NCBI RefSeq assembly: GCF_025398035.1
Contig: NZ_CP104558.1
Span: 2,894,501-2,958,500, forward strand
DNA from: Rossellomorea vietnamensis
Lineage (GTDB): Bacteria; Bacillota; Bacilli; Bacillales; Bacillaceae_B
Length of the DNA: 64,000 bases
Direction: 5' to 3'
Below, piece by piece: positions 1-64,000 of the stretch. The notes under the pieces are model-generated. The model was not told the DNA's origin. It ran no database searches and saw only the letters and a program-made list of their open reading frames with translations. How positions within the stretch are numbered: position 1 is the stretch's first letter; the number at the start of each line of letters is the position of its first letter. Made by a program: the position numbers and the translations under genes.

Positions 1-1
1 T

Positions 2-409
2 ATTCAAAAGCTTTTATATCTTCATATCGGTGTAGAAAGCAGCCGCTTCTTTTACATAGGATTAGTGCTTATGGTGTTTCTATTGGTATTTATTCAGTTT
101 TTTCATGTGAAAATGCTTTATTCCGGTACCTATGTCAAAATCCAAGATGGAAAGTCCCCATTCACTATTTCATCAATTGTCGCTTTCTCAACTTTTGGAT
201 ACGTTGCTGCACAGTTTTTAATGTCCTATATGCTCACTGACTCAGCTTTTATGATTGTATTAATGATGGCGTATTCGGTTGTATCGGTCGTTACTGCTTA
301 TTTATCTACTTTCATTCACCGGTATATTTATATACAAAAAAATAAGGAAAAAGTGTTGAAAATGTATCCTGATTTTGGGAAACCAAAGGATTCCAGAAAG
401 TTTGGTTAG
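2..409 (+). CDS. Tandem multi-pass membrane protein, copy 1 (5' end outside window)
   Basis: This is the 3' part of an open frame that is already open at the first base, so the gene starts upstream of the window. The visible part aligns along its length with the C-terminal halves of the next two genes (shared LYSGTY block, a GYV..Q/A block, and a conserved VYPQFGLP-like tail, here MYPDFGKP). Two or three hydrophobic helices are visible. The function is not recognised. The tandem paralogous arrangement next to an LXG effector resembles the multi-copy membrane immunity proteins (TsaI, DUF443) found beside Staphylococcus aureus TspA; that parallel is inference from context and topology, not from sequence identity. 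Confidence 0.75.
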   Translation: MQKLLYLHIGVESSRFFYIGLVLMVFLLVFIQFFHVKMLYSGTYVKIQDGKSPFTISSIVAFSTFGYVAAQFLMSYMLTDSAFMIVLMMAYSVVSVVTAYLSTFIHRYIYIQKNKEKVLKMYPDFGKPKDSRKFG

Positions 410-422
410 GGGGATTTTATCG

Positions 423-1163
423 TTGAAGCATGAGAAGGTAGATGATATTACTCTGTCTTATTTAAGGTTCCAATCACCCAGCGAAAACAGGAGTAATATA
501 TTCGTGTTCTTTTTCGTTTTTCTGGATCTCATTGGTGTGCTTTTCCTTCTGGGAGAGCCATTGATTCCTTCGTTATTTTGGGGTGGCATGATTCCGGTGA
601 TATTAATTCACCTGTGGGCCACTCCATATATAATTGCTCCTTATACGTTTGAGAGATCCTATTATCTATTTTTCGGAGTGTACGGGGTTATCAATACCTT
701 CATATACTTTTTAGTCATACAAAAATTGATATATTCTCATTTTCAAATAATCGGAATAGCCCCATTGGTTTTAGGATTAATTCTATTTGCCTCCCTCCTT
801 CTCATCATGAATTGGATGAACATCCGCTTATTGTATTCAGGGACGTACTCACGTCTTCAGAAAGGAGAAAAAACTGTAAACCTTTCTCCGATTGCTTCCG
901 CCTCAGGCATTGGCTACGTACTGGGACAGGTAATCCTATCGTCCTTCTTTGTAGAATCAGTAAAAACCCTTATGATCATTGCAGTGTTCTCTATACTCTC
1001 CGTGGCGACAGCTTACTTTTCGACCAGCATCCATAAATATTTTTATATCAGAAGAAACATCGAGAAGGTAAAACAGGTTTATCCCCAATTCGGGTTACCG
1101 GAAAAAGAAAGAACGATGATTGAGAGAAAAGGTGAAAAGAGGAGAAAACATGAAAAAGCATAA
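423..1163 (+). CDS. Tandem six-helix membrane protein, copy 2
   Basis: A protein of 246 aa if translation starts at the TTG at 423, which lies about 8 bases after a GGGGG ribosome-binding site and gives an N-terminus colinear with copy 3. Six hydrophobic segments are visible: FVFLDLIGVLFLLGE, the block ending in IIAPY, YLFFGVYGVINTFIYFLV, IAPLVLGLILFASLLLI, the SGIGYVLGQVIL helix, and a C-terminal helix before SIHKYFYI. It is clearly paralogous to the genes on both sides. It overlaps the start of copy 3 by 14 bases, so the genes are probably co-transcribed. No enzyme motif is seen. The role is unknown; an immunity-type function for the downstream LXG effector is one possibility. Confidence 0.85.
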   Translation: MKHEKVDDITLSYLRFQSPSENRSNIFVFFFVFLDLIGVLFLLGEPLIPSLFWGGMIPVILIHLWATPYIIAPYTFERSYYLFFGVYGVINTFIYFLVIQKLIYSHFQIIGIAPLVLGLILFASLLLIMNWMNIRLLYSGTYSRLQKGEKTVNLSPIASASGIGYVLGQVILSSFFVESVKTLMIIAVFSILSVATAYFSTSIHKYFYIRRNIEKVKQVYPQFGLPEKERTMIERKGEKRRKHEKA

Positions 1164-1854
1164 ATGTATTGAACCGATCATATTATCTTATTTAAATTTG
1201 CAAACACCGAAAGAAAATAGAAGAAATATCATTACGTTTTTTATCATTTTTTTAGACATCATTGGACTCCTTCCCATTTTGGGGGAGCCCTTCTCCTACG
1301 CCTTTGTCTGGCCGGCTGTTTTACCGGTGGCATTATTACATATATGGGCAATCCTTTACGTGGTGGCCCCGTTTCAGTTTGAAAAGTCGTACTACCTGTT
1401 TTTCGGTATATATGGCATCGTGAATACATATGTGTATTTTTTGGTGATTCAAAAATTTTTGTATGTGCATGCCGGATTGAGTGGCAGGGTTCCATTTATA
1501 TTAGGTGTGCTTTTCCTACTGGGTTTGCTGGTGTTTTTCCAGCTGTTTAATCATAGAATGTTGTATTCTGGGACGTATACAAGACTTCAGCGGAATGACC
1601 ATAAGTTCAAGTTATCTCCTATTTTAACCGCTTCAAGTATCGGGTATGTCATTGCCCATATTCTGCTTTCTACGTTCATGACGGAATCTCTTTTTGTGAT
1701 CATCATCATTACGGGAGTGTCCATCCTATCAATACTCACCGCTTTTTTTTCAATATCTGTCCACCGATACTATTTTATTTTGAAACATGAAGAGACAGTT
1801 AAGAAGGTATATCCTCAGTTTGGGTTACCTAAGAAGGCAAGAAAACAAAGGTAA
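1150..1854 (+). CDS. Tandem six-helix membrane protein, copy 3
   Basis: A protein of 234 aa starting at the ATG at 1150, placed behind an AGGAG site inside the end of copy 2. It shows the same six-helix topology and landmarks as copies 1 and 2: an ILSYLNLQTP N-terminus, FEKSYYLFFGIYG, MLYSGTYTRLQ, and the terminal VYPQFGLPKK. The tail is basic (KKARKQR), which suggests a cytoplasmic C-terminus. About 250 AT-rich bases separate it from the LXG module downstream, so it could belong to this module or to one further upstream. The function is unknown. Confidence 0.85.
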   Translation: MKKHKCIEPIILSYLNLQTPKENRRNIITFFIIFLDIIGLLPILGEPFSYAFVWPAVLPVALLHIWAILYVVAPFQFEKSYYLFFGIYGIVNTYVYFLVIQKFLYVHAGLSGRVPFILGVLFLLGLLVFFQLFNHRMLYSGTYTRLQRNDHKFKLSPILTASSIGYVIAHILLSTFMTESLFVIIIITGVSILSILTAFFSISVHRYYFILKHEETVKKVYPQFGLPKKARKQR

Positions 1855-2105
1855 GGTGAATTAGGAAATTAGGAAAGGACTGTTTTTCGCTTTTTCGATC
1901 ACTCCAATAAAAATAATATTTAATTGTAAAAAAATGTTTATTAAATAAAGTTAAATGGTATTTAATAATGAATAAAAGGTTGTGGTAAAAAAGATTCATT
2001 TTTGTTCATTTTAGTACTTCCTATGTCGGAAATAACAATATTTTTATAGAATGATTATATTAGAAAAAAGTGGGAATCGGTTTTGGAGTGTAAGGAGGAA
2101 ATGCC

Positions 2106-2492
2106 ATGAGTAATAATGATTTTATAATTAATCAATTGCAAAGTGATTTATCATTTTTAAATACTCAACTAGCAGACAATCAAGAGAAACTCATCAGGTT
2201 GAAATTGGCCAAGAGGGATATCGAAGCAAATCAAGAAATATATTTTGCAAACAAAAGGCTCGTTGAGGAACCTCAATTGACTGTCGATGTTTGGAGTGGA
2301 AGACATGCCAATGTATTTCTAGGAATTAGATCTACTATTGAAGATTCCTACAATAAAGTAGGAAATGAAGGTATAGAAGGATTGTTGCATGGTATTGAAG
2401 AGAAAATCTCCTATTTTGAAGCAGAAAACCAACAAGTAATGAATTCAATATCTTCAAAGAGAGAAAATATTTCACAATTAATCAATTCATAG
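2106..2492 (+). CDS. DUF5082-like helical LXG partner (YwqH-like)
   Basis: A 128-aa, wholly helical, soluble protein with no signal peptide. An AAGGAGG site lies 7 bases before the ATG. Position and size match YwqH (DUF5082), the first gene of the Bacillus subtilis ywqH-ywqI-ywqJ LXG module; a WSGRHANVF segment near residue 65 recalls the W-x-G turn of WXG100-like hairpins. In characterised LXG systems such small proteins bind the helical LXG domain and help present it to the type VII secretion machine. Next is the DUF5344-like gene, 15 bases away. The assignment rests on synteny and general pattern, not on a search. Confidence 0.7.
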   Translation: MSNNDFIINQLQSDLSFLNTQLADNQEKLIRLKLAKRDIEANQEIYFANKRLVEEPQLTVDVWSGRHANVFLGIRSTIEDSYNKVGNEGIEGLLHGIEEKISYFEAENQQVMNSISSKRENISQLINS

Positions 2493-2507
2493 AAGAGAGT
2501 TGAAATT

Positions 2508-2780
2508 ATGACAGAAGAGATACAAATTGTAAAAAGTGAAGTGAGTAGTGCATTAGAAGAACTTAGGAATACTATACATTCACTAGATGCAAGCAATCCC
2601 CAAATTAATTTCACCCAAAATAAATTAGATCTAATTAATAAGTTATTACAGATTGAAAAAAACTATTATCAAGTATTAAATCAATATAAGTCTATTCTAC
2701 AGAATGTACAGCAAGATTCCTCTGATAGTGTGGAGGAGCTATTTGCAAGAGATCAAGGACTTGCCAAAAGAATACGCTAA
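2508..2780 (+). CDS. DUF5344-like helical LXG partner (YwqI-like)
   Basis: A 90-aa predicted helical hairpin or coiled-coil protein without signal or membrane segment. It is the second gene of the effector module, between the DUF5082-like gene and the LXG gene, as YwqI (DUF5344) is in B. subtilis. The family is known as small WXG100-like partners that associate with the LXG domain for type VII export. A weak GAGAG ribosome-binding site precedes the ATG, and only 15 bases separate it from the LXG gene. The assignment is by synteny, size and helical pattern. Confidence 0.65.
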   Translation: MTEEIQIVKSEVSSALEELRNTIHSLDASNPQINFTQNKLDLINKLLQIEKNYYQVLNQYKSILQNVQQDSSDSVEELFARDQGLAKRIR

Positions 2781-2795
2781 TAAGGAGAAAATAGA

Positions 2796-4382
2796 ATGAA
2801 GGTACTTAACGTTTCTGAAATCCTTACTGAGTTGGAATTAACAGTTAGTAAGAAAGAAGATGAAAAAAAACAGATTTTAGATATACGTAATTCCTTGAAT
2901 AAGGTGATAGACTTAGAACGTTCGCTTTCGGGAAGTACAGGAGAGGCAATTAAAGAACATTTTACTGTCCTTCACGTACCTGCACTCATATTGTTCAATC
3001 AATTTTTAGATGAATATATAAACCAATTGAAAGAAATCCAGAACATACTGTTAGACTATGAAAGTGAAAATGGGGTAGTTAGTCAGGATTTTATAGAATA
3101 TGACGTTAAGCAAGGACTTGAAAAGCTTGATAGATTAACAGAGGATGTAATTGAAAGTATTAATCATGATTTTAGTAAGGTGAGTGATTTGGTAAGTGCC
3201 TCACCTCTATCAATGAATCTCATTCATTCCTCCGTAGAACAAGCGCGCAGGCACAATCACGAAACGGTAGAAAATCTTGCCAAGACTGATTATCAAGGTT
3301 CAAATATTCTACAGCCTTCTATAGATCAAATCCAAAATATCTCTGAACTCATAGGGAATATTAAGGGTTGGTCAAAAGGGGGAGTAGTGTTAAGTGAAAG
3401 TACGATTAAAGAGATTAACAAATATTTTACAGAGAATGATTTCATTAATAAGTTAATCGACTCCGCAACAGAACTTTCTGAACAACAAAACGATTCTACA
3501 ATGGCAGGTAACGTAGCTGATTGGTTAGATAAAATGGGAAAAATGAATGGGGGAATGGATGCCTTAAAGGGTACGATGGCTGCTTCAATTTTATTATCCA
3601 AACGAATTATTCTAACTAGAGATGGAAAAGGAAATTTTATCGTAAAGGCTCACCCTGATTGGATCAAGGGTAAGAATGGTGCATACGGATCAAAACTTGC
3701 AAATACGATTCATGGAATACTAAAAAAAGGAAGTTCTAGTTCTATATCTAGCATCCAAAATTATTTCTCCAAATTTCAAAATGCTCCAAGTAGGATGTTA
3801 CGCCATCTAGCGGGGTTAAATCCAGGAACTAATTTAAAAAGCTATAAAAAAATATTAGAACATCAACACCCGTATTTAAAGTTTTCACCAAGTCAAACGG
3901 AAGTTTATAAGCGTGCCGTATTAGATTTAAAAGGGACAGCATCTCAAGTTACCGATATGAAGGCAGTAAAAGCTATTGCGAGAAAAATTCCTTATGCAGG
4001 TATTTTATTTTCGATTGGTACAAACTCAGGCGAATTTTTTAGTGATCAGAATAAGAATAAGTCGGTAGCAGAAAAGGTGGGGAGAGCAACTGCTGGAATC
4101 GGAATGGATGTAGGAGTGGCAGGAATGACTACAGGTGGAGCATTTATTGGCACTCTTATCTGTCCTGGTCCTGGTACTCTTATAGGAGGTGCTATTGGTG
4201 CAACTGCAGGTATCGTTGCATCAATTAATTTCGAAGATCAAATAAAAGATATTGGAGAAAAAGCAGGGAAGTGGAGTGAAGAGAAAATCGGAGAAGTTAA
4301 GGAAACGTTTAATAATACTGTTGATGATGTAAAAGATAAAGTTTCAGGTGTCGGTGATTTTGTTTCTGGATTGTTTAATTAG
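2796..4382 (+). CDS. LXG-domain type VII effector with glycine-zipper C-terminus
   Basis: A 528-aa protein. Residues 1-200 fit an N-terminal LXG domain: the L-S-G motif is at about 44-46, followed by a GEAIKEHF block, a FLDEY helix and VSQDFIEYDVKQGL, all laid out as in B. subtilis YwqJ. The middle is a helical linker. From about residue 427 there is a long glycine/alanine-rich hydrophobic stretch with GG and GxxxG spacings (TTGGAFIG, GGAIGATAG), then an amphipathic tail ending in DFVSGLFN. There is no recognisable nuclease, deaminase or NADase domain. A glycine-zipper C-terminus suggests a membrane-targeting toxin, as described for S. aureus TspA. It is probably exported by the ESX apparatus encoded at 12442-22303. 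Confidence 0.78.
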   Translation: MKVLNVSEILTELELTVSKKEDEKKQILDIRNSLNKVIDLERSLSGSTGEAIKEHFTVLHVPALILFNQFLDEYINQLKEIQNILLDYESENGVVSQDFIEYDVKQGLEKLDRLTEDVIESINHDFSKVSDLVSASPLSMNLIHSSVEQARRHNHETVENLAKTDYQGSNILQPSIDQIQNISELIGNIKGWSKGGVVLSESTIKEINKYFTENDFINKLIDSATELSEQQNDSTMAGNVADWLDKMGKMNGGMDALKGTMAASILLSKRIILTRDGKGNFIVKAHPDWIKGKNGAYGSKLANTIHGILKKGSSSSISSIQNYFSKFQNAPSRMLRHLAGLNPGTNLKSYKKILEHQHPYLKFSPSQTEVYKRAVLDLKGTASQVTDMKAVKAIARKIPYAGILFSIGTNSGEFFSDQNKNKSVAEKVGRATAGIGMDVGVAGMTTGGAFIGTLICPGPGTLIGGAIGATAGIVASINFEDQIKDIGEKAGKWSEEKIGEVKETFNNTVDDVKDKVSGVGDFVSGLFN

Positions 4383-4405
4383 ATTATTTTTGACGGGAGA
4401 ATTTT

Positions 4406-5203
4406 ATGGGTAATTCTATCGATTTAACTACTATGGAATTTGCGGCCTCCTTGGCCTTATGCGGTTATGAAAATATGGCTAGCCAAGTGTTGAATAATAT
4501 GCACCTAATCAATGATGAAGAAAAACTAACTAGATACATTGAGGAAGTCGAAATCTCTTTAAAATCAAAGGGATATTGGGAAGAAGAACGTTCTTCATCC
4601 CTTGTATCCGGGTTAGAGGATCTTTTACATTTACTTGTTCATTCAAAGAAAAAAGTGAGATTAATAAAAGCTACGCAAATACTATTTATTCATCTTTTAG
4701 ATGAAAAAACAGTTCTGATACAAGAAATTAAAAACCAAATTCACTCTTTCGCTATTCACAAAATAAAAGATGATGTTTTTCAGCTTTTATTAAAATACTA
4801 TAAAAATGATTTACCTGACCAGAGTGTTGAAATACAACAGACTTTACTATTATCAGATCAAATGTATGATGAGCTTCATAATTTAGACCCTAAAGTTATT
4901 GATAATATAATTAACGATAAGAAGATAGAAGTGGAGTTGAAACAATTCCTTCAAGATTTTAAAAATAATAATAAGGAATTCGATAATCTATCATTTATGG
5001 AAATGGATTATATAAATGATAACTTACATATTCATCAAGTGATTTTTATGCTACCAAGTGAAAAGTTTGTCTGGCACTTAGATTATGAAAGAATTAATGA
5101 TAAAGAGGTTTATGTTATACCTACAAAAATTGATACTTATTTTGAAAAGATAAATCAGGAAATACTTGATTACTTTTTTTTAGGAGACTCCACGCATGTT
5201 TAA
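4406..5203 (+). CDS. LXG-locus protein, possible EspG-like export chaperone (paralog 1)
   Basis: A 265-aa soluble protein that I do not recognise with certainty. Its N-terminus (DLTTMEF..L...GYENMASQVL, then a SLKSKGY segment and a leucine-rich LEDLLHLLV helix) follows the pattern of ESX EspG chaperones: a short beta/helix opening, a 'SL.xKG' segment, then a helix. The C-terminal part (IFMLPSEKFVWHLDYERIND) matches the gene at 5610 (LFIPAEEYIWSINHEKVNDD), so the two are paralogs. It lies directly downstream of the LXG gene with a GGGAG ribosome-binding site. A chaperone or adaptor for effector export is the working idea. It overlaps the next gene by 8 bases. Confidence 0.6.
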   Translation: MGNSIDLTTMEFAASLALCGYENMASQVLNNMHLINDEEKLTRYIEEVEISLKSKGYWEEERSSSLVSGLEDLLHLLVHSKKKVRLIKATQILFIHLLDEKTVLIQEIKNQIHSFAIHKIKDDVFQLLLKYYKNDLPDQSVEIQQTLLLSDQMYDELHNLDPKVIDNIINDKKIEVELKQFLQDFKNNNKEFDNLSFMEMDYINDNLHIHQVIFMLPSEKFVWHLDYERINDKEVYVIPTKIDTYFEKINQEILDYFFLGDSTHV

Positions 5204-5576
5204 TAAAAAGAAAATGCTAGGATTTATTTTAATGGTTATAGTAATGACTCTTATTTCTTTTTCTTTATCTGGAATAAATATTCCTCTTCCAAGTGCCTTC
5301 GTCCCTCTAATGATTGCGGCTAATTGCGTGTTTGCTTTTATTTCTATCTTTACTCAACGGTTGATTATTGCATTATATGAAGTAAATGTCTTTGAAGAAA
5401 AAGATAGTCTAGGCAGCTACTTCTATAAATACGTGGCTATTTTCACTTCAGGTATAAACTATTATGTTCAAAATGTATTAAACCGTCTTCCTTTTCTGGT
5501 TAACAAGCTTTTGGGCCTAGGTTTTTTCATATCTCTTATGTGGATAGGGTTTGGAATAGTTGGTATCTTTGATTAA
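5196..5576 (+). CDS. Small three-helix membrane protein in LXG module
   Basis: A 126-aa integral membrane protein with hydrophobic helices near residues 8-28, 33-58 and 104-124, and an amphipathic middle. It overlaps the end of the upstream gene by 8 bases and has an AGGAG site 9 bases before the ATG, so it is translationally coupled within the LXG module. No family is recognised. Being small, membranous and next to a putative membrane-acting toxin, it is a candidate immunity protein. That is inference from location alone. Confidence 0.6.
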   Translation: MFNKKKMLGFILMVIVMTLISFSLSGINIPLPSAFVPLMIAANCVFAFISIFTQRLIIALYEVNVFEEKDSLGSYFYKYVAIFTSGINYYVQNVLNRLPFLVNKLLGLGFFISLMWIGFGIVGIFD

Positions 5577-5609
5577 TAGTAAAAGGAATGATCTTTAGGG
5601 GGACATAGC

Positions 5610-6566
5610 ATGAAGAAGGAAACAATCTTTAATCTTTCAACAACGGAACTTATCAACGGCTTAAAGCAAGCAGGATTTAGCAAAAAAGCGAACCAACTGA
5701 AGAGAAAAAGCAATAAACACAAAGAAAAAAGGGATCAGGAAATAGGTGAATCCAAAAATAACTCGAAAGAATTTAGAAAGATAATAGATGATATTGGAAA
5801 GTCAGAACACTATGTCCGCTTTGAGAATGGGGAAGAAAAGTTATTAATCCATTCTATAGATAAGCAACTGGCTCTTTTTGAAAGGATCAATCGTTCTAAA
5901 CACACTTTTTTTTATCAGAATTTAGATAAGGAAGTTTCATTGATAGTGTGTGAATTCTACAATCTTAACATTGAAGTCGATGAAGATCCGGCCAAGATAA
6001 ATCTGGATCTTGCTACCAGTACCTTCGATATGATTCATGCTATTGAGGAAAAAGAGCTTAATCGCATGATTAATGACCAGAGTCAGGCCTTTCAAATTCG
6101 CTTATTCTTGGAAGCATTTAAAGCTAATGGACAAAAAACCAACCACATTACTTATGTAAATAGTACGGCTAATAAAACAGAGGATGTTTATCTATTCATT
6201 CCCGCAGAAGAATACATATGGTCGATTAATCATGAGAAAGTAAATGATGATCAAATCATTGCCACTAGTAGCTCTTTCAAGAGTTTTTTTGAAGTTGTTC
6301 AACTAACTGTAGTAGAATATTTAACTTCAAAATTCAGCAAAAAAGGTAACAAAAAAGATGAAAAATTCTTTTCAATTAAACGAGGTTTTGTTTTTCTCAT
6401 AAAGAGTAATGTTCTCCTTCTGTTATTCACTCTATTATTCTTTCTGAATAAAAACAGTTGGGCTCTGGACGGAGAGGATTACGTAACATTATTTGCCGTT
6501 CAGGGGGAAGCACTTCTTATAATCTTATCTTTCATTGCTTGTCTACGTCCCAGAATCTTAAAATAG
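5610..6566 (+). CDS. LXG-locus protein with C-terminal membrane hairpin, paralog 2 of the 4406 gene
   Basis: A 318-aa protein whose first 235 residues are paralogous to the product at 4406-5203. Shared features are the NLSTTELINGLKQAGF opening, an acidic helical centre and the VYLFIPAEEYIW block. After a lysine-rich linker at about 240-255 it adds two hydrophobic helices (VLLLLFTLLFFL and EALLIILSFIACL) that are absent from its paralog, so this copy is probably membrane-anchored with the domain in the cytoplasm. It is the last gene of the module and is followed by a strong bidirectional terminator. It may be an anchored EspG-like adaptor; the function is unproven. Confidence 0.6.
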   Translation: MKKETIFNLSTTELINGLKQAGFSKKANQLKRKSNKHKEKRDQEIGESKNNSKEFRKIIDDIGKSEHYVRFENGEEKLLIHSIDKQLALFERINRSKHTFFYQNLDKEVSLIVCEFYNLNIEVDEDPAKINLDLATSTFDMIHAIEEKELNRMINDQSQAFQIRLFLEAFKANGQKTNHITYVNSTANKTEDVYLFIPAEEYIWSINHEKVNDDQIIATSSSFKSFFEVVQLTVVEYLTSKFSKKGNKKDEKFFSIKRGFVFLIKSNVLLLLFTLLFFLNKNSWALDGEDYVTLFAVQGEALLIILSFIACLRPRILK

Positions 6567-6625
6567 GTATAGAAAACACGCTATCGTGAAAAAGATGGCG
6601 GAAAAGGAATACCGCACTACATAAA

Positions 6626-6658
6626 AGAGCCATCCCAACTTTTATCAGGGATGGCTCT
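6626..6658. terminator. Bidirectional terminator between LXG module and bceB
   Basis: A perfect 11-bp stem (AGAGCCATCCC with GGGATGGCTCT) and an 11-base loop sit between two convergent genes. They can terminate transcription of both the LXG module and bceB. Confidence 0.85.
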
Positions 6659-6664
6659 ATCCGT

Positions 6665-8611
6665 TTATAACGCCGCTTTAATCACCTTTTTATAATACAA
6701 AACCGATAATACACCAAAGACCGAATATAACACCGTATATAAAACCATCACAATGATCATCGGCGTCCAGACTTCGGCCCCGAATAGGAACCATCCTGAT
6801 TGAACCGCAAAGTAACTGTGCAGAAGTCCGATGAGGAGAGGGATCCCGAAGCTGAAGAGCTGCTTACCTTGAATGCCTCTCAATAAGTCACCTTGGGTGA
6901 ATCCTAATTTTCGTAAAATGGTATAGTTCGGTTTCTCATCTTCACTTTCGTCCATCTGTTTGAAGTAGAGGATACAGCCCGATGTGATCAGGAAGGTGAG
7001 GCCGAGAAAGCCGACGATGAACATCGTGAGGCCCATGCTTTGTTTTTGTTCGGCTTTCATGTCGTACTGTGAAGTGTTCCCCCATCTTTCAACTAGATTT
7101 AATTCATGAAAGAGGTCGTTTGCTTTCTTTACGTCTTTTTCCTTCTCGATGTTCACACCGATATAAAGGGAGGATTCTCTCTGAATTTCTGGATCCAGAT
7201 CCTTTTTTAGCTGCTGAAAAACATCATCATCCACAATGACCGCAGGTGAACCGAACCCTGTAAACCACCCAGAGATCGGGTATTCATCCCGCATTCCCAA
7301 GTATTTGAGCTTTATGTTCTTCGTCTTTCCTTTCAGCTCTGTCTTGCCGGAATCGTGTAGTGGCATCAGCTTTTGAAGTAAGTCGCTATAGCCTGTAAAG
7401 ACCGTTTCGTCTATTTTTACGTCAACACCTTCTACACTTTTTTCACTGATGACAGCAGTAGGCATGGCATCTTGTGATCCGTTCAATTCACTAAATTCAG
7501 AGTCTGCAATGTCTTCCAAGTTAACGAGAGCTCTGATGACTTCAATTTCCTCTTTTTTGAATTCAATACCATCATTCAAAAGGGTTTCTTTAAAATCATT
7601 GAAGTCTTGTTTGTTTATTAATGAAAAATCCGCCGGGACATTATTTTCAGCCGTTTTTTCAGCTGAATAATACCCGATATAGCTCAAAGATAGTAGTGCG
7701 ATAGCCAGTGCCGAGACTGTTGTAATAATCGTCAACAATAAGGCGTTGGATTTCATCCTAAACATGATGGATGAAAGAGACAGGACCTCGTTGATGTTTA
7801 AGTAACCATCCTTTTTCTTACGGATGACATTAAATATAAAGCTGACAGATCCTTTGTAAAAAAGATAGGTACCCAGAATCACCGAGCCGAGAATAAATAG
7901 CATGGCTCCATAAAGTTCTGGCATGGTCGTGAAGTCCCCGCCAAACAATTTAGAAGATACATAATACCCGGAGGCAATTAGAATCATGCCAAAGATTCCG
8001 ATCACAATTTCAAACTTGGACATCTTTTTCACTTTCGTTTCCGTTGAAGATCGGACTCTGAAAAGGGATAAGATGCTTTGTCTTTTGATGAATACAAAGT
8101 TCATCAGCATGATCAGCAGGTAAATCGCACAGAACACGATGATGGTCTGGAGAAGGGCCTTGGCCGAGAAATGCAGTGTGGCAATCGCTTCAACGCCGGT
8201 TATATTGAATAATATCATGATGATTAACTTGGAGAAGGAAAACCCGATTAAGATACCAAGTATCAAAGCTCCAAAATATAGGATGAAATTTTCTACACTT
8301 AAAATGCGGAAGATTTTATTCTTTGTCATGCCGATCAGCTGAAATAGCCCGATTTCTTTACTTCTTCTCTTAATGAATAGGGTATTGGCGTATAAAAGGA
8401 AGATCGAGACAATGGCGACCAGCAGGACAGATGCTGCCCTTACTGCTGCCCCACCCTTGATGGTTCCCTTCGCTGCATCCATGGATGGATCATACTGAAG
8501 GGTCACGAAAGCGAAATAAAGGGCAACACTAAAAACTAAAGCAAATACATAAAGGTAATAATTCTTCAGGTTCTTCTTCAGATTTCTGAATATAAGGGTA
8601 TTAATGTTCAT
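6665..8611 (-). CDS. bceB: BceB-type ABC transporter permease (peptide antibiotic sensing and detoxification)
   Basis: A 648-aa FtsX-type permease. B. subtilis BceB is almost the same length and, from memory, very similar across the protein ([14 protein letters not shown] start, [19 protein letters not shown] and [17 protein letters not shown] blocks). Ten membrane helices are expected; the large extracellular domain between helices 7 and 8 (about residues 315-520) is the ligand-binding and signalling module. BceAB frees or protects lipid-cycle intermediates from bacitracin-like peptides and activates the kinase BceS by flux sensing. The start was set at the ATG at 8611, after GGCGGGGTG, rather than an in-frame codon at 8632; this gives an 11-base overlap with bceA. 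Confidence 0.9.
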
Positions 8612-9365
8612 TCTGCACCCCGCCGAGCACACCCTGGGTTTTCATGATGTCACTGAAGAAATGCTGTCTTTCCTGCTCACCTTTATTTAATTGGGTATAG
8701 ATTTGCCCGTCCTTGATGAAAACGACCCGGCTGCAGTAGCTTGCCGCTACGGGATCATGGGTGACCATGACGATCGTCGCCTTCAGCTTTTGGTTCAGCT
8801 CACTCAGTTTGTTCAAGAGGTCAGAGGCCGATTTCGAGTCCAGGGCCCCCGTCGGTTCATCTGCGAAAATGATGCTTGGTTCATGGATGAAGGCACGGGC
8901 GGCTGATGTCCGCTGTTTCTGCCCGCCTGAGATTTCGTTCGGATATTTATCTTTCAGTTCAAGGATGCCGAGTTCCGAAGCAAGGTCCTTGAACTTCTGA
9001 TCGGCTTCTTTCTTAGGGGTCTTGGTGATGGATAATGGCAGAAGGATATTTTCTTTCACCGTCAACGTGTCGAGCAGGTTGTAATCCTGAAAGATAAAGC
9101 CGAGGTGATTCTTTCGGAATTGTGCGAGCTGCTTTTCTTTCATCATCGTCATTTCATTGCTTTCAATCTTAATCGAGCCCTCACTGACTTTGTCGATGGA
9201 GGATAGGACATTTAGGAGAGTCGTCTTTCCGGAACCCGACGCCCCCATGATACTGACGAATTCACCCTTTTGGATCGACAGGTCGATCCCCTTTAACACT
9301 TCCTGCTTATTGAATTTATTTCCGTAGCTTTTATGAAGTTTGCTTGCTTCCAGTATAGTCATCAC
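8601..9365 (-). CDS. bceA: BceA-type ABC transporter ATP-binding protein
   Basis: A 254-aa ATPase with Walker [10 protein letters not shown] (about 42-50), ABC signature SGGQKQR (about 147-153), Walker B IIFADEP and a downstream switch histidine in MVTHDP. The closing [11 protein letters not shown] region is characteristic of BceA. It partners the permease encoded immediately downstream, with overlapping reading frames. Two adjacent ATG codons (9365 and 9362) follow an AAAGGAG site, and either could start translation. Transcription probably begins about 20 bases upstream from a BceR-activated promoter. Confidence 0.92.
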
Positions 9366-9392
9366 TTAAAACTCCTTTGATTTGATACCTTT

Positions 9393-9398
9393 ATTATA
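9393..9398 (-). promoter_or_regulatory. -10 box of the bceAB promoter
   Basis: A perfect TATAAT on the minus strand, about 28 bases before bceA. No good -35 box lies 17 bases further upstream, as expected for a promoter that depends on the response regulator bound at 9450-9467. Confidence 0.6.
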
Positions 9399-9449
9399 AA
9401 AAGCAGGAAGGTTGTTTTCCTTTTATTGTTCGAACAAAACAGAAAAGCA

Positions 9450-9467
9450 TGTGACATTTTTGTCACA
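9450..9467 (-). promoter_or_regulatory. BceR-type operator palindrome
   Basis: A perfect inverted repeat TGTGACA-N4-TGTCACA. It fits the TNACA-N4-TGTNA core recalled for BceR-like regulators. It overlaps the last codons and stop of bceS and lies about 50 bases upstream of the -10 box of bceA, the expected activator position. Confidence 0.75.
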
Positions 9468-10467
9468 CGCCGGTAAGTTGGACGAAATCATTTTTCTCAG
9501 GAAAGGTGAGGGTGACCCGGGTCCCTTCTTCCCGTTTGGATTCAATATCTATGGAAATCAGCAGAGGTTCTGACACTCTCTTGGTTAAGTATAAGCCCAT
9601 TCCCGTAGAAGCATGATCATTGTGGTCGGTGGTCGAGGTGAATCCTTTTTCAAAGATCCTTGGCAGGTCCCTGGAGTCTATTCCCCTGCCGAAGTCTTGT
9701 ATAGAGAGAGTCACTTTTCCAGCTCTTTTTTCGCTTACTATGGCAATATCCGTTTTAGAGCTATATTTAACAGCGTTAGTCAAAAGCTGCCTGATCATAA
9801 AAGAGAGCCATTTCGCATCGCTCAGCACGTTTATGACCTCAAGTTGAATATCAAATCCGATCCCCTTCTGAATACACCAGGATTGCAAGGTCTTTATTTC
9901 CTGAAAAATAACAGATTCGAGATTGGTGTCTTCAATGAATAAATCATTCTCCATAAAAGACATACGTTTCTGGTGCAGCTGCTGATCCAACAAAAGGTGG
10001 ATGCGCAGCCATTCATATTTTAAATGAGACTTCACAGGGTCCTCTCCCAAACGCTCAATCATCAAATGCATAGCAGTCAGCGGAGTTTTCACTTCATGGA
10101 TCCAGGACAGAAGGTCGTCCTTTTCCTGTTCAAGCATGATTCGGTTCTCAGTTGCTGTCTTTCTCAAAAGGTTTGCCTGCTCCGATAGACTATCCGAAAC
10201 GATTTCCTGGAAGGGAGTATCCGGGGCATCCACCCCTGTCATGTTGAGGTTATGATCCCATTCTTTCAATCGTTTGAAGAATCGGGTTTCCTTCTGATAG
10301 CGGATGAACACAAAAACAGTGAAAAAGAGCAGCGACAGAAACACCATATATATGATCGGTTGTAACGGGATGGCTGTATCGATAAAGGCGATAAAGATCC
10401 ATAACAGGTGGAGTCCAAGCACGAATGAAATCCAGCTTTTCCGTTCCCATAAGAATGTACGGATCAT
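9463..10467 (-). CDS. bceS: BceS-type intramembrane-sensing histidine kinase
   Basis: A 334-aa kinase. Two N-terminal membrane helices (residues about 10-30 and 36-56) are joined by a very short extracellular loop with no sensor domain, which is the hallmark of BceS-type kinases that sense through the ABC transporter. The H-box is SWIHEVKTPLTAMHL (His near 118), and N and G boxes are present (LLTNAVKYSS, DFGRGI, TGMGLYL). The length equals B. subtilis BceS. It overlaps bceR by 4 bases. The gene's 3' end contains the operator for bceAB. Confidence 0.92.
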   Translation of the reverse strand: MIRTFLWERKSWISFVLGLHLLWIFIAFIDTAIPLQPIIYMVFLSLLFFTVFVFIRYQKETRFFKRLKEWDHNLNMTGVDAPDTPFQEIVSDSLSEQANLLRKTATENRIMLEQEKDDLLSWIHEVKTPLTAMHLMIERLGEDPVKSHLKYEWLRIHLLLDQQLHQKRMSFMENDLFIEDTNLESVIFQEIKTLQSWCIQKGIGFDIQLEVINVLSDAKWLSFMIRQLLTNAVKYSSKTDIAIVSEKRAGKVTLSIQDFGRGIDSRDLPRIFEKGFTSTTDHNDHASTGMGLYLTKRVSEPLLISIDIESKREEGTRVTLTFPEKNDFVQLTGV

Positions 10468-11162
10468 GGCGAATCCTCTTCAATGGCCAGATACCCCTGC
10501 CCGACCTTCGTTTCAATGAAGCGGCCGAGTCCGATCTCTTCAAGGCGCTTCCTGAGGCGGTTCACATTGACGGTCAACGTGTTGTCACTGATGAACCGCT
10601 TGTCATCCCAGAGGCTGTTTATCAGGGCATCTCTGCTGACAATCTTATTCTTCTGTTCAATAAGAAGTTTTAATATGTACATTTCATTCTTCGTCAATTC
10701 GATAGAACCGATTTCATTGGATACCGTATTCCGTTCAAAGTCAACGGTTGCACTGCACCAGGTCTTGATGCTCACCTGTTCGGTGTTATAGTTATACACC
10801 CTTCTGAGAGTGGCCTGAACCTTTGCGATCAGGACATCAAAATGAAAGGGTTTCTGGATGAAATCATCTGCCCCGAGTTGCATGGACATGACCATGTCCG
10901 TCGGGTGATCCCGGGAGGACAGGAACAGTATCGGCACATTGGAATGTGAGCGTATCATCCGGCACCAGTGGAATCCGTCGAATTTAGGCAATTGAATATC
11001 AATGATCACAAGATCCGGTTTCACCTCGGTGAACTCCTGCATGACATGATTGAAATCGTTGATTCCATATACTTCATAGGACCACTGGGAAAGCCGTTCC
11101 TTGATTTCATTGAATAGGGTTGTATCATCTTCGATTAACAATAATTTCAACTCTTTCACCAC
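10464..11162 (-). CDS. bceR: BceR-type OmpR-family response regulator
   Basis: A 232-aa regulator with an N-terminal receiver domain (acidic pair EDD near the start, phospho-acceptor Asp in LVIIDIQLPK, Lys in IQKPFHF) and a C-terminal winged-helix domain (TKNEMYILKLL...NRLRKRL...VGQGYLA). It activates bceAB after phosphorylation by BceS. Two consecutive GTG codons at the start are possible initiators; no ATG is available. It is first in the bceRS-bceAB gene set, which reads away from a divergent lipoprotein gene. Confidence 0.92.
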   Translation of the reverse strand: MVKELKLLLIEDDTTLFNEIKERLSQWSYEVYGINDFNHVMQEFTEVKPDLVIIDIQLPKFDGFHWCRMIRSHSNVPILFLSSRDHPTDMVMSMQLGADDFIQKPFHFDVLIAKVQATLRRVYNYNTEQVSIKTWCSATVDFERNTVSNEIGSIELTKNEMYILKLLIEQKNKIVSRDALINSLWDDKRFISDNTLTVNVNRLRKRLEEIGLGRFIETKVGQGYLAIEEDSP

Positions 11163-11326
11163 TCATTCTTGCTGTTTACATAAAGTGTATAGGAAATTGC
11201 ATGCGTTTGCCATATGACTGAAGATAGGAACTGTTTTATTTAGAAATATTTAGATTATTTTTACAAAAGATGGGTATTTAACTTCTAAAAGCAATTGACC
11301 CAATTGCATAAGAAAGGAATTAAATC

Positions 11327-11947
11327 ATGAAGAAACTTCTCGGGTTAGCCTTGATAACAGCCGTTCTGTTAAGTGGATGTGGTGAAGTGCAGATTTCGAT
11401 TAATAAGGATCAGGAAGTGGAGGCGGAGACCGGCAGCACTAAGAAGGAAAAAGTGGATCTGATCAGTGATGAATCGGAAAACGAAAAGATGAAGGAAGCA
11501 GATAAGCAAAAGGCAATCCTTCAATTCATCAACGAGGATATCTATAAGGTGGCAGAATATGAAGTCGTCGCCTTCCAGTCACTGGCCTCCGTATCAGGAG
11601 TCAACTATACGGATGATCAAACCGTTTACAGGGAGTTGACCACCATCACCATACCAGCCTACGAGAAAGCCCTGAATGAAGCCCAGGGGATTGAGGCGGG
11701 GATCCCTGAGCTTGAAGAAATGGCGGACCGGGTCGTGACGGCAACCCAGACCTTTTATGATGCCCTCATTCTTGAAAAGAAGGCAATTGAAGACCAGGAT
11801 GAAGGTTTGATCAATGAATCCAATACCAAAATGGAGGAGTATTACAAACTGGTGGACGCCTATCATTCGGACATGGAACTTCTTGCCGAAGAGTACAATG
11901 TGACGTATGACCTGAATGAACCGAAACAAAATGTAGAAGAATTATAA
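11327..11947 (+). CDS. Uncharacterised lipoprotein
   Basis: A 206-aa protein with a type II signal peptide: KK at residues 2-3, a hydrophobic core, and a lipobox LLSGC with the modified Cys near residue 18. After an acidic, low-complexity linker there is a helical domain with many Glu and Asp residues. I recognise no named family. It stands alone between the divergent bceR and the ESX operon and has its own terminator, so it is probably monocistronic. The mature protein should be anchored on the outer face of the membrane. Confidence 0.75.
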   Translation: MKKLLGLALITAVLLSGCGEVQISINKDQEVEAETGSTKKEKVDLISDESENEKMKEADKQKAILQFINEDIYKVAEYEVVAFQSLASVSGVNYTDDQTVYRELTTITIPAYEKALNEAQGIEAGIPELEEMADRVVTATQTFYDALILEKKAIEDQDEGLINESNTKMEEYYKLVDAYHSDMELLAEEYNVTYDLNEPKQNVEEL

Positions 11948-11960
11948 GGAAATAAATTAT

Positions 11961-11991
11961 AACCTTACTCCAAAATGATAGGAGTGAGGTT
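11961..11991 (+). terminator. Terminator of the lipoprotein gene
   Basis: An 11-bp stem AACCTTACTCC/GGAGTGAGGTT with one wobble pair, followed by a run of T. Confidence 0.8.
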
Positions 11992-12441
11992 TTTTAAGGT
12001 GCTAAATGGATCTTTTAAAAAAATTCTATATAAGAAAATTTTATAAAAAATACGGTTTATAAAAGTAAAAATAAGGATATATAGTAAGTACTTGTAACTA
12101 ATTGATAGGATTATCCAATCTTGAATCTGCTGATTCGTGAATACAGGGGAGCCTATAGTAATTTTTTTCATACTATTTACCTAATGAACGATAGTAGATC
12201 TTATATCAAATGACCTGAAATTGATTATTCCTGTAGTTATAAAGTTTCCTTTTTCCTGTAAAAATTGTGTTTATATGTATGTTTATAATAGTATGATATT
12301 GGAAGTGTGGAAACAATTGTAATTATAAGGATATTAAGCGAAAACGGGTTACATAGTTTAGTTGATTTCATGTTTCTTATTTGGGTATTCTGATTTGAAA
12401 TAGATGATTACCACCAATTTTAATTAAGGGAGAGGAATTAC
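11992..12441 (+). other. AT-rich leader region of the ESX operon
   Basis: About 450 non-coding, strongly AT-rich bases precede yukE. They should hold its promoter. Several TATAAT-like hexamers occur (for example around 12285-12295), but none has a convincing -35 partner, so no promoter is called. A small minus-strand frame here has no ribosome-binding site and no coding character. Confidence 0.5.
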
Positions 12442-12735
12442 ATGTCAGGAATTATTCGTGTTACCCCAGCAGAATTGATTAGTATGTCAAATCGATACAC
12501 AAGCGAAAGCAGCCAAGTGGGTGAACAGATCTCACGCCTTGACAATATGATTTCTGAGTTGGAAGGTATGTGGGAAGGTGAATCAAGCCGTGCGTTTGGT
12601 GAACAATATCAAACACTTCGTCCTTCATTCCTGCAAATGCAACAGCTTCTTGAAGACATCTCTATGCAGTTGACAAGCACAGCCAAGTCTCTTGAAGATG
12701 CAGATGCTCAGATCGCTAATCAAATTCGCGGATAA
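12442..12735 (+). CDS. yukE: WXG100 protein YukE/EsxA
   Basis: A 97-aa helical hairpin protein with the W-x-G turn in MWEGES (Trp near residue 40) and typical WXG100 length. It is a secreted substrate of the ESX/type VII system and, in this family, binds the third ATPase domain of EssC as a homodimer. The classical C-terminal YxxxD/E export motif is not obvious; the tail reads SLEDADAQIANQIRG, as expected for Bacillus-type EsxA. It leads the operon with a GGGAGAGG ribosome-binding site and is followed by a hairpin that may raise its level over the downstream genes. Confidence 0.95.
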   Translation: MSGIIRVTPAELISMSNRYTSESSQVGEQISRLDNMISELEGMWEGESSRAFGEQYQTLRPSFLQMQQLLEDISMQLTSTAKSLEDADAQIANQIRG

Positions 12736-12760
12736 GTTTATCCCAATCCATTTTAAACAT

Positions 12761-12795
12761 GAAGGAGCGCTTATCATTATGTGGGGCGCTCCTTC
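12761..12795 (+). promoter_or_regulatory. Intercistronic hairpin between yukE and yukD
   Basis: A perfect 10-bp stem (GAAGGAGCGC with GCGCTCCTTC) and a 15-base loop lie between the yukE stop and the yukD ribosome-binding site. No T-run follows. It is more likely a 3'-end stabilising or partially attenuating hairpin than a full terminator. Confidence 0.7.
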
Positions 12796-12815
12796 CTTAT
12801 GAGGTGAACCCGGAC

Positions 12816-13055
12816 ATGTATATAGAAATCACCATTGATCTTAATCGTTATGATGAGAATTCTTTCGATCTCAGACTATCAAATTATCATACTGTGAAAA
12901 AACTGATTGATCTTGTATGGCAGTCCCAAAAGCTTACGGCTGAAACCAGGGATGGCTATTGGATACGGATTGCCAACAAGCATAAAGTGGTTCCAGGCAA
13001 TATACGGCTGGTCGATGCAGGGATCCATACGGGAGATCGAATTGAAATTTTATAA
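12816..13055 (+). CDS. yukD: Ubiquitin-like ESX component YukD/EsaB
   Basis: A 79-aa protein with a ubiquitin-like beta-grasp layout (YIEITIDLNRY, VKKLIDLVW helix, GDRIEIL end). It equals B. subtilis YukD in length and start when read from the ATG at 12816, behind GAGGTG at 12801-12806. A longer in-frame reading from 12759 would run through the intercistronic hairpin and is rejected. YukD/EsaB is a cytoplasmic accessory or regulatory component of type VII secretion. Confidence 0.93.
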   Translation: MYIEITIDLNRYDENSFDLRLSNYHTVKKLIDLVWQSQKLTAETRDGYWIRIANKHKVVPGNIRLVDAGIHTGDRIEIL

Positions 13056-13069
13056 AGGAGACCAATAGA

Positions 13070-14365
13070 ATGGCACAAAAAAGTGGATCTTACTTACAAG
13101 AAAAGCTGGAAGCCGTAATACATAGAAAAGAAAATCGGATCGCGCTTATTTTTCAAAAAGAAAAAATTAAATTGGATGACGTAACGGAGATCGGCTTCCT
13201 GAAGGAATTATCCCCTTTCATCCAAAGAGAAATCACCATGGAAAATGATGAATTATGCATCGTGAATACCGTACCGGAGTCCTTCTCGTTTCATCCTCAA
13301 TTAAAGGCAAATGAGAAAGAACGTTTGATGACTGCCTATCAGTTGGTGCAGAAGATTCAAAGACATGCGCTGTCACGCCTCCACCTCATAATATGTCCCG
13401 AAAACATTGTATTTGACCAGGGGATGACACCACATTTCCTTCACTACGGTGTGAAAGAGAGTCTTCCCCCATACGAAAGAGACCAGGAGCTCCTGCTTAA
13501 AGAAACGAAAGCCACGGTAGCAGCCATTGTAGATTTACAGCATCGTTTCGAGGACTACTTAAAATTCAATGGAACATTAAAGTTATCTTCCATTACAAAG
13601 GCCATTCTGGAAGCGGGGAGCTTGCAGGAATTAAGTGAAGTGTTGAACCATTCCATCGCAGAGGCCAAGAAAACTGAACGTTTATATGTAAAGGTCAGCA
13701 AGAAGAAATGGAAGGTCAATCGGTATGTTCTTCTTGGGGTCTCTATATGCTTAGTCCCTGCCATCCTTTACTCCATTTATTCTCTTTTCTTTATGAATCC
13801 AAAGCAGGACAGGGTGGTAGCGGCACAGGAGAGTTTCCTGCTTGAAAAATATAGTGACGTTGTGACGGAGCTCCAACCATATGAAATCGATGAAATACCT
13901 AAGGTCACTCAATACCAGCTTGCCCTTTCCTATATCATTAATGAATCCTTGACCGAGGATCAAAAGGAAAATGTGCGCAACACGGTCTCCCTTCAATCAG
14001 ATCCTCTTTATTATGAGTATTGGATCAATATCGGAAGAGGAAAGGCGAAAGAAGCCTTGGAAACCGCCCGTTTCTTAGAGGACCGCGATCTGATCCTATT
14101 TGGACTCTTAAAATACAGGGAACAAGTGAAGGCGGACGGAGACCTTGATAGCGAAGAAAGACAACAGGAACTAAATGAAATTGAAAGTGAAATTGCTGAA
14201 TATGAAGAAGAAATGAAGGCTCTGGAAGAGGAACAATCATCACAGCCGACAGAGTCGATAGAGCAGCCGCAGCAGACTGAAGAAAAAGCAGATCCGGCTA
14301 CGGATGGAACGGAATCTGCACCTGCAGATTCAAAACCAAAAGATGATAAGAAGAAAACAAACTAA
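13070..14365 (+). CDS. essB: ESX component YukC/EssB
   Basis: A 431-aa bitopic membrane protein. Residues 1-210 form the pseudokinase-like cytoplasmic domain, a single membrane helix lies at about 218-240 (YVLLGVSICLVPAILYSIY), and the rest is the helical extracytoplasmic domain, ending in a Glu/Gln/Pro/Lys-rich low-complexity tail. YukC/EssB is an essential core subunit of the secretion channel and contacts EssC. It sits 14 bases after yukD and 15 bases before essC. Confidence 0.93.
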   Translation: MAQKSGSYLQEKLEAVIHRKENRIALIFQKEKIKLDDVTEIGFLKELSPFIQREITMENDELCIVNTVPESFSFHPQLKANEKERLMTAYQLVQKIQRHALSRLHLIICPENIVFDQGMTPHFLHYGVKESLPPYERDQELLLKETKATVAAIVDLQHRFEDYLKFNGTLKLSSITKAILEAGSLQELSEVLNHSIAEAKKTERLYVKVSKKKWKVNRYVLLGVSICLVPAILYSIYSLFFMNPKQDRVVAAQESFLLEKYSDVVTELQPYEIDEIPKVTQYQLALSYIINESLTEDQKENVRNTVSLQSDPLYYEYWINIGRGKAKEALETARFLEDRDLILFGLLKYREQVKADGDLDSEERQQELNEIESEIAEYEEEMKALEEEQSSQPTESIEQPQQTEEKADPATDGTESAPADSKPKDDKKKTN

Positions 14366-14380
14366 CAGGGGGGTGAGCAC

Positions 14381-17300
14381 ATGTATGCCCTATGGGTTTT
14401 TCACGACCATTATTATCAAACGATCCTCTTGAAGGATGAAAACAAAAAAATCACTTTGGGTCCCCAAATAGAAGATACGATCACGATCCTGTCCTTGCCT
14501 TCAACTGTCGAAATAGAGAAATTCGGATCAACCTTCCGTCTTCATCGTGAAGGGGAAGAAGGCAGCATCCTTGAACCAGGCAGTGATCATCGCCTGCAGA
14601 TCGGGGATAATGAGCTGCATATCATCATCACTTCATTCAAACCAAAGGCGGAGATCTTTTATATAGGCCATAAAGAAGAAATCAGTATGTCGACTGTGGA
14701 ACCTGAAGCAACGATCTATCATCCATACGGGAACAGGGAAGCAAGCTGCTTCTGGTACAAGGATTCCGATGGTGGATGGATAGTAGCAACGGGTGATTCT
14801 TCTTCTCTATATCTAAATGGTCATTTGGTTACAGGAAAACAGAAGCTACAAACTGGTGACATTCTATTTACTGCTTTCTTATCCGTTACCCTGTTAGAGG
14901 ATGATTTAATCGAGATACATAGTATCGAAGACTATCAGACTTCGTTAGTGGAAACTGTGAGACCGATGTCCGAGATGCAGAAGAAATATCCCAATTACCG
15001 CCGTACACCGAGGATGGTTTACGATCTGCCGGATGAAAAGGTTCAATTATCCTTTCCGAGTCAGGAATCCAGTGATACAAACCGGAGTTTGTGGTTAATC
15101 ATCCTCCCTCCACTCATGATGCTGATCGTCATGGGGATTGTAGCCATTGTCATTCCGAGGGGAATTTTCATCATTATCTCGATGGTCATGTTCACCACCA
15201 CCCTTGTTACATCGACCGTCCAGTTCTTCAAAGATAAAAGCAGCAAAAAGAAATCTCAGGAACGCAGAAAACGCATCTATACTCAATACTTGGAGAATAA
15301 AAGGGAAGAGCTTCAGTCCCTTGCAGAGAGACAGTCCGATGTCCTTCAATTTCATTTCCCTTCATTTGAAAGAATGAAGTACCTGACAGATCAGCTTTCC
15401 GACAGGCTTTGGGAGAGGACGATTGAAAGTCCCGACTTCCTTCAGTTCCGATTGGGCAGGGGGAAGCTACCTGCCAGCTACAGTATTTCGGTGAATTCTT
15501 CCGATATGTCCAATCGTGAAATGGATGAGCTATTGGAAGAATCACAGAAGTTAGAAGAGGCCTATCGGGAAATCGAACAATTACCGGTAACAGCCGATCT
15601 TCATAAAGGGGCCATCGGTTTGATCGGGAAAGAATCCGTCTACAAAAACGAGATTCACCAGCTTATCGGCCAATTGACGTTCTTTCATAGCTACCATGAT
15701 GTACGATTCGTCTCCATCTTTCATGAAGAAGAGTACCAGGATTGGGAGTGGATGAAATGGTTACCCCATTTTCAATTACCCCAGTCCTTTGCAAAAGGGT
15801 TCATTTACAACGAGAAAACGAGGGATCAAATCCTCTCCTCCATTTATGAAATCCTGCGTGAAAGAGATATAGATGAAGATTCAGAAAAGGTAAGATATGC
15901 TCCTCATTTCGTCTTTGTCATCACGAATCATCAGCTTATTTCTGACCATGTGATCCTGGAATACCTGGAAGGGGAGTATGGACACCTGGGGATGTCTGTC
16001 ATATTCGCGGCAGAGGCCAAAGAAAGCTTATCAGATAATGTTCACACACTCGTCCGTTACATTAATGATAACGACGGGGATATCCTGATTCAGGATAAGA
16101 AAGCTGTAAAGATTCCTTTCACCATGGATGGGTATGAGCATGACGGAAATGAGAAATATGCAAGAACCCTGCGAACCCTTAACCATCAGATCGGGATGAC
16201 TAACTCGATCCCTACAAGCGTGTCTTTCCTCGACATGCTCAGAGTGAGGGATGTGGATCAACTGCCGATTGAAGAAAATTGGCTATCGAGAGAATCAGCT
16301 AAGTCGCTGGCTGTGCCTGTCGGTTTAAAAGGTAAGGAAGATATCGTCGAGCTTAACTTGCATGAAAAGGCCCACGGGCCTCACGGATTACTTGCAGGGA
16401 CGACTGGATCAGGTAAGAGTGAATTCCTGCAGACATATATTCTATCGTTAGCGGTTCACTTCCATCCCCATGAAGTAGCGTTTCTGTTAATCGATTATAA
16501 GGGCGGGGGAATGGCCCAACCGTTCAAGAACATTCCTCACTTATTGGGAACGATCACCAATATCGAGGGAAGTAAGAACTTCAGTACCAGGGCGCTTGCC
16601 TCCATTAAGAGTGAGCTGAAACGGAGACAGCGCTTATTCGATCGTTATGAAGTGAATCATATTAACGATTACACGCGTCTCTACAAACGAGGGAAAACGG
16701 AAGAGCCCCTTCCCCATTTATTCCTCATCTCGGATGAGTTTGCGGAATTAAAAAGTGAAGAGCCGGAGTTTATCAAAGAATTGGTCAGTGCAGCCCGTAT
16801 CGGTCGTAGCCTGGGGGTTCATCTTATTCTTGCCACCCAGAAGCCGGGCGGCGTCATAGACAATCAAATCTGGAGTAATGCCCGTTTTAGAGTTGCTTTG
16901 AAAGTACAAAACACAGAGGACAGCCGCGAAATCCTTAAAAATGGAGATGCAGCATCCCTGACGGTGACAGGAAGAGGATACCTACAGGTTGGAAACAATG
17001 AAGTGTATGACTTATTCCAATCAGCCTGGAGCGGTGCCCCTTACCAGGAGGAGTCCTTTGAAGCAGAGGATGAAGTGGCGATCGTCACGGATCTGGGACT
17101 CATTCCTTTATCCGAAGTATCGACGAATCCCGGCAGTCAAAAAGAAATGACCAGTGAAATCGACGCCGTAGTCGATCGGATCGAAGCATTGCAGAATCAA
17201 ATGGACTTGAAGAAGTTATCCAGTCCTTGGCTCCCTCCTTTATCCAATCGGATTTACAGAACAGGATTCGCCCAGACTGAGGAGAATAAAATCCTCCTCT

Positions 17301-18838
17301 CCATGGTGGACGAGCCGGAGAAACAGAGCCAGACCCCATATCATTATGAGGTGATTGAGGACGGTAATGTTGGTATCTTCGGTTCATCCGGGTACGGGAA
17401 GACCCAAACGCTCATTACGTTATTAATGGGCATGGCTACACAGTTTACCCCGGAAGAGATCCATTATTATCTTCTCGACTTTGGGAATGGCGGATTGCTG
17501 CCACTGAAACAGCTACCTCATACGGCAGATTACTTCCTGATTGACGAAGAGAGGAAAATAGAGAAATTCATTGGGATTTTAGACGATGAACTGGCACGCA
17601 GAAAACAACTCTTCCAAAAACAAGAGGTCAGTTCCATCAAGATGTATAACACGGTAAGTGAAGATAAACTTCCTCTTTTATTTGTGACCATTGATAATTT
17701 TGATCTGGTCAAAGAAGAGATGCAGGAGCTTGAAGCAGAGATCAATCAGTTTGCGAGGGATGGCCAATCGCTTGGAGTATATATGTATTTTACAGCTACA
17801 CGTGTAAATTCTGTACGACAGTCGTTGATGAATAATCTCAAAACGAAAATCGTCCACTATTTAATGGACAGTTCAGAGGCGTATACGATGTTAGGGAGAT
17901 TACCTTTTTCTCCGGAAGCCATTCCAGGCAGAGCGATCGTTAAGAAAGATACGGCTTACTTCTCTCAAGTCTTCCTACCTACTGAAGGAAAAGATGATTA
18001 TGAACAGCTGAATCTGTTGAAAGAAGATATTCAGTTATTGAAAGAGAAATATAAGGGCTTGTCTTCACCTAAACCGGTGCCGATGTTGCCGACAGAACTG
18101 ACCATGGTCAACTTCACCCAGTATACAGATTCACGGATAAAAGCAGGCCTGCTGCCGATCGGGCTGGATGAAGAGACGGTTGAACCAGTGTATGTGAACT
18201 TCAAGAAAACAAAGCATTGCCTTGTATTGGGACAGGCACAAAAAGGGAAAACAAATGTGTTGAAAGTATTAGCCAACACAGCACTCCTCCAGGATAGTGA
18301 ACATATTGCGATCTTCGATTCCATAGACAGGGGATTATCGAATTTGATGAGGGAAGACAAGGTTGTATATATGGAAAACAAAGAGCATATTTCCATGTGG
18401 CTTAACAGAGTGGAGGAGCTATTCAGTTCAAGAGAAGAGCAATATAACTTATCCATTCAAAAGGGAAGCACTCTCCCATCCTTCTCTCCTGTGATGTTGA
18501 TCGTGGATGGGTATGCAAGATTCCTGCAAAATCTGGATCCCCTTCTCCAGGACAAAATTGTGAAGTGCATGAAAAATTACAGTCACTTAGGCTTCTGTGT
18601 GATCGTTTCCGGAAACAACAGTGAGTTAACGAAAGGCTACGATACATTAACGGTTGAAATGAAACAAATTCGACAAGCCCTTGTGTTGATGAAGAAATCA
18701 GAACAAACTCTATTCACTCTCAGTTATGACCGGAGAGAGCCGGAAATCCAGCCTGGTTTTGGTTATTATATTGAGAATGGAAAAGAAATCAAAATTCAAA
18801 TACCACTTATGGTAACGGAAAGGAAAGTACACGCATGA
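14381..18838 (+). CDS. essC: ESX translocase ATPase EssC/YukBA
   Basis: A 1485-aa FtsK/SpoIIIE-type motor. Two N-terminal FHA-like domains (about 1-190) precede two membrane helices at about 237-284. Three P-loop ATPase domains follow, with Walker A GTTGSGKSE (about 672), GSSGYGKTQ (about 1000) and GQAQKGKTN (about 1283), and Walker B LFLISDEF in the first. It is a single intact gene, as in most Bacillus genomes. EssC powers export and recognises substrates; its C-terminal ATPase domain usually decides effector specificity. Its stop overlaps the esaA start by 4 bases. Confidence 0.96.
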   Translation: MYALWVFHDHYYQTILLKDENKKITLGPQIEDTITILSLPSTVEIEKFGSTFRLHREGEEGSILEPGSDHRLQIGDNELHIIITSFKPKAEIFYIGHKEEISMSTVEPEATIYHPYGNREASCFWYKDSDGGWIVATGDSSSLYLNGHLVTGKQKLQTGDILFTAFLSVTLLEDDLIEIHSIEDYQTSLVETVRPMSEMQKKYPNYRRTPRMVYDLPDEKVQLSFPSQESSDTNRSLWLIILPPLMMLIVMGIVAIVIPRGIFIIISMVMFTTTLVTSTVQFFKDKSSKKKSQERRKRIYTQYLENKREELQSLAERQSDVLQFHFPSFERMKYLTDQLSDRLWERTIESPDFLQFRLGRGKLPASYSISVNSSDMSNREMDELLEESQKLEEAYREIEQLPVTADLHKGAIGLIGKESVYKNEIHQLIGQLTFFHSYHDVRFVSIFHEEEYQDWEWMKWLPHFQLPQSFAKGFIYNEKTRDQILSSIYEILRERDIDEDSEKVRYAPHFVFVITNHQLISDHVILEYLEGEYGHLGMSVIFAAEAKESLSDNVHTLVRYINDNDGDILIQDKKAVKIPFTMDGYEHDGNEKYARTLRTLNHQIGMTNSIPTSVSFLDMLRVRDVDQLPIEENWLSRESAKSLAVPVGLKGKEDIVELNLHEKAHGPHGLLAGTTGSGKSEFLQTYILSLAVHFHPHEVAFLLIDYKGGGMAQPFKNIPHLLGTITNIEGSKNFSTRALASIKSELKRRQRLFDRYEVNHINDYTRLYKRGKTEEPLPHLFLISDEFAELKSEEPEFIKELVSAARIGRSLGVHLILATQKPGGVIDNQIWSNARFRVALKVQNTEDSREILKNGDAASLTVTGRGYLQVGNNEVYDLFQSAWSGAPYQEESFEAEDEVAIVTDLGLIPLSEVSTNPGSQKEMTSEIDAVVDRIEALQNQMDLKKLSSPWLPPLSNRIYRTGFAQTEENKILLSMVDEPEKQSQTPYHYEVIEDGNVGIFGSSGYGKTQTLITLLMGMATQFTPEEIHYYLLDFGNGGLLPLKQLPHTADYFLIDEERKIEKFIGILDDELARRKQLFQKQEVSSIKMYNTVSEDKLPLLFVTIDNFDLVKEEMQELEAEINQFARDGQSLGVYMYFTATRVNSVRQSLMNNLKTKIVHYLMDSSEAYTMLGRLPFSPEAIPGRAIVKKDTAYFSQVFLPTEGKDDYEQLNLLKEDIQLLKEKYKGLSSPKPVPMLPTELTMVNFTQYTDSRIKAGLLPIGLDEETVEPVYVNFKKTKHCLVLGQAQKGKTNVLKVLANTALLQDSEHIAIFDSIDRGLSNLMREDKVVYMENKEHISMWLNRVEELFSSREEQYNLSIQKGSTLPSFSPVMLIVDGYARFLQNLDPLLQDKIVKCMKNYSHLGFCVIVSGNNSELTKGYDTLTVEMKQIRQALVLMKKSEQTLFTLSYDRREPEIQPGFGYYIENGKEIKIQIPLMVTERKVHA

Positions 18839-21831
18839 CAGAGAAGGTAAGCCTGTTCAAACTTTTATTAGCGGTCATGATGATTCTTGCAACTCCTCTT
18901 CTATTCTTCCGTTCAGTAGGTGAAAACCCGCTGAAAGTGAAAGAAAACGCCACTAAAGCCATTGCTATTGTGAATGAAGATGCAGGGACAGAAGTAGATG
19001 GGGAGCCCTTGGCATTTGGTGGGGATGTTACGTCCATATTGGAGGATCAATCTTCCTTTGAATGGACAGTCGTTGGCAGAAGTGCAGGAGAAAACGGTCT
19101 TCAAAGTTCAAAATATGACGCAGTGGTCTATATCCCTTCGGACTTCTCTGACAAAGTCATGACATATGATGAAGAAAGACCGGAAAAGACTAACCTGAAT
19201 TTTAAAGTTCAACCCCAACTGAATGCTGTAAATAAAGAAAAGGTGCAGTTGGAAATCGAAAAGGCCACCAAAAGGGTCAATCATAAAATGTCCTCCCTTT
19301 ATTGGAATTATGTATCAGCGGATATGGAGAATATCCGGGCGGAATTCGATGAAATTTTACAAAAAGAACAGACATTCCAAGAAACGATGCTGGCATTCTA
19401 TAAACCTAGTTCAAAGGATCTCGCTGGTCAGATCGAACAGCAGACATCGATGCTATCAAATCTTCAAAACTCGATCCAGCAGGCTGACAGTCGGACACCA
19501 CAACAGCAAAATACGTTGGAATCCTTTGAACAAAGCCTTTCAAGCTTCGTAGAATATGTGAACCAATATAGAGAATATCAGGATAATCAAAAGCAATTAT
19601 TAGCGGATATTCAGTCACAATCCGTACAGATGATCAATGAATCAACTGAAAACCAGCAGCCGCGCTACTTAAAGTCCAAATCACTATTCTCAGAGCAAAG
19701 TGAGGCTTTAACGGCAGGTTTGACTCAGTTGAATAGCAATATGGATACAAACCAGGAGATATTCACCGACCTGCAGAAGCGCAGATTTGAAGAAGTAGGT
19801 AGACAGGTGGAAGATTTCTACTCCTTTCAGGAAAGAGTGTTGAATTTCTATCAGCAGCTTCAGGACACAACAACGCTGAATAACCTGCAAGGAAATATTT
19901 TCGAGCTTAATAATAAGTTGGCTGAAGGAGATGGGGAGATCTTCAATCCACCTGCCCCACCTGAGATTCCTGAGCCGCCAAAAGATGGAGAGGATCCCGC
20001 CCCTCACCAGGTCGTGATTTCCTCACAGGAAGGAGAGACCGAGCCAGGGGAACCAACTGACCCTTCTCCGGCACCACCGAATTTAGAACCGGAAATAACG
20101 GAGCTGACAGCTATTTCTGCGGAAATCGATACGTTGAAAGAAACACTGACTAACTTAACCGTACCAACACCCGAAGACATAACGGCAGCTGTGACCAATA
20201 TTCAAACGATCAATGATCGCATCCTACAGGTCCGAACGAAGCTGCAAGGGAAAAATAATAGTTCTGAGAACCCTCTTCAGGCCGAAGTGGATAGACTGTT
20301 GGGAGAAGTATCAAGACTTCTTGAAGATAATCAGACACTGATTGATAAAATTGATGAACTGACCAAACAGGTTGAAACTCTTACAACCGAAAATGAAGAG
20401 CTCAAAGATCAAGTCAAGACATTGACTGAGACAAATGAAGCTCTCATAAACCAATTGGAGATGTTCTCAGATAACATTTCGAATATCGTTGCCGAAATTG
20501 AGGATAAGGAGAGTTCGATCCTGAACTCAGCCGCTTTATCGGAAAATAGGAGAAACACCTTATATGGCTATTTTTCCCGCGGGATTAATAACTATAAGCT
20601 TATGGATCTTCTACAGTACTACTCTTACCTCGATCGCTATGAAGCGACTCTAAACGGGATGTTAACGGAGAATGGAGTGAAAGCGGCCGTTCTTCAGGAT
20701 GAAGATCTTAAAAATGAGGTCAATGAGATCTTGAAAGTGAGTCAGACGGAACAAGCGGAGTGGGAACAATTAAATACAGGGTTGCCGACTACTGAGGATG
20801 CCCTTATTACACTTCAAGACTCTTACACTGTATTTGCTGCTGAATACAATCAAACCATAGATGATCAGCAAGCACAGGTTACAGAGAGCCTGAATGCGAT
20901 TAATCAAGAGGCAACAAATGTATTAAATAGAATCCAGCAGCCTGAACAAGCGGCTCCAACTCCTGTTCAGGGAGCAGCAGGTCCTGATTTAGTAGGGAAC
21001 CAAAAGCAAATCGGAAGTGAAATCAAGTCGATCCATTCCTTCCTGGATACAGTGAATGAAAGCCAAAGTACAATCGTTTCCTATACGAACGAGCTTCAAT
21101 CAAATGTATCCAATGTACAAAGTGATGCGGATACCTTGAATAATAAGTGGGCAACGAATGTAGCTTCCACTCAATTGATCCGTGATGATGTATTCAGCGT
21201 CCTCGGAAATGCGTTCGTTGACGGACAATCCAATGGGTATGTATATGATTTCTTAACAAATCCTTTAAACGTAAAGGGTGATGTTCCGGAAGAGAAGAGT
21301 GCGAGCGTTCTTCCACCGGTTGTTATCCTGTTTATCGTCTTGTTATCCAGCTTACTTATCGGATATACAAGCTATTACTTCCAAAATGCACCTCTTTGGA
21401 TTCAAGGAGTTATTTTTCTCCTCCTGAATATGATTGTCGGATTCGTGATCAGTCTGTATGGGTTGGACATCTATCCGTTGGTGGAATCACGTTCTGTCGA
21501 GTGGACGGTCTTTACGATCCTTCTATTATTGACTGCATCAGGACTTGTCAGAGTGGCTTTTGTGGCACATCGTTTAGTGGGCTGGTTTGTTTCTGTAGGG
21601 CTCATCACCCTGTTTGTGACACCACTATTAGCCTTGACTACGCCGAATTTCAATTTTAAAGATCCGATGTCTACTGTGTATATGTCGATTCAATACGGCA
21701 CGGAGTCACTTTTCAATCAAGCTGTCATTATTTTGGGATTGGTCGTGATTGGTCTTGCCGTCTTACAAGTATTGTTGAATAGGCGCTCTAATACCCAAAC
21801 CGATGAGAGTTCGGAAGCTTATGAGGGGTAA
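18835..21831 (+). CDS. esaA: ESX membrane protein EsaA/YueB
   Basis: A 998-aa protein with one N-terminal membrane helix (about 7-24), a very long helical extracellular region rich in Gln and coiled coil, a Pro/Glu-rich segment near residues 370-410, and five or six membrane helices in the last 180 residues. This is the EsaA/YueB (YhgE/Pip-like) layout. YueB forms surface fibres and is the SPP1 phage receptor in B. subtilis; EsaA is a core subunit of the S. aureus ESX system. It is coupled to essC through an ATGA overlap. Confidence 0.92.
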   Translation: MTEKVSLFKLLLAVMMILATPLLFFRSVGENPLKVKENATKAIAIVNEDAGTEVDGEPLAFGGDVTSILEDQSSFEWTVVGRSAGENGLQSSKYDAVVYIPSDFSDKVMTYDEERPEKTNLNFKVQPQLNAVNKEKVQLEIEKATKRVNHKMSSLYWNYVSADMENIRAEFDEILQKEQTFQETMLAFYKPSSKDLAGQIEQQTSMLSNLQNSIQQADSRTPQQQNTLESFEQSLSSFVEYVNQYREYQDNQKQLLADIQSQSVQMINESTENQQPRYLKSKSLFSEQSEALTAGLTQLNSNMDTNQEIFTDLQKRRFEEVGRQVEDFYSFQERVLNFYQQLQDTTTLNNLQGNIFELNNKLAEGDGEIFNPPAPPEIPEPPKDGEDPAPHQVVISSQEGETEPGEPTDPSPAPPNLEPEITELTAISAEIDTLKETLTNLTVPTPEDITAAVTNIQTINDRILQVRTKLQGKNNSSENPLQAEVDRLLGEVSRLLEDNQTLIDKIDELTKQVETLTTENEELKDQVKTLTETNEALINQLEMFSDNISNIVAEIEDKESSILNSAALSENRRNTLYGYFSRGINNYKLMDLLQYYSYLDRYEATLNGMLTENGVKAAVLQDEDLKNEVNEILKVSQTEQAEWEQLNTGLPTTEDALITLQDSYTVFAAEYNQTIDDQQAQVTESLNAINQEATNVLNRIQQPEQAAPTPVQGAAGPDLVGNQKQIGSEIKSIHSFLDTVNESQSTIVSYTNELQSNVSNVQSDADTLNNKWATNVASTQLIRDDVFSVLGNAFVDGQSNGYVYDFLTNPLNVKGDVPEEKSASVLPPVVILFIVLLSSLLIGYTSYYFQNAPLWIQGVIFLLLNMIVGFVISLYGLDIYPLVESRSVEWTVFTILLLLTASGLVRVAFVAHRLVGWFVSVGLITLFVTPLLALTTPNFNFKDPMSTVYMSIQYGTESLFNQAVIILGLVVIGLAVLQVLLNRRSNTQTDESSEAYEG

Positions 21832-22303
21832 AATCCTTCTTCTCCTGACATGCATCGTCAGTGTCATGATGTTGTTCGGTTCACCTATATTTGCAGGTAC
21901 AAACATAAACGAATTGATACCGAACGATTATCAGGAAAATAAGTTCAAAAAAAACAGTGACCTGATCCATGATCAGTCATCAACAAACCAGAAGATAAAA
22001 ATTCCCGATGAACAGAAGAGCCTGACCTTTGAAGGGCGTCCAAGCAACGGGTTGAACGAGCTGAAAGATAGAATTTTTTACAGTGAAGAAAAAGATACCA
22101 ATACAATAAAAGCAAAAGCTGTAAATCTGAAACTGTTCAGTCAATCCGAATCGGCCCGATTAGGGGGATTGGAAGAAGACAGTCAATCATCTTCTTCCCT
22201 TTCTCTTTTGATTGCTATATTTGTTGGGATTTGTGTAGTACTTCTCATAGCGGTTATTGTTATCTGGAATAGAACGGCTCAAAGGAAACAGGGGTTGAAA
22301 TAA
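21821..22303 (+). CDS. essA: ESX component EssA/YueC
   Basis: A 160-aa protein with an N-terminal signal-like helix (LLLLTCIVSVMMLFGSPIFA), an extracytoplasmic region with GLEEDSQSS, and a C-terminal membrane helix (SLLIAIFVGICVVLLIAVIVIW) followed by a basic tail. Size, topology and place at the end of the operon identify EssA/YueC. The start at 21821 is preferred over 21803 because only it has a plausible upstream site (CGGAAG); it overlaps esaA by 11 bases. Confidence 0.85.
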   Translation: MRGKILLLLTCIVSVMMLFGSPIFAGTNINELIPNDYQENKFKKNSDLIHDQSSTNQKIKIPDEQKSLTFEGRPSNGLNELKDRIFYSEEKDTNTIKAKAVNLKLFSQSESARLGGLEEDSQSSSSLSLLIAIFVGICVVLLIAVIVIWNRTAQRKQGLK

Positions 22304-22313
22304 AAAGCAAGAA

Positions 22314-22343
22314 AGAGGCGCCCAGCAAATTAAGGGCACCTCT
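22314..22343 (+). terminator. Terminator of the ESX operon
   Basis: A stem AGAGGCGCCC/GGGCACCTCT with one wobble pair and a 10-base loop, just after the essA stop. The following T tract is short and interrupted (TCTTAAATT). Confidence 0.65.
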
Positions 22344-22474
22344 TCTTAAATTAGTCATGAGTCTCATCCACCAACCTTTTAAGAGGCTCAGGAGGCCCTT
22401 GGTGATGTCCAATTGATCATAGTAAGGGTAAGGATATTATTAGAGGTGAAAGACCTAAATAAAGCAATCTAACG

Positions 22475-22510
22475 AAAAAGAGGCCTGAACAATTCATCAG
22501 GTCTCTTTTT
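22475..22510 (-). terminator. Terminator of the CMD-family gene
   Basis: A 14-bp stem (AAAAAGAGGCCTGA/TCAGGTCTCTTTTT, one mismatch) with A and T flanks. It can work in both directions between convergent genes. Confidence 0.8.
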
Positions 22511-22513
22511 TGA

Positions 22514-22915
22514 TCAGTGTTTATCCTCATGACGGATAGCGAATACTTTCTTCGCAACCGTTAACGCATTAAGAACGCGTGGGAATCCGGTATAAGGAAT
22601 TAAATGAGTGATGCTCTCGACGATTTCTTCCTCCGTTAACCCTGCTGTTAGTCCCGTGTTGATATGGAGCTCAAGCTGGGGCTCCGTTCCTTGTGTCACA
22701 AGGGAGGAAATGGTGACGAGGGCGCGCTGTTTATTCGTCAATCCTTTCCTAGTATATATTTCACCATAGGCAAATTCGATGATGTATTTTCCCACATCGG
22801 GAGCGATATCTTCCAGTGCTTCCGAGATTTTGAGATGAGTGGAGATTTCTATATTATCGGTCAGTGTATATTCCATCAGTTTATCCAAACCGTTTTGATA
22901 TCTGTCTTGATTCAT
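22514..22915 (-). CDS. Carboxymuconolactone decarboxylase (CMD) family protein
   Basis: A 133-aa all-helical protein of the CMD/AhpD-like fold (blocks YTRKGLTNKQRALVTISSLV and ELHINTGLTAGLTEEEIVESITHL). The CxxC peroxidase pair of AhpD is absent: the position after the helix reads ELHINTGL, with a histidine but no cysteines. A gamma-carboxymuconolactone decarboxylase-like or uncharacterised YurZ-like role is therefore more likely than peroxidase. Such proteins form trimers or hexamers in the cytosol. A good AGGAGG site precedes the ATG. Confidence 0.85.
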   Translation of the reverse strand: MNQDRYQNGLDKLMEYTLTDNIEISTHLKISEALEDIAPDVGKYIIEFAYGEIYTRKGLTNKQRALVTISSLVTQGTEPQLELHINTGLTAGLTEEEIVESITHLIPYTGFPRVLNALTVAKKVFAIRHEDKH

Positions 22916-23021
22916 GTTCCATTCCTCCTGTCTAAGTTGCTACAGGAATACTATAACGCTGTAAGTGTATATGCGTAAAATACATATAATTTATAAAAAG
23001 TATGCATTATTGTTATAGGTT

Positions 23022-23897
23022 TTATCGGTCATCCAGCATTTTCTTGAATTCACGAACAGCAAACGATTCGTATCTTCCTTTTTTCGTGATGATCCCTAAG
23101 TTCCACGGAACGACCGGGTTTACGATGGGAATGGATCTTACGACTCCCTGGTCCACTTTTTTAGAAATGGATTGAGGGAAGATGGAAATGCCAAGATTTT
23201 GCCCGATCATTTCGCCTATAAAGTCCCACTGTGAACTCTCATAGGCGACCTTTGGATAAAATCCCGCCTTTCTGCACTCTTCAATGATTTTGTCATGCAG
23301 GGCAAAGTCTTCACTGAAGAGGATGAAGTCTTCATCATGTAATTCGTTCATTTCCACCGAATCTTTTTCCGCCAAAGGGTGAGAGTGATGGACAAAAAGC
23401 ATATGTTTCTCAGAAACGAAGGGGACGACGTCAAACTGCTCTTGATCCATAGGTAAGACGACCACCCCCAGGTCCAGCATCCCATCCCTCACTTCTTCCT
23501 CCACTTTATTGGCACCATATTCGTTCAGATGTATCTGGATGTCCGGATATAATGTTTTAAATTCCTTTATGATGCTTGGGAAAAATAAAAATCCAATCAA
23601 CGGCGGGATTCCAATTTTGATTTTCCCTTTCTTTAAGTTCATTAAGTCATACAGATGAGTCGATAAGTGATCAAGGGATTCCAGGATGACCTGCCCCTGT
23701 TCATAAACGATTTCCCCCGCCTCAGTCAGTTCGATTTGACGGGCGGACCGGTCAATCAGTTCCATCTCCAGTTCATCTTCCAGGCTCCGGACCATTTTAC
23801 TAAGGGTGGGCTGGGATAGATGAAGAACATTTGAAGCTTTCGTAAAACTTTTGAATTTGGCCACTTCATTAAAGTAGGTAAGCTGTCGAATATCCAA
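23022..23897 (-). CDS. LysR-family transcriptional regulator
   Basis: A 291-aa regulator with an N-terminal winged helix (LTYFNEVAKFKSFTKASNVLHLSQPTLSKMVRSLE, helix-turn-helix at about 18-37) and a periplasmic-binding-like effector domain from about residue 90. The TTG start is supported by AAGGAG 8 bases upstream. It is divergent from the GntP permease and 3-hydroxybutyrate dehydrogenase genes, and LysR proteins usually control such a divergent neighbour in response to its substrate. The inducer is unknown. Confidence 0.92.
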   Translation of the reverse strand: MDIRQLTYFNEVAKFKSFTKASNVLHLSQPTLSKMVRSLEDELEMELIDRSARQIELTEAGEIVYEQGQVILESLDHLSTHLYDLMNLKKGKIKIGIPPLIGFLFFPSIIKEFKTLYPDIQIHLNEYGANKVEEEVRDGMLDLGVVVLPMDQEQFDVVPFVSEKHMLFVHHSHPLAEKDSVEMNELHDEDFILFSEDFALHDKIIEECRKAGFYPKVAYESSQWDFIGEMIGQNLGISIFPQSISKKVDQGVVRSIPIVNPVVPWNLGIITKKGRYESFAVREFKKMLDDR

Positions 23898-24078
23898 TGG
23901 TTTCTCTCCTTTTTAATCTATAACTTTTTTGCATGATAAGTATAGTTTTAATTCATTTTACTTATTTATAGGAGAAGAGTAAAATTTCTTACGTCAAAAA
24001 ATTTACTGTTTAAACGTTGGAAGAGAGGTGTGAAAGCGCGTACTCTCTTTTTGTTTTCTTTAGAAGGGTGGAAAGAAG

Positions 24079-25365
24079 TTGTTTAGTATTTTAATAGGAT
24101 TGATCCTGTTGATGGTCTTTGCCTATCTGGGGTGGTCCATCATATGGATCGCACCAATCGTCGCAGGCATTGTGGCGCTGATGAGCGGTATGGACCTGAT
24201 GGATGCGTATACCAACACGTATATGTCGGGATTCGTGAACTTTGCCAAGCAGTGGTTTCCTATTTTCTTATTGGGAGCTGTATTTGGAAAACTGATGGAA
24301 GATATGGGTGCTGCCAAATCGGTTGCTTACCAAATCACTAAATTGATCGGGGAGAAGCGCGCCATTCTTGGTGTACTTGTCGCTTCGGCCGTTCTGACCT
24401 ATGGTGGCGTGAGTCTCTTTGTCGTGGTATTCGCGATTTATCCCATCGCTTTGGCTTTATTCAGGAATGCGGATATATCTAGAAAGCTTATTGCCCCGAC
24501 GATCGTGCTGGGGGCATTTACGTTCACCATGACGGCTGTTCCGGGAACTCCGCAAATACAGAATTTGATTCCGATGAAGACGTTTCACACGTCACCGATG
24601 GCAGGTTCATGGATGGGCTTAGTATCCTCACTCATCATGGCTGTCGGGGGATATCTGTGGCTCGTGGGCAGGCAGAAGAAGATGGCTGCTAGCGGTGATA
24701 CCTTTAAGGAAATCAGCCAAGCAGGGGCAGGGTCCAATGAAGAGCAGCAAGCTTTACCCAATTGGATTGTCTCCTTGCTGCCGTTACTTTTGGTTGTCGT
24801 GTTATTGAACGGTATCAAATTGGACGCCATCCCTTCTTTATTGGCAGGGATTGTTCTGATTCTCCTAATCAATTTGAGCCGATATAAGAAATTCATCCCT
24901 TCCATCAATGAAGGGGCAAAAGGCTCTGTGATGGCCATCATCAATACAAGTGCCGCAGTAGGCTTCGGTGCAGTCGTGACGAGTGTACCTGATTTTGACC
25001 GCATCACGGATCTAGTATTGGGAATCTCGTCAAATCCTTTGATCTCTGAGTCACTGATCGTACAGATCCTTGCCATGATCACCGGTTCTGCTTCAGGTGG
25101 AATGGGAATTGCCATGCAGGCACTTGGCGATACCTATTACCACTTATCACAGACAACGGGTATAAGTCCCGAAGCGTTTCACCGCATGGCATCGATTGCT
25201 TCAGGTGCATCAATCCTGCCTCATAATGGAGCATTACTGACGCTCTTGGCAGTGACGAATGTAACCCATAAAGACTGTTATAAGGATGTATTCATGGTCG
25301 GCCTCGTCATCCCTACGATCGCAGTAATTGCAGGGATCATTATGGCAAGCATCGGTCTAATATAA
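24079..25365 (+). CDS. GntP-family permease (probable hydroxybutyrate or hydroxy-acid uptake)
   Basis: A 428-aa transporter with 11-12 hydrophobic helices and GntP/citrate-type features (GLVASAVLTYGGVSLFVVVFAIYP-like and PHNGALLTLL segments). It starts at a TTG behind GGGTGG. It precedes a 3-hydroxybutyrate dehydrogenase gene by 19 bases, an arrangement also known for YxjC/BdhA-type loci, so the substrate is probably 3-hydroxybutyrate or a related acid. Substrate specificity is inferred from the neighbour only. Confidence 0.85.
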   Translation: MFSILIGLILLMVFAYLGWSIIWIAPIVAGIVALMSGMDLMDAYTNTYMSGFVNFAKQWFPIFLLGAVFGKLMEDMGAAKSVAYQITKLIGEKRAILGVLVASAVLTYGGVSLFVVVFAIYPIALALFRNADISRKLIAPTIVLGAFTFTMTAVPGTPQIQNLIPMKTFHTSPMAGSWMGLVSSLIMAVGGYLWLVGRQKKMAASGDTFKEISQAGAGSNEEQQALPNWIVSLLPLLLVVVLLNGIKLDAIPSLLAGIVLILLINLSRYKKFIPSINEGAKGSVMAIINTSAAVGFGAVVTSVPDFDRITDLVLGISSNPLISESLIVQILAMITGSASGGMGIAMQALGDTYYHLSQTTGISPEAFHRMASIASGASILPHNGALLTLLAVTNVTHKDCYKDVFMVGLVIPTIAVIAGIIMASIGLI

Positions 25366-25384
25366 TTTAAAGGAGTGTTTGGAA

Positions 25385-26161
25385 ATGGTAGAAAATAAAG
25401 TAGTAGTCATAACAGGTTCAGCAAGCGGAATCGGATTTGAATTAGGAAAATCCTATGCAGAAAACGGAAGTAAAGTAGTACTGACGGATCTGAATGAAGA
25501 AGGCGTTAAGGCGGCAGCCGAAAACCTTAAAGACCTTGGATATGAAGCGATCGGCCTTAAAGCGGACGTAACAAGTGAAGAGGATATCCGGAACATGATC
25601 GATAAAGCTTACCAACAATATGGACGCATCGATGTACTCGTGAACAATGCGGGATTACAGCATGTATCACCAATTGAAGAGTTTCCGACAGCGAAATTCG
25701 AGCTCATGATCAAGATTATGCTAACGGCTCCTTTCGTCGCCATCAAGCACGTTCTTCCTATCATGAAGAAACAAGGATTCGGCCGTATCATCAATGTCTC
25801 TTCCATCAACGGTTTAGTAGGTTTTGCAGGGAAAGCTGCCTATAACAGCGCCAAACACGGTGTGATCGGATTGACGAAAGTAGCGGCACTTGAGTCTGCT
25901 CCATTTGGCATTACAGTGAACTCCATTTGCCCTGGTTATGTGGATACACCACTCGTAAGAGGACAATTGAAGGATATTGCCACTACGCGCAACGTTCCTT
26001 TAGAAAAAGTATTGGAAGAGGTCATCTATCCGTTAGTCCCTCAAAAACGCTTGCTCGATGTCAGTGAAATTGCCGATTACGCAATGTTCCTGTCCAGTAA
26101 TCAAGCGAAGAGTGTAACGGGACAAGCAGTTGTCATCGACGGTGGATATACGGCACAATAA
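25385..26161 (+). CDS. bdhA: D-3-hydroxybutyrate dehydrogenase (SDR)
   Basis: A 258-aa classical short-chain dehydrogenase: cofactor motif TGSASGIG (about 10-17), NNAG, catalytic Ser in NVSSINGL and Tyr-x-x-x-Lys in YNSAKHG. The PGYVDTPLVRGQL and MFLSSNQAKSVTGQAVVIDGGY blocks are typical of 3-hydroxybutyrate dehydrogenase, which interconverts 3-hydroxybutyrate and acetoacetate with NAD. The ATG at 25385 was chosen, 9 bases after AAAGGAG; a TTG two codons earlier is too close. It is co-transcribed with the upstream permease. Confidence 0.93.
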   Translation: MVENKVVVITGSASGIGFELGKSYAENGSKVVLTDLNEEGVKAAAENLKDLGYEAIGLKADVTSEEDIRNMIDKAYQQYGRIDVLVNNAGLQHVSPIEEFPTAKFELMIKIMLTAPFVAIKHVLPIMKKQGFGRIINVSSINGLVGFAGKAAYNSAKHGVIGLTKVAALESAPFGITVNSICPGYVDTPLVRGQLKDIATTRNVPLEKVLEEVIYPLVPQKRLLDVSEIADYAMFLSSNQAKSVTGQAVVIDGGYTAQ

Positions 26162-26176
26162 ATCGTTTCATTCCCT

Positions 26177-26209
26177 AAAGACATCGGCGTGTAAAATGCC
26201 GATGTCTTT
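26177..26209 (+). terminator. Terminator of the permease-bdhA operon
   Basis: A perfect 12-bp stem AAAGACATCGGC/GCCGATGTCTTT with a 9-base loop and a T-run. Confidence 0.9.
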
Positions 26210-26386
26210 TTTCTATCCTTTTATCGAGTCGTTTAACGACATGTTAGTTTCAACACATACGTTCTTCCATCAGCATTTTTCTCTTCAATGATTAGCTGCT
26301 TAAAATGTAATAAAAAGGTAGTTTTCTGGTTTCATAATGTAGTAGAAAGAGCATGATTTGGAGTAAGAATATGTAAAAATCATTAA

Positions 26387-26523
26387 GTTTACAAATTTGT
26401 ATACATGTAAACAATAACGTACACAATTGTATACAAAAAAGTATACATGTACACAAACAAGTACACATGTTGATATAAAGGTATGTGTACAATTAATGTG
26501 TACAACGATACAAAAATGTGTAC
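26387..26523 (+). repeat. parC: Iteron array, candidate parC centromere and operator
   Basis: Eleven copies of an 8-bp motif close to GTACACAA (variants GTATACAT, GTTTACAA; reverse TTGTATAC, ATGTGTAC) start near 26387, 26397, 26407, 26419, 26427, 26441, 26449, 26461, 26483, 26496 and 26516. They occur in both orientations, mostly 8-13 bases apart, about one helical turn. A further copy, TTGTATAC, at 26586-26593 overlaps a -10-like TATACT. Repeats of this kind in front of a parM-parR pair are the expected ParR-binding centromere and autoregulatory operator. Confidence 0.8.
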
Positions 26524-26567
26524 AAATCAACAAACTCGCTCTTTCTATAATCGATAGAAAAGTAGGA

Positions 26568-26594
26568 TTGACCAGAGGCGGGAAATTGTATACT
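26568..26594 (+). promoter_or_regulatory. Candidate parM promoter overlapped by an iteron
   Basis: TTGACC (26568-26573) and TATACT (26589-26594) are separated by 15 bases, a short spacing. The -10 box is inside an iteron copy, so repression by the ParR-like protein is plausible. Confidence 0.4.
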
Positions 26595-26657
26595 CTGAGA
26601 GTAAGAGTTGAAATGTTTTGACAAATTCTTACTCATGAATGAAAGGATGATTTTTTA

Positions 26658-27836
26658 ATGACGAATTCTCGCATTGCAGCCATTGATGTTGGTAATGATT
26701 CTTTAAAAGGTATTTTTGGAAAAATGGACGCTGAGGTGAATATTCCGAACGTCATCGCAAGGGATGTTGAAGACCGTCCGATCATCGGTATCGAGGAGCT
26801 GGATACGCAAGACCCACTAGACGGCATACATATCCGTGTCCACTCCCCTGCCCTGAAAGACAATAATGCCATTTATCGTGTCGGTAATCTTGCGACAAAG
26901 AGCAATAACTCGACTGAACTGGATCCGGGCAGCAGTAAATCAGAAGAAGATCAAACATTGGTCATGCTGTTTGCTTCTATCGCTTTGGATGCAGCCCGTA
27001 ACGGATCGGATTTTAAAAAGAATAATAATGTAATCGAAGCAAACTATACGCTTGGAACAGGTCTTCCCCTACGTGAAGTAAAGGAAGGAAAAGATGTTGG
27101 ATACCGTTCAAGATTAGTAGGTTCGGTTCACCAGGTCGAGTTCCTTGTCACTCCACGCTATCAAGGCATCAAAGTGAATATTAAATTTGATGAAGTAAAG
27201 GTTTATCCTGAAGGATTTGCTGCTTTCATCAACCTTGTGATGGATAATAATTCAAACATCATCAACAAAGATTTGATTGATAAGCGCATCTTGATTCAGG
27301 ATATCGGTGGATTATCAACAGATATCGCGGTCATCAAAGATCGTAAAGTAGACGATGATAAAGCTCAAGGATTTAACCTGGGTGTGTCTGAATCACTTGA
27401 ATTGATCCGTGAGGAAATCCGTTCAAGACATGGTATTGAGCTTGACAGCCGCCGTGATGTGGTCGAAATCATCACGAAGAAAAATGACCGCAATCATATT
27501 ATGGTAAAAGGTAGTCGTACAAGCGTCCATGACATCGTAGACCGTATTATGCTTGAACTGGCTAAAAAGCAATACCGTCACTTGCGTAATATGTGGCAAA
27601 AGAACTCCCAAACGGAAATCTGTTACTTCATCGGTGGCGGCTCAAGCGTTCTTAAAGAGTACATCAAGACGCTCAACAATAACCTTGATGGATACAACAT
27701 CGACTTCTTTGAAGATGAGAAGGAAAGTATCTGGATGATGGCCAACGCTTACTACAAGCTGATTGGCGACTTCACAAGAAAAACGCAAAAGCAACAAGCC
27801 CCGAAAGAAGAACAAAAATTAGCGAAAACCAAATAG
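26658..27836 (+). CDS. parM: ParM/StbA-type actin-like partition ATPase
   Basis: A 392-aa protein of the actin/Hsp70 ATPase fold: phosphate-1 motif AIDVGNDSLKG (about 8-18), phosphate-2 motif QDIGGLSTDIAV (about 215), and adenosine motif CYFIGGGSSVL (about 320). This is the ParM/StbA family of filament-forming segregation ATPases. It is followed 9 bases later by a ribbon-helix-helix partner and preceded by an iteron array, so the three parts of a type II partition system are present. Such systems are usually on plasmids, but related pairs also occur on Bacillus chromosomes. Confidence 0.88.
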   Translation: MTNSRIAAIDVGNDSLKGIFGKMDAEVNIPNVIARDVEDRPIIGIEELDTQDPLDGIHIRVHSPALKDNNAIYRVGNLATKSNNSTELDPGSSKSEEDQTLVMLFASIALDAARNGSDFKKNNNVIEANYTLGTGLPLREVKEGKDVGYRSRLVGSVHQVEFLVTPRYQGIKVNIKFDEVKVYPEGFAAFINLVMDNNSNIINKDLIDKRILIQDIGGLSTDIAVIKDRKVDDDKAQGFNLGVSESLELIREEIRSRHGIELDSRRDVVEIITKKNDRNHIMVKGSRTSVHDIVDRIMLELAKKQYRHLRNMWQKNSQTEICYFIGGGSSVLKEYIKTLNNNLDGYNIDFFEDEKESIWMMANAYYKLIGDFTRKTQKQQAPKEEQKLAKTK

Positions 27837-27845
27837 GGTGATGGT

Positions 27846-28439
27846 ATGACTGAAAAAGGGATGTCGAGGGGACAGCCGATCACATTTCGGCTTCCCTCAG
27901 ATACACCTGACCACGTTTTAAAACATTTACAAAAGCTCAAAGAAAAAGAAAAACGGAATTTCTCCAGTAAGATTGCAGAGCTTGTCCTGAACGGGGTAAA
28001 TGATTCGATTGCAAAGAGGCGGGAAGCGATTACGATCCCTCTTCCGAAGGGACTGGACAAATCCCAGCGTGATTGGTTGAAGCATGAACACTCAGAAGCG
28101 CTGCTCGGCAGTATCGTGTACCAGCTGCTTTCAAACCCGGTTCGAACAGCCTCCCTTCTCGCTTCTTTAAGCAGTAATTCATTGGATATCGATGAAGCAC
28201 TGTATCTTCAGGAAGAATCGGCAGCAAGTCACGATACGGGACGGGAATGGTCCCTTGATCAAGTGATGGATGATTCACCTGAAGAAGCAGTGGACGAGCG
28301 TTCGTACTCAACAGATGAGGAACTGGACAACTTCGACTGGGACAGTGCCATGAAGCCCCAGGAAACGGTTAATGAAGATCTTAAAGAAGAATCGATGGAC
28401 GACCTCTTAGGAGATTTTCTCGCCCAAATGAATAAATGA
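27846..28439 (+). CDS. parR: ParR-like centromere-binding protein
   Basis: A 197-aa protein. Residues 10-55 (PITFRLPSDTPDHVLKHLQ and NFSSKIAELVLNGV) fit a ribbon-helix-helix DNA-binding unit. The C-terminal third is very acidic (EEAVDERSYSTDEELD and similar) and ends in DDLLGDFLAQMNK, a likely ParM-filament-binding peptide as in other ParR proteins. It is encoded immediately after the actin-like ATPase. The expected binding sites are the repeats at 26387-26523. The assignment rests on context and domain layout; overall sequence is not strongly conserved in this family. Confidence 0.8.
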   Translation: MTEKGMSRGQPITFRLPSDTPDHVLKHLQKLKEKEKRNFSSKIAELVLNGVNDSIAKRREAITIPLPKGLDKSQRDWLKHEHSEALLGSIVYQLLSNPVRTASLLASLSSNSLDIDEALYLQEESAASHDTGREWSLDQVMDDSPEEAVDERSYSTDEELDNFDWDSAMKPQETVNEDLKEESMDDLLGDFLAQMNK

Positions 28440-28442
28440 AGG

Positions 28443-28484
28443 AAGAACCTGAAGACAGGCAAGAGCCTGAGGTTTCAGGTTCTT
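28443..28484 (+). terminator. Terminator of parM-parR
   Basis: A perfect 11-bp stem AAGAACCTGAA/TTCAGGTTCTT followed by a long T-run. It separates the partition locus from the gas vesicle operon. Confidence 0.88.
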
Positions 28485-28489
28485 TTTTT

Positions 28490-28827
28490 TTGCCTCAACG
28501 GACTGCAGGAAAGAGCAGTCCTGTGATAACCCATCCAAAGCATATCTCCCCTCTAAATACAACCACCTATTATAGTTGGTAACTGTAATCAATTTGTCTT
28601 ATTTGAATTATATTTTCTACTCGAAACCCGACAAGGTATGTTTCTCTAAGGGAGAAATGTTACAAGGTGTCATATGAAGAATTAAACATGTATAAAAAAT
28701 GGCAGTTTATTTCAAATGATTCCCATGACCTAGTTTACGGTAGGCATAGATCGAGGTAAACACCGATTAAACAGAATAAAACTTGGCACGTCAGTCGTTG
28801 GCTACACCACTAAAGAGGAGAGATTGG
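28490..28827 (+). other. Leader region of the gas vesicle operon
   Basis: About 340 non-coding bases that must hold the gvp promoter. Two inverted repeats are visible: TTTCTC/GAGAAA at 28641-28657, and GTTTAC/GTAAAC at 28733-28761. They are candidate operators or leader hairpins. A TATAAA lies near 28691, but no consensus -35 box accompanies it, so a regulated or alternative-sigma promoter is possible. Confidence 0.45.
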
Positions 28828-29088
28828 ATGAGTATTCAAAAAAGTAATGATAGCTCAAGTCTCGCAGAAGTAATTGATAGAATCCTGGATAAAGGAATCG
28901 TCATTGATGCATTCGCCAGGGTTTCCTTAGTAGGAATCGAGATTCTGACGGTTGAGGCGCGGGTCGTAATTGCAAGTGTGGATACGTGGTTACGATATGC
29001 AGAAGCAGTTGGACTATTAAGAGACGAGGTCCAGGAAGAGGGTCTCACCAAGCAGGAGAATGAAAGAGGGACCGCATTCAGCATATAA
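28828..29088 (+). CDS. gvpA: Major gas vesicle structural protein GvpA
   Basis: An 86-aa protein with the near-invariant GvpA core ([26 protein letters not shown], then [23 protein letters not shown]). GvpA forms the ribs of the gas-filled protein shell. The ATG at 28828 follows AGAGGAGAG; an in-frame upstream codon at 28783 would add 15 residues foreign to the family and is rejected. It is first in a 14-gene operon whose order matches that of B. megaterium (A-P-Q-B-R-N-F-G-L-S-K-J-T-U). Confidence 0.97.
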
Positions 29089-29137
29089 ACAAGTAAATAA
29101 AATATAGTTTTACTATTTAATAGAAAAGAGGATGAAT

Positions 29138-29620
29138 ATGTCAGAAGTGAAAAGCAGTCAACAAGCAGAAGAAACGAAAAATACGGAAGAAAATGAAGAG
29201 CAATCAGCTGAAAACAGACAATCCATGAATTATGCGATTATCGGTGGGGTAGTCGGAGCTGGTATCGGATTACTTTCGAATCCAGGTACAGGTAAGAAAA
29301 TGGTAGACAGTTTAGGGAAGTCAGAAGTGATGAAAGCCGCAAGTAAAGAACTTCGAAGATCAGCACAGGAATTTTTGACAGAACAGGCCATCATCACCCT
29401 TAGACAATCCGCTACCGGATATATGAGCAGGCTCGAAGGCGGCTTGTTGTCACCTAAGAAGAAAAAAGATGAAGCGTCGGATGCCAAGGTTGAAAGTAGT
29501 GAAAAATCTTCTGGCCAATCAGAAGAATTAGAAGAAATCAAGGAAGAAAACAAGAATTTGAATGAACGTCTGGAACGAATTGAAGAGATGCTTAACAGCC
29601 TGGTGGAATCCAAGAAATAA
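29138..29620 (+). CDS. gvpP: Gas vesicle accessory protein GvpP
   Basis: A 160-aa protein: an acidic N-terminus, a short glycine-rich hydrophobic stretch (AIIGGVVGAGIGLLSNPGTGKKM, YtxH-like) and a C-terminal coiled coil (ELEEIKEENKNLNERLERIEEML). The ATG at 29138 is 6 bases after GAGG; the ATG at 29132 is too close. It sits between gvpA and gvpQ as in B. megaterium. The exact role is unknown. It shares the coiled-coil 'ENKNLNERLERIEE' style ending with GvpJ and GvpT. Confidence 0.88.
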   Translation: MSEVKSSQQAEETKNTEENEEQSAENRQSMNYAIIGGVVGAGIGLLSNPGTGKKMVDSLGKSEVMKAASKELRRSAQEFLTEQAIITLRQSATGYMSRLEGGLLSPKKKKDEASDAKVESSEKSSGQSEELEEIKEENKNLNERLERIEEMLNSLVESKK

Positions 29621-29644
29621 CCGCATCCCTGAAGGGGGCATTAC

Positions 29645-30118
29645 ATGAGTAAGCCTGTAAAAAAAGCCATTGGTAAGATGGCTAAAAAAGCATACGACCA
29701 TGCTCCAGAGCCTGTGAAAGAGAAAGTGAAAGATACGCTTAAAGAGAAAGCGAAAGAAACATTTGTGAACGGTGTAGAAAATGGCATTCAATCAAAGGCC
29801 AACGAAGCATCAGAGAAATTAGAGAAGGCTAAAGAGAAAAATGCCGATAATGTTCATACCAAAGCAGAAGAAGCAAAAGAAAAAGTCCAGGATGTCCTGC
29901 TTTCCGTACGGGAAAAGTTAGGAAATGCAAAAGAAGCAGGAGAAGAGTTCCAAAAGAAAGTTTCTTCATCGAATGATAAACAAACAAAAATCAAAGGCGT
30001 GGGAAATATCAAGGGAGCAAGTGACCTCAAGAGTTCCTTTAACATTAAGAGCTCCACCGAAATAAAAAGTTCAGAAAATATTAAATCATCAAAAGACATA
30101 AAGACAATCTGTTCCTAA
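29645..30118 (+). CDS. gvpQ: Gas vesicle accessory protein GvpQ
   Basis: A 157-aa, very lysine- and glutamate-rich helical protein. The C-terminus carries short imperfect repeats (NIKGAS-DLKSS-FNIKSS-TEIKSS-ENIKSS-KDIK, a 6-residue period). It holds the gvpQ position between gvpP and gvpB. No catalytic motif is seen. GvpQ is not conserved in all gas vesicle clusters and its role is not settled. Confidence 0.85.
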   Translation: MSKPVKKAIGKMAKKAYDHAPEPVKEKVKDTLKEKAKETFVNGVENGIQSKANEASEKLEKAKEKNADNVHTKAEEAKEKVQDVLLSVREKLGNAKEAGEEFQKKVSSSNDKQTKIKGVGNIKGASDLKSSFNIKSSTEIKSSENIKSSKDIKTICS

Positions 30119-30139
30119 ACAACGGAAGGAGAATAACAA

Positions 30140-30400
30140 TTGGCTATTCAAAAGAGTAATAACAGTTCAAGTTTAGCAGAAGTCATCGACCGTATTCTTG
30201 ACAAAGGGATCGTCATTGACGCATTTGCAAGAGTATCTGTCGTTGGAATTGAAATTTTGACCGTTGAAGCAAGGGTCGTCATCGCCAGCGTCGATACATG
30301 GTTGCGTTATGCAGAGGCAGTCGGTCTCTTACGGGATGACGTCGAAGAAAACGGACTCGCTACACAGCAAAACGAAAGAAGCTCCCAGTTCAGCATCTAA
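30140..30400 (+). CDS. gvpB: Gas vesicle structural protein GvpB (second GvpA copy)
   Basis: An 86-aa protein almost identical to GvpA in the first 70 residues, with a slightly different tail ([16 protein letters not shown]). Translation starts at a TTG 8 bases after GGAG. In B. megaterium GvpB is the main rib protein and GvpA can be dispensable, so either copy could be the principal shell subunit here. The DNA sequences have diverged at many third codon positions although the proteins have not. Confidence 0.96.
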
Positions 30401-30480
30401 ATGGAGTGCCAGTAAAAGAAAAAATGTATGAAGGGGGCCATTATTGGCACCCTCCCCTTCATCCAAAGTAGGAGGCAGCT

Positions 30481-30747
30481 ATGGTAATCAAAGAAATCAT
30501 GAATAGTGTAACGGATTTCTTCAATGAACATGTAGCTCCGGTCCATAAGATCACGTCAGTGGAATTGACAGAAGACGAAGGCTGGAAACTGCAAGTGGAA
30601 GTAATTGAAGAGAAGGAATACATGAAGAAATATGCGAAAGACGAAATGCTTGGAACATATGATGTTCTCCTTAATAAAGAAAAGGAAGTCACGTCTTTTA
30701 AGCGACGGGATATCCGTTACAGAAGTGCTATTGGACAGGAAATGTAG
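30481..30747 (+). CDS. gvpR: Gas vesicle protein GvpR (GvpO-like)
   Basis: An 88-aa protein with the GvpO-family pattern WKLQVEVIEEKEYM, DVLLNKEKEV and RYRSAI. It has a strong AGGAGG site. GvpO/GvpR-type proteins are accessory factors needed in some clusters for gas vesicle formation. It lies between gvpB and gvpN, as in B. megaterium. Confidence 0.88.
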   Translation: MVIKEIMNSVTDFFNEHVAPVHKITSVELTEDEGWKLQVEVIEEKEYMKKYAKDEMLGTYDVLLNKEKEVTSFKRRDIRYRSAIGQEM

Positions 30748-30776
30748 TGTCCTGAGCGAGTAGGAGGGAATTGTAC

Positions 30777-31700
30777 GTGACGGTCTTAACAAAACGGATC
30801 AAAAAGGATAGCAGGGCATTAATACAAGACGATGAAACGAAAGAATTGCTTTCGCGCTCATTGCAATACCTCAAAGCTGGATATCCTGTGCATTTCACGG
30901 GTCCTTCCGGTGCCGGAAAAACATCTCTTGCCCTCGCGTTGGCGAAAAAGAGAAAAAGACCGGTGATGCTCATGCACGGTAATCACGAACTGAATAATAA
31001 AGACTTAATCGGTGATTTTACGGGTTATACAAGTAAAAAGGTCGTTGATCAATACGTACGATCCGTTTATAAAAAGGACGAAAGTGTCACAGAGACATGG
31101 AGAGACGGACGTTTACTGGAAGCCGTCAAGAATGGTTATACCCTTGTATACGATGAATTTACGCGATCACAGCCGACGACGAATAATATCTTCCTATCCA
31201 TTTTGGAAGAAGGAATCATTCCTTTATACGGTTCGAAGTTGACAGAGCCTTTTATTAGAGTACATCCGGAATTTGCCATCATATTTACTAGTAATCCTGC
31301 AGAGTATGCAGGGGTTTATCAAACACAGGATGCTCTGTTGGATCGGTTAATCACAATAAACGTAGATTACAAGGGACCAGAACAAGAGGCGAAGATCGTA
31401 TCAGAAAAAGCTAACCTGGTGATGAGTGAAGCAAGAGCGATCACTACACTCATCTCAACATTACGCGATCAATGTACAAACGACATGAACGGACCGAGCT
31501 TGCGTGCTTCCTTAATGATTGCACGACTTGCCATTGAATCAGACATTCCCATAGACGGTAAGGATACAGATTTTCAACGTCTATGTATTGATATAGCAGC
31601 ACATAGTATAAGTCGATGTATCGACGAAGAAAACCCACAAGAAAAAGCAGAGCAATTCATTATAGATGCATGTAAACGAATGAAGGTATCTGAGGAATAA
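30777..31700 (+). CDS. gvpN: Gas vesicle AAA+ ATPase GvpN
   Basis: A 307-aa MoxR-like AAA+ ATPase: Walker A TGPSGAGKTS (about 43-52), Walker B TLVYDEFTR (about 124-132), and sensor-1 IFTSNP. GvpN is required for gas vesicles to enlarge from bicones to cylinders. The GTG at 30777 is chosen, 9 bases after AGGAGG; a TTG two codons earlier is too close. The next gene, gvpF, starts 11 bases after the stop. Confidence 0.95.
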   Translation: MTVLTKRIKKDSRALIQDDETKELLSRSLQYLKAGYPVHFTGPSGAGKTSLALALAKKRKRPVMLMHGNHELNNKDLIGDFTGYTSKKVVDQYVRSVYKKDESVTETWRDGRLLEAVKNGYTLVYDEFTRSQPTTNNIFLSILEEGIIPLYGSKLTEPFIRVHPEFAIIFTSNPAEYAGVYQTQDALLDRLITINVDYKGPEQEAKIVSEKANLVMSEARAITTLISTLRDQCTNDMNGPSLRASLMIARLAIESDIPIDGKDTDFQRLCIDIAAHSISRCIDEENPQEKAEQFIIDACKRMKVSEE

Positions 31701-31711
31701 AGGAGAGTTTT

Positions 31712-32479
31712 ATGATGAGTCAGGAAGAAATGGGAATTTATATTTTTTGTGCTATACAAACCAATGAAGACGATCAATTTTGCTCGATTGAAATAGAAGG
31801 CGAAGAACGCGAGACGTTCACGATCAGATATAAGGACGCAGCGATGGTGGCGGCAGAAGTACCCATGAAAATTTATCATCCGAAGAAGCAGAATTTACTG
31901 ATGCACCAAGGAGCTGTAGCCAGGGTGATGGAACAAAAGGATACAGTCATCCCGATCAGCTTTGGGAATGTCTTTAAGTCGACAGACGATGTTGAGGCCC
32001 TGCTTGAAAACCTTTATCCGCAGTTCGAAACCCTTTTCCCGGCTATTAAAGGGAAAATCGAGCTGGGCTTGAAGGTTATCGGTAAAAAGGAATGGCTTGA
32101 AGCCATGGTAAAAGATAACCCTCAAGTAGAAAAAATGGCCACAGCCGTTAAAGGGAAATCTGAATCCGCAGCGTATTATGATCGGATTCAGCTTGGCGGA
32201 ATGGCTCAGAAGTTATTTGCCTCCCTGCAAAGTGAGATTAAGGAAGAAGTGTTTGCACCTCTTGAGGAACAGGCAGTATCGGCAAAAGCTAACGATCCAT
32301 CAAGTGAGAAAATGCTTCTTAACGCTTCTTTCTTAATTGACCGGGATCAGGAAGAGTCATTCGATCAAAAGATAAATGAAGCACACGAAAAATGGAAGGA
32401 TAAGGTCGAATTTAATTACAGCGGCCCTTGGCCAGCATACAACTTTGTCAACATACGCTTGAAGGTTGAGGAAGGCTGA
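31712..32479 (+). CDS. gvpF: Gas vesicle protein GvpF
   Basis: A 255-aa protein of the GvpF/GvpL family: an N-terminal IYIFCAI strand, the VMEQKDTVIPISFGNVFKS motif, and the C-terminal SGPWPAYNFVNIRL motif. GvpF binds GvpA and helps nucleate or chaperone assembly. It is paralogous to GvpL two genes downstream. Its stop overlaps the ATG of gvpG by one base. Confidence 0.94.
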   Translation: MMSQEEMGIYIFCAIQTNEDDQFCSIEIEGEERETFTIRYKDAAMVAAEVPMKIYHPKKQNLLMHQGAVARVMEQKDTVIPISFGNVFKSTDDVEALLENLYPQFETLFPAIKGKIELGLKVIGKKEWLEAMVKDNPQVEKMATAVKGKSESAAYYDRIQLGGMAQKLFASLQSEIKEEVFAPLEEQAVSAKANDPSSEKMLLNASFLIDRDQEESFDQKINEAHEKWKDKVEFNYSGPWPAYNFVNIRLKVEEG

Positions 32480-32739
32480 TGATTCATAAATTGGTGAGTG
32501 CACCAATTAATATGGTCATAAAAGTCGCTGAAAAAATCAAAGAAGAAGCAGACAAAGAATTGTACGACCTTCCTACCATCCAGCAAAAATTGATTCAGCT
32601 TCAAATGATGTATGAATTAGGAGAAATTCCTGAGGAAGCATTCCAGGAAAAAGAAGATGAGCTCTTAACAAGGTATGAAATCGCGAAACAGATGGAAATG
32701 GAACAATGGGAAGAATTAACGAAAAAGAAACAAGGGTGA
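32479..32739 (+). CDS. gvpG: Gas vesicle protein GvpG
   Basis: An 86-aa helical protein with an amphipathic N-terminus and the PTIQQKLIQLQMMYELGEIPEEAF segment typical of GvpG. It is a minor component or assembly factor between gvpF and gvpL, translationally coupled to gvpF. Confidence 0.92.
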   Translation: MIHKLVSAPINMVIKVAEKIKEEADKELYDLPTIQQKLIQLQMMYELGEIPEEAFQEKEDELLTRYEIAKQMEMEQWEELTKKKQG

Positions 32740-32743
32740 TCAG

Positions 32744-33550
32744 ATGAGCGATTTACTTTATTTATACGGCTTGATTCCGACAAAAGAAGCAAATAAAGAA
32801 AACCTGCCTTCCATGAAAGGCTTCGATGGAGAAAGTGAGCTGTACACGATAGAAATCGGTGACGTGACAGCCATTGTTTGTGATTTGCCATCAAATGAAT
32901 ACTCTGAAGAGACAATCAAAGACAAAGTTGATAACGACATGGACTGGCTTCAGGAAAAGGCGTTCCATCATCACGAAACGGTATTGATGGTTTCAAAGTT
33001 ATATACCATCGTCCCTTTGAAGTTCTGTACATTATACAAAAACGAAGATAGCCTCAAGTCCACGATAGAAGGCAATCGAAACAAGCTGGAAACGACATTT
33101 GAACAGCTTGATGGCAACGAAGAGTGGAACGTCAAGATCTACTGTGACGATAAGCTGCTGAAAGATCAAGTAAGTAAAAGCAATCCATCCATCGAAGCCA
33201 AAAGGAAAGAAATCAGCGAATTACCAAAGGGGAGGCAGTTCTTTGAAAAGAAAAAAATCGATCAGCTGATTGATCGGGAACTTGAAAACGAAAAGAACCG
33301 CCTTTGCGAAGAGGTTCATGAAAAGCTGAAAGAACACTCCCTGCATGGGAATATCAAAAAAAATTGGAGTAAGGATGTAACGGGCCGACAGGAACATATG
33401 GCTTGGAATAGTGTATTTCTCCTTCCTGCATCCAAAGTAGATGAATTTGTTGAAGAAATAAAGCAATACGAAGAAGAACTGGGACACGCAGGTTGGAAAA
33501 TTGAAGCTTCCGGCCCTTGGCCACCTTATCATTTTTCTAGTTTTTCTTAA
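32744..33550 (+). CDS. gvpL: Gas vesicle protein GvpL
   Basis: A 268-aa member of the GvpF/GvpL family: LLYLYGLIP at the start, a VSKLYTIVPLKFCTLY block, and a C-terminal SGPWPPYHFSSF end. It is thought to act with GvpF, GvpG and others in a small nucleation complex. It starts 4 bases after gvpG, using GTGATCAG as the ribosome-binding region. Confidence 0.94.
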   Translation: MSDLLYLYGLIPTKEANKENLPSMKGFDGESELYTIEIGDVTAIVCDLPSNEYSEETIKDKVDNDMDWLQEKAFHHHETVLMVSKLYTIVPLKFCTLYKNEDSLKSTIEGNRNKLETTFEQLDGNEEWNVKIYCDDKLLKDQVSKSNPSIEAKRKEISELPKGRQFFEKKKIDQLIDRELENEKNRLCEEVHEKLKEHSLHGNIKKNWSKDVTGRQEHMAWNSVFLLPASKVDEFVEEIKQYEEELGHAGWKIEASGPWPPYHFSSFS

Positions 33551-33573
33551 TCATAAAATAAGGAATGAGAAAT

Positions 33574-33849
33574 ATGACAGTCAGAGAATCAATCGAGAAC
33601 AAAGATATAGCCCTAATTGATATTTTAGATGTCATTCTCGATAAAGGTGTGGCGATCAAGGGAGATTTGATCATATCCATTGCCGGGGTCGACCTTGTGT
33701 ATCTGGATTTGCGAGTGCTGATTTCCTCAGTAGAAACATTGGTTCAGCATAAACAGGGAACGCGTAAAACGGTAACGTCCGATCAATTCGATCAAGAAAG
33801 GGAGGGATTGATTCATGCAACAGGCCAGCGGGACAAATGGGCGAATTAA
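33574..33849 (+). CDS. gvpS: Gas vesicle protein GvpS (GvpA-family minor protein)
   Basis: A 91-aa protein with a GvpA-like core (IDILDVILDKGVAIKGDLIISIAGVDLVYLDLRVLISSVETL), close to GvpM/GvpJ-type minor shell proteins. The ATG at 33574 is preferred, 9 bases after AAGGA; the ATG at 33565 lies inside the ribosome-binding site. Its 3' end overlaps gvpK by 35 bases in another frame. Confidence 0.93.
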   Translation: MTVRESIENKDIALIDILDVILDKGVAIKGDLIISIAGVDLVYLDLRVLISSVETLVQHKQGTRKTVTSDQFDQEREGLIHATGQRDKWAN

Positions 33850-34099
33850 TTTCGACCCGGAAAAAGCAGAACAAGGACTGGCACAGCTTGTATTGACCGT
33901 TGTAGAACTATTAAGGCAAATCGTCGAAAGGCATGCCATGCGGCGTGTAGAAGGCGGTACTTTAACAGATGAACAGGTAGAGAATCTGGGCATAGCCCTA
34001 ATGAACTTAGAAGAAAAAATGGAAGAATTGAAAGAGGTATTTGGTCTTGATGCAGAAGACTTGAATATAGATCTTGGTCCTTTAGGGAGCTTAATGTAA
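33815..34099 (+). CDS. gvpK: Gas vesicle protein GvpK
   Basis: A 94-aa protein of the GvpK family (INFDPEKAEQGLAQLVLTVVELLRQI, then VERHAMRRVEGGTLTDEQVENLG). It is a minor component needed for gas vesicle formation. It begins within the end of gvpS, behind GGGAGG at 33800-33805, showing tight coupling. Confidence 0.94.
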   Translation: MQQASGTNGRINFDPEKAEQGLAQLVLTVVELLRQIVERHAMRRVEGGTLTDEQVENLGIALMNLEEKMEELKEVFGLDAEDLNIDLGPLGSLM

Positions 34100-34121
34100 T
34101 GCCATTTAGGGAGGTTACATG

Positions 34122-34454
34122 ATGGGTATGGAGCATCCGGTACAATCCAACACAATCGTGGATGTATTAGAAAAGATTTTAGATAAAGGAGTTGTTGTTG
34201 CAGGAGATATTACGGTGGGAATCGCCGATGTCGAGCTGCTTACGATAAAGATCCGCTTAATCGTTGCTTCTGTAGATAAAGCAAAAGAAATAGGCATGGA
34301 CTGGTGGGAAAATGATCCCTATTTAAGTTCCAAAGCCGCAGATAACAACACGAGAGCACTGGAAGAGGAAAATAAGAAATTACAGGAACGACTGGAATCA
34401 CTTGAAAAGAAACTGGATACAAACCGTCTTAATACGGCGGAAACAACAAACTAA
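34122..34454 (+). CDS. gvpJ: Gas vesicle protein GvpJ (GvpA-family minor protein)
   Basis: A 110-aa protein with a GvpA-like N-terminal half (TIVDVLEKILDKGVVVAGDITVGIADVELL, IRLIVASVDKAKEIGMDWW) and a coiled-coil tail (EEENKKLQERLESLEKKLD). Of three possible ATG codons, 34122 gives the best spacing (7 bases) from AGGGAGG. GvpJ is a minor shell-associated protein, thought to cap or nucleate. Confidence 0.94.
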   Translation: MGMEHPVQSNTIVDVLEKILDKGVVVAGDITVGIADVELLTIKIRLIVASVDKAKEIGMDWWENDPYLSSKAADNNTRALEEENKKLQERLESLEKKLDTNRLNTAETTN

Positions 34455-34469
34455 TTGGAGGTTTTACCG

Positions 34470-35303
34470 ATGGCAGAAAAAAATAATACGCAAAACACAA
34501 CAATTGAGAATCAAGGACAGGAAAAGAATTCAACAGAAAAGAATTCAACAAATGAGAACAAAACAAGAAGAAGCGGCCCAATCAAGAGAACTGTAGCCGG
34601 GAGTCTATTGGGAGCAACGGTAGGATATCTGGCAACACCTGAAAACGGAAAAAAACTGCTGGACCGTATTGATCAGGAGAAAATCAAAAGCAAAAGCCTG
34701 GACTTCGGGAAAGCGGCAAAGGAAAGATCCAGAAAAGCCGCTGTCTCGTTAAAATCGTCAACAGCCAACCTGTTTAAGCGTGATAAAGAGGAAGAAGCTT
34801 CAGAAGACTCGGAAACGGCCGTAAATTCGACAGAAACGAACAGCCAGGAAGAAGAGTCGAACCAAGACTATGAAGCTCTTAAACAGGAAAATGAAGAGCT
34901 TCAGGACCGCCTGCAGCAATTAGAGGAGAAAATGAATCAAATTGCCGCAGCGCGTGAAGATGAAAGCGATGAAGAAGAAGACGACGAGGAAGAAGAACAA
35001 GAAGAAACATCTTCAAGCAAGAAATCTTCTAAAAAGTCTAAAGAAGAAGCGTCTGATGAAGAAGATGAAGAAGACGAAGAAACTGATGAAGATGAAAACA
35101 CAGAAGATGAAGATGATAGTGATGATGAAGAAGAAGCTTCAAGCAAGAAGAAATCAAACGGAAAATCCGGTTCAAAGGGAAAGAAACGTTCTACTCGCAA
35201 GTCTTCAGCTAAAAGTAAAAAATCTGCAAAAAAAGATGATGATAAAGAAGAAGATCAAGATGAAGATACAACACTCTCTACCGAAGATGATACTGTAGCT
35301 TAA
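34470..35303 (+). CDS. gvpT: Gas vesicle accessory protein GvpT
   Basis: A 277-aa protein: an SGPIKRTVAGSLLGATVGYLATPENGKKLLD segment (YtxH-like glycine-rich hairpin, about 40-70), a coiled coil near 140-165, and a long low-complexity tail alternating acidic runs (DEEDEEDEE) with Lys/Ser-rich runs (KKSKEEAS, KSSAKSKKS). The order matches B. megaterium GvpT. The ATG at 34470 follows TTGGAGG by 8 bases. The function is unknown; the tail resembles a disordered, highly charged polymer brush. Confidence 0.88.
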   Translation: MAEKNNTQNTTIENQGQEKNSTEKNSTNENKTRRSGPIKRTVAGSLLGATVGYLATPENGKKLLDRIDQEKIKSKSLDFGKAAKERSRKAAVSLKSSTANLFKRDKEEEASEDSETAVNSTETNSQEEESNQDYEALKQENEELQDRLQQLEEKMNQIAAAREDESDEEEDDEEEEQEETSSSKKSSKKSKEEASDEEDEEDEETDEDENTEDEDDSDDEEEASSKKKSNGKSGSKGKKRSTRKSSAKSKKSAKKDDDKEEDQDEDTTLSTEDDTVA

Positions 35304-35322
35304 CGATAAAGGAGATGTGAAA

Positions 35323-35724
35323 ATGAGTGTAGAATCAGGTACAGGGAAGGATAGCATCTTAGAATTTTTTGTACAGGCATCAAACAAGCATGATTTTTCA
35401 TTAGACATCACGTTAAACGTCAAGGGAGCTGTCGTAACAGGCACCCTCGTCTCCGCAAAGGAATACTTCGATTCATTGAGTGAAACCTTTGAGGATGGCA
35501 GTGATATAGCTCAAAAGCTGAGTGAGGAGCTTGCCAAAGCCGGGGAATCTGTACAAGAAAACCAAAGTCCTGAAGCCCACTTTATTCACCTGAAGAACGC
35601 AAAGGTGTATTGTGGCGACAGCAAACCGACCCCTTCAAAAGGGAAAATCATGTGGCGTGGGAAACTAAATGAAATCGATGGGTTCTTCCTAGGAAAGATA
35701 TCAGAATCGAAAAGTAGTAAATAG
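35323..35724 (+). CDS. gvpU: Gas vesicle accessory protein GvpU
   Basis: A 133-aa last gene of the operon, in the GvpU position and with its sequence style (DSILEFFVQASNKHDFSLDITLNVKGAVVTGTLVSAKEYF). The ATG at 35323 follows AAAGGAGATG; a GTG two codons earlier is too close. GvpU has been linked with clustering of gas vesicles in heterologous hosts; here the assignment is by synteny and sequence pattern. A strong terminator follows directly. Confidence 0.88.
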   Translation: MSVESGTGKDSILEFFVQASNKHDFSLDITLNVKGAVVTGTLVSAKEYFDSLSETFEDGSDIAQKLSEELAKAGESVQENQSPEAHFIHLKNAKVYCGDSKPTPSKGKIMWRGKLNEIDGFFLGKISESKSSK

Positions 35725-35727
35725 TAC

Positions 35728-35764
35728 AAAAAAGCAGCCAGGTAAAGTACCAGGCTGCTTTTTT
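35728..35764 (+). terminator. Terminator of the gvp operon
   Basis: A perfect 12-bp stem AAAAAAGCAGCC/GGCTGCTTTTTT with a 13-base loop. Confidence 0.92.
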
Positions 35765-35862
35765 GTCTGTTTAACCCTCGACAAGGAATTATTTCCCGGG
35801 GAGGAAGTGACTTTTTTCGACAAGTATCTTCTCCAGTGGTGGCCGGAACAGTTTCTGGGTCC

Positions 35863-36996
35863 TTACAAACTTTTTGTAACGTGAAGAATCCGTGCGAGGT
35901 TCCTCGTTTCGTGGTAAAGAAGTTCTTCAGCCCGACGGATGCTCTCGTGAAGATCCATGGGTCCAATTGCGATGGAATGACAGCTTGTAAAGTCTTTGTA
36001 TAGATGTTGATACCCTTTTCCTAATGCCCCTGCAATAAGAGATATGGGAGTGTGATGTTGATTGGCAATCGTCGCAATATATGAGGGGAGTTTACCAAAC
36101 AGTGTTTGACTATCGCTCTGTCCTTCACCAGTGAGAATCCAATCAGCCACCTGAATGGCAGAGGTAAGGTTGGAAGCTTCAGCAACCAGCTTTGCACCAG
36201 ATTCGGTGATACCATCCAAATGCAGAAAGGCAAACCCCAGTCCTCCTGCTGCTCCGGCCCCTTTTGCATCCCGAAAATTGATTCCTTTTTCATTTTGGAG
36301 CAACTTACTAAAGTGAAAGAGCTGCTGATCAAGAATTTTCACCTGTTCTTCTGTGGCGCCTTTTTGGGGACCGAATACAGTAGAGGCGCCTGTTTTCCCG
36401 CACAGAGGGTTTTCGACGTCTGACGCAATATGAAAGGAGCACTCTCTCACTGCGGGGTGAAGGGTACTCCAATCGACTTTGGAAATGGATCCAAGATCCT
36501 TTCCGAAGGACCCGACGGCAATGCCCTTTTCATCTAAGAAGGTAATCCCGAGTGCTTGGAGCATTCCGAATCCCCCATCATTAGTGGAGCTCCCTCCAAG
36601 GGCAATAATGAAGTCTCGAAGGCCGCTTTCAACAGCTGATATGATGACTTCCCCTATGCCCTTTGTCGTCGTGAAGAAGGGATTTCGTTTTCCGGGCGGA
36701 ACCATTGTTAAACCTGCAATAGAGGCAATTTCAATAACAGCCGTCTTTTGATCCCCTAACACACCGTACTCAGTAGGGATTTTCACACCTAATGGTCCGG
36801 TTGCGGTTGTTTTTATTTTCTTTCCTCCCGTAGCGTAAATCAAGGTTTCAAGCGTTCCTTCACCACCATCGGCCATGGGGATGACGTTCGTATGAAAGCT
36901 TGAAGACTCATCCAGGAACGCTTTTTCCATAATGATTCCAACCTCGAGGGAGCTTAAACTGCCTTTAAAAGAATCGGGTGCAATCAGAATATTCAT
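35863..36996 (-). CDS. glxK: Glycerate kinase (GlxK/GarK family)
   Basis: A 377-aa enzyme with family landmarks IAPDSFKGSLSS (residues 4-15), PMADGGEGTLE, GGSSTNDGGFGML and ILTGEGQSDSQTLFGKLP. It phosphorylates D-glycerate with ATP, feeding glyoxylate or serine breakdown into glycolysis. The length is normal. AAAGGAG lies 5 bases before the ATG. It is monocistronic; the adjacent genes are unrelated in function. Confidence 0.94.
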   Translation of the reverse strand: MNILIAPDSFKGSLSSLEVGIIMEKAFLDESSSFHTNVIPMADGGEGTLETLIYATGGKKIKTTATGPLGVKIPTEYGVLGDQKTAVIEIASIAGLTMVPPGKRNPFFTTTKGIGEVIISAVESGLRDFIIALGGSSTNDGGFGMLQALGITFLDEKGIAVGSFGKDLGSISKVDWSTLHPAVRECSFHIASDVENPLCGKTGASTVFGPQKGATEEQVKILDQQLFHFSKLLQNEKGINFRDAKGAGAAGGLGFAFLHLDGITESGAKLVAEASNLTSAIQVADWILTGEGQSDSQTLFGKLPSYIATIANQHHTPISLIAGALGKGYQHLYKDFTSCHSIAIGPMDLHESIRRAEELLYHETRNLARILHVTKSL

Positions 36997-37068
36997 AGAG
37001 GCTCCTTTACTTCAATTTATTTTGTAATGTTTTATCTAAATAATGGTATTTCCTTCATTCTAGCATAT

Positions 37069-37093
37069 GTTTTCTTTCCCCATATTCGGGTAA
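37069..37093 (+). promoter_or_regulatory. Candidate sigma-B promoter of the 34-aa peptide gene
   Basis: GTTTTC (37069-37074), 13 bases, then GGGTAA (37088-37093). This is close to the sigma-B consensus GTTTAA-N12-14-GGGTAT, with the start codon 29 bases after the -10 box. Confidence 0.55.
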
Positions 37094-37121
37094 AGAATAC
37101 TATACAAAGGAGGTTACCTTC

Positions 37122-37226
37122 ATGAAACGTTTAATTGGAAGACTGATCAAATGGGGACCTATCATTTACCCGATTTATAAGAAGTATCGGAATAAAAGAA
37201 GACATAAGAAATCGATGACGTATTAA
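37122..37226 (+). CDS. 34-aa cationic peptide gene, likely stress-induced
   Basis: A short gene encoding 34 residues: an amphipathic N-terminus (MKRLIGRLIKWGPIIYPIYKK) and a very basic tail (YRNKRRHKKSMTY). It has a near-perfect AAAGGAGG site, a candidate sigma-B promoter and its own terminator, which together support expression despite the small size. The peptide could associate with the membrane. No family is recognised with certainty; similar small 'MKRLIGRLIKWGPIIYP' peptides may be annotated as hypothetical proteins in Bacillaceae. Confidence 0.7.
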   Translation: MKRLIGRLIKWGPIIYPIYKKYRNKRRHKKSMTY

Positions 37227-37230
37227 GAGG

Positions 37231-37254
37231 GCAGCCTGCAGGGGCTGTTTTTTT
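37231..37254 (+). terminator. Terminator of the 34-aa peptide gene
   Basis: A short stem GCAGCC/GGCTGT (one wobble pair) with a 6-base loop and a run of seven T. Confidence 0.7.
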
Positions 37255-37276
37255 ATGTCATTTTGCACAAATAAAA

Positions 37277-37299
37277 AACCCCTGGGATTCCAGGGGGTT
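37277..37299 (-). terminator. Terminator of the GlsB-like gene
   Basis: AACCCCTGG/CCAGGGGGTT (one bulged base) lies between the convergent genes. On the minus strand it is followed by a T-run (ATAAAAAA on the plus strand). Confidence 0.8.
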
Positions 37300-37307
37300 C
37301 AGTATTC

Positions 37308-37565
37308 TTAATGAGACGTTCTTCTCATTCCTCTTAGAAGTAAGCTTAATAGGAATACGAAGATGATCGCTCCAAGTAATGCAGGGATGATAGCGATTCC
37401 TGCAAGTGACGGTCCGAAGCTTCCAAGAAGTTCTCCACCGATCCAAGCACCGATGATACCTGCTATGATGTTTCCGATGATTCCACCAGGAACGTTTTTA
37501 CCTAAAATGAGACCAGCTAACCAACCGATGATTCCACCAACAATTAAATACAAAATAATACCCAT
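37308..37565 (-). CDS. GlsB/YeaQ/YmgE-family stress membrane protein
   Basis: An 85-aa, glycine-rich protein with three membrane helices (ILYLIVGGIIGWLAGLI; GNIIAGIIGAWIGGELLG; PALLGAIIFVFLLSLLL) and a short basic C-terminus. It matches the 'transglycosylase-associated' or GlsB family of general-stress membrane proteins. GGAGGT precedes the ATG. Upstream, GTTTTG-N13-GGGGAA is a weak sigma-B-like pair. Molecular function in this family is not established. Confidence 0.9.
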   Translation of the reverse strand: MGIILYLIVGGIIGWLAGLILGKNVPGGIIGNIIAGIIGAWIGGELLGSFGPSLAGIAIIPALLGAIIFVFLLSLLLRGMRRTSH

Positions 37566-37635
37566 TTTTTCTTACCTCCATGTAATGTTTTTGTGTTGTT
37601 ATAAGGTAATTTCCCCTTTTTTTAAATGTCAAAAC

Positions 37636-39105
37636 CTAATATGTTGTCACTTGAAAAATTTTCTGCAGGATATACATGACATATTTTACAGCAGGTAACT
37701 TATCCTGATATTTTTCATAATCAACGGTGTATGTCCCGTTTTTGTTATTCCATATCCGGTCGAAATAGTCGTCGACTTCGGTCATGGTTTTGCTATCTGA
37801 TGGAGCCGTCAGTTTCAGGTTTTCTTCCAGGTTATAATCATCCAGGTTTCGGGATGTATAATTGCCCGATCCCCCGATCACGGTACTTTGCTTTTTCCCT
37901 TTTACATAAATGAATTTCGTGTGATACTGCTCTTTATTCGTGTTATACCATCTGATGGTGATATGTTCGTTCTCAAGCTTATGAAGCTCTGCTGCAATCG
38001 GCAGGTTTGGAAGTCCGATTTTTTCCTGTCCAAAGGCGTTCTGGTTCGGATCCAGGACTAACCGGATGTCCACTTCACGTTCTGCCGCGTCTTCAATTGC
38101 GTCGATGATGTCCCGGTCCGCGAGGTAGAACATTCCGATCCAGGCTTCATCGCCTTTTTTGGCATCGTCCAGTGCCTTTACCACGCCTTTTTGTATTTCC
38201 CTTTCCGTCAGGATCTGGGCGTTGACAGATGTTTCCCCGGGAGGTAAGGCTTTGACCGAATCATTTACCTTCTCTTCTGTAGGGAAAGCATCAAGATTCC
38301 CACCTGAAAAATCCGCTACGGCTTTTTCAGCTTTGACCATATCTTTGATGATGTCCCCTTTTACCTTAAAAGCGATATTGGAGTGAAAGCCGCTGGCATC
38401 ATGGGGATTGGCGGACAGGATGAGCCCGGAGTCCTCCGTGATGACGACTTTTCGATGGTTGGCCTTCACGTTCAATAATTTCAAATAGGATCTCATCGTG
38501 ACCTTCGGGGCTGAGGGGGCCATCGGGTTAGGCAGCCAGCCGTAGCCATCCTGCCCGAACCATCCTAAAGCGGTTCTCCATACACCGGAATAGATGAGGT
38601 TTGGATCCCTGAGGCGGTTCAAATCGGTAAAGACCACTTCAGCTCCAAGCTTTTCCAACGGTTCGATTTGTTTCGCCTGATGTGATCCGTAAGTGGTATT
38701 GACGACGTCACTGATAAAGACCACTTTCAGGTCGGGCTTCTTTTTCATCTGGTCTTCAATCTTTCTGGATAATGTTTCACTGATCTTGGGATAATCACGG
38801 TCACCCTTTGTATAGCCGTTAACTAAGAATAAGTCCAAAATCAAAAAATCATCTGCTTCTTCAATGGTTTGATATACCTCATCAAAGATCGATTGATCAT
38901 ATTGTTCTTTCCCATCCTTCTGATAGGTGAGGTCGTATAAGAATTCTACGTCACTCTCCGGTATGGCGTAGGTGTCGCTGGCGTAGGAGATTCCTTTCGG
39001 CAAAGGCTTTACGCGGTTGTATATCATGACCGCCGTCAGGATTAAAATGATGGCTCCGCCGATCCACCATCCTTTCTTCTTATACCACTTCTTCTTGGTC
39101 TTCAA
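37636..39105 (-). CDS. Phospholipase D-like membrane-anchored protein
   Basis: A 489-aa protein with a basic N-terminus, one membrane helix (GGAIILILTAVMIY, about 16-30) and two PLD-type half-domains. The HKD-like motifs are NHRKVVITEDSG...SANPHD and YHTKFIYVKG...GSGNYTSRN. Both keep His and Lys, but the residue at the Asp position of HxKx4D is Glu in the first and Lys in the second. It could be a phospholipase, a cardiolipin-synthase relative or a nuclease of altered activity. The start is a TTG behind AGGGG. Confidence 0.82.
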   Translation of the reverse strand: MKTKKKWYKKKGWWIGGAIILILTAVMIYNRVKPLPKGISYASDTYAIPESDVEFLYDLTYQKDGKEQYDQSIFDEVYQTIEEADDFLILDLFLVNGYTKGDRDYPKISETLSRKIEDQMKKKPDLKVVFISDVVNTTYGSHQAKQIEPLEKLGAEVVFTDLNRLRDPNLIYSGVWRTALGWFGQDGYGWLPNPMAPSAPKVTMRSYLKLLNVKANHRKVVITEDSGLILSANPHDASGFHSNIAFKVKGDIIKDMVKAEKAVADFSGGNLDAFPTEEKVNDSVKALPPGETSVNAQILTEREIQKGVVKALDDAKKGDEAWIGMFYLADRDIIDAIEDAAEREVDIRLVLDPNQNAFGQEKIGLPNLPIAAELHKLENEHITIRWYNTNKEQYHTKFIYVKGKKQSTVIGGSGNYTSRNLDDYNLEENLKLTAPSDSKTMTEVDDYFDRIWNNKNGTYTVDYEKYQDKLPAVKYVMYILQKIFQVTTY

Positions 39106-39202
39106 ATGAATTCCCCTGTTCTATTGTTTTTTTTTACTATACCCTTAATGGCATGAGGGGAATCCACATAGATGGAGATCTGGTGGAAAAGTCCAAAAAA
39201 AA

Positions 39203-39226
39203 TCCAGGCAGAAAAATCTGCCTGGA
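39203..39226 (-). terminator. Terminator of the MFS gene
   Basis: A perfect 10-bp stem TCCAGGCAGA/TCTGCCTGGA with a 4-base loop. On the minus strand it is followed by a T-run. Confidence 0.88.
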
Positions 39227-39234
39227 CTCCTTAC

Positions 39235-40578
39235 CTAGGATGGATGAACATGTCTGCGATATAAAAGCAAGAGTAAGAGAGACACCGTCATGAGTCCGAT
39301 CAGAACCAGGAACGTGTTCTGAAAGGAGCTTACCGGGAAGTCTGCTCCACCCATTTCCACGATGATTCCGCCAAGGACAGAACCGGATGCGCTCCCGACA
39401 TAATGGATCAGCTGCTTCATCCCGATTCCCGAAGCAGTCAATTCCTTGCTCATGACACGGGATACCTCGTTTGTCGAGCTTGAAGAAAGACTGGAGAATC
39501 CGAAACTTGTAAACATATAGGCTAACATGATCATGTACTCACTGTGCGGTGATAAGAGATAAAAAAGGACAGTCGAAACGATGAGAAGAATATGAGCGAG
39601 AAACATCACTCTGATATTTCCATATCGGTCGATCAGTCTTCCAACAAATATGGCTGCGACGGCTGACAGCATCGCACCTGGGAAAATGATGAATCCGACA
39701 GCTGTCGGGTTTTTGCCGAATACATGCTGAAGCATGAGGGGCATGACGATCAAGATGGCAAAATGGGTGACAAACCCCAGGAAGCTCATATATAAAATCT
39801 GTCTGTAGCCTTTATCCCGAATCAAGCTGGGCTGGATAAAGGGAATCTCAATCTTATGGATCCGAACCCATAATCCACCGAAGAACACGACGGCCCCTGC
39901 GAAATAGTACCAATGAAACGTCGAGATGAATAGCAGGAAGAAAGTGATTCCAATTCCCGTCAGGATTCCTCCCCATACGTCGAAGTATCCCTTTCTTGTC
40001 GTCTCATTTGGTAGAAATCGATACAATATGGGGATCATCCCGAGTACGCACAATGTAATCAGGAATAAATAGTTCCAGCTCAGGTAATCGGTTATGACGC
40101 CTCCCACAACGGGCCCCAACCCAAATCCAAGGGAAGAGGCAGACGCGATCATCGCGAGAGCACGGCCGCGCCTTTCCAAGGGGACAAAACGGCCGGCAAA
40201 CACCATGGATAGACCGGGGATGGCTGCTGCCCCAGCCGCTTGAAACAAACGGGAAAGCAATAGCCATGGGAACGTATTGGCATAGAAGCCAGTTAGTGAG
40301 GCTATGCCGAAGATGGTAATCCCGATGATGAGCAACCGTTTGATAGGAATGTAATCAGCTAAACGGGTATACGTAATGGTACAAATAGCAAGTACAATTG
40401 AATACCCTGATACGATCCAGGCTCCTTCAGAAGGAGCTAAAGAGAAATCGTTCAATACATTGGGAAGGGCTACATTGAACATGGTCGTATTCATGACCAC
40501 GAGCCAAATCGTCAAACTTAGAAAAAGAATCGTCTTTGTATGTGAAGGAGATGCTTGAGCATGTTGTTCACCAGTCAT
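39235..40578 (-). CDS. MFS drug/proton antiporter (DHA2, Tet(L)/QacA-like)
   Basis: A 447-aa transporter with about 14 membrane helices. Motif C of antiporters is clear (SLGFGLGPVVGGVI, helix 5), as are WIVSGYSIVLAI and LADYIPIKRLL in the first loops. These features place it among 14-helix drug/H+ exporters related to Tet(L). The substrate cannot be told from sequence. It has a GGAGGTGG site and is divergent from the haloacid dehalogenase gene. Confidence 0.88.
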   Translation of the reverse strand: MTGEQHAQASPSHTKTILFLSLTIWLVVMNTTMFNVALPNVLNDFSLAPSEGAWIVSGYSIVLAICTITYTRLADYIPIKRLLIIGITIFGIASLTGFYANTFPWLLLSRLFQAAGAAAIPGLSMVFAGRFVPLERRGRALAMIASASSLGFGLGPVVGGVITDYLSWNYLFLITLCVLGMIPILYRFLPNETTRKGYFDVWGGILTGIGITFFLLFISTFHWYYFAGAVVFFGGLWVRIHKIEIPFIQPSLIRDKGYRQILYMSFLGFVTHFAILIVMPLMLQHVFGKNPTAVGFIIFPGAMLSAVAAIFVGRLIDRYGNIRVMFLAHILLIVSTVLFYLLSPHSEYMIMLAYMFTSFGFSSLSSSSTNEVSRVMSKELTASGIGMKQLIHYVGSASGSVLGGIIVEMGGADFPVSSFQNTFLVLIGLMTVSLLLLLLYRRHVHPS

Positions 40579-40735
40579 TTTTGACCACCTCCATATTAGA
40601 TATTGATGCTCGAAGTACTATACCATAAACAAAGACGTACTGAAAATGAATGTGCCTTCGTCCGGGTGGGCTTGTGGAAGTTTAAGATTTTGGAAATGGT
40701 CTATTATATAAGGAGAATCTGTTAGGGGGAGAAGT

Positions 40736-41407
40736 ATGTCAAATCTTACGATAAAAGCGTTTGTGTTCGATGCGTACGGCACGTTATTCGATGTCCATTC
40801 CGTCATTGAGAAATGTAATGAACTGTTTCCGGATAAAGGGGAGGAGATCAGTCAGGTGTGGCGGCAGAAACAATTGGAATACAGCTTTCTCCGTCAGCTG
40901 ATGGGAACATATACGACCTTTTTCTCCATCACAAGGGATGCCCTGCATTACGCCTGTGTGCAAGTAGGGGTCGATCTTACTGATGAAAAAGAGAAGGTGT
41001 TATTGGATGCCTACCTTGAATTAACTCATTATGAAGAAGTGGAGAGTGTGCTTGGGGAATTAACATCTCATCAAACTGCGATTTTCTCCAATGGTTCCCT
41101 GGATATGCTTTCACCGCTGGTTGAACAGTCTTCGTTTGGATCCTTACTGGATGAAGTGTTGACAGTGGATGAGGTGAAGCAGTTCAAACCTACTCCCATG
41201 GCCTATCAGCTTGTCCTTAAAAAGCTTGGTGTCAAAAGGGAGGAAGTCCTGTTCATGTCTTCTAATCCCTGGGATATTGCAGGAGCCGCCAACTTTGGAT
41301 TCCATACGGCATGGATCAATCGCCAGGATAAGGTGATGGATGAGCTGGGTGTGAAACCCGATTTTGTCTATCGTGATCTGAATGGAATACTTGAGCATAA
41401 GAGCTAG
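40736..41407 (+). CDS. Haloacid dehalogenase, type II (HAD superfamily)
   Basis: A 223-aa enzyme with the 2-haloacid dehalogenase arrangement: nucleophile Asp in FVFDAYGTLFD (about 10-20), Ser-Asn in FSNGS (about 118-122), Lys in QFKPTPMAY, and SSNPWDIAGA. This subgroup hydrolyses L-2-haloacids in characterised members, but many are uncharacterised phosphatase-like proteins. GGGGAG lies 4 bases before the ATG. Confidence 0.88.
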   Translation: MSNLTIKAFVFDAYGTLFDVHSVIEKCNELFPDKGEEISQVWRQKQLEYSFLRQLMGTYTTFFSITRDALHYACVQVGVDLTDEKEKVLLDAYLELTHYEEVESVLGELTSHQTAIFSNGSLDMLSPLVEQSSFGSLLDEVLTVDEVKQFKPTPMAYQLVLKKLGVKREEVLFMSSNPWDIAGAANFGFHTAWINRQDKVMDELGVKPDFVYRDLNGILEHKS

Positions 41408-41416
41408 GATCAAGGG

Positions 41417-41456
41417 GCTGATCTTCCTACGTCGTGAAAGACATTAGAAGATCAGC
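41417..41456 (+). terminator. Terminator of the haloacid dehalogenase gene
   Basis: A perfect 10-bp stem GCTGATCTTC/GAAGATCAGC with a 20-base loop and a T-rich tail. Confidence 0.82.
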
Positions 41457-41626
41457 TTTTTCTTTTTTCGACGGTTTCGGGGAACTTCAAAAATCTTCCC
41501 ACTCCCTTTCCATTTAAATTCATTGTATAGTACAAGTAGATCATTAGACTGGTTTCCTTTCTTTTTAGAGAGGAATACGTTACCTGAATATAGAAGACTA
41601 CTACATACTGATAGGGGAGGAAGATC

Positions 41627-41956
41627 ATGACTGAAAAGCTGATTCCGGTATCCGGCGTAGAAGTGGATTCTAAAACAAAATGTAAGCATTATCGAACATC
41701 AAAGGATATCATCGCCATTAAATTCAAATGCTGTAACACCTATTATCCTTGCCACTCATGTCACGAAGAAGTGGCGGATCATGATCCCATCCTCTGGTCA
41801 CCGGAAGAGTGGAATACGAAAGCGATTCTGTGCGGAGAATGCCATAACGAGTTAACGATTTTACAATACATGAATTGCCAATCGGTCTGCCCCCATTGTC
41901 AGTCCGCTTTTAATCCCGGGTGTCAGACCCATTACCACCTGTACTTTGAAGGGTGA
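41627..41956 (+). CDS. CHY zinc-finger protein
   Basis: A 109-aa protein dense in Cys and His, fitting the CHY zinc finger: CKHYRT, CCNTYYPCHSCHEE, CGECHNELT, and CPHCQSAFNPGCQTHYHLYF. Three zinc ions are bound in this family. In bacteria the function is not established, although the domain occurs in RING-type ubiquitin ligases of eukaryotes. GGGGAGG precedes the ATG. A parS-like site lies just after the stop. Confidence 0.9.
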   Translation: MTEKLIPVSGVEVDSKTKCKHYRTSKDIIAIKFKCCNTYYPCHSCHEEVADHDPILWSPEEWNTKAILCGECHNELTILQYMNCQSVCPHCQSAFNPGCQTHYHLYFEG

Positions 41957-41967
41957 ATGACAGCAAT

Positions 41968-41983
41968 GTTTCACGTGAAACGA
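41968..41983. promoter_or_regulatory. parS: parS site (Spo0J/ParB binding)
   Basis: TGTTTCACGTGAAACG matches the 16-bp bacterial parS palindrome TGTTTCACGTGAAACA at 15 of 16 positions. The sequence lies between the CHY gene and msrAB, partly in the msrAB leader. Confidence 0.88.
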
Positions 41984-41996
41984 AGGAGATGTTGAA

Positions 41997-42935
41997 ATGG
42001 AAAAGGCGACGTTTGCAGGAGGTTGTTTCTGGTGCATGGTGGAACCCTTTGAGAATCAGGAAGGAATCGAAGAGATCATCTCCGGCTATACTGGAGGGCA
42101 GACGCCTGATCCAACCTATAAAGAAGTGATCTCAGGCGAAACGGGTCATTATGAAGCAGTGCAGATCCTATTTGATCCTGCCTTATTTCCGTATGAAAAA
42201 CTCCTGGATTTTTACTGGAGACAAATCGACCCAACCGATCCCCAAGGACAATTCAAAGATCGGGGAAGCTCATACCGGACAGCGATCTTTTATCACAATG
42301 ATCATCAAAAAAGGCTTGCCGTGGACTCTAAAAGAGAATTGGAGAAGAGTGGACGGTTTGCAGACCCTATTGTGACCGAAATCCTACCCGCCAGGGAATT
42401 TTATCTTGCGGAAGACTATCATCAGGATTTCCACAAGAAAAACGCTTTCCGATATGCTCTGTACAAACGCAGCAGGGAGGACTTCCTGAAGAAATATTGG
42501 CCAAAAGATCTATCCTATTTAAAGGAACAGCTGACAGAGATGCAATATTTCGTCACCCAGGAAAATGGGACGGAGCCACCATATGAAAACGAATTCTGGG
42601 ATAACACGAGAGAAGGAATATACGTGGATATTGTGTCAGGGGAACCCCTCTTCACGTCGAAAGACCAGTATGACAGTGGCTGTGGATGGCCCAGCTTTAC
42701 AAAGCCGGTCATGGACGCAAGCGTCAGCGAACAATACGATCTCTCCCATCGGACTACCCGGGTGGAAGTGAGGGGCAGGGAAGCGGATTCCCATCTTGGC
42801 CATGTCTTTCCGGACGGACCGGGTCCCAAAGGACTTCGTTACTGTATCAACTCTGCAGCTTTGCGGTTTATTCCTAAAGAAAAGCTTGAAGAGGAAGGAT
42901 ATGGAGATTTTCTGTTATTATTTCATAGTAAATAA
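41997..42935 (+). CDS. msrAB: Bifunctional methionine sulfoxide reductase MsrA/MsrB
   Basis: A 312-aa fusion. MsrA (about 1-155) has its catalytic Cys in GGCFWC (residue 10 or so) and GYTGG; MsrB (about 175-310) has catalytic Cys in GLRYCINSA and a resolving-type Cys in SGCGWPSF. The two CxxC pairs that bind structural zinc in many MsrB proteins are missing ([13 protein letters not shown] replaces the first). It repairs both S and R epimers of oxidised methionine in cytosolic proteins. GAAGGAG precedes the ATG. Confidence 0.95.
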
Positions 42936-42968
42936 GGACATGCCGGCGGAGTATGCCGACATGTCCTT
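42934..42968. terminator. Bidirectional terminator msrAB / DinB gene
   Basis: AAGGACATG/CATGTCCTT extended by CCGGC/GCCG, between convergent genes. Confidence 0.8.
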
Positions 42969-43490
42969 TTATCTTTCTACCTTCTCTTCAGCCTTTTCCC
43001 AAAGATTCTCTATGCCTTGTACCCGCTTGATGGCTGTGATGGTACCTTGATGCAGACCCTCATGCCAATTCGTAAAGGAGAGGACTTCGGCTAATGTGGT
43101 AAACGTGGTATGTTCACCAAGGACAAACGGTTTCTCTCCCAATTCATCCAAGCGCCCCGAGAATGCTTCTTTCATCCGTCGGGGCTGATCCTCCAACTTT
43201 TCCCGAAGCTCACTAAGTGCAGGGGGAGTGAGATCGTTCCAGGTATGGGGGCTGGTCTGAAAGCCGAACAGCTCTCCATATTCAGGCGGAAGGGATTTAC
43301 GGTCGTTTTCTCCGACAAAAGAGAATAACAGGTTTTCCTGGGATAACAGGACATGCCCCAGATTCCACCGGATCGAATTTTTAAACCCTTCAGGCACTTC
43401 ATCCGCCTGTTGTTCGGTAGTGGCATCCAGTGCAGCGAGTGTGCGCATCCGGATAAACTCCATTTGTTGAAACAGCATATGTTCTTTCAT
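42969..43490 (-). CDS. DinB-family four-helix metalloprotein
   Basis: A 173-aa protein with the DinB/YfiT layout. Likely metal ligands are the His in RWNLGHVLLSQ (about residue 46) and the two His in NWHEGLHQGT (about 139 and 143). Many members are thiol-dependent S-transferases or damage-induced proteins of unknown activity. GGGAGG lies before the ATG. It stands alone. Confidence 0.85.
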   Translation of the reverse strand: MKEHMLFQQMEFIRMRTLAALDATTEQQADEVPEGFKNSIRWNLGHVLLSQENLLFSFVGENDRKSLPPEYGELFGFQTSPHTWNDLTPPALSELREKLEDQPRRMKEAFSGRLDELGEKPFVLGEHTTFTTLAEVLSFTNWHEGLHQGTITAIKRVQGIENLWEKAEEKVER

Positions 43491-43562
43491 TTTCGGATTC
43501 CTCCCAATCGTGTTCTACATGTATTAATTCGGGATTGGGTGGGGGATTCCTCCTTACAAAAA

Positions 43563-43607
43563 AGCACAACCGGAAGCAGACGATGTCCCACTGCTTCCGG
43601 TTGTGCT
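43563..43607 (-). terminator. Terminator of the 44-aa protein gene
   Basis: A perfect 17-bp stem from AGCACAACCGGAAGCAG to its exact complement, with an 11-base loop, followed on the minus strand by a T-run. It is unusually long and regular. Confidence 0.88.
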
Positions 43608-43626
43608 GTATCTATGGCGGAGGTTG

Positions 43627-43761
43627 CTACTGTTGTGGTCGGTTTTTCTTGGCATTTTCCTGCCCGGTTGTAAATTCGACTAATTCGGAACTTGTGCGAT
43701 TTCCTCTTTTAGCATTCGTGTTGCTTTGAGCATTGCGGTTTCCTTTTTTCGTGCGTCCCAT
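43627..43761 (-). CDS. 44-aa hydrophilic protein, spore-protein-like composition
   Basis: A short gene (MGRTKKGNRNAQSNTNAKRG, then a C-terminal half ending in ENAKKNRPQQ) rich in Asn, Gln, Lys, Arg and Thr, without Cys, His, Trp or Tyr. AGGGAGGG lies 7 bases before the ATG and a perfect terminator follows, so expression is likely. The composition and an EFTTGQ-like segment recall gamma-type small acid-soluble spore proteins, but no firm family match can be claimed. Confidence 0.68.
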   Translation of the reverse strand: MGRTKKGNRNAQSNTNAKRGNRTSSELVEFTTGQENAKKNRPQQ

Positions 43762-43908
43762 TCAGAATCCCTCCCTAAATAGTCAAGCATCTATAGTTTA
43801 AGGAGTTACGCAGGAAATATTCTTCTGTATCATGCGACAAAATATGTCAGATACCTTGGTTTTTCAGTTTATTTCCCAGGCTATATTCGACAAAAACCCT
43901 CATATTTT

Positions 43909-45465
43909 CTATAGGTCCGTCCCTCTTGCATTTACTTCGATTCGTGTGAGGGGTTTCTTTGCAGGGCCTTCGATGACGTCTCCGTCAATGGAGAAGCGCG
44001 AGCCGTGGCAAGGGCAGTCCCAGGTGTGGTCTCCGTGATTCCACTCGGTTTCGCATCCGAGATGGGTACATGTAGTGTCCACGACATGCAGTTTTCCGTT
44101 TTCATCCCGGAATCCTCCACATCGGCGCCCGTTCAAATTGACGACATCGCCTTCCCCTTTCTCAAGGTCCCCGGGCTTTTTAGATGGAATTTGGAGTTTT
44201 CCTTTCATGAGCTCGCCGGCTACATTGAGATTCTCCTTGAAAAAATGCTTGATACTTGGGTCAGCCACAAATCTCGAAGGTGAGTAGACGTCTGCATAAA
44301 TGTGATGATTTCCTAAGATCTGGTCAGAGAGAATCTGACCGGCCAGAGTACCGGAAGTCATTCCCCACTTATTAAAGCCAGTTGCGACAAAAATCGATGC
44401 GTGCTTTTCTGTCAGCTTTCCGATATAAGGCACTTTATCAAGGGTGATCAAGTCCTGTGCGGACCAGCGATACCGTATTTCCTCTACACCGACAACCTCT
44501 TCCCCAAATTCCTCAAGAGCCCTGTAGTGGTCCATCGTATCTTTTCCTTGACCCGTCTTATGTTTATCCCCGCCGATCAGGATGAGTTTTTCACCGTTTT
44601 CATCCACTTCATAGCGGAGGGAACGAGTGGGATCTTCTGCACTGATATACATGCCTCCCGGATAATCCTTCTTGGCTTTCACCCCGATAATGTACGAGCG
44701 CTCTGCGTGCATTTTCGTAAAATAGAAACCCATGCCGTCATAAAAGGGGAAGTGGGAGCAGATGACCACATATTCACTATCGAGATGATAACCATCAGAG
44801 GTCACAACCTGCGTGCTATCTCCTTCATTGATCGTCTTGGCAGCCGTTCCTTCATAGATTTGGCCGCCCAATCCCGTATAAGAATCGATCAAGGCTTTTA
44901 AATACTTCAATGGATGAAATTGAGCCTGTTTTTTCATCATCACCGCTTTTTTGATGTCCAGGTCGAAGGGGATGTCTTCTGTCAGCTCACCTGATATATC
45001 CAACTTCTGATACGCTTCATATTCCTTTTCGATCTGCTCAGCATATTGGTCGGTCGTTGCATACACATAGGCGTCTTCTTCTGAAAAATGACAGTCTATG
45101 TTTTCGTTTTTAATCGTGTCCTTGATGAACTGGATAGCCTTTGTTTGGGACAGATAATATTTCCTTGCGAACTCTTCCCCGAAGTGCTGGATGAGTTCAT
45201 CATAAATCAATCCGTGCTGTGCCGAAATTTTGGCTGTAGTATGGCCTGTCGTGCCATTCAATACGTGATCGGCCTCTATGAGGGCAACCTTCTTCCCGCC
45301 TTTTGCCAACAGGTAAGCAGTGGTGATCCCTGCTATCCCGCCTCCGACAACAGTCACGTCTACTTTAATATTTTGATCCAGCTTTTTAAATACGGGGAGT
45401 TTAGCCGTTTCTCTCCAGTAAGGTTCAGGTGTGTTGGAGAATGCATTTTGTTGATGTGTACTCAT
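43909..45465 (-). CDS. FAD oxidoreductase with C-terminal Rieske domain (YhfW-like)
   Basis: A 518-aa fusion. A DAO-type FAD domain (dinucleotide motif VVGGGIAGITTAYLLAKGG at about 38-56; GHTTAKISAQHG) covers residues 30-410; a Rieske [2Fe-2S] domain ends the protein with ligands in CTHLGC and CPCHGS (about 465-490). B. subtilis YhfW has the same architecture. The substrate is unknown; the Rieske cluster probably passes electrons to or from the flavin. AAAGGAG precedes the ATG. Confidence 0.92.
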   Translation of the reverse strand: MSTHQQNAFSNTPEPYWRETAKLPVFKKLDQNIKVDVTVVGGGIAGITTAYLLAKGGKKVALIEADHVLNGTTGHTTAKISAQHGLIYDELIQHFGEEFARKYYLSQTKAIQFIKDTIKNENIDCHFSEEDAYVYATTDQYAEQIEKEYEAYQKLDISGELTEDIPFDLDIKKAVMMKKQAQFHPLKYLKALIDSYTGLGGQIYEGTAAKTINEGDSTQVVTSDGYHLDSEYVVICSHFPFYDGMGFYFTKMHAERSYIIGVKAKKDYPGGMYISAEDPTRSLRYEVDENGEKLILIGGDKHKTGQGKDTMDHYRALEEFGEEVVGVEEIRYRWSAQDLITLDKVPYIGKLTEKHASIFVATGFNKWGMTSGTLAGQILSDQILGNHHIYADVYSPSRFVADPSIKHFFKENLNVAGELMKGKLQIPSKKPGDLEKGEGDVVNLNGRRCGGFRDENGKLHVVDTTCTHLGCETEWNHGDHTWDCPCHGSRFSIDGDVIEGPAKKPLTRIEVNARGTDL

Positions 45466-45542
45466 ATGAACGCTCCTTTAGCTTTCTATTCCTTACCATT
45501 CTCTCCCGATTTGAAGAAAAAATAAGTAAGAATGAAGAAAAA

Positions 45543-45568
45543 AAGAGACCGGCTAAAGCCAGTCTCTT
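45543..45568 (-). terminator. Terminator of folD
   Basis: AAGAGACCGGCT/AGCCAGTCTCTT (one mismatch) with a 2-base loop. On the minus strand it is followed by a T-run. Confidence 0.82.
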
Positions 45569-45580
45569 CATGGAGCGTTT

Positions 45581-46435
45581 TTATGAATTCTGCAGAATAC
45601 GGGCATCTTTCTCTGCAGATTCAACGGTTTGTTTTAATAGCATGGAAATCGTAACAGGACCGACCCCGCCTGGAACGGGTGTGATGGCACTTGCCTTTTC
45701 ATAGCACGCATCATAATCGATGTCTCCGACGTTCCCCTTGTTGTAGCCGGCATCAAGGATGACAGCACCTTCTTTTACCCATTCCCCTTGAATGAAGTTC
45801 GGTTTGCCGACAGCTGCCACGACAATATCGGCAGTAGCCAGTAGGTCAGGTAGATTTTCTGTATAGGAATGACATGTCGTCACGGTCGCGTTCCGGTTCA
45901 GTAACATCATGGAAACAGGTTTACCCAGGATCGGACTCCTTCCAACGACGACGGCGTGTTTCCCTTCAAGAGAGACTCCGTAGTAATCGATGATGCTCAT
46001 GATGGCAGCCGGGGTGCACGATGGATATTCACCGAACCCCAAAGAATTTTGACCGAAGCCGAGGCTCGTGACCCCGTCCACATCCTTTTCAATGGAAATT
46101 GCTTCAAAGGCGGCACGTTCGTCGATATGATGAGGTACCGGGTGCTGTAACAGAATCCCATGTACAGAAGAGTCGTCATTCAGCTCACCGATCACGTCAA
46201 GCAGTTCTTCTGTTGTCGTTTCTTTAGGAAGGTGGATGCGTCTTGATTCCATTCCGATCTTGGCACAGGCATTACCCTTCATCTTGACGTACGTGGCAGA
46301 AGATGGATCATCTCCAACGAGCACCGTTGCAAGACACGGAGTGATTCCCTTCTCTTTTAGTGCAGCTACTCTTGATTTCAGGCTTTCCTTAATTTCAGAT
46401 GCAACAAGTTTCCCGTCTAATACTAGTGGTTCCAC
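45581..46435 (-). CDS. folD: Methylene-THF dehydrogenase/cyclohydrolase FolD
   Basis: A 284-aa bifunctional enzyme. Landmarks are YVKMKGNACAKIGM (catalytic Lys), the HGILLQHPVPHHID block, DVDGVTSLGFGQ, VVVGRSPILGKPVSMML and TPVPGGVGPVTISMLL. It interconverts methylene- and formyl-tetrahydrofolate with NADP. The start is GTG, 6 bases after AGGAGGG. It is preceded by a ZTP riboswitch that links its expression to purine/folate status. Confidence 0.96.
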   Translation of the reverse strand: MEPLVLDGKLVASEIKESLKSRVAALKEKGITPCLATVLVGDDPSSATYVKMKGNACAKIGMESRRIHLPKETTTEELLDVIGELNDDSSVHGILLQHPVPHHIDERAAFEAISIEKDVDGVTSLGFGQNSLGFGEYPSCTPAAIMSIIDYYGVSLEGKHAVVVGRSPILGKPVSMMLLNRNATVTTCHSYTENLPDLLATADIVVAAVGKPNFIQGEWVKEGAVILDAGYNKGNVGDIDYDACYEKASAITPVPGGVGPVTISMLLKQTVESAEKDARILQNS

Positions 46436-46457
46436 TGCAATCCCTCCTGATAGTAGT

Positions 46458-46576
46458 AAAAAAAGACAAGGGTATCCCTTGCCTTCTGCCCAGGCGAACG
46501 GCTAATGGCTCATGTTTTGTAAAATTCGCAGCTCCCTTGTGGTTGATTCCACATTTTCGCCAGTCACTGCTCTAAT
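46458..46576 (-). promoter_or_regulatory. ZTP (pfl) riboswitch of folD
   Basis: On the minus strand, the leader holds the pfl-motif landmarks: GCAGTGACTGGCGA, then a GGAATCAACCAC segment with AAGGGAGC, and later CCGTTCGCCTGGGCA. It is followed by a terminator stem (GGCAAGGG/CCCTTGTC with a T-run) just before the ribosome-binding site. ZTP riboswitches are known in front of folD, purH and glyA-type genes; ligand binding prevents termination. Confidence 0.88.
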
Positions 46577-46589
46577 TATCTTCAAACCC

Positions 46590-46595
46590 ATTATA
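46590..46595 (-). promoter_or_regulatory. -10 box of the folD promoter
   Basis: A perfect TATAAT on the minus strand, about 15 bases upstream of the ZTP aptamer. The -35 region is weak. Confidence 0.55.
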
Positions 46596-46773
46596 ACACG
46601 AATATAAAATAGATTTCCAGTATTAATGTTCGTGTTTTTTGTTAGGATACATCAAAAGGCTGAGAGTGTGCTACATCTAATTTTCTATAAGTTTCAACCC
46701 CGAATAGACGATTTTTTGCCTTTAATTATTTCATACAATTTGAATAACAAGAGAAATGAAAGGGGTATGGAAT

Positions 46774-47505
46774 ATGTTCAAACATAAAGTCGTCATGATA
46801 ACGGGTGCTTCAAAGGGACTGGGGAAGGCTTTGGCCATGAAGTTTGCTGAAGAAGGAGCAAAGGTGGCCATCTGTGCGAGGAATGCCGGTCCACTAAAGG
46901 AAGTTGAGGAAGAGCTGAAAGTATTGGGAGCTGAAGTTGTGGCACTGGAGGCCGATGTTTCGAATGCCCGGGATGTTGATCGCTTCGTGTCGGTAACGGA
47001 GGAAGTGTGGGGAAGCGTGGATGTTCTGATAAATAATGCTTCTGTTTTTGGACCGGGTCCACGCCTGTTGGCGGATTATCCAGAGGCGGAGTTTATGGAG
47101 GTGCTCAGAATCAATACGTTAAACCCATTTTTAGTAACGAAGCGGGTTCTTCCCGGTATGATCAGCAGGGGGACGGGGTCCATCATAAATGTAACGTCAG
47201 AAGCGGGCCAAACAGGGTTCAGCGAATGGGGAGCGTACGGAATTTCAAAATTCGCGGTAGAAGGAATGACTCAGACGTGGGCTGACGAGCTGGATGGGAC
47301 AGGTGTGCGGGTGAATATGGTGGATCCGGGTGAGATGGACACGGAAATGCACGACAAGGCTGTACCCGAATGTGATTATCCCCTTGCGAATCCACACGAT
47401 CACCTTGATGTTTTTCTTTACCTCGCATCTGATGCTTCGACAATGGAAAATGGTCAGAGATTTGAAGCACAGGAATATCAAGGGAAAGCGAGGGAGGAGG
47501 CATGA
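46774..47505 (+). CDS. SDR-family oxidoreductase
   Basis: A 243-aa short-chain dehydrogenase with cofactor motif TGASKGLG (about 9-16), NNAS, catalytic Ser in NVTSEAG and Tyr-x-x-x-Lys in YGISKFA. The substrate is unknown. The ATG at 46774 is 8 bases after AAAGGGG; the ATG at 46756 precedes that site and is rejected. It overlaps the QueA-like gene by ATGA, so the two are coupled. Confidence 0.9.
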   Translation: MFKHKVVMITGASKGLGKALAMKFAEEGAKVAICARNAGPLKEVEEELKVLGAEVVALEADVSNARDVDRFVSVTEEVWGSVDVLINNASVFGPGPRLLADYPEAEFMEVLRINTLNPFLVTKRVLPGMISRGTGSIINVTSEAGQTGFSEWGAYGISKFAVEGMTQTWADELDGTGVRVNMVDPGEMDTEMHDKAVPECDYPLANPHDHLDVFLYLASDASTMENGQRFEAQEYQGKAREEA

Positions 47506-48515
47506 ATGAACGTTCCTTTCAAATTCCTTCCCGTTTGAACGCGACGACACCCATCGAGCTTCAGGGGCTTGAGAGGGATGATGTAAAGCTGATGGTGCTG
47601 AACCGTGAGACCGGTAAGTGTGAGCATACAGTATTTAAAAACCTGTCTGACTTTTTACATGAGGGGGATGTGCTTGTTTTTAATAACAGCAGAACCCTTC
47701 CCGCTTCACTCAAAGGGAAGCAGGGAAATCGCAATGTCCTTGTTCACCTTTCCAGGAAACGAAGCGGTAACAAGTGGGATGCCCTCATCCTTGGAGACTT
47801 CCATCAAGCGGGGGAACCGATTGATTTTCCAGGGGGTGTATCAGGGCGTATAAAGGGTCAAGGGAGTGAAAGCCCCCTTGTACAGCTGGAGTTCAACAAG
47901 GGTGGCAGTGAACTGATGGACTTCATTTTCAAATACGGTGAGCCCATTCGTTACGAATACATCACTGAGCCCTGGCCCCTGGATTATTACCAGAATGTGT
48001 ATGGGTCGGTACCGGGTTCCGTGGAAATGGCATCTGCCGGAAGGGCTTTTACATGGAGGTTATTACGAGCCTTAAAGGAAAGAGGGGTGGGCATTGCGTT
48101 CATCCAGCTCCACGCAGGCTTGAGTTACTATGGAAATGATCGCTGGCCGATGCCGGAGCACCATCCCGAGGACTATCAGGTGAGTTCCGAAGCGGTTAAA
48201 GAGATCCTCCACGCAAAGGATCGGGGGAAGAGGGTCATCGCAGTGGGGACGACGGTTGTACGGGCACTTGAGACGGTCATGACTCAGTACGGGCAGCTGC
48301 AGCCTGCTGAAGGCATCACAAATTTGTATATATCCGGCGATACACCCCTCCAAATTGTAGACGGCCTCATTACAGGGCTGCACGAACCGGAAGCGAGTCA
48401 TTTGAATCTCTTAAAGGCGTTCATGTCCGAGGACAAATTGCGCCATGCCTATCAAACGGCCCTGGCAAAGAACTATCAATGGCATGAATTCGGGGATATG
48501 AATATCATTTTGTAA
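47502..48515 (+). CDS. Divergent QueA-like SAM:tRNA ribosyltransferase-isomerase
   Basis: A 337-aa protein with QueA-family landmarks: DVLVFNNSRTLPASLKG, QNVYGSVPGSVEMASAGRAFTWRLL, RVIAVGTTVVRALE and VDGLITGLHEPE. Several usually constant motifs are altered: the family's SVAAPTAGLHFT reads SVEMASAGRAFT and NFHLPKSTLLML reads GLHEPEASHLNLL. It is not in a ruvB-queA-tgt context but coupled to an SDR gene. It may be a queuosine enzyme paralog with another RNA or nucleoside substrate. Confidence 0.82.
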   Translation: MNERSFQIPSRLNATTPIELQGLERDDVKLMVLNRETGKCEHTVFKNLSDFLHEGDVLVFNNSRTLPASLKGKQGNRNVLVHLSRKRSGNKWDALILGDFHQAGEPIDFPGGVSGRIKGQGSESPLVQLEFNKGGSELMDFIFKYGEPIRYEYITEPWPLDYYQNVYGSVPGSVEMASAGRAFTWRLLRALKERGVGIAFIQLHAGLSYYGNDRWPMPEHHPEDYQVSSEAVKEILHAKDRGKRVIAVGTTVVRALETVMTQYGQLQPAEGITNLYISGDTPLQIVDGLITGLHEPEASHLNLLKAFMSEDKLRHAYQTALAKNYQWHEFGDMNIIL

Positions 48516-48526
48516 GGAGAATGGGT

Positions 48527-48883
48527 ATGAGACTTCATCATATTGGGATGAATGTAAAGAGCCTGGAGAGGTCGAAGGAGTTCTATCAATCCCACTTTGG
48601 GTTTGCGGAAGAAATGGTTTTTAATTGGGGAAGTGAGAACATCCTGTTTTTGAAAAAGGGAGATTGCCGGTTGGAGCTCATAGAGGAGTCTGGAGATGGT
48701 GAGGGCTCAGCATGTGCATTCCTTCATCTAGCATTGGAAGCCGACGACCTTGTAAAGGAAGTTGGATTCGTAAAGGAAAAGGGGTTGATGCCTGTGGAAG
48801 GCCCCCTTCTTCTTGAAAATGGATGGAAAGTGGCTTTTTTCTTGGGTCCCGATGGAGAAATCATTGAGTTGATTGAAGAGTAG
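48527..48883 (+). CDS. VOC/glyoxalase-family protein
   Basis: A 118-aa protein of the vicinal oxygen chelate fold: LHHIGMNVKSLERSKEFYQSHFGF, a central LELIEE, and a PDGEIIELIEE end. The metal ligand set (His-5 region, Glu residues in LELIEE and EIIELIEE) is plausible for a lactoylglutathione-lyase-like or thiol-adduct enzyme. The ATG at 48527 gives 7-base spacing from AAGGAG. It is probably the third gene of the SDR/QueA-like operon. Confidence 0.87.
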   Translation: MRLHHIGMNVKSLERSKEFYQSHFGFAEEMVFNWGSENILFLKKGDCRLELIEESGDGEGSACAFLHLALEADDLVKEVGFVKEKGLMPVEGPLLLENGWKVAFFLGPDGEIIELIEE

Positions 48884-48931
48884 AGGATGGTTTATCTCTT
48901 ATCACTGTTTTTGACAAGGCTGGTCTTTGTG

Positions 48932-49045
48932 AATCCGGCCGATTTGTCGGATAATACATCCGTTTTACGTGAAAATCCAGCGGAAATAGTGACGAAACCA
49001 GCCGTTTTTTACAAAAATCCAGCCGGAATCCAAAGAAATCCAGCT
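48932..49045 (+). repeat. Degenerate intergenic repeats around AATCCAGCCG
   Basis: Variants of (A)ATCCAGCCG recur every 18-24 bases: AATCCGGCCG at 48932, AATCCAGCGG at 48974, AACCAGCCG near 48995, AATCCAGCCGG at 49016 and AATCCAGCTG near 49036, with ACATCCGTT near 48956. The stretch has no long open frame, no strict spacer, and lies in the 323-base gap before the YczE-like gene. Its origin is unclear. Confidence 0.5.
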
Positions 49046-49206
49046 GATTAACAATATATGTAAAAATACACACCGTTCAACAACTCACACCATGCACCCT
49101 TATCCCTACCAAACCCATAGGCTTTATGAAATTTTTTTGTCCGGCATTCTGTGATACAGTTATCCGGGTAATAAATGAACTGACTATGGTGTAGGAAGGG
49201 ATTTTC

Positions 49207-49851
49207 ATGAATAAAGAAAAGAGTTTACGCTGGTCGTTTTTCTTTGTGGGACTGCTCGTGCTGTCGTTTGGCATCAGCTTGACGATCAAGGGGAAAGACC
49301 TTGGGATCGGACCTTGGGATGTATTCCATTATGGGTTATTCAAGCAACTGGGTCTGACGATCGGGACGTGGTCCATCATTGTGGGCTTCATCATCCTGTT
49401 TGTGACAGGGGTTGGGACCAGGTCATTTCCTAAAGCCGGTGCTTTTATCAATATGCTGTTAATTGGTATTTTCATAGATGTATTCAATTTTATCCTGCCT
49501 GATCCTCATTCCCTCGTGGCTCAAACCATCATGTTTGCCATTGGGATCGTGGTGATCGGATATGGAATCGGTCTGTACGTATCAGCGGACCTCGGAGCGG
49601 GACCGCGGGATAGTCTCATGCTGCTGGTCGTTGAGAAAACGGGTTGGAAAGTTCAATGGGTTCGGAATGGAATGGAAATCATCGTGTTCTTCTTCGGGTG
49701 GTTATTGGGTGGTCCTGTCGGGATCGGTACCGTGATCATCGCCTTGGGACTCGGTTCCATCGTTGGATTTTCATTGCCTCAAAGCAAAAAGCTGCTTCAC
49801 TTTCTCATTGCAAGACAGATGACAAAACGAGACAATCCTTTAGCAAGCTAA
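49207..49851 (+). CDS. YczE/YyaS/YitT-family membrane protein
   Basis: A 214-aa protein with five membrane helices and the family motifs GISLTIKGKDLGIGPWDVFHYG and SADLGAGPRDSLML (repeated G-x-GPxD units). B. subtilis YczE affects lipopeptide and polyketide production, but the molecular role is unknown. GGAAGGG precedes the ATG. Its last codons lie inside the terminator stem. Confidence 0.87.
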   Translation: MNKEKSLRWSFFFVGLLVLSFGISLTIKGKDLGIGPWDVFHYGLFKQLGLTIGTWSIIVGFIILFVTGVGTRSFPKAGAFINMLLIGIFIDVFNFILPDPHSLVAQTIMFAIGIVVIGYGIGLYVSADLGAGPRDSLMLLVVEKTGWKVQWVRNGMEIIVFFFGWLLGGPVGIGTVIIALGLGSIVGFSLPQSKKLLHFLIARQMTKRDNPLAS

Positions 49852-49860
49852 GGGTTGTCT
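49830..49860 (+). terminator. Terminator of the YczE-like gene
   Basis: AGACAATCCTTAG-type stem (AGACAATCCTTTAG/CTAAGGGTTGTCT) overlapping the stop codon, followed by a T-run. Confidence 0.85.
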
Positions 49861-49958
49861 TTTTTTACAGTCTAAAAGGGATTTCAAACGATCATCCAGA
49901 AGTATGAATAGAGTTCTGGTATTCGGGATCTATTATGTGAAGAGGAATGGGTGGGAGT

Positions 49959-50108
49959 ATGAAAGAGCTTGTAGACTATTGTTATCTCTGTCAAAAGCCC
50001 CTCTATTGTTTGGACGGTTTCTTTAACGGTGTTCAAAAGGGGGATGGAAAGAGCTGTTGTTTTGAATGTGAGGAACGGAGTCAAAAGGAGGAGACGATAC
50101 ATGAATAA
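49959..50108 (+). CDS. 49-aa zinc-ribbon-like protein coupled to AlkD-like gene
   Basis: A short gene encoding 49 residues with two cysteine pairs, YCYLCQKPLYC and CCFECEE, separated by about 22 residues: a small zinc-ribbon arrangement. A GGTGGGAG site precedes the ATG. The stop overlaps the ATG of the DNA alkylation repair gene by 8 bases, and the AGGAGGAG for that gene is inside this one. The function is unknown. Confidence 0.7.
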   Translation: MKELVDYCYLCQKPLYCLDGFFNGVQKGDGKSCCFECEERSQKEETIHE

Positions 50109-50796
50109 TGAGTATGCTGATAAACTGATTGCCCTATTGAAAGATCATCAAAACAATGAAAACCGGGAAGCCATGGAAGCTTATATGAGAAATCAATTTG
50201 AGTTCTTTGGCATCAGGAGTCCGGAACGCACTGTCTTGCTCCGTGATTTTCTGAAGGAGAACGGTAAGCCGCCTATTGAAGAATTGCCTGATATTGTCCG
50301 TTCTCTCTGGTCCCGGCCTCAGCGGGAATGTCAATACGCCGCTCTCGGCCTGATCGATAAACAATCAAGATACTTAACAAAAGACCATCTTCCCCTTTTG
50401 GAAGAAATGATCGTAACGAAATCCTGGTGGGATACAATTGATCATATCGCACCCAATCATGTAGGGAAAATCTATCAAAAAGAAGAAGATGACACATACT
50501 TAGAGAAATGGATTCAATCGGATAATATGTGGTTGAACCGCATTATCATACTCTATCAATTGAAGTATAAAGACAAAACCGATGAGGCGCGCCTTTTCAG
50601 ATATATCGAAATGCATCGTCAATCGAAGGAATTTTTTATCCAGAAGGCCATCGGCTGGGCCCTGAGGGAGTATTCCAAAACGAATCCCGAATCGGTGGAA
50701 CGTTTCATCGCTTCAGAGGAGCTGGCTCCACTTAGCATACGGGAAGGGTTGAAGCATGTGAATCGAAAAGCTAAGGTGGAGAAAACGGTAAAGTAG
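50101..50796 (+). CDS. DNA alkylation repair protein, AlkD family
   Basis: A 231-aa helical HEAT-like repeat protein of the AlkC/AlkD glycosylase family (MRNQFEFFGIRSPERTVLLRDFLK; QRECQYAALGLID; SWWDTIDHIAPNHVG; IQKAIGWALREYSK). The conserved Trp, Asp (WDTID) and Arg (WALREY) that shape the active site are present. It would remove alkylated bases from DNA. The start at 50101 fits the AGGAGGAG site; longer in-frame readings have none. Confidence 0.9.
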   Translation: MNNEYADKLIALLKDHQNNENREAMEAYMRNQFEFFGIRSPERTVLLRDFLKENGKPPIEELPDIVRSLWSRPQRECQYAALGLIDKQSRYLTKDHLPLLEEMIVTKSWWDTIDHIAPNHVGKIYQKEEDDTYLEKWIQSDNMWLNRIIILYQLKYKDKTDEARLFRYIEMHRQSKEFFIQKAIGWALREYSKTNPESVERFIASEELAPLSIREGLKHVNRKAKVEKTVK

Positions 50797-50909
50797 CAAG
50801 GGGTCATGAAAAGAGATAAGGGAAAATTCCTATTTATTTTTCAGGTATTCACCCGGGCCCCAATCTGGTATAAAGTAAAGAAAGATAGATTCGAGAGGGG
50901 CATTGGGAT

Positions 50910-52088
50910 ATGAATTGGAATGATTGCATCGAGAGAACGAATACACACTCCGTCAAATGGTCGTTTCCAAAAGGGGATGTGATCCCTATGTGTATAGCAG
51001 ATATGGACTTCCAGGTTTCTTCTGCCATTGTGGAAGCAATGAACAAGAAGGCCCGGCACGGCATTTACGGCTATACGACATTTAGCGATCGATACTTTGA
51101 GTCCATTATGTCATGGTGGAAAAGACGTTTCCATATGGATATTGAGAAAGAGTGGATCAGTTTCAGTCCCGGGATCATTCCCGGAATCAATGTACTGCTG
51201 TCCGTGCTGACTGAGCCTGGAGACGGCGTCATCATTCAGGATCCGGTTTATTATCCTTTCTATAGCACGATTGAGAATCACGGCTGTTCGGTGGTGAAGA
51301 ATACGTTACTCTATAAAGATGGCGTGTATTCCATCGATTTCGACGATCTGGAAGAGAAAGCAAGCCGGTCAAGAACCAAGATCCTTATCCTTTGCAGCCC
51401 GCATAATCCTGTCGGTCGGGTGTGGACGGATGAGGAACTGTTGAAAATCGGTGATATCGCCAAACGTCATGATTTATGGATCATCTCTGACGAAATGCAC
51501 GGTGATTTAGTGTACGAAGGATTTGAACATATTCCTCTCTTTAAAGTGGATGAGAGTCTGCTTAAGAGAAGCATAGTATGTGCCGCTCCAAGTAAAACGT
51601 TTAACATAGCCGGGCTACAAACCTCCATCCTCCTTATCCCGAATGAAGAGGTAAGGGAAAGGTATCAGGACAAGCTCACCGGCTTTGGACTGATGCGCCC
51701 GAATGTGTTCGGGATCGAGGGAACCATCGCGGCTTATGAGGAAGGGGAACCGTGGCTGAATGAGCTCCTGATGGTATTGGAAGAGAATAAACAGTATGTG
51801 CATAACTATCTGGAACAGCATCTGCCGGAACTCCGGGCCATCCAGCCACAGGCCACCCACCTGATCTGGATCGACTGCTCAGATCTCGACATGCAGGGGG
51901 AAGAGCTTTGCAGATTCTTCCTGGAAAAAGCCCGGGTCAAATTTGACGAAGGCTTCAAATTCGGAGCAAGCGGCCAATCCTTCGTCCGGATGAACATCGC
52001 CTGCCCTAAAGAACGGGTCGACCTTGCCCTGAGAAGAATGCACGAAGCCATACTCGAACACCGGGTAAAAAGCAGGATAAGTAAATAA
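50910..52088 (+). CDS. patB: PatB/MalY-type PLP-dependent C-S lyase
   Basis: A 392-aa fold-type I PLP enzyme. Landmarks are PMCIADMDFQ, YGYTTFSDRYFESI, the SPHNPVGRVW Asn, DEMHGDLVY (Asp contacts PLP) and the PLP Lys in APSKTFNIAGLQ. This is the PatB/MalY group: cystathionine beta-lyase or related C-S lyase, some also regulatory. GAGGGGC precedes the ATG. It is a single gene with its own terminator. Confidence 0.93.
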   Translation: MNWNDCIERTNTHSVKWSFPKGDVIPMCIADMDFQVSSAIVEAMNKKARHGIYGYTTFSDRYFESIMSWWKRRFHMDIEKEWISFSPGIIPGINVLLSVLTEPGDGVIIQDPVYYPFYSTIENHGCSVVKNTLLYKDGVYSIDFDDLEEKASRSRTKILILCSPHNPVGRVWTDEELLKIGDIAKRHDLWIISDEMHGDLVYEGFEHIPLFKVDESLLKRSIVCAAPSKTFNIAGLQTSILLIPNEEVRERYQDKLTGFGLMRPNVFGIEGTIAAYEEGEPWLNELLMVLEENKQYVHNYLEQHLPELRAIQPQATHLIWIDCSDLDMQGEELCRFFLEKARVKFDEGFKFGASGQSFVRMNIACPKERVDLALRRMHEAILEHRVKSRISK

Positions 52089-52096
52089 CAAACGTG

Positions 52097-52126
52097 GATG
52101 AACAGAAGTGACGGCTTTTGTTCATC
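52097..52126 (+). terminator. Terminator of patB
   Basis: GATGAACAGAAG/CTTTTGTTCATC stem (small internal mismatch), then a T-rich tail. Confidence 0.8.
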
Positions 52127-52207
52127 TTTTATTTTTCCCCCAATAAAATCAACTAACTTCAACCATTAAGGGAACACTACTATTAAACCGAAATCTGAAG
52201 ATATTTT

Positions 52208-52236
52208 TTGTCCATCACAAAAAAACATGTTAAACT
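52208..52236 (+). promoter_or_regulatory. Candidate sigma-A promoter of kbl-tdh
   Basis: TTGTCC (52208-52213), 17 bases, then TAAACT (52231-52236) with a TGN extension (TGT) directly upstream of the -10 box. Confidence 0.5.
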
Positions 52237-52311
52237 AAAAAATAGAACAATCCTTAGAAAACACAAAGAATCAACTGATAAATAATGTATTTTTGGAGTG
52301 GACATTTGTTT

Positions 52312-52325
52312 TTAAAACGCTTACA
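52312..52325. promoter_or_regulatory. cre site (CcpA operator) before kbl
   Basis: TTAAAACGCTTACA, read on the minus strand as TGTAAGCGTTTTAA, fits the cre consensus TGWAANCGNTNWCA at 13 of 14 positions. It lies downstream of the candidate promoter and 18 bases before the kbl start, where bound CcpA could block transcription. Confidence 0.7.
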
Positions 52326-52343
52326 TAACAGGAGGACGAGTAT

Positions 52344-53534
52344 ATGACAAGCAAGACATTAGATCACTTTTTACAAGAGAACCTTGAAGATTTAAAATCA
52401 CGCGGTTTGTATAATGAAATCGATCCATTGCAAGGTGCGAATGGACCGGTAATCACCATTAACGGGAAAAAGCTCGTGAACCTATCTTCCAATAACTATC
52501 TTGGACTTGCTACAGATGAACGCCTGAAAAAGGTAGCGATTGAAGCAGTGAAAGAATATGGTGTGGGAGCAGGAGCGGTCCGTACAATCAACGGTACGCT
52601 GGATCTTCACGTGAAGCTTGAGGAAAAGCTTGCGAAATTCAAAGGAACAGAAGCGGCGATTGCCTATCAATCCGGTTTCAACTGTAATATGGCGGCTATT
52701 TCAGCGGTAATGGACAAAAATGATGCCATCCTTTCAGATGAACTGAATCACGCATCCATCATTGACGGGTGCCGCCTGTCAAAAGCCAAGATCATCCGTT
52801 TTGGTCATTCCGATATGGAAGATCTTCGTGCAAAAGCGAAAGAAGCGAAGGAATCCGGTCAATACAACAAAATCATGATCATCACAGACGGCGTATTCTC
52901 TATGGACGGGGATGTATGTAAGCTTCCTGAAATCGTTGAGATAGCTGAAGAGTTCGATATCATGACGTATGTAGACGATGCCCACGGTTCCGGTGTCCTT
53001 GGTAAAGGTGCCGGTACGGTCAAGCACTTTGGTTTATCGGATAAAGTCGACTTCCAAATGGGTACGTTATCGAAAGCCATCGGAGTAGTCGGCGGATATG
53101 TGGCCGGAACACAAAACCTGATCGATTGGTTAAAGGTCCGTTCCCGTCCATTCCTATTCTCTACATCCTTGACACCCGCAGATGTGACGGCTTGTACGGA
53201 AGCACTTGATCTTATCATGAATTCCACAGAACTACAGGATAATATGTGGGAAAACAGCCGTTATTTAAAAGAAGAGCTGACGAAGCTTGGATTCGATATC
53301 GGAAACAGTGAAACACCTATCACACCTGTCATCATCGGTGAGGAACAGGCAACGCAGGACTTCAGTAAACGTCTGTATGAAGAAGGGGTTTATGCCAAAT
53401 CCATCGTGTTCCCGACTGTACCAAGGGGAACAGGTCGTGTCAGAAACATGCCTTCCGCTGCACATACGAAGGAAATGCTTGATCAGGCGATTGCAGCGTA
53501 TGAGAAAGTCGGAAAAGAAATGGGTATTATCTAA
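52344..53534 (+). CDS. kbl: 2-amino-3-ketobutyrate CoA ligase (glycine C-acetyltransferase)
   Basis: A 396-aa PLP enzyme of the alpha-oxoamine synthase family: [23 protein letters not shown]-like segment ([14 protein letters not shown]), [26 protein letters not shown] and the PLP Lys in [14 protein letters not shown]. With threonine dehydrogenase it turns threonine into glycine and acetyl-CoA. AGGAGG precedes the ATG. It is followed by the tdh gene, so the window encodes the complete two-step pathway. Regulation by CcpA is likely from the cre site. Confidence 0.95.
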
Positions 53535-53624
53535 TCAAACAGGACAAATCGTATAGGGTGCGACTTACATAGCCGGCCCTCTATGTTTACGATATCACCA
53601 AAGGTAAATGCAGGAGGAAAGACG

Positions 53625-54566
53625 ATGAAAAAGATTTTAGTAACGGGTGCACTTGGACAGATCGGCTCCGAGCTCACCAATAGAATGCGCGAAGTATACG
53701 GTTCGGATAACGTCATTGCAACGGATATCCGTGAAACCGATAGTCCGGTCGTGAAAAATGGACCGTTTGAACAACTTGACGTCACCAATGGCGAGAAAAT
53801 GTTTGATATTGCTAAAACACATAACGTGGATACGGTCATTCACCTGGCCGCTCTATTATCCGCGACTGCAGAAGCGAAGCCGCTGCTTGCATGGAACCTG
53901 AACATGGGCGGGCTTGTGAATGCCCTTGAGACATCGAGGGAATTAGGCTGCCAATTCTTCACACCGAGTTCCATCGGAGCATTCGGTCCATCTACACCGA
54001 AGGATTCAACGCCTCAGGATACGATCATGCGCCCTACGACCATGTACGGAGTGAACAAAGTATCAGGTGAGCTTCTTTCAGATTACTACTTCACGAAATT
54101 CGGAGTGGATACAAGAGGATTGCGTTTCCCTGGCCTGATCTCATATGAAACCCTGCCAGGCGGTGGAACGACGGACTATGCGGTAGAAATCTACTACGAA
54201 GCGATCAAACATAATGAGTATACTTCCTATATTGGTGAGGGTACTTACATGGATATGATGTATATGCCGGATGCCCTTAATGCGATCATCGACTTGATGG
54301 AAGCGGACGGTTCGAAGCTTGAGCATCGTAATTCCTTCAACGTGTCAGCCATGAGCGTGGCGCCTGAAGACATCGCCGGAGCGATCCGTGTGCACCAGCC
54401 GGATTTTAAACTGGATTATAAAGTCGATCCCGTTCGCCAGAGCATTGCCGAGAGCTGGCCAAACGCCATCGACTCCAGTGCAGCCATGAACGAATGGGGC
54501 TTTAAAGCGGAATACGATTTAGCCAAGATGACATCGGATATGCTGGATAAACTGAAAACGAAATAA
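53625..54566 (+). CDS. tdh: L-threonine 3-dehydrogenase, epimerase-like (SDR) type
   Basis: A 313-aa NAD-binding protein of the extended SDR family: [11 protein letters not shown] (about 7-17), [23 protein letters not shown], catalytic Tyr-x-x-x-Lys in [12 protein letters not shown], and [29 protein letters not shown]. This matches the epimerase-type threonine dehydrogenase, not the zinc alcohol-dehydrogenase type. The ATG at 53625 follows AGGAGG by 7 bases; an in-frame ATG at 53583 lacks a site. It is downstream of kbl. Confidence 0.93.
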
Positions 54567-54574
54567 GTGGAAGG

Positions 54575-54597
54575 ATCCCTCTGCAGATCAGGGGGAT
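54575..54597 (+). terminator. Terminator of kbl-tdh
   Basis: ATCCCTCTG/CAGGGGGAT stem (one wobble pair) with a 5-base loop and eight T. Confidence 0.85.
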
Positions 54598-54812
54598 TTT
54601 TTTGCGTTCATTAAAATATATAAAGCGACAAAAAATGACATTTGTAGAGGGGGACATGATATACTTCAATTAACAGAAAAAAGGAATCCAACAGAAACAG
54701 TTTAAAACGGTGATAATGAAAGGTTTCTTATAAATCGCTTGGTGGTACATATGAACTATATAAGCCGATAACCCCAATAAAAAATAAAGTAAGAGTGAGG
54801 CTGGTGACTTAG

Positions 54813-56075
54813 ATGGCAGAGAAAATGAATAGCAAGGAACCGACATTCCATAAGTTAATCTTCATACTCATGGCTCTTTCCATATTACAGGTCATCGCCA
54901 TACTCATCCTTGATTCACCATGGGATGTCATTGCTTCACTTCTTCTTGTGTGCACCATAGTGGCGGTCCTCCTCATCCTGTTAAAAAGGGGGAACCGTTT
55001 CATGAGGCGGCACCAAAAGCTTTTGGAAGAAGAAAATCAGCTATCCACCCTCCTCCATTCCCTCCCGGACTTTGTTTGCTTTAAGGATGGGGAAGGACGC
55101 TGGTTGAAGGTGAATCAGTTTGGACGTAAGCTGTATAATCTTGAGGATATTGATTATGTCGGTAAAACGGATAGGGAGCTGGGCAAGCTGGTTCCATTCT
55201 TTAAAGACGCTTTCGACTATTGCATCGATTCCGATGAGGAGTCATGGAAAGCAGAACAAGTCACACGATGTGAAGAAGGGTTTTATCTTCCGAACGGAGA
55301 GTTCAAAACCTTTGACGTCATTAAGGTCCCTTTATTCCATTCGAATCAGGAAAGAAAGGGACTGGTCATCATCGGCAGGGATATTTCCCAGCAGAAGATC
55401 GCCGAAGAAATGCTGTTAAGAAAAGAGAAGCTTTCCGTTGTGGGGGAACTGGCGGCAGGGATCGCACATGAAATCAGAAACCCCCTCACAAGCATCAAAG
55501 GCTTTATTCAGCTGTTGGAAGAAAACGAACATGTATCCGGCCACTACCTTAAAGTCATGTCTTCTGAAATGGACAGAATCAATCAAATCGTCGGGGAGCT
55601 CCTCATTTTATCCAAGCCTCAAATGAGGGAATACCAGTCATTTGATATGAGTGACGTCCTGAGGTATGTAGTCAAGGTCATGGGGCATGAAGCCCTTCTG
55701 AAAGGCATTACGTTGAATATCCAACTTCCATCCTCCCCGATTCATGTGTTCGGGGATAAGAATCAATGCATACAAGTCTTTATCAACATCATTAAAAACG
55801 CCATTGAATCCATGGATGAAGGGGAAATCGATGTCGACTGGAAAATAAGGAATGAGTCCATTCATATCATCATCGAGGATGAGGGGACCGGCATCCCTCC
55901 CGACCGTTTGAAACGACTGGGAGAGCCGTTCTTCACCCTGAAGGAAAAGGGCATGGGACTGGGTCTAACGATCAGTCAAAAGATCATCGAAGACCATAAA
56001 GGATCTCTTCAGATTGATTCAGAGGTGAACAAGGGAACGAGGGTGGAAGTCACCTTTCCCTTGGAGGATCACTAA
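54813..56075 (+). CDS. Membrane PAS sensor histidine kinase (sporulation-kinase type)
   Basis: A 420-aa kinase. Two membrane helices (about 15-33 and 39-57) precede a PAS domain (about 78-190: LLHSLPDFVCFKDGEGRWLKVNQFG), a HisKA H-box (GELAAGIAHEIRNPLTSIKGF, His near 218) and an HATPase domain (IIKNAIESMDEG, DEGTGIPPDRL, GMGLGLTISQKI). The 'AAGIAHEIRNPLT' box is that of Spo0F-directed Kin kinases and of NtrB-like kinases. No response regulator is adjacent, as is usual for Kin proteins. The signal is unknown. The ribosome-binding site (GTGAGG) is rather distant. Confidence 0.88.
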   Translation: MAEKMNSKEPTFHKLIFILMALSILQVIAILILDSPWDVIASLLLVCTIVAVLLILLKRGNRFMRRHQKLLEEENQLSTLLHSLPDFVCFKDGEGRWLKVNQFGRKLYNLEDIDYVGKTDRELGKLVPFFKDAFDYCIDSDEESWKAEQVTRCEEGFYLPNGEFKTFDVIKVPLFHSNQERKGLVIIGRDISQQKIAEEMLLRKEKLSVVGELAAGIAHEIRNPLTSIKGFIQLLEENEHVSGHYLKVMSSEMDRINQIVGELLILSKPQMREYQSFDMSDVLRYVVKVMGHEALLKGITLNIQLPSSPIHVFGDKNQCIQVFINIIKNAIESMDEGEIDVDWKIRNESIHIIIEDEGTGIPPDRLKRLGEPFFTLKEKGMGLGLTISQKIIEDHKGSLQIDSEVNKGTRVEVTFPLEDH

Positions 56076-56114
56076 TCATATAGAGGCTGCGACCCAAGGG
56101 TTTCAGCCAAAAGA

Positions 56115-56150
56115 AAATCCGAACGATTTGATTCTAAATCATTCGGATTT
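56115..56150 (+). terminator. Terminator of the PAS kinase gene
   Basis: A 15-bp stem AAATCCGAACGATTT/AAATCATTCGGATTT with one mismatch, a 6-base loop and a T-run. Confidence 0.88.
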
Positions 56151-56243
56151 TTTTGCATGCATGAAAAATGGATTAATAAAGAGAACGGATGAATAAGATA
56201 AAGGGAGTTTCCAAACGTAAAAACTGAAAGGAGCCTGTAAAGG

Positions 56244-57578
56244 ATGACCAACGGAACGATCCTTCATTCCCTCCATCCACTGGGTCAGTTAGATAAGTTC
56301 AGGAAAGATCCACTCTTATTTTTAGAATCACAGGCAACGAAGAATGATGAAAGGGTACAATTCCGTTTTGCAAACCGTACTGTTCATTTACTGTTGAACC
56401 CTGCATTGATAAAAGAAGTACTTGTCACTCAATCTAAAAGCTTTCAAAAATCAAACCAATTCAAAGAGTTGTCTCTCCTGATCGGTGAAGGACTTGTCAC
56501 AAGTGAGTGTCCCTTACATACAAAGCAGAGAAAAATTATGCAGCCTTATTTCACCCCCCGCCATATCCAGAAGTATGTGAGTGAAATGATTGGTTCAGCC
56601 ACTGGCACGATGGAAGGCTGGGAGACGGGGACCTTAAGGGATATATCCAAGGATATGATGCAAGTGACATTGGCGGTCATAACGAAGACCATGTTTAATA
56701 TGAATGATCACGAAGCGCATGAGAAAGTAGGGGTCCACCTGGAAAAGATCCTGGAAATGGCGACAAAGCGGATTCGCTCTTTCCTTAAGCCCCCTGTCTC
56801 ATGGCCGCTTCGTGAGCTGAAGCAATATAAGGCCTCTATTGAAGAACTTAAGAGAGTCGTAGAGGAAATCATCCAGCATAGAGAAATTCTGTCTGAAGAA
56901 AAAGAGGACCTCCTTCATGCCCTGCTCCATTCCAGGGATGATGAAGGCAATCATATGAAGAGAGATCAATTGATCGATGAAGTGATGACCATTTTTGTGG
57001 CGGGCCATGAGACAACGGCCAATCTTCTTTCCTGGTTCTTCTATGCGTTGGAAAATAACGAACATGTGAAAGAACTTGTCTATGAAGAAGTCGATCGGGT
57101 AGTGGGGAAAGAAGAACTTTGCAGTGAGCACCTCCCAAACCTTCCTTATACACGCCAAGCTTTAGAGGAAACCTTACGTCTATATCCACCCGTTTGGATG
57201 TTTGGAAGGACTTCTGTAAGGGACGTGAAGATCGGTGACCACTTCATAAAGAAAGGAGAAAATGTCCTCATTTCTCCCTATATCATGCATCGGAATCCTA
57301 AGTACTTTCAGGATCCATTGAGCTTTGATCCTGACCGTTTTTATAAAACCAGGAAAGAAAGCATTCCCCCGTATGCATATTTCCCTTTTGGAGGGGGATC
57401 GAGAGTGTGCATCGGCAATCACTTTGCCCTTCAGGAGGCATTGGTGATTGCGGCCTTATATGTTCAAAGGTTCAACTTCACATTATCGAGTGACCATAGG
57501 GTGGAATGTCACCCATTGATTACCCTGAGGCCAAAAGGCGGAATGTTCATGAACGTTGAAAGAAAAGTGGATAAGTAA
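56244..57578 (+). CDS. Cytochrome P450
   Basis: A 444-aa soluble P450 (no membrane anchor). The I-helix motif AGHETTANLL carries the oxygen-activating Thr (about 252-256); the K-helix ExxR is EETLR; the heme loop FPFGGGSRVCIGNHFA has the Cys ligand near 394. The PERF-equivalent region is DPDRFYK. The overall style is that of fatty-acid-type bacterial class P450s (CYP102/CYP4-like). The substrate is unknown, and no ferredoxin or reductase gene is adjacent. Confidence 0.94.
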   Translation: MTNGTILHSLHPLGQLDKFRKDPLLFLESQATKNDERVQFRFANRTVHLLLNPALIKEVLVTQSKSFQKSNQFKELSLLIGEGLVTSECPLHTKQRKIMQPYFTPRHIQKYVSEMIGSATGTMEGWETGTLRDISKDMMQVTLAVITKTMFNMNDHEAHEKVGVHLEKILEMATKRIRSFLKPPVSWPLRELKQYKASIEELKRVVEEIIQHREILSEEKEDLLHALLHSRDDEGNHMKRDQLIDEVMTIFVAGHETTANLLSWFFYALENNEHVKELVYEEVDRVVGKEELCSEHLPNLPYTRQALEETLRLYPPVWMFGRTSVRDVKIGDHFIKKGENVLISPYIMHRNPKYFQDPLSFDPDRFYKTRKESIPPYAYFPFGGGSRVCIGNHFALQEALVIAALYVQRFNFTLSSDHRVECHPLITLRPKGGMFMNVERKVDK

Positions 57579-57584
57579 AACAAA

Positions 57585-57614
57585 AAACCCAGGTTCGAAT
57601 CCGAACCTGGGTTT
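57585..57614. terminator. Bidirectional terminator P450 / YjiH-like gene
   Basis: A perfect 13-bp stem AAACCCAGGTTCG/CGAACCTGGGTTT with a 4-base loop between convergent genes. Confidence 0.92.
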
Positions 57615-57621
57615 CCTATTT

Positions 57622-58983
57622 TTAAAAGATCATATGAGCAATCGCTACAATCACAAGTAACGTCAAGAATGTACGCTGCAGGAAGATGATGACCAGGTCC
57701 TTGAAATCGACCGGGATCTTGGAACCAAGGAGCAGTCCGCCAACTTCAGACATATAGATTAATTGAGTGACAGATAAGCAGGCGATGACAAAGCGCGTCA
57801 GCTCACTTTCAATTCCGGATCCGAAGATGGCCGGCAGGAACATGTCAGCAAACCCGACAAGGATGGAGCGTGATGCTTCCGTAGCTTCCGGGATTTGCAG
57901 AAGCTCGAGGATCGGGATAAGCGGCATACCGATGTATTCGAAGAACTTCGTATTCTCGGCTACAATCAGGGCTGTTGTCCCTATTGCCATGACGATGGGA
58001 GCGACCCCCATCCACATGTCCAACACGTTTTTCATTCCATCTGAGAAGAACTTCGATGCACTGTTGTTGTTCTTTGCTTGTACAAGAGCCTGCTCGTATC
58101 CATAGCCGACCCGGCTGTACCCTTCAGGAATCTCTTCCATCGTGTTCTTCCCTTCCTGACCATTGAAATACGTGTCAGGTTTTCGGGACAGAGGCGGGAT
58201 CCTCGGCAGGATAATCGCTGCAAGGAGTCCGGAGGCAGATACGGTCAGGTAAAATGGAATGAAGTATTCCCCAAGATTCACCTGTGAAATGACGACAAGA
58301 CAGAAGGTGATGGATACAACTGAGAAGGTTGTCCCAATGACCGCTGCTTCCTTCTTCGTATAATAACCATCTTCATACTGCTTACTTGTCAATAATACGC
58401 CGATCGTACCGTCCCCTAACCATGACGCTAAGCAGTCAATGGAAGAACGACCCGGAAGGCCGAATACAGGACGCATGATTTTCGTTAAGAGTGCCCCGAA
58501 CAACTCCAGTAGTCCGAAATTCAATAATAGCGGCAGGAAAAGACCTGCAAAAAGAAACACAGAAAAAAGAATGGTGAGAAGTCCGTCGGCGTTTAATAGA
58601 AGTCCCCCTGTTGCATCAGACCAGACCCATTCAGGTCCCAGTTTGAATAGAGTCATGACGGCAAATATGGCGCCGACTACTCTGACAACGGCCCATACAG
58701 GTCTAACATCGAATAGACTTGAAAAAAACGGTGATTTAACAATGAAATCCGGGTGTGCGATCTTTGTGATGACCGTCCCGATGACCGTCAGGATGATCAA
58801 GCCTGTCATAATGGAAGGTACGTAGCTGCCGATCCAGTCCTGCAGAAGTCCGGATAAGACCGCGATCGGTATCGTAATCCCGTCTTTCCCCGGAATCGGT
58901 ATCATAAATAAGAAAACTCCCAATAAGGAAGGGATGATAAATCGTAAATGACTTGTTAGTGTAAAGCGATGTTGCTGATTCAT
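57622..58983 (-). CDS. YjiH-family nucleoside-recognition (Gate) membrane protein
   Basis: A 453-aa protein with about ten membrane helices and two Gate-like regions (GLPGRSSIDCLASWLGDGTIGVLLTSKQYEDGYYTKKEAAVIGTTFSVVS; GFADMFLPAIFGSGIESELTRFVIACLS). This is the YjiH family. Transport of a nucleoside-like or other small solute is often suggested, but function is not established. AGGTG precedes the ATG. Confidence 0.88.
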   Translation of the reverse strand: MNQQHRFTLTSHLRFIIPSLLGVFLFMIPIPGKDGITIPIAVLSGLLQDWIGSYVPSIMTGLIILTVIGTVITKIAHPDFIVKSPFFSSLFDVRPVWAVVRVVGAIFAVMTLFKLGPEWVWSDATGGLLLNADGLLTILFSVFLFAGLFLPLLLNFGLLELFGALLTKIMRPVFGLPGRSSIDCLASWLGDGTIGVLLTSKQYEDGYYTKKEAAVIGTTFSVVSITFCLVVISQVNLGEYFIPFYLTVSASGLLAAIILPRIPPLSRKPDTYFNGQEGKNTMEEIPEGYSRVGYGYEQALVQAKNNNSASKFFSDGMKNVLDMWMGVAPIVMAIGTTALIVAENTKFFEYIGMPLIPILELLQIPEATEASRSILVGFADMFLPAIFGSGIESELTRFVIACLSVTQLIYMSEVGGLLLGSKIPVDFKDLVIIFLQRTFLTLLVIVAIAHMIF

Positions 58984-59292
58984 AAATTCACCTCAGAAGT
59001 AGTAGTAACAGTAACGGAAAAATGAAACATTATTCATTCTAATGCATACATATAAATTTGTCCATAGAAAGTTCCAGGAAGGAGACGTATGTATTCCTCA
59101 GATGGTTTTCCCGAAGGATGGATAGGTCAAACATAGAGTAGAAAATTAATCATTAAATATAATGCTACAAAAAAGAAAGCGCTATCTTTATGTATATCTT
59201 TTATTTTACTAAAATTTTTAAAAATTTCAATAATAACAGGGACACAAGGTGAATTTCGAACTAAGAAAAGATTTTATATTTTGAAAATAGAG
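58984..59292. other. AT-rich gap before the sda-like gene
   Basis: About 310 non-coding bases. A cre-like sequence, AGAAAGCGCTATCT (59174-59187), matches 12 of 14 consensus positions; otherwise only short A/T runs are seen. No RNA gene or repeat is recognised. Confidence 0.4.
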
Positions 59293-59317
59293 GTTTATCC
59301 TTTATTTAAGTGGGTAT
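59293..59317 (+). promoter_or_regulatory. Candidate sigma-B promoter of the sda-like gene
   Basis: GTTTAT (59293-59298), 13 bases, GGGTAT (59312-59317): 11 of 12 consensus positions of a sigma-B promoter with ideal spacing, 38 bases before the start codon. Confidence 0.7.
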
Positions 59318-59355
59318 AAAGAATTCATACCTTAGATAGTCAGGAGTTGTAATCG

Positions 59356-59487
59356 ATGACATCTTTAACAAAACTTACTGAAGAGCAATTGACCAATGTG
59401 TATCAACTGGCGCAGGAAGAAGGGTTGGAAGAAGAGTTTATTGAGATGCTAGAAGGGGAGATGGAAAGAAGGGAAAGCGTACGCTAG
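59356..59487 (+). CDS. sda: Sda-like checkpoint inhibitor of sporulation kinases
   Basis: A 43-aa protein. Its pattern L-[TS]-E-E-x-L-xxx-Y-xx-A-xE-xxL-xxx-FIE-x-LE-xE-xx-RR lines up with B. subtilis Sda (helical hairpin; Y, A, FIE and RR in the same places). Sda binds the dimerisation domain of KinA/KinB and blocks sporulation when replication is disturbed. CAGGAG precedes the ATG by 10 bases. No DnaA boxes (TTATCCACA) are seen upstream, unlike B. subtilis sda; instead a sigma-B-type promoter is present. The genome may hold another, canonical sda. Confidence 0.8.
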   Translation: MTSLTKLTEEQLTNVYQLAQEEGLEEEFIEMLEGEMERRESVR

Positions 59488-59529
59488 AAGACATGCGAAT
59501 ATAATAGATAAAGAACGTCCATACATAAC

Positions 59530-59558
59530 GGCTGGTCTCTCAGGGAGGCTGGCCTTTT
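59530..59558 (+). terminator. Terminator of the sda-like gene
   Basis: GGCTGGTCTC/GAGGCTGGCC stem with several wobble pairs, a 5-base loop and five T. Confidence 0.6.
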
Positions 59559-59572
59559 TATTGATCCAAGAA

Positions 59573-59603
59573 AAAAAGCACCATCAACGAGAATGATGCT
59601 TTC
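59573..59603 (-). terminator. Possible terminator of the AtoE-like gene
   Basis: AAAGCA...TCA pairs with TGATGCTTT (three-base bulge); T-runs follow on the minus strand. It is imperfect. Confidence 0.45.
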
Positions 59604-59613
59604 GCTTTTTCTG

Positions 59614-60927
59614 TTATAAAAATAGTAACCCCAGTGAAATGACGACTCCACTGATGACAAGGATGATCACACAATATCCCATAATATCCTTTGCCTTCAG
59701 TCCCGCGATGGCTAAAGCAGGTAAAGCCCAGAATGGCTGGATCAAATTGGTCCAGGCATCCCCCCAAGCAACGGCCATGGCGGTCTTGGCCACAGATGCA
59801 TCGAGGGTTTGAGCGGCATCGAGCATGATTGGAGCCTGAACTGCCCACTGTCCTCCACCGGACGGAACGAAGAAGTTGACAATCCCCGCGCTCAGGAAGG
59901 CAAAGAAGTAAAACGTCACATCATTTGATATCGATACGAAAGCTTCACTCATGACGACAGCGAGACCGGATGCCGTCATCATCCCCATGATCCCCGCGTA
60001 GAAAGGGAACTGGATGACAATCCCGCTTGCCCCCTTAATGGCCTCCTGTACGGCGGCAAGGAAGCGCTTCGGCGTACCATGAAAGAGGATGCCCAGAAAT
60101 AGAAAAAGAAAGTTGACGATATCTAAATTGAGTGCGAAACCATTTTTTATAAAGTACGAGAATAAGAACACAATCCCGAGCACCGCCACGATAATCGATA
60201 AGATCATACTGTTCTCAAGCTTATCGGCAGGAGTCATCGCCTCTTTTTCAAGGGTGGCAGCTGTCTCATTGAAGAGTTCAGGATCAACCGTAATCGTCTC
60301 ATCTTTCGCTGGCATTAACATCCTGTTGGTTATGGGTAGGACGATGAATAATGCGGCCACGATGATGAGAGTGGATGTTGCAAAGATGGTTTCATTGGTC
60401 GAGATGACCCCGATCAAATCCTGGAACGGATGACCGTCAGTCGCAATCGATAACGGGATCGACCCGGAGAATCCTGCATGCCAGACCACAAATCCAGAGT
60501 AGGCACTGGCAATGAGCAAGCGGTAATCGACGCCCTTCACCCGTTTGGCCAGTTCTTTTGCAAACAAAGCCCCGATGACCAGTCCGAACCCCCAGTTGAT
60601 CCAGCTTGCAATCATGGAAACGACGGTCACGATCACAATGGCAGAGCCGGGAGATTTGGCGAACGAAGCAAGAAATCCGAGGAAACGTTTAAACAATGGA
60701 CTGCTGGCAAGGACATACCCTGTCACAAGGACAAGTACCATCTGCATGGAAAAGGCGAGCAGGCTCCAGAATCCATCCCCCCAATACTGGACCATCTCAA
60801 GGCTCGAACTTTCAGTGAAAATGAGCCCAAGACCGAATACGGCCAACGTTAAAATGACCACGAATAAAAATGGATCCGGCAAATAACGCTGCATGATTTT
60901 GTTAGATAATGAAATAAGTCCTTTCAT
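59614..60927 (-). CDS. atoE: Short-chain fatty acid transporter (AtoE family)
   Basis: A 437-aa transporter with about 11 helices and AtoE landmarks YLPDPFLFVVILTL, SWINWGFGLVIGALFAKELAKR, GFSGSIPLSIA, FFVPSGGGQWAVQAPIML and WGDAWTNLIQPFWALP. It would import butyrate or acetoacetate-like acids. The start was moved to the ATG at 60927, 6 bases after GGGGG; longer readings begin in non-coding sequence. It may serve the same metabolism as the permease-bdhA operon at 24079. Confidence 0.9.
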   Translation of the reverse strand: MKGLISLSNKIMQRYLPDPFLFVVILTLAVFGLGLIFTESSSLEMVQYWGDGFWSLLAFSMQMVLVLVTGYVLASSPLFKRFLGFLASFAKSPGSAIVIVTVVSMIASWINWGFGLVIGALFAKELAKRVKGVDYRLLIASAYSGFVVWHAGFSGSIPLSIATDGHPFQDLIGVISTNETIFATSTLIIVAALFIVLPITNRMLMPAKDETITVDPELFNETAATLEKEAMTPADKLENSMILSIIVAVLGIVFLFSYFIKNGFALNLDIVNFLFLFLGILFHGTPKRFLAAVQEAIKGASGIVIQFPFYAGIMGMMTASGLAVVMSEAFVSISNDVTFYFFAFLSAGIVNFFVPSGGGQWAVQAPIMLDAAQTLDASVAKTAMAVAWGDAWTNLIQPFWALPALAIAGLKAKDIMGYCVIILVISGVVISLGLLFL

Positions 60928-61108
60928 CTTCATCCCCCTTATAAAAATATACCTCCATACTATTCTTCTATAGTGATGAATGAAAACCCTTTCAATTCCT
61001 GATAATTGACAGAATCTAGATTTTGAACGTCCATTACTATAAGTGAATAAATAATTCATGATACAATGGCTAAATTAAGAATATTCAACAACAGGAAGGT
61101 GTTTACAA

Positions 61109-61978
61109 ATGATTACATTCATTGCTACAGATATGGACGGAACGCTATTAAATGAAAATCAGGAAATCAGTGAAGCGAATAAACAGGCTATCCTGGACGC
61201 ACAGGAGCAGGGAATCGAAGTAGTGGTTGCCACAGGCAGGTCATATGAGGAAGCCCGTTACGTTATACAGGAGGCAGACATCTCATGCGATATCGTCTGT
61301 GCCAATGGAGCAGAAGTGCGGAATAAACAAGGCGAGATTATCTATCAGGCAGGGATTGAATCAACACGCGCAAGAGAGATTGCTGCTGTCTTGAATGAAA
61401 CCGGCATTTATTTTGAAATCTATACCGATCAGGGAACGTATACGGAAAACTATGAAATGGGAGTTGAATTGATCGTCAACATTTTCACAACGGCCAATCC
61501 CGGCGTGTCTGAAGAACAAGTGAGACAAGCTGCCAGGGAACGCTTTGAAAAAGGGCATATCAGATTGGTGGAAGATTACGGGGTCCTGTTCGAGGATGAC
61601 AATCAGCTTGTATACAAATTCCTTGTATTCTCCTTTGATGAGAAGCAGCTGCAGGAAGCGAACGAGAAATTAAGTGCCCTTACAGGCATCGCCATCAGCT
61701 CATCTGGTAAAGAGAATATTGAAGTGAACAGTCTTGAGGCACAAAAAGGTGTTGCTCTTGAGAAACTGCTGAAGGACAAAGGGCTGTCCCCTGAAAATGC
61801 CATGGCCATGGGGGATAATTTGAACGACCTGTCCATGATGAAAGTAGTCGGTAGGCCTGTAGCCATGGGGAACGCCTTGGATCAGATCAAGGACTTCTGT
61901 CCATTCATCACGGCAACCAATAAGGAAGATGGTGTGGCCAAAGCGATCCAGGAAGTCATCCAACAACCGGCAAAGTAA
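61109..61978 (+). CDS. Cof-type HAD phosphatase
   Basis: A 289-aa HAD IIB hydrolase: motif I TDMDGTLLN (nucleophile Asp 8), motif II VVATGRS, motif III Lys in EAQKGVALEKLL, motif IV MGDNLNDLSMM. Cof-type enzymes dephosphorylate sugar phosphates, flavins or other small metabolites. GGAAGGTG lies before the ATG. It is a single gene. Confidence 0.93.
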   Translation: MITFIATDMDGTLLNENQEISEANKQAILDAQEQGIEVVVATGRSYEEARYVIQEADISCDIVCANGAEVRNKQGEIIYQAGIESTRAREIAAVLNETGIYFEIYTDQGTYTENYEMGVELIVNIFTTANPGVSEEQVRQAARERFEKGHIRLVEDYGVLFEDDNQLVYKFLVFSFDEKQLQEANEKLSALTGIAISSSGKENIEVNSLEAQKGVALEKLLKDKGLSPENAMAMGDNLNDLSMMKVVGRPVAMGNALDQIKDFCPFITATNKEDGVAKAIQEVIQQPAK

Positions 61979-62038
61979 TGAGAACCTCTTCTGTTGTCCA
62001 TACTGGTTAAAAAGAGTGAATAAGGGGAGCTGGTAGGG

Positions 62039-63130
62039 ATGAAAATCAAAATGGGTTGGCTCGTGTTGGTCATAAGTCAGGGTATACTACTAGGTGCGTG
62101 TTCGTTCGGACAGCCAGATGTGCAGCAGGAAGAAAGTGAATCCGTCACGAGACCGAGTGTCGAGAGTAAGGTGGTGGCGCAGGATCTTTCCATTCCCTGG
62201 TCCATCCAGAAGCAGGACGATGTATTCTATATCACACAGCGGACAGGTGGAATCGTTGAGATGAAGGATGGGAAGAAATCCGTGGTCAAGACCAGGCTTT
62301 CAAAGCCACTATCGGATCGACCTGAAGCGGGACTGTTAGGCTTTGTGCTTCACCCGGATTTCGAAACGAATAAGCAGGCCTTTGTCTATTATACGTATGG
62401 GGATTCAGATGCCAACTACAATCGGGTCGTAACCCTGAAGCGGACTGCAAACGAATGGACCGAGGAAAAAGTCCTGTTGGACCGGATTCCAAGCGGTCAG
62501 TATCATCAAGGTGGCAGGCTTGAAATCGGTCCCGATCACAAACTCTACATTACCACCGGGGATGCCACCAGGCAGGATCATGCTCAAGATCTATCCTTCC
62601 TTGGAGGGAAAATTCTTCGCATGGACTTGGATGGAGGAATCCCGTCCGATAACCCATTTAAAGATTCACCTGTTTACAGCTACGGCCACCGGAATCCCCA
62701 AGGTCTCGCATGGAATGGGGATGGTGAACTTTATGAAACGGAACATGGCCCGAATGGATATGATGAAGTCAACTTGATCAAAGCCGGAAACAATTACGGC
62801 TGGCCGAAGATCACAGGAGATGAAAAGGAAGAGTCCATGATTTCCCCGCTGGCACACTCCGGCGAACCTTCATGGGCCCCTTCAGGAACAGACTTCTGGA
62901 ATGGAGATGTTGTGTTTGCAGCTCTCGCTGGTCAAAGCGTAAAGAGATTTGATACGGAAACGGGGGAAGTCACCGATCTTCTCACTGGATTTGGGCGTGT
63001 CAGGGACGTGCTGGTGGAAGGGGACACCCTTTATTTTGTCTCCAACAACACAGATGGACGGGGAATCCCCCGTGAGAACGACGATAAGCTGTATGAGGTG
63101 GATTTGAAGTCAGTGATGAAAGAAGAATAG
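62039..63130 (+). CDS. PQQ-type soluble aldose/sorbosone dehydrogenase-like lipoprotein
   Basis: A 363-aa lipoprotein. The signal peptide ends at lipobox LLGAC (Cys near 21). The beta-propeller domain shows the soluble glucose dehydrogenase family features: SIPWSIQ, GLLGFVLHPDF, YHQGGRLEIGPDHKLYITTGDA, YSYGHRNPQGLAW and ETEHGPNGYDEVNLI. Family members oxidise sugars with PQQ or calcium; many Bacillus members have unknown cofactors. It should sit on the outer membrane face. GGGAG precedes the ATG. Confidence 0.9.
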   Translation: MKIKMGWLVLVISQGILLGACSFGQPDVQQEESESVTRPSVESKVVAQDLSIPWSIQKQDDVFYITQRTGGIVEMKDGKKSVVKTRLSKPLSDRPEAGLLGFVLHPDFETNKQAFVYYTYGDSDANYNRVVTLKRTANEWTEEKVLLDRIPSGQYHQGGRLEIGPDHKLYITTGDATRQDHAQDLSFLGGKILRMDLDGGIPSDNPFKDSPVYSYGHRNPQGLAWNGDGELYETEHGPNGYDEVNLIKAGNNYGWPKITGDEKEESMISPLAHSGEPSWAPSGTDFWNGDVVFAALAGQSVKRFDTETGEVTDLLTGFGRVRDVLVEGDTLYFVSNNTDGRGIPRENDDKLYEVDLKSVMKEE

Positions 63131-63138
63131 AGTGACGG

Positions 63139-63165
63139 AAACCTCCCTTTGTATTGGGGAGGTTT
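63139..63165 (+). terminator. Terminator of the sugar dehydrogenase gene
   Basis: AAACCTCCC/GGGAGGTTT, a perfect 9-bp stem followed by T. Confidence 0.88.
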
Positions 63166-63171
63166 TTTTGC

Positions 63172-63197
63172 AAAAAAAAAACACGCTCTAAAGCGTG
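63172..63197 (-). terminator. Terminator of the holin-like peptide gene
   Basis: CACGCT/AGCGTG, a 6-bp stem with a 4-base loop. On the minus strand it is followed by about ten T. Confidence 0.85.
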
Positions 63198-63198
63198 C

Positions 63199-63291
63199 TC
63201 AAGAATGTTTATTTTCATCATTGGCTTTCAGAATCGCAATTACGAACATCCCAAAACTAAGCATCAGAGATAATACTTCGAATGTATTCAT
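63199..63291 (-). CDS. 30-aa putative holin-like toxin (type I toxin family)
   Basis: A short gene: MNTFEVLSLMLSFGMFVIAI followed by LKANDENKHS. A single hydrophobic helix with the S-LMLSFGMF-x-IAIL pattern and a polar, charged tail fits the 'putative holin-like toxin' (Hol_Tox) peptides of Bacilli, related to TxpA/BsrG-type toxins. AAGGAGG lies 11 bases before this ATG; an ATG three codons earlier is too close to it. A strong terminator follows. An antisense antitoxin RNA would be expected, but I could not identify its promoter. Confidence 0.7.
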   Translation of the reverse strand: MNTFEVLSLMLSFGMFVIAILKANDENKHS

Positions 63292-63366
63292 TGTATACAT
63301 CGCCTCCTTATTCTAAGGCTTCCCGGATTCAAGATTGTCCTATACGCTTGAAATAAATGGAATGTT

Positions 63367-63588
63367 TTACTGCTTCTTTTCGTCAAATAAACCAGGTACA
63401 TTGTCCAATGAATAGTCCCTGACATACCTGATCAATTTGATTTTTAATTCCTGCTCGAGGTCGTCCCTGTTTTCGAGTCGGGTCAGGTACAGTGATTTCC
63501 TGATTTTCGGTTCGAACCTGCGGATGATCTTCGTTTCATATTCCGTGTTGCCCTTCGCTTCTTTGACTAGATCGTATAAAATTCCCAT
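63367..63588 (-). CDS. rsoA: RsoA-like sigma co-factor (region 2-like)
   Basis: A 73-aa protein with a sigma region 2-like pattern (IIRRFEPKIRKSLYLTRLENRDDLEQELKIKLIRYV). It is encoded 3 bases after a sigma gene that carries region 4. This gene pair matches B. subtilis SigO (YvrI) and RsoA (YvrHa), where RsoA supplies the -10-binding and core-binding function missing from SigO. The ribosome-binding site lies in the end of the sigma gene. Similar short HTH proteins also occur alone in mobile elements. Confidence 0.72.
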   Translation of the reverse strand: MGILYDLVKEAKGNTEYETKIIRRFEPKIRKSLYLTRLENRDDLEQELKIKLIRYVRDYSLDNVPGLFDEKKQ

Positions 63589-63591
63589 AAT

Positions 63592-64000
63592 TTATGATTC
63601 TCCTTTTTCTAAAATGGATTTTAATTTGTGTAACGCTTTTCGATGGGTTTTCGAGATTGTCTGTTGGGATACGCCCTGCATTCTTGCAATCTCTGTATCA
63701 GATCGTTCCTGTACATAGGCTAAATCAAGGACATGCTTCTGTTTGTCGGTCAACGTTTTATAGGCCTTCAGGAGTTCCTCGCTCTCCAGGCATTCCATTA
63801 ATGTCGAATAATTGGTGAAAGGTGCAATTTCCGAGGCCGGATCCGGAACAAGTTCGACATATGATCCGCCATCTTCACCCACACGGTCATCCAGGGTAAG
63901 AGGATGCCGTTCGCTATATTTTCTTATCTTTTTATCAAAGTTCACACTGTGAAAATAAAGGGATGAACTGACGTAAGAGGTAAATCGGATATCAAAATAA
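63592..64000 (-). CDS. sigO: SigO-like RNA polymerase sigma factor (5' end outside window)
   Basis: The frame is open to the edge of the window; residues upstream of the first GTG (FTSYVSSSLYFHSVNFDKK) look coding, so the true start is beyond 64000. The C-terminal part is sigma region 4 (LTDKQKHVLDLAYVQERSDTEIARMQGVSQQTISKTHRKALHKLK) with a clear helix-turn-helix for the -35 element. The DPASEIAPF linker and the RsoA-like downstream neighbour point to SigO, an alternative sigma factor of a two-protein type, active in acid or cell-envelope conditions in B. subtilis. Confidence 0.75.
   Translation of the reverse strand, partial: YFDIRFTSYVSSSLYFHSVNFDKKIRKYSERHPLTLDDRVGEDGGSYVELVPDPASEIAPFTNYSTLMECLESEELLKAYKTLTDKQKHVLDLAYVQERSDTEIARMQGVSQQTISKTHRKALHKLKSILEKGES

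Follow-up and report, generated by a model that had tools for sequence, protein, structure and literature searches.

A probable LXG toxin module and a putative orphan array of membrane immunity genes beside the type VII secretion locus of Rossellomorea vietnamensis

The window analysed here, a stretch of 64,000 nucleotides of the Rossellomorea vietnamensis genome, carries a type VII secretion (T7SSb) locus at 12.4-22.3 kb, with two layers of genes upstream of it (Table 1). EssC is encoded by the ORF at 14381-18838 (TIGR03928 match of 1754 bits at window 14981-18805); the names of the other T7SSb ORFs were assigned by gene order and are presumptive. The first layer is a complete module, composed of a YwqH-like gene, a DUF5344 gene and the gene of a 528-aa LXG protein (LXG528), followed by g7, g8 and g9. 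The second consists of tmA, tmB and tmC, which encode tandem six-helix proteins. The DUF5082-like and DUF5344-like partners, the LXG protein and the small membrane protein downstream (g8), all described in the initial annotation, are indeed present. The tandem paralogs, announced there as at least three, are exactly three, and six hydrophobic segments were recovered by the hydropathy scan in tmC and five each in tmA and tmB. In a scan of window positions 1-6700, promoter and terminator signals were no more frequent than in shuffled sequences.

Table 1. Features of the locus (positions in the window)
Feature	Position	Strand	Description	Basis
tmA	1..409	+	membrane protein with six helices; orphan immunity gene of allotype A (proposed)	start about 290 bp before the window; full coordinates L005:9711-10409
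tmB	423..1163	+	proposed orphan immunity gene, allotype B	paralogy, tree
tmC	1150..1854	+	proposed orphan immunity gene, allotype C	paralogy, tree
YwqH-like	2106..2492	+	Lap-type helical partner of LXG domain	PF16888 E 6.7e-21, above cut-off
DUF5344	2508..2780	+	Lap-type helical partner	PF17279 E 9e-20, above cut-off
LXG528	2796..4382	+	LXG effector, 528 aa	PF04740 E 1.9e-43
g7	4406..5203	+	265 aa, free of TM segments; zipper chaperone or cytoplasmic immunity protein (proposed)	hydropathy, context
g8	5196..5576	+	126-aa membrane protein; proposed membrane immunity	three hydrophobic segments, context
g9	5610..6566	+	g7-like domain, then two TM segments at the C-terminus; immunity protein anchored in the membrane (proposed)	paralogy, hydropathy
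T7SSb machinery	12442..22303	+	EsxA/YukE, YukD, EssB/YukC, EssC, EsaA/YueB-like, EssA-like	EssC profile, ORFs

LXG528 has the features of an LXG effector, namely an N-terminal LXG domain (residues 2-199; PF04740, 149 bits against a cut-off of 26.5), Lap-type partners encoded just upstream and T7SSb machinery in the same genome. Its C-terminus, with a Gly-rich tip at about residues 440-485, matched no Pfam family at its cut-off (the cut-offs apply to single-protein scans only), and no enzyme motif was found in it. The initial description of a Gly/Ala-rich zipper free of enzyme motifs stands to this extent, but the motif count does not exceed what composition gives: the last 130 residues contain 5 zipper motifs, a number reached by 562 of 5000 shuffles of the same Gly/Ala-rich composition. 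Hydropathy is moderate, with no 19-residue segment of the LXG protein above the cut-off. From these values it might be argued that the tip is a linker or has an unrecognised activity, and that LXG528 is not a membrane toxin. We find this unlikely, as the tip is homologous to that of a second LXG protein of the genus, LXG480 (hhalign 97.4%), and is a member of a conserved Gly-rich tip family. Moreover, relatives of g7 follow zipper proteins even when the latter have no Pfam-detectable LXG domain (L177, L178, L182 and L183), and TelE and EsxX, two zipper LXG proteins that have been characterised, are reported to act on membranes (PMC10434224, PMC12744356). The zipper-toxin reading is based on homology to the conserved tip family and not on the motif count. 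LXG528 is probably a toxin that damages membranes, accompanied by protective genes of its own. Eight matches to its tip were found in the genus, two of them weak.

Two related genes in the same interval, g7 and g9, are paralogs (BLASTP E 2e-18) that the initial annotation had not singled out. No Pfam family was matched by g7 above cut-off, a g7-like profile found no match up to E 1 among sequences of solved structures, a plasmid search with g7 returned nothing, and viral contigs searched with a g7 alignment yielded no relative. The context of g7 relatives was counted at 27 non-Rossellomorea loci out of 30, with matches lacking a locus left out; a zipper protein is encoded at most 1.5 kb upstream in 21 of the 27 and none was seen in the remaining six, and one to three small membrane genes often lie in between. 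A relationship of g8 to the tm family was rejected (hhalign 0.2%), while comparison of g8 with a 114-aa two-TM family of other modules gave 63%. In genome G020, g8 sits in the cluster of an LXG528 homolog; in G029 and G031, tm and g8 are present and LXG480, LXG528 and g7 are absent, with g9 reduced to its TM part.

The window genome contains three tm matches, tmB and tmC being 43% and 50% identical to tmA. None of 16 tm proteins matched DUF443, presumably the family of the staphylococcal immunity protein TsaI, and no above-cut-off match to it occurs in 36 genomes, the one overlap with a tm gene being at E 0.47. DUF5079 and DUF5080 were likewise absent from the same 16 proteins up to E 10 in sequence-to-profile scans, and identity of tm with any of these families was rejected on sequence. 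The tm profile had no match up to E 1 among sequences of solved structures, nor did a plasmid search with tmC give one. The initial view of a multi-copy, LXG-linked membrane family other than DUF443 is supported at the sequence level; the idea that tm is unlinked to LXG was overturned by the finding of LXG480 beside tm genes.

The C-terminal half of LXG480 was detected in 9 of 36 Rossellomorea genomes (E<=1e-124), and the window genome lacks it. A tm gene lies directly behind LXG480 in all nine, and the soluble partner h264 follows the same distribution strictly (9/9 genomes with LXG480, 0/27 without). The tm family extends further, to 15 of the 36 genomes, including 6 of the 27 devoid of LXG480. 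In the window genome there is one tm gene per allotype: tmA clusters with genes beside LXG480-A (support 100/96), tmB with those beside LXG480-B (100/100) and tmC with those beside LXG480-C (100/99). LXG480 may have been lost here or may never have been present. Judged from sequence, tmA, tmB and tmC would be membrane immunity-type genes present without their toxin, as in orphan T7SS immunity islands. A gene named h137 survives alone in G027 and G032, an observation at odds with the simple notion that persistence is confined to membrane genes. Sequence-to-profile scans against Pfam, taken to E 10, gave no DUF5085 hit for h264 (9 proteins), h137 (2 proteins) and g7-like proteins (30 proteins; best 25 of 27 families), and a DUF5085 identity of g7, h264 and h137 was rejected on this ground. 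Comparison of g7 with h264 gave probabilities of 4.8% and 6.3%, with colinear alignments. Against sequences of solved structures, the best hit of h264, to M157 (E 3e-4), spanned 78 residues, and three others were weaker; none of these four matches was credited.

The zipper tip of LXG480 occurs in three allotypes, and in 9/9 loci the tip allotype agrees with the type of the adjacent tm gene. Allotypes differ by 22-33% in the 80-residue tip and by 42-52% in the putative tm antidote. Over nine pairs, which represent all strong LXG480 loci of the genus, some of them closely related, tip distance tracked the distance of the first tm gene (Mantel r=0.94 (0.939), p=0.00015), while LXG residues 1-200 did not (r=-0.07, p=0.67) and residues 301-397 gave r=0.49. 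A match in G013 (E 4.7e-7), which is the LXG528-type gene of that genome, was left out of this test. When 7 of 10 loci outside the genus were added (the other three lack LXG and form no pair), the resulting 16 pairs from five genera gave r=0.81 for tip against tm, with a partial r of 0.74 (p=5e-5) given the LXG domain; the LXG domain itself correlated with tm at r=0.51 (p=1e-4), falling to 0.12 (p=0.09) with the tip held. As a control, the YwqH-like partner tracked the LXG domain (r=0.93) and not the tip (-0.08). The h264 gene, located in the same cluster, follows neither strongly (0.31 for the LXG domain, 0.38 for the tip). Partial co-variation with the tip was seen for h137 (0.63). DNA identity drops inside LXG480, from ~95% to ~65% in four of five pairs compared and from ~88% to 62% in the fifth, and remains low through tm. 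Because tip and tm are adjacent, they could hitch-hike in one exchanged DNA block, and their match may be partly an effect of linkage.

The initial annotation suggested that the tandem proteins may be the immunity set of the neighbouring LXG protein. In favour of such a role, possibly after recruitment from the LXG480 family, tmA/B/C end 250 bp upstream of the LXG528 operon, homology links the tip families of LXG528 and LXG480, and the LXG528-type modules of G227 (L148) and G257 (L144) each have a tm-like gene downstream, so cross-protection is possible. The distribution nevertheless makes this role improbable. LXG528 has its own g7-g8-g9, an arrangement that recurs in G020 as LXG528 (52%)-g7-g8-g9-g8' without any tm match. 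An LXG528-tip match is absent from 8 of the 15 tm-bearing genomes, and in six others besides that of the window it lies on another contig or more than 200 kb away. The family follows LXG480 in nine congeneric genomes, and each of the three genes groups with one LXG480 allotype. Most likely, tmA/B/C belong to a toxin other than LXG528.

That tm proteins are accessory to export or regulation and travel with the LXG480 3' end seems likewise improbable: linkage alone could yield the co-variation, and the six-pass Gallo_0563, a TelE neighbour in S. gallolyticus, left E. coli expressing TelE unprotected in the accessible part of that study (PMC10434224), but these data concern expression inside E. 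coli, the six-TM ExiCD of EsxX is described in the available excerpt as protecting against extracellular and not cytoplasmic toxin (PMC12744356), several tm types are kept in one genome, and in G000 and G031, which both lack LXG480, the tm genes have stayed intact and under constraint. For these orphan genes dN/dS between G000 and G031 was 0.14-0.24, and 0.32 for tmA against G029; the neighbouring FtsX, ABC and MFS genes had lower values (0.02-0.09). Decay is seen elsewhere, with tmB interrupted in G029 and broken tm copies in G022, G030, G004 and others.

A wide occurrence of the family away from LXG genes holds only in part. Within the genus, 6 of the 15 tm-bearing genomes are without LXG480; of the 23 tm loci read outside it, 14 share their cluster with the gene of an LXG or LXG-like protein and two retain only Lap genes, whereas at the other seven the tm gene is a long variant and LXG is missing up to a distance of 1.5 kb. 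Matches that came without a locus, in six genomes (G159, G216, G238, G289, G361 and G368), are not part of this count, and the outside-genus locus sets overlap, L106 and L116 being apparently the same locus.

The closest parallel is EsxX with ExiAB and ExiCD of S. aureus ST398, for which the available part of the report describes an LXG toxin with DUF5344/DUF5082 partners, a zipper tip and six-TM genes in the cluster, the soluble partner being tied to the toxin and the membrane genes occurring also as orphans in islands (PMC12744356). Unlike in that system, tm is not DUF5079/DUF5080 and g7, h264 and h137 are not DUF5085 by Pfam scans; here, moreover, the tip co-varies with its membrane partner across three allotypes, and all three partners are retained in one genome that lacks LXG480. 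TelE of S. gallolyticus is comparable, being an LXG toxin that ends in a glycine zipper, occurs in natural variants and has soluble immunity, but its partner TipE is a 151-aa DUF5085 protein, against 265 aa and no Pfam family above cut-off for g7 (PMC10434224). TspA/TsaI of S. aureus is similar in that an LXG toxin, described as depolarising membranes, shares its locus with several homologous membrane immunity genes (PMC10765036); it differs in that the 36 genomes hold no above-cut-off DUF443 and the tandem genes here are most likely another toxin's. For g7, the literature offers two possible globular counterparts, YfjC, encoded just downstream of the predicted pore former YfjB in B. subtilis (PMC10765036), and EsaE, encoded with a T7 toxin in S. 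aureus (PMC10653861), both reported there as EspG-like by prediction.

Taken together, we regard this T7SSb-adjacent region as quite likely a hotspot of LXG toxin and immunity genes, in which a resident LXG528 module stands next to an orphan tm immunity array. In the mechanism we propose, the YwqH-like and DUF5344 proteins would bind the LXG domain for export, and the Gly-rich tip of LXG528 would insert into the cell membrane of a rival. Soluble g7 may cap this tip in the cytoplasm of the producer, and g8 and g9 may guard the membrane against toxin arriving from outside. The tmA-tmB-tmC array, with one membrane immunity gene per LXG480 allotype, would protect against neighbours carrying LXG480-A, -B or -C.

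To our knowledge, how membrane-active T7SS toxins are recognised by membrane immunity proteins is largely an open question. On a wider scale, and with confidence evenly divided, we suggest that zipper LXG toxins of Bacillaceae may be allotype cassettes, tip plus six-helix antidote, swapped onto conserved LXG exporters, and that recipients may build up a standing immune repertoire with an antidote for each allotype. In parallel, g7 would cap zippers with or without a recognisable LXG domain, capping protein and antidote being separable. The findings lend support from outside the staphylococci to the division of labour between soluble and membrane proteins known from EsxX, and they bring forward tm, g7, g8 and h264 as families without a consistent Pfam match. 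With three natural pairs of tip and putative antidote, and a genome that holds all three antidotes without LXG480, the specificity between toxin and antidote becomes directly testable.

All the genes named in the initial annotation, namely three tandem six-helix membrane proteins (tmA, tmB and tmC, of a family here called tm), the small YwqH-like and DUF5344 partners and the 528-aa LXG protein (LXG528), were borne out. LXG528 is followed in order by g7 (soluble), g8 (membrane) and g9, a paralog of g7 (E 2e-18) with two added C-terminal TM segments. A T7SSb locus lies about 6 kb beyond this module; EssC was matched with 1754 bits, and the other genes there are named putatively, from gene order. 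An FtsX/ABC permease, accompanied by a dedicated histidine kinase and response regulator (window 6665-11162; also in L142 and L145), adjoins islands of LXG or Lap genes in two genera. The 4.52-Mb genome of the window (G000) contains four LXG genes; the three further ones (L006:7226-9088, L006:17465-19303 and L007:6547-8022) differ in their C-termini, and two of them flank a cluster of short proteins, coat-like by eye.

Positions of the tandem tm genes in the window
Gene	Position	Remark
tmA	ends at 409	start outside the window, located in L005
tmB	423-1163	
tmC	1150-1854	

Among the 36 Rossellomorea genomes searched, tm was found in 15, the LXG528 tip in 8 (two weak, G011 and G012), g7-like genes in 7 (that of G022 being a decayed g9-like gene) and g8-like genes in 9 (weak in G027). 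Gene order, mapped in 20 regions, revealed an arrangement shared by nine genomes: a YwqH-like gene and one of DUF5344 size precede a different LXG protein of 476-480 aa (LXG480), tm comes immediately after it, and two soluble genes, h264 and h137, then follow with additional tm copies in variable order. Of the 36 genomes, 9 have LXG480, and h264 is present in these 9 and in no other; tm is present in all nine and in 6 of the 27 others (Fisher test with genomes treated as independent: h264, p = 1e-8; tm, p = 5e-5); a weak LXG480-tip match in G013 (E 4.7e-7) is its LXG528-type gene.

In seven of the nine genomes the LXG480 cluster occupies the window's site, adjoining the FtsX/ABC pair, while that of G005 adjoins ydbST and that of G016 lies elsewhere. 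This site is a hotspot. Compared with our query set, it holds no LXG-related gene in G008 and G019, and an h137-like gene as the sole related one in G027 and G032. These lone h137-like genes (48-49%; L080:2815-3285 and L082:2754-3230), found without LXG480, are orphans of the soluble kind; G027 also has, where the region read ends, a weak g7-like stretch (L076:1-490, 31% in 77 aa), about 6.6 kb from a weak g8-like match. From this gene set G029 and G031 have tmA-tmB-tmC, with tmB interrupted in G029, together with g8 and the part of g9 that encodes its TM end; G022 combines an LXG480 module with decayed tmB, tmC, g8 and g9.

The last 80 residues of LXG480 form a glycine zipper of three allotypes: A (G022, G035, G005), B (G030, G004) and C (G003, G007, G016, G023), with tip identity of 90-100% within and 67-78% between allotypes. 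The type of the first downstream tm protein equals the tip allotype in all nine loci (identity 72-95% within, 48-58% between types). The LXG domain has a different history from the tip: the proteins of G035 (A) and G007 (C) share 98% identity in residues 1-200 and only 75% in the tip. In Mantel tests on the nine pairs, tm distances followed the tip (r=0.939, p=0.00015) and not LXG residues 1-200 (r=-0.07, p=0.67), with residues 301-397 intermediate (r=0.49, p=0.005). When pairs from Aquibacillus, Cytobacillus, Sutcliffiella and Psychrobacillus were included (16 pairs), the correlations with tm were 0.81 for the tip and 0.51 for residues 1-200 (p=1e-4), and the partial ones 0.74 for tip given LXG (p=5e-5) and 0.12 for LXG given tip (p=0.09). 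The YwqH-like partner served as internal control: it tracks the LXG domain (r=0.93) but not the tip (r=-0.08); h264 tracks neither strongly (0.31 and 0.38), and h137 tracks the tip in part (0.63), separating A from B and C. In the five pairs compared, DNA identity of the aligned operon falls near position 1500 (A versus B or C) or 1800 (G003, C, versus G030, B), inside LXG480, and stays low through tm, the signature of tip and tm having been exchanged as one cassette. Because tip and tm share this block, linkage and specificity cannot be separated here as causes of their match.

A tree built from 32 tm proteins has a single group for each of the types A, B and C (support 100/96, 100/100 and 100/99, respectively), and 15 other rows belong to none of them; each of the three groups contains one of the window's genes. 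A search of the window genome with the C-terminal half of LXG480 gave no match, and its four LXG proteins resemble LXG480 in the N-terminal domain only (BLASTP). The window's three tm genes thus look like orphans of all three allotypes. Between G000 and G031 they are constrained, less so than their neighbours (dN/dS 0.14, 0.24 and 0.16 versus 0.03-0.09). The tip of LXG528 is, however, related to that of LXG480 in a comparison of profiles (hhalign 97.4%), and since these tips are homologous, some cross-protection between the two sets may be possible.

A tm profile (A2) matched 36 of 397 genomes, in 16 of 135 genera. Of 23 loci read in other genera, the tm cluster includes an LXG protein in 12, an LXG-like protein without a Pfam LXG match in two (L147, L153), and the Lap genes but no LXG in two; the other seven, from one genus, encode long tm variants (333-374 aa) with no LXG within 1.5 kb. 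Four of the latter, widened to about 19 kb, showed an LXG module in the island in two cases and only Lap genes in two. In a scan of named genomes, an LXG480 homolog stood directly upstream of tm in 7 of the 10 loci from outside Rossellomorea and was absent from that position in three. In L147:5740-8493 (G094) a zipper protein of 369 aa, free of any Pfam match, is encoded between an h264-like gene and a tm gene; the row would represent a toxin with no recognised LXG domain flanked by the immunity genes of LXG480. At L151:6635-6695 (G090) and L150:6932-6989 (G252), YwqH-like and DUF5344 genes directly precede tm and LXG480 is missing; in L151, what by eye appear to be its first codons are left before the tm gene.

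The LXG528 set has its own distribution. G020 carries LXG (52%)-g7-g8-g9-g8' and yielded no match to tm; in G287 (L169) and G407 (L173), an ORF whose tip matches that of LXG528 at 45-47% neighbours g7 and a six-segment g8-like protein. Within the order, a g7 profile found matches in 35 of 397 genomes. Of 27 g7 loci from other genera, 21 have a zipper protein encoded on the same strand no more than 1.5 kb upstream, frequently separated from g7 by one to three genes for small membrane proteins; at least five zipper motifs occur in 65 of the 1797 ORFs of the loci examined, the toxins themselves included. In L177, L178, L182 and L183 a g7-like gene follows a zipper protein of 368-387 aa in which the Pfam LXG domain was not found, so that g7 appears to track the zipper; these proteins, of which those in L178, L182 and L183 are weakly similar by BLAST to the LXG protein of G020, are possibly a non-LXG zipper toxin type. 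Exceptions to the link are L172, L175, L176, L179, L180 and L181, the last being a g8-g9 pair. From this set G029, G031 and G022, which lack LXG528, have g8 and g9 material and not g7. In G227 (L148:70-10062) an LXG528-type module directly follows EssC; it includes g7, a tm variant of the long kind (374 aa) and several genes for two-TM proteins of 112-130 aa.

The layout parallels the EsxX system, in which the LXG domain has small partners; ExiAB, which is soluble, acts against cytoplasmic EsxX and accompanies all esxX genes analysed, and the membrane pair ExiCD acts against extracellular EsxX, is found also alone in antitoxin islands and requires ExiC and ExiD jointly (PMC12744356). On this model, the cytoplasmic caps corresponding to ExiAB would be h264/h137 and g7, and the membrane antidotes corresponding to ExiCD would be tm and g8/g9. 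Against a simple transfer, however, the h137-like gene persists alone in two genomes, modules L103, L105, L108, L121, L123 and L124 have a single tm gene, and TelE's six-pass neighbour reportedly gave no protection (PMC10434224).

At cut-off, no Pfam model matched the window's tm, g7, g8 and g9, or one h264 and two h137 proteins; family alignments gave scattered single-member matches (best E 2.9e-4 to 6.4e-4). In sequence-to-profile comparisons, tm was distinct from DUF443 and DUF5079/5080, and g7, h264 and h137 were distinct from DUF5085. Overall, the probable zipper LXG toxins are accompanied by immunity-type families without a Pfam match and by a membrane partner whose allotype matches that of the tip, and a putative orphan array covers all three allotypes found in Rossellomorea.
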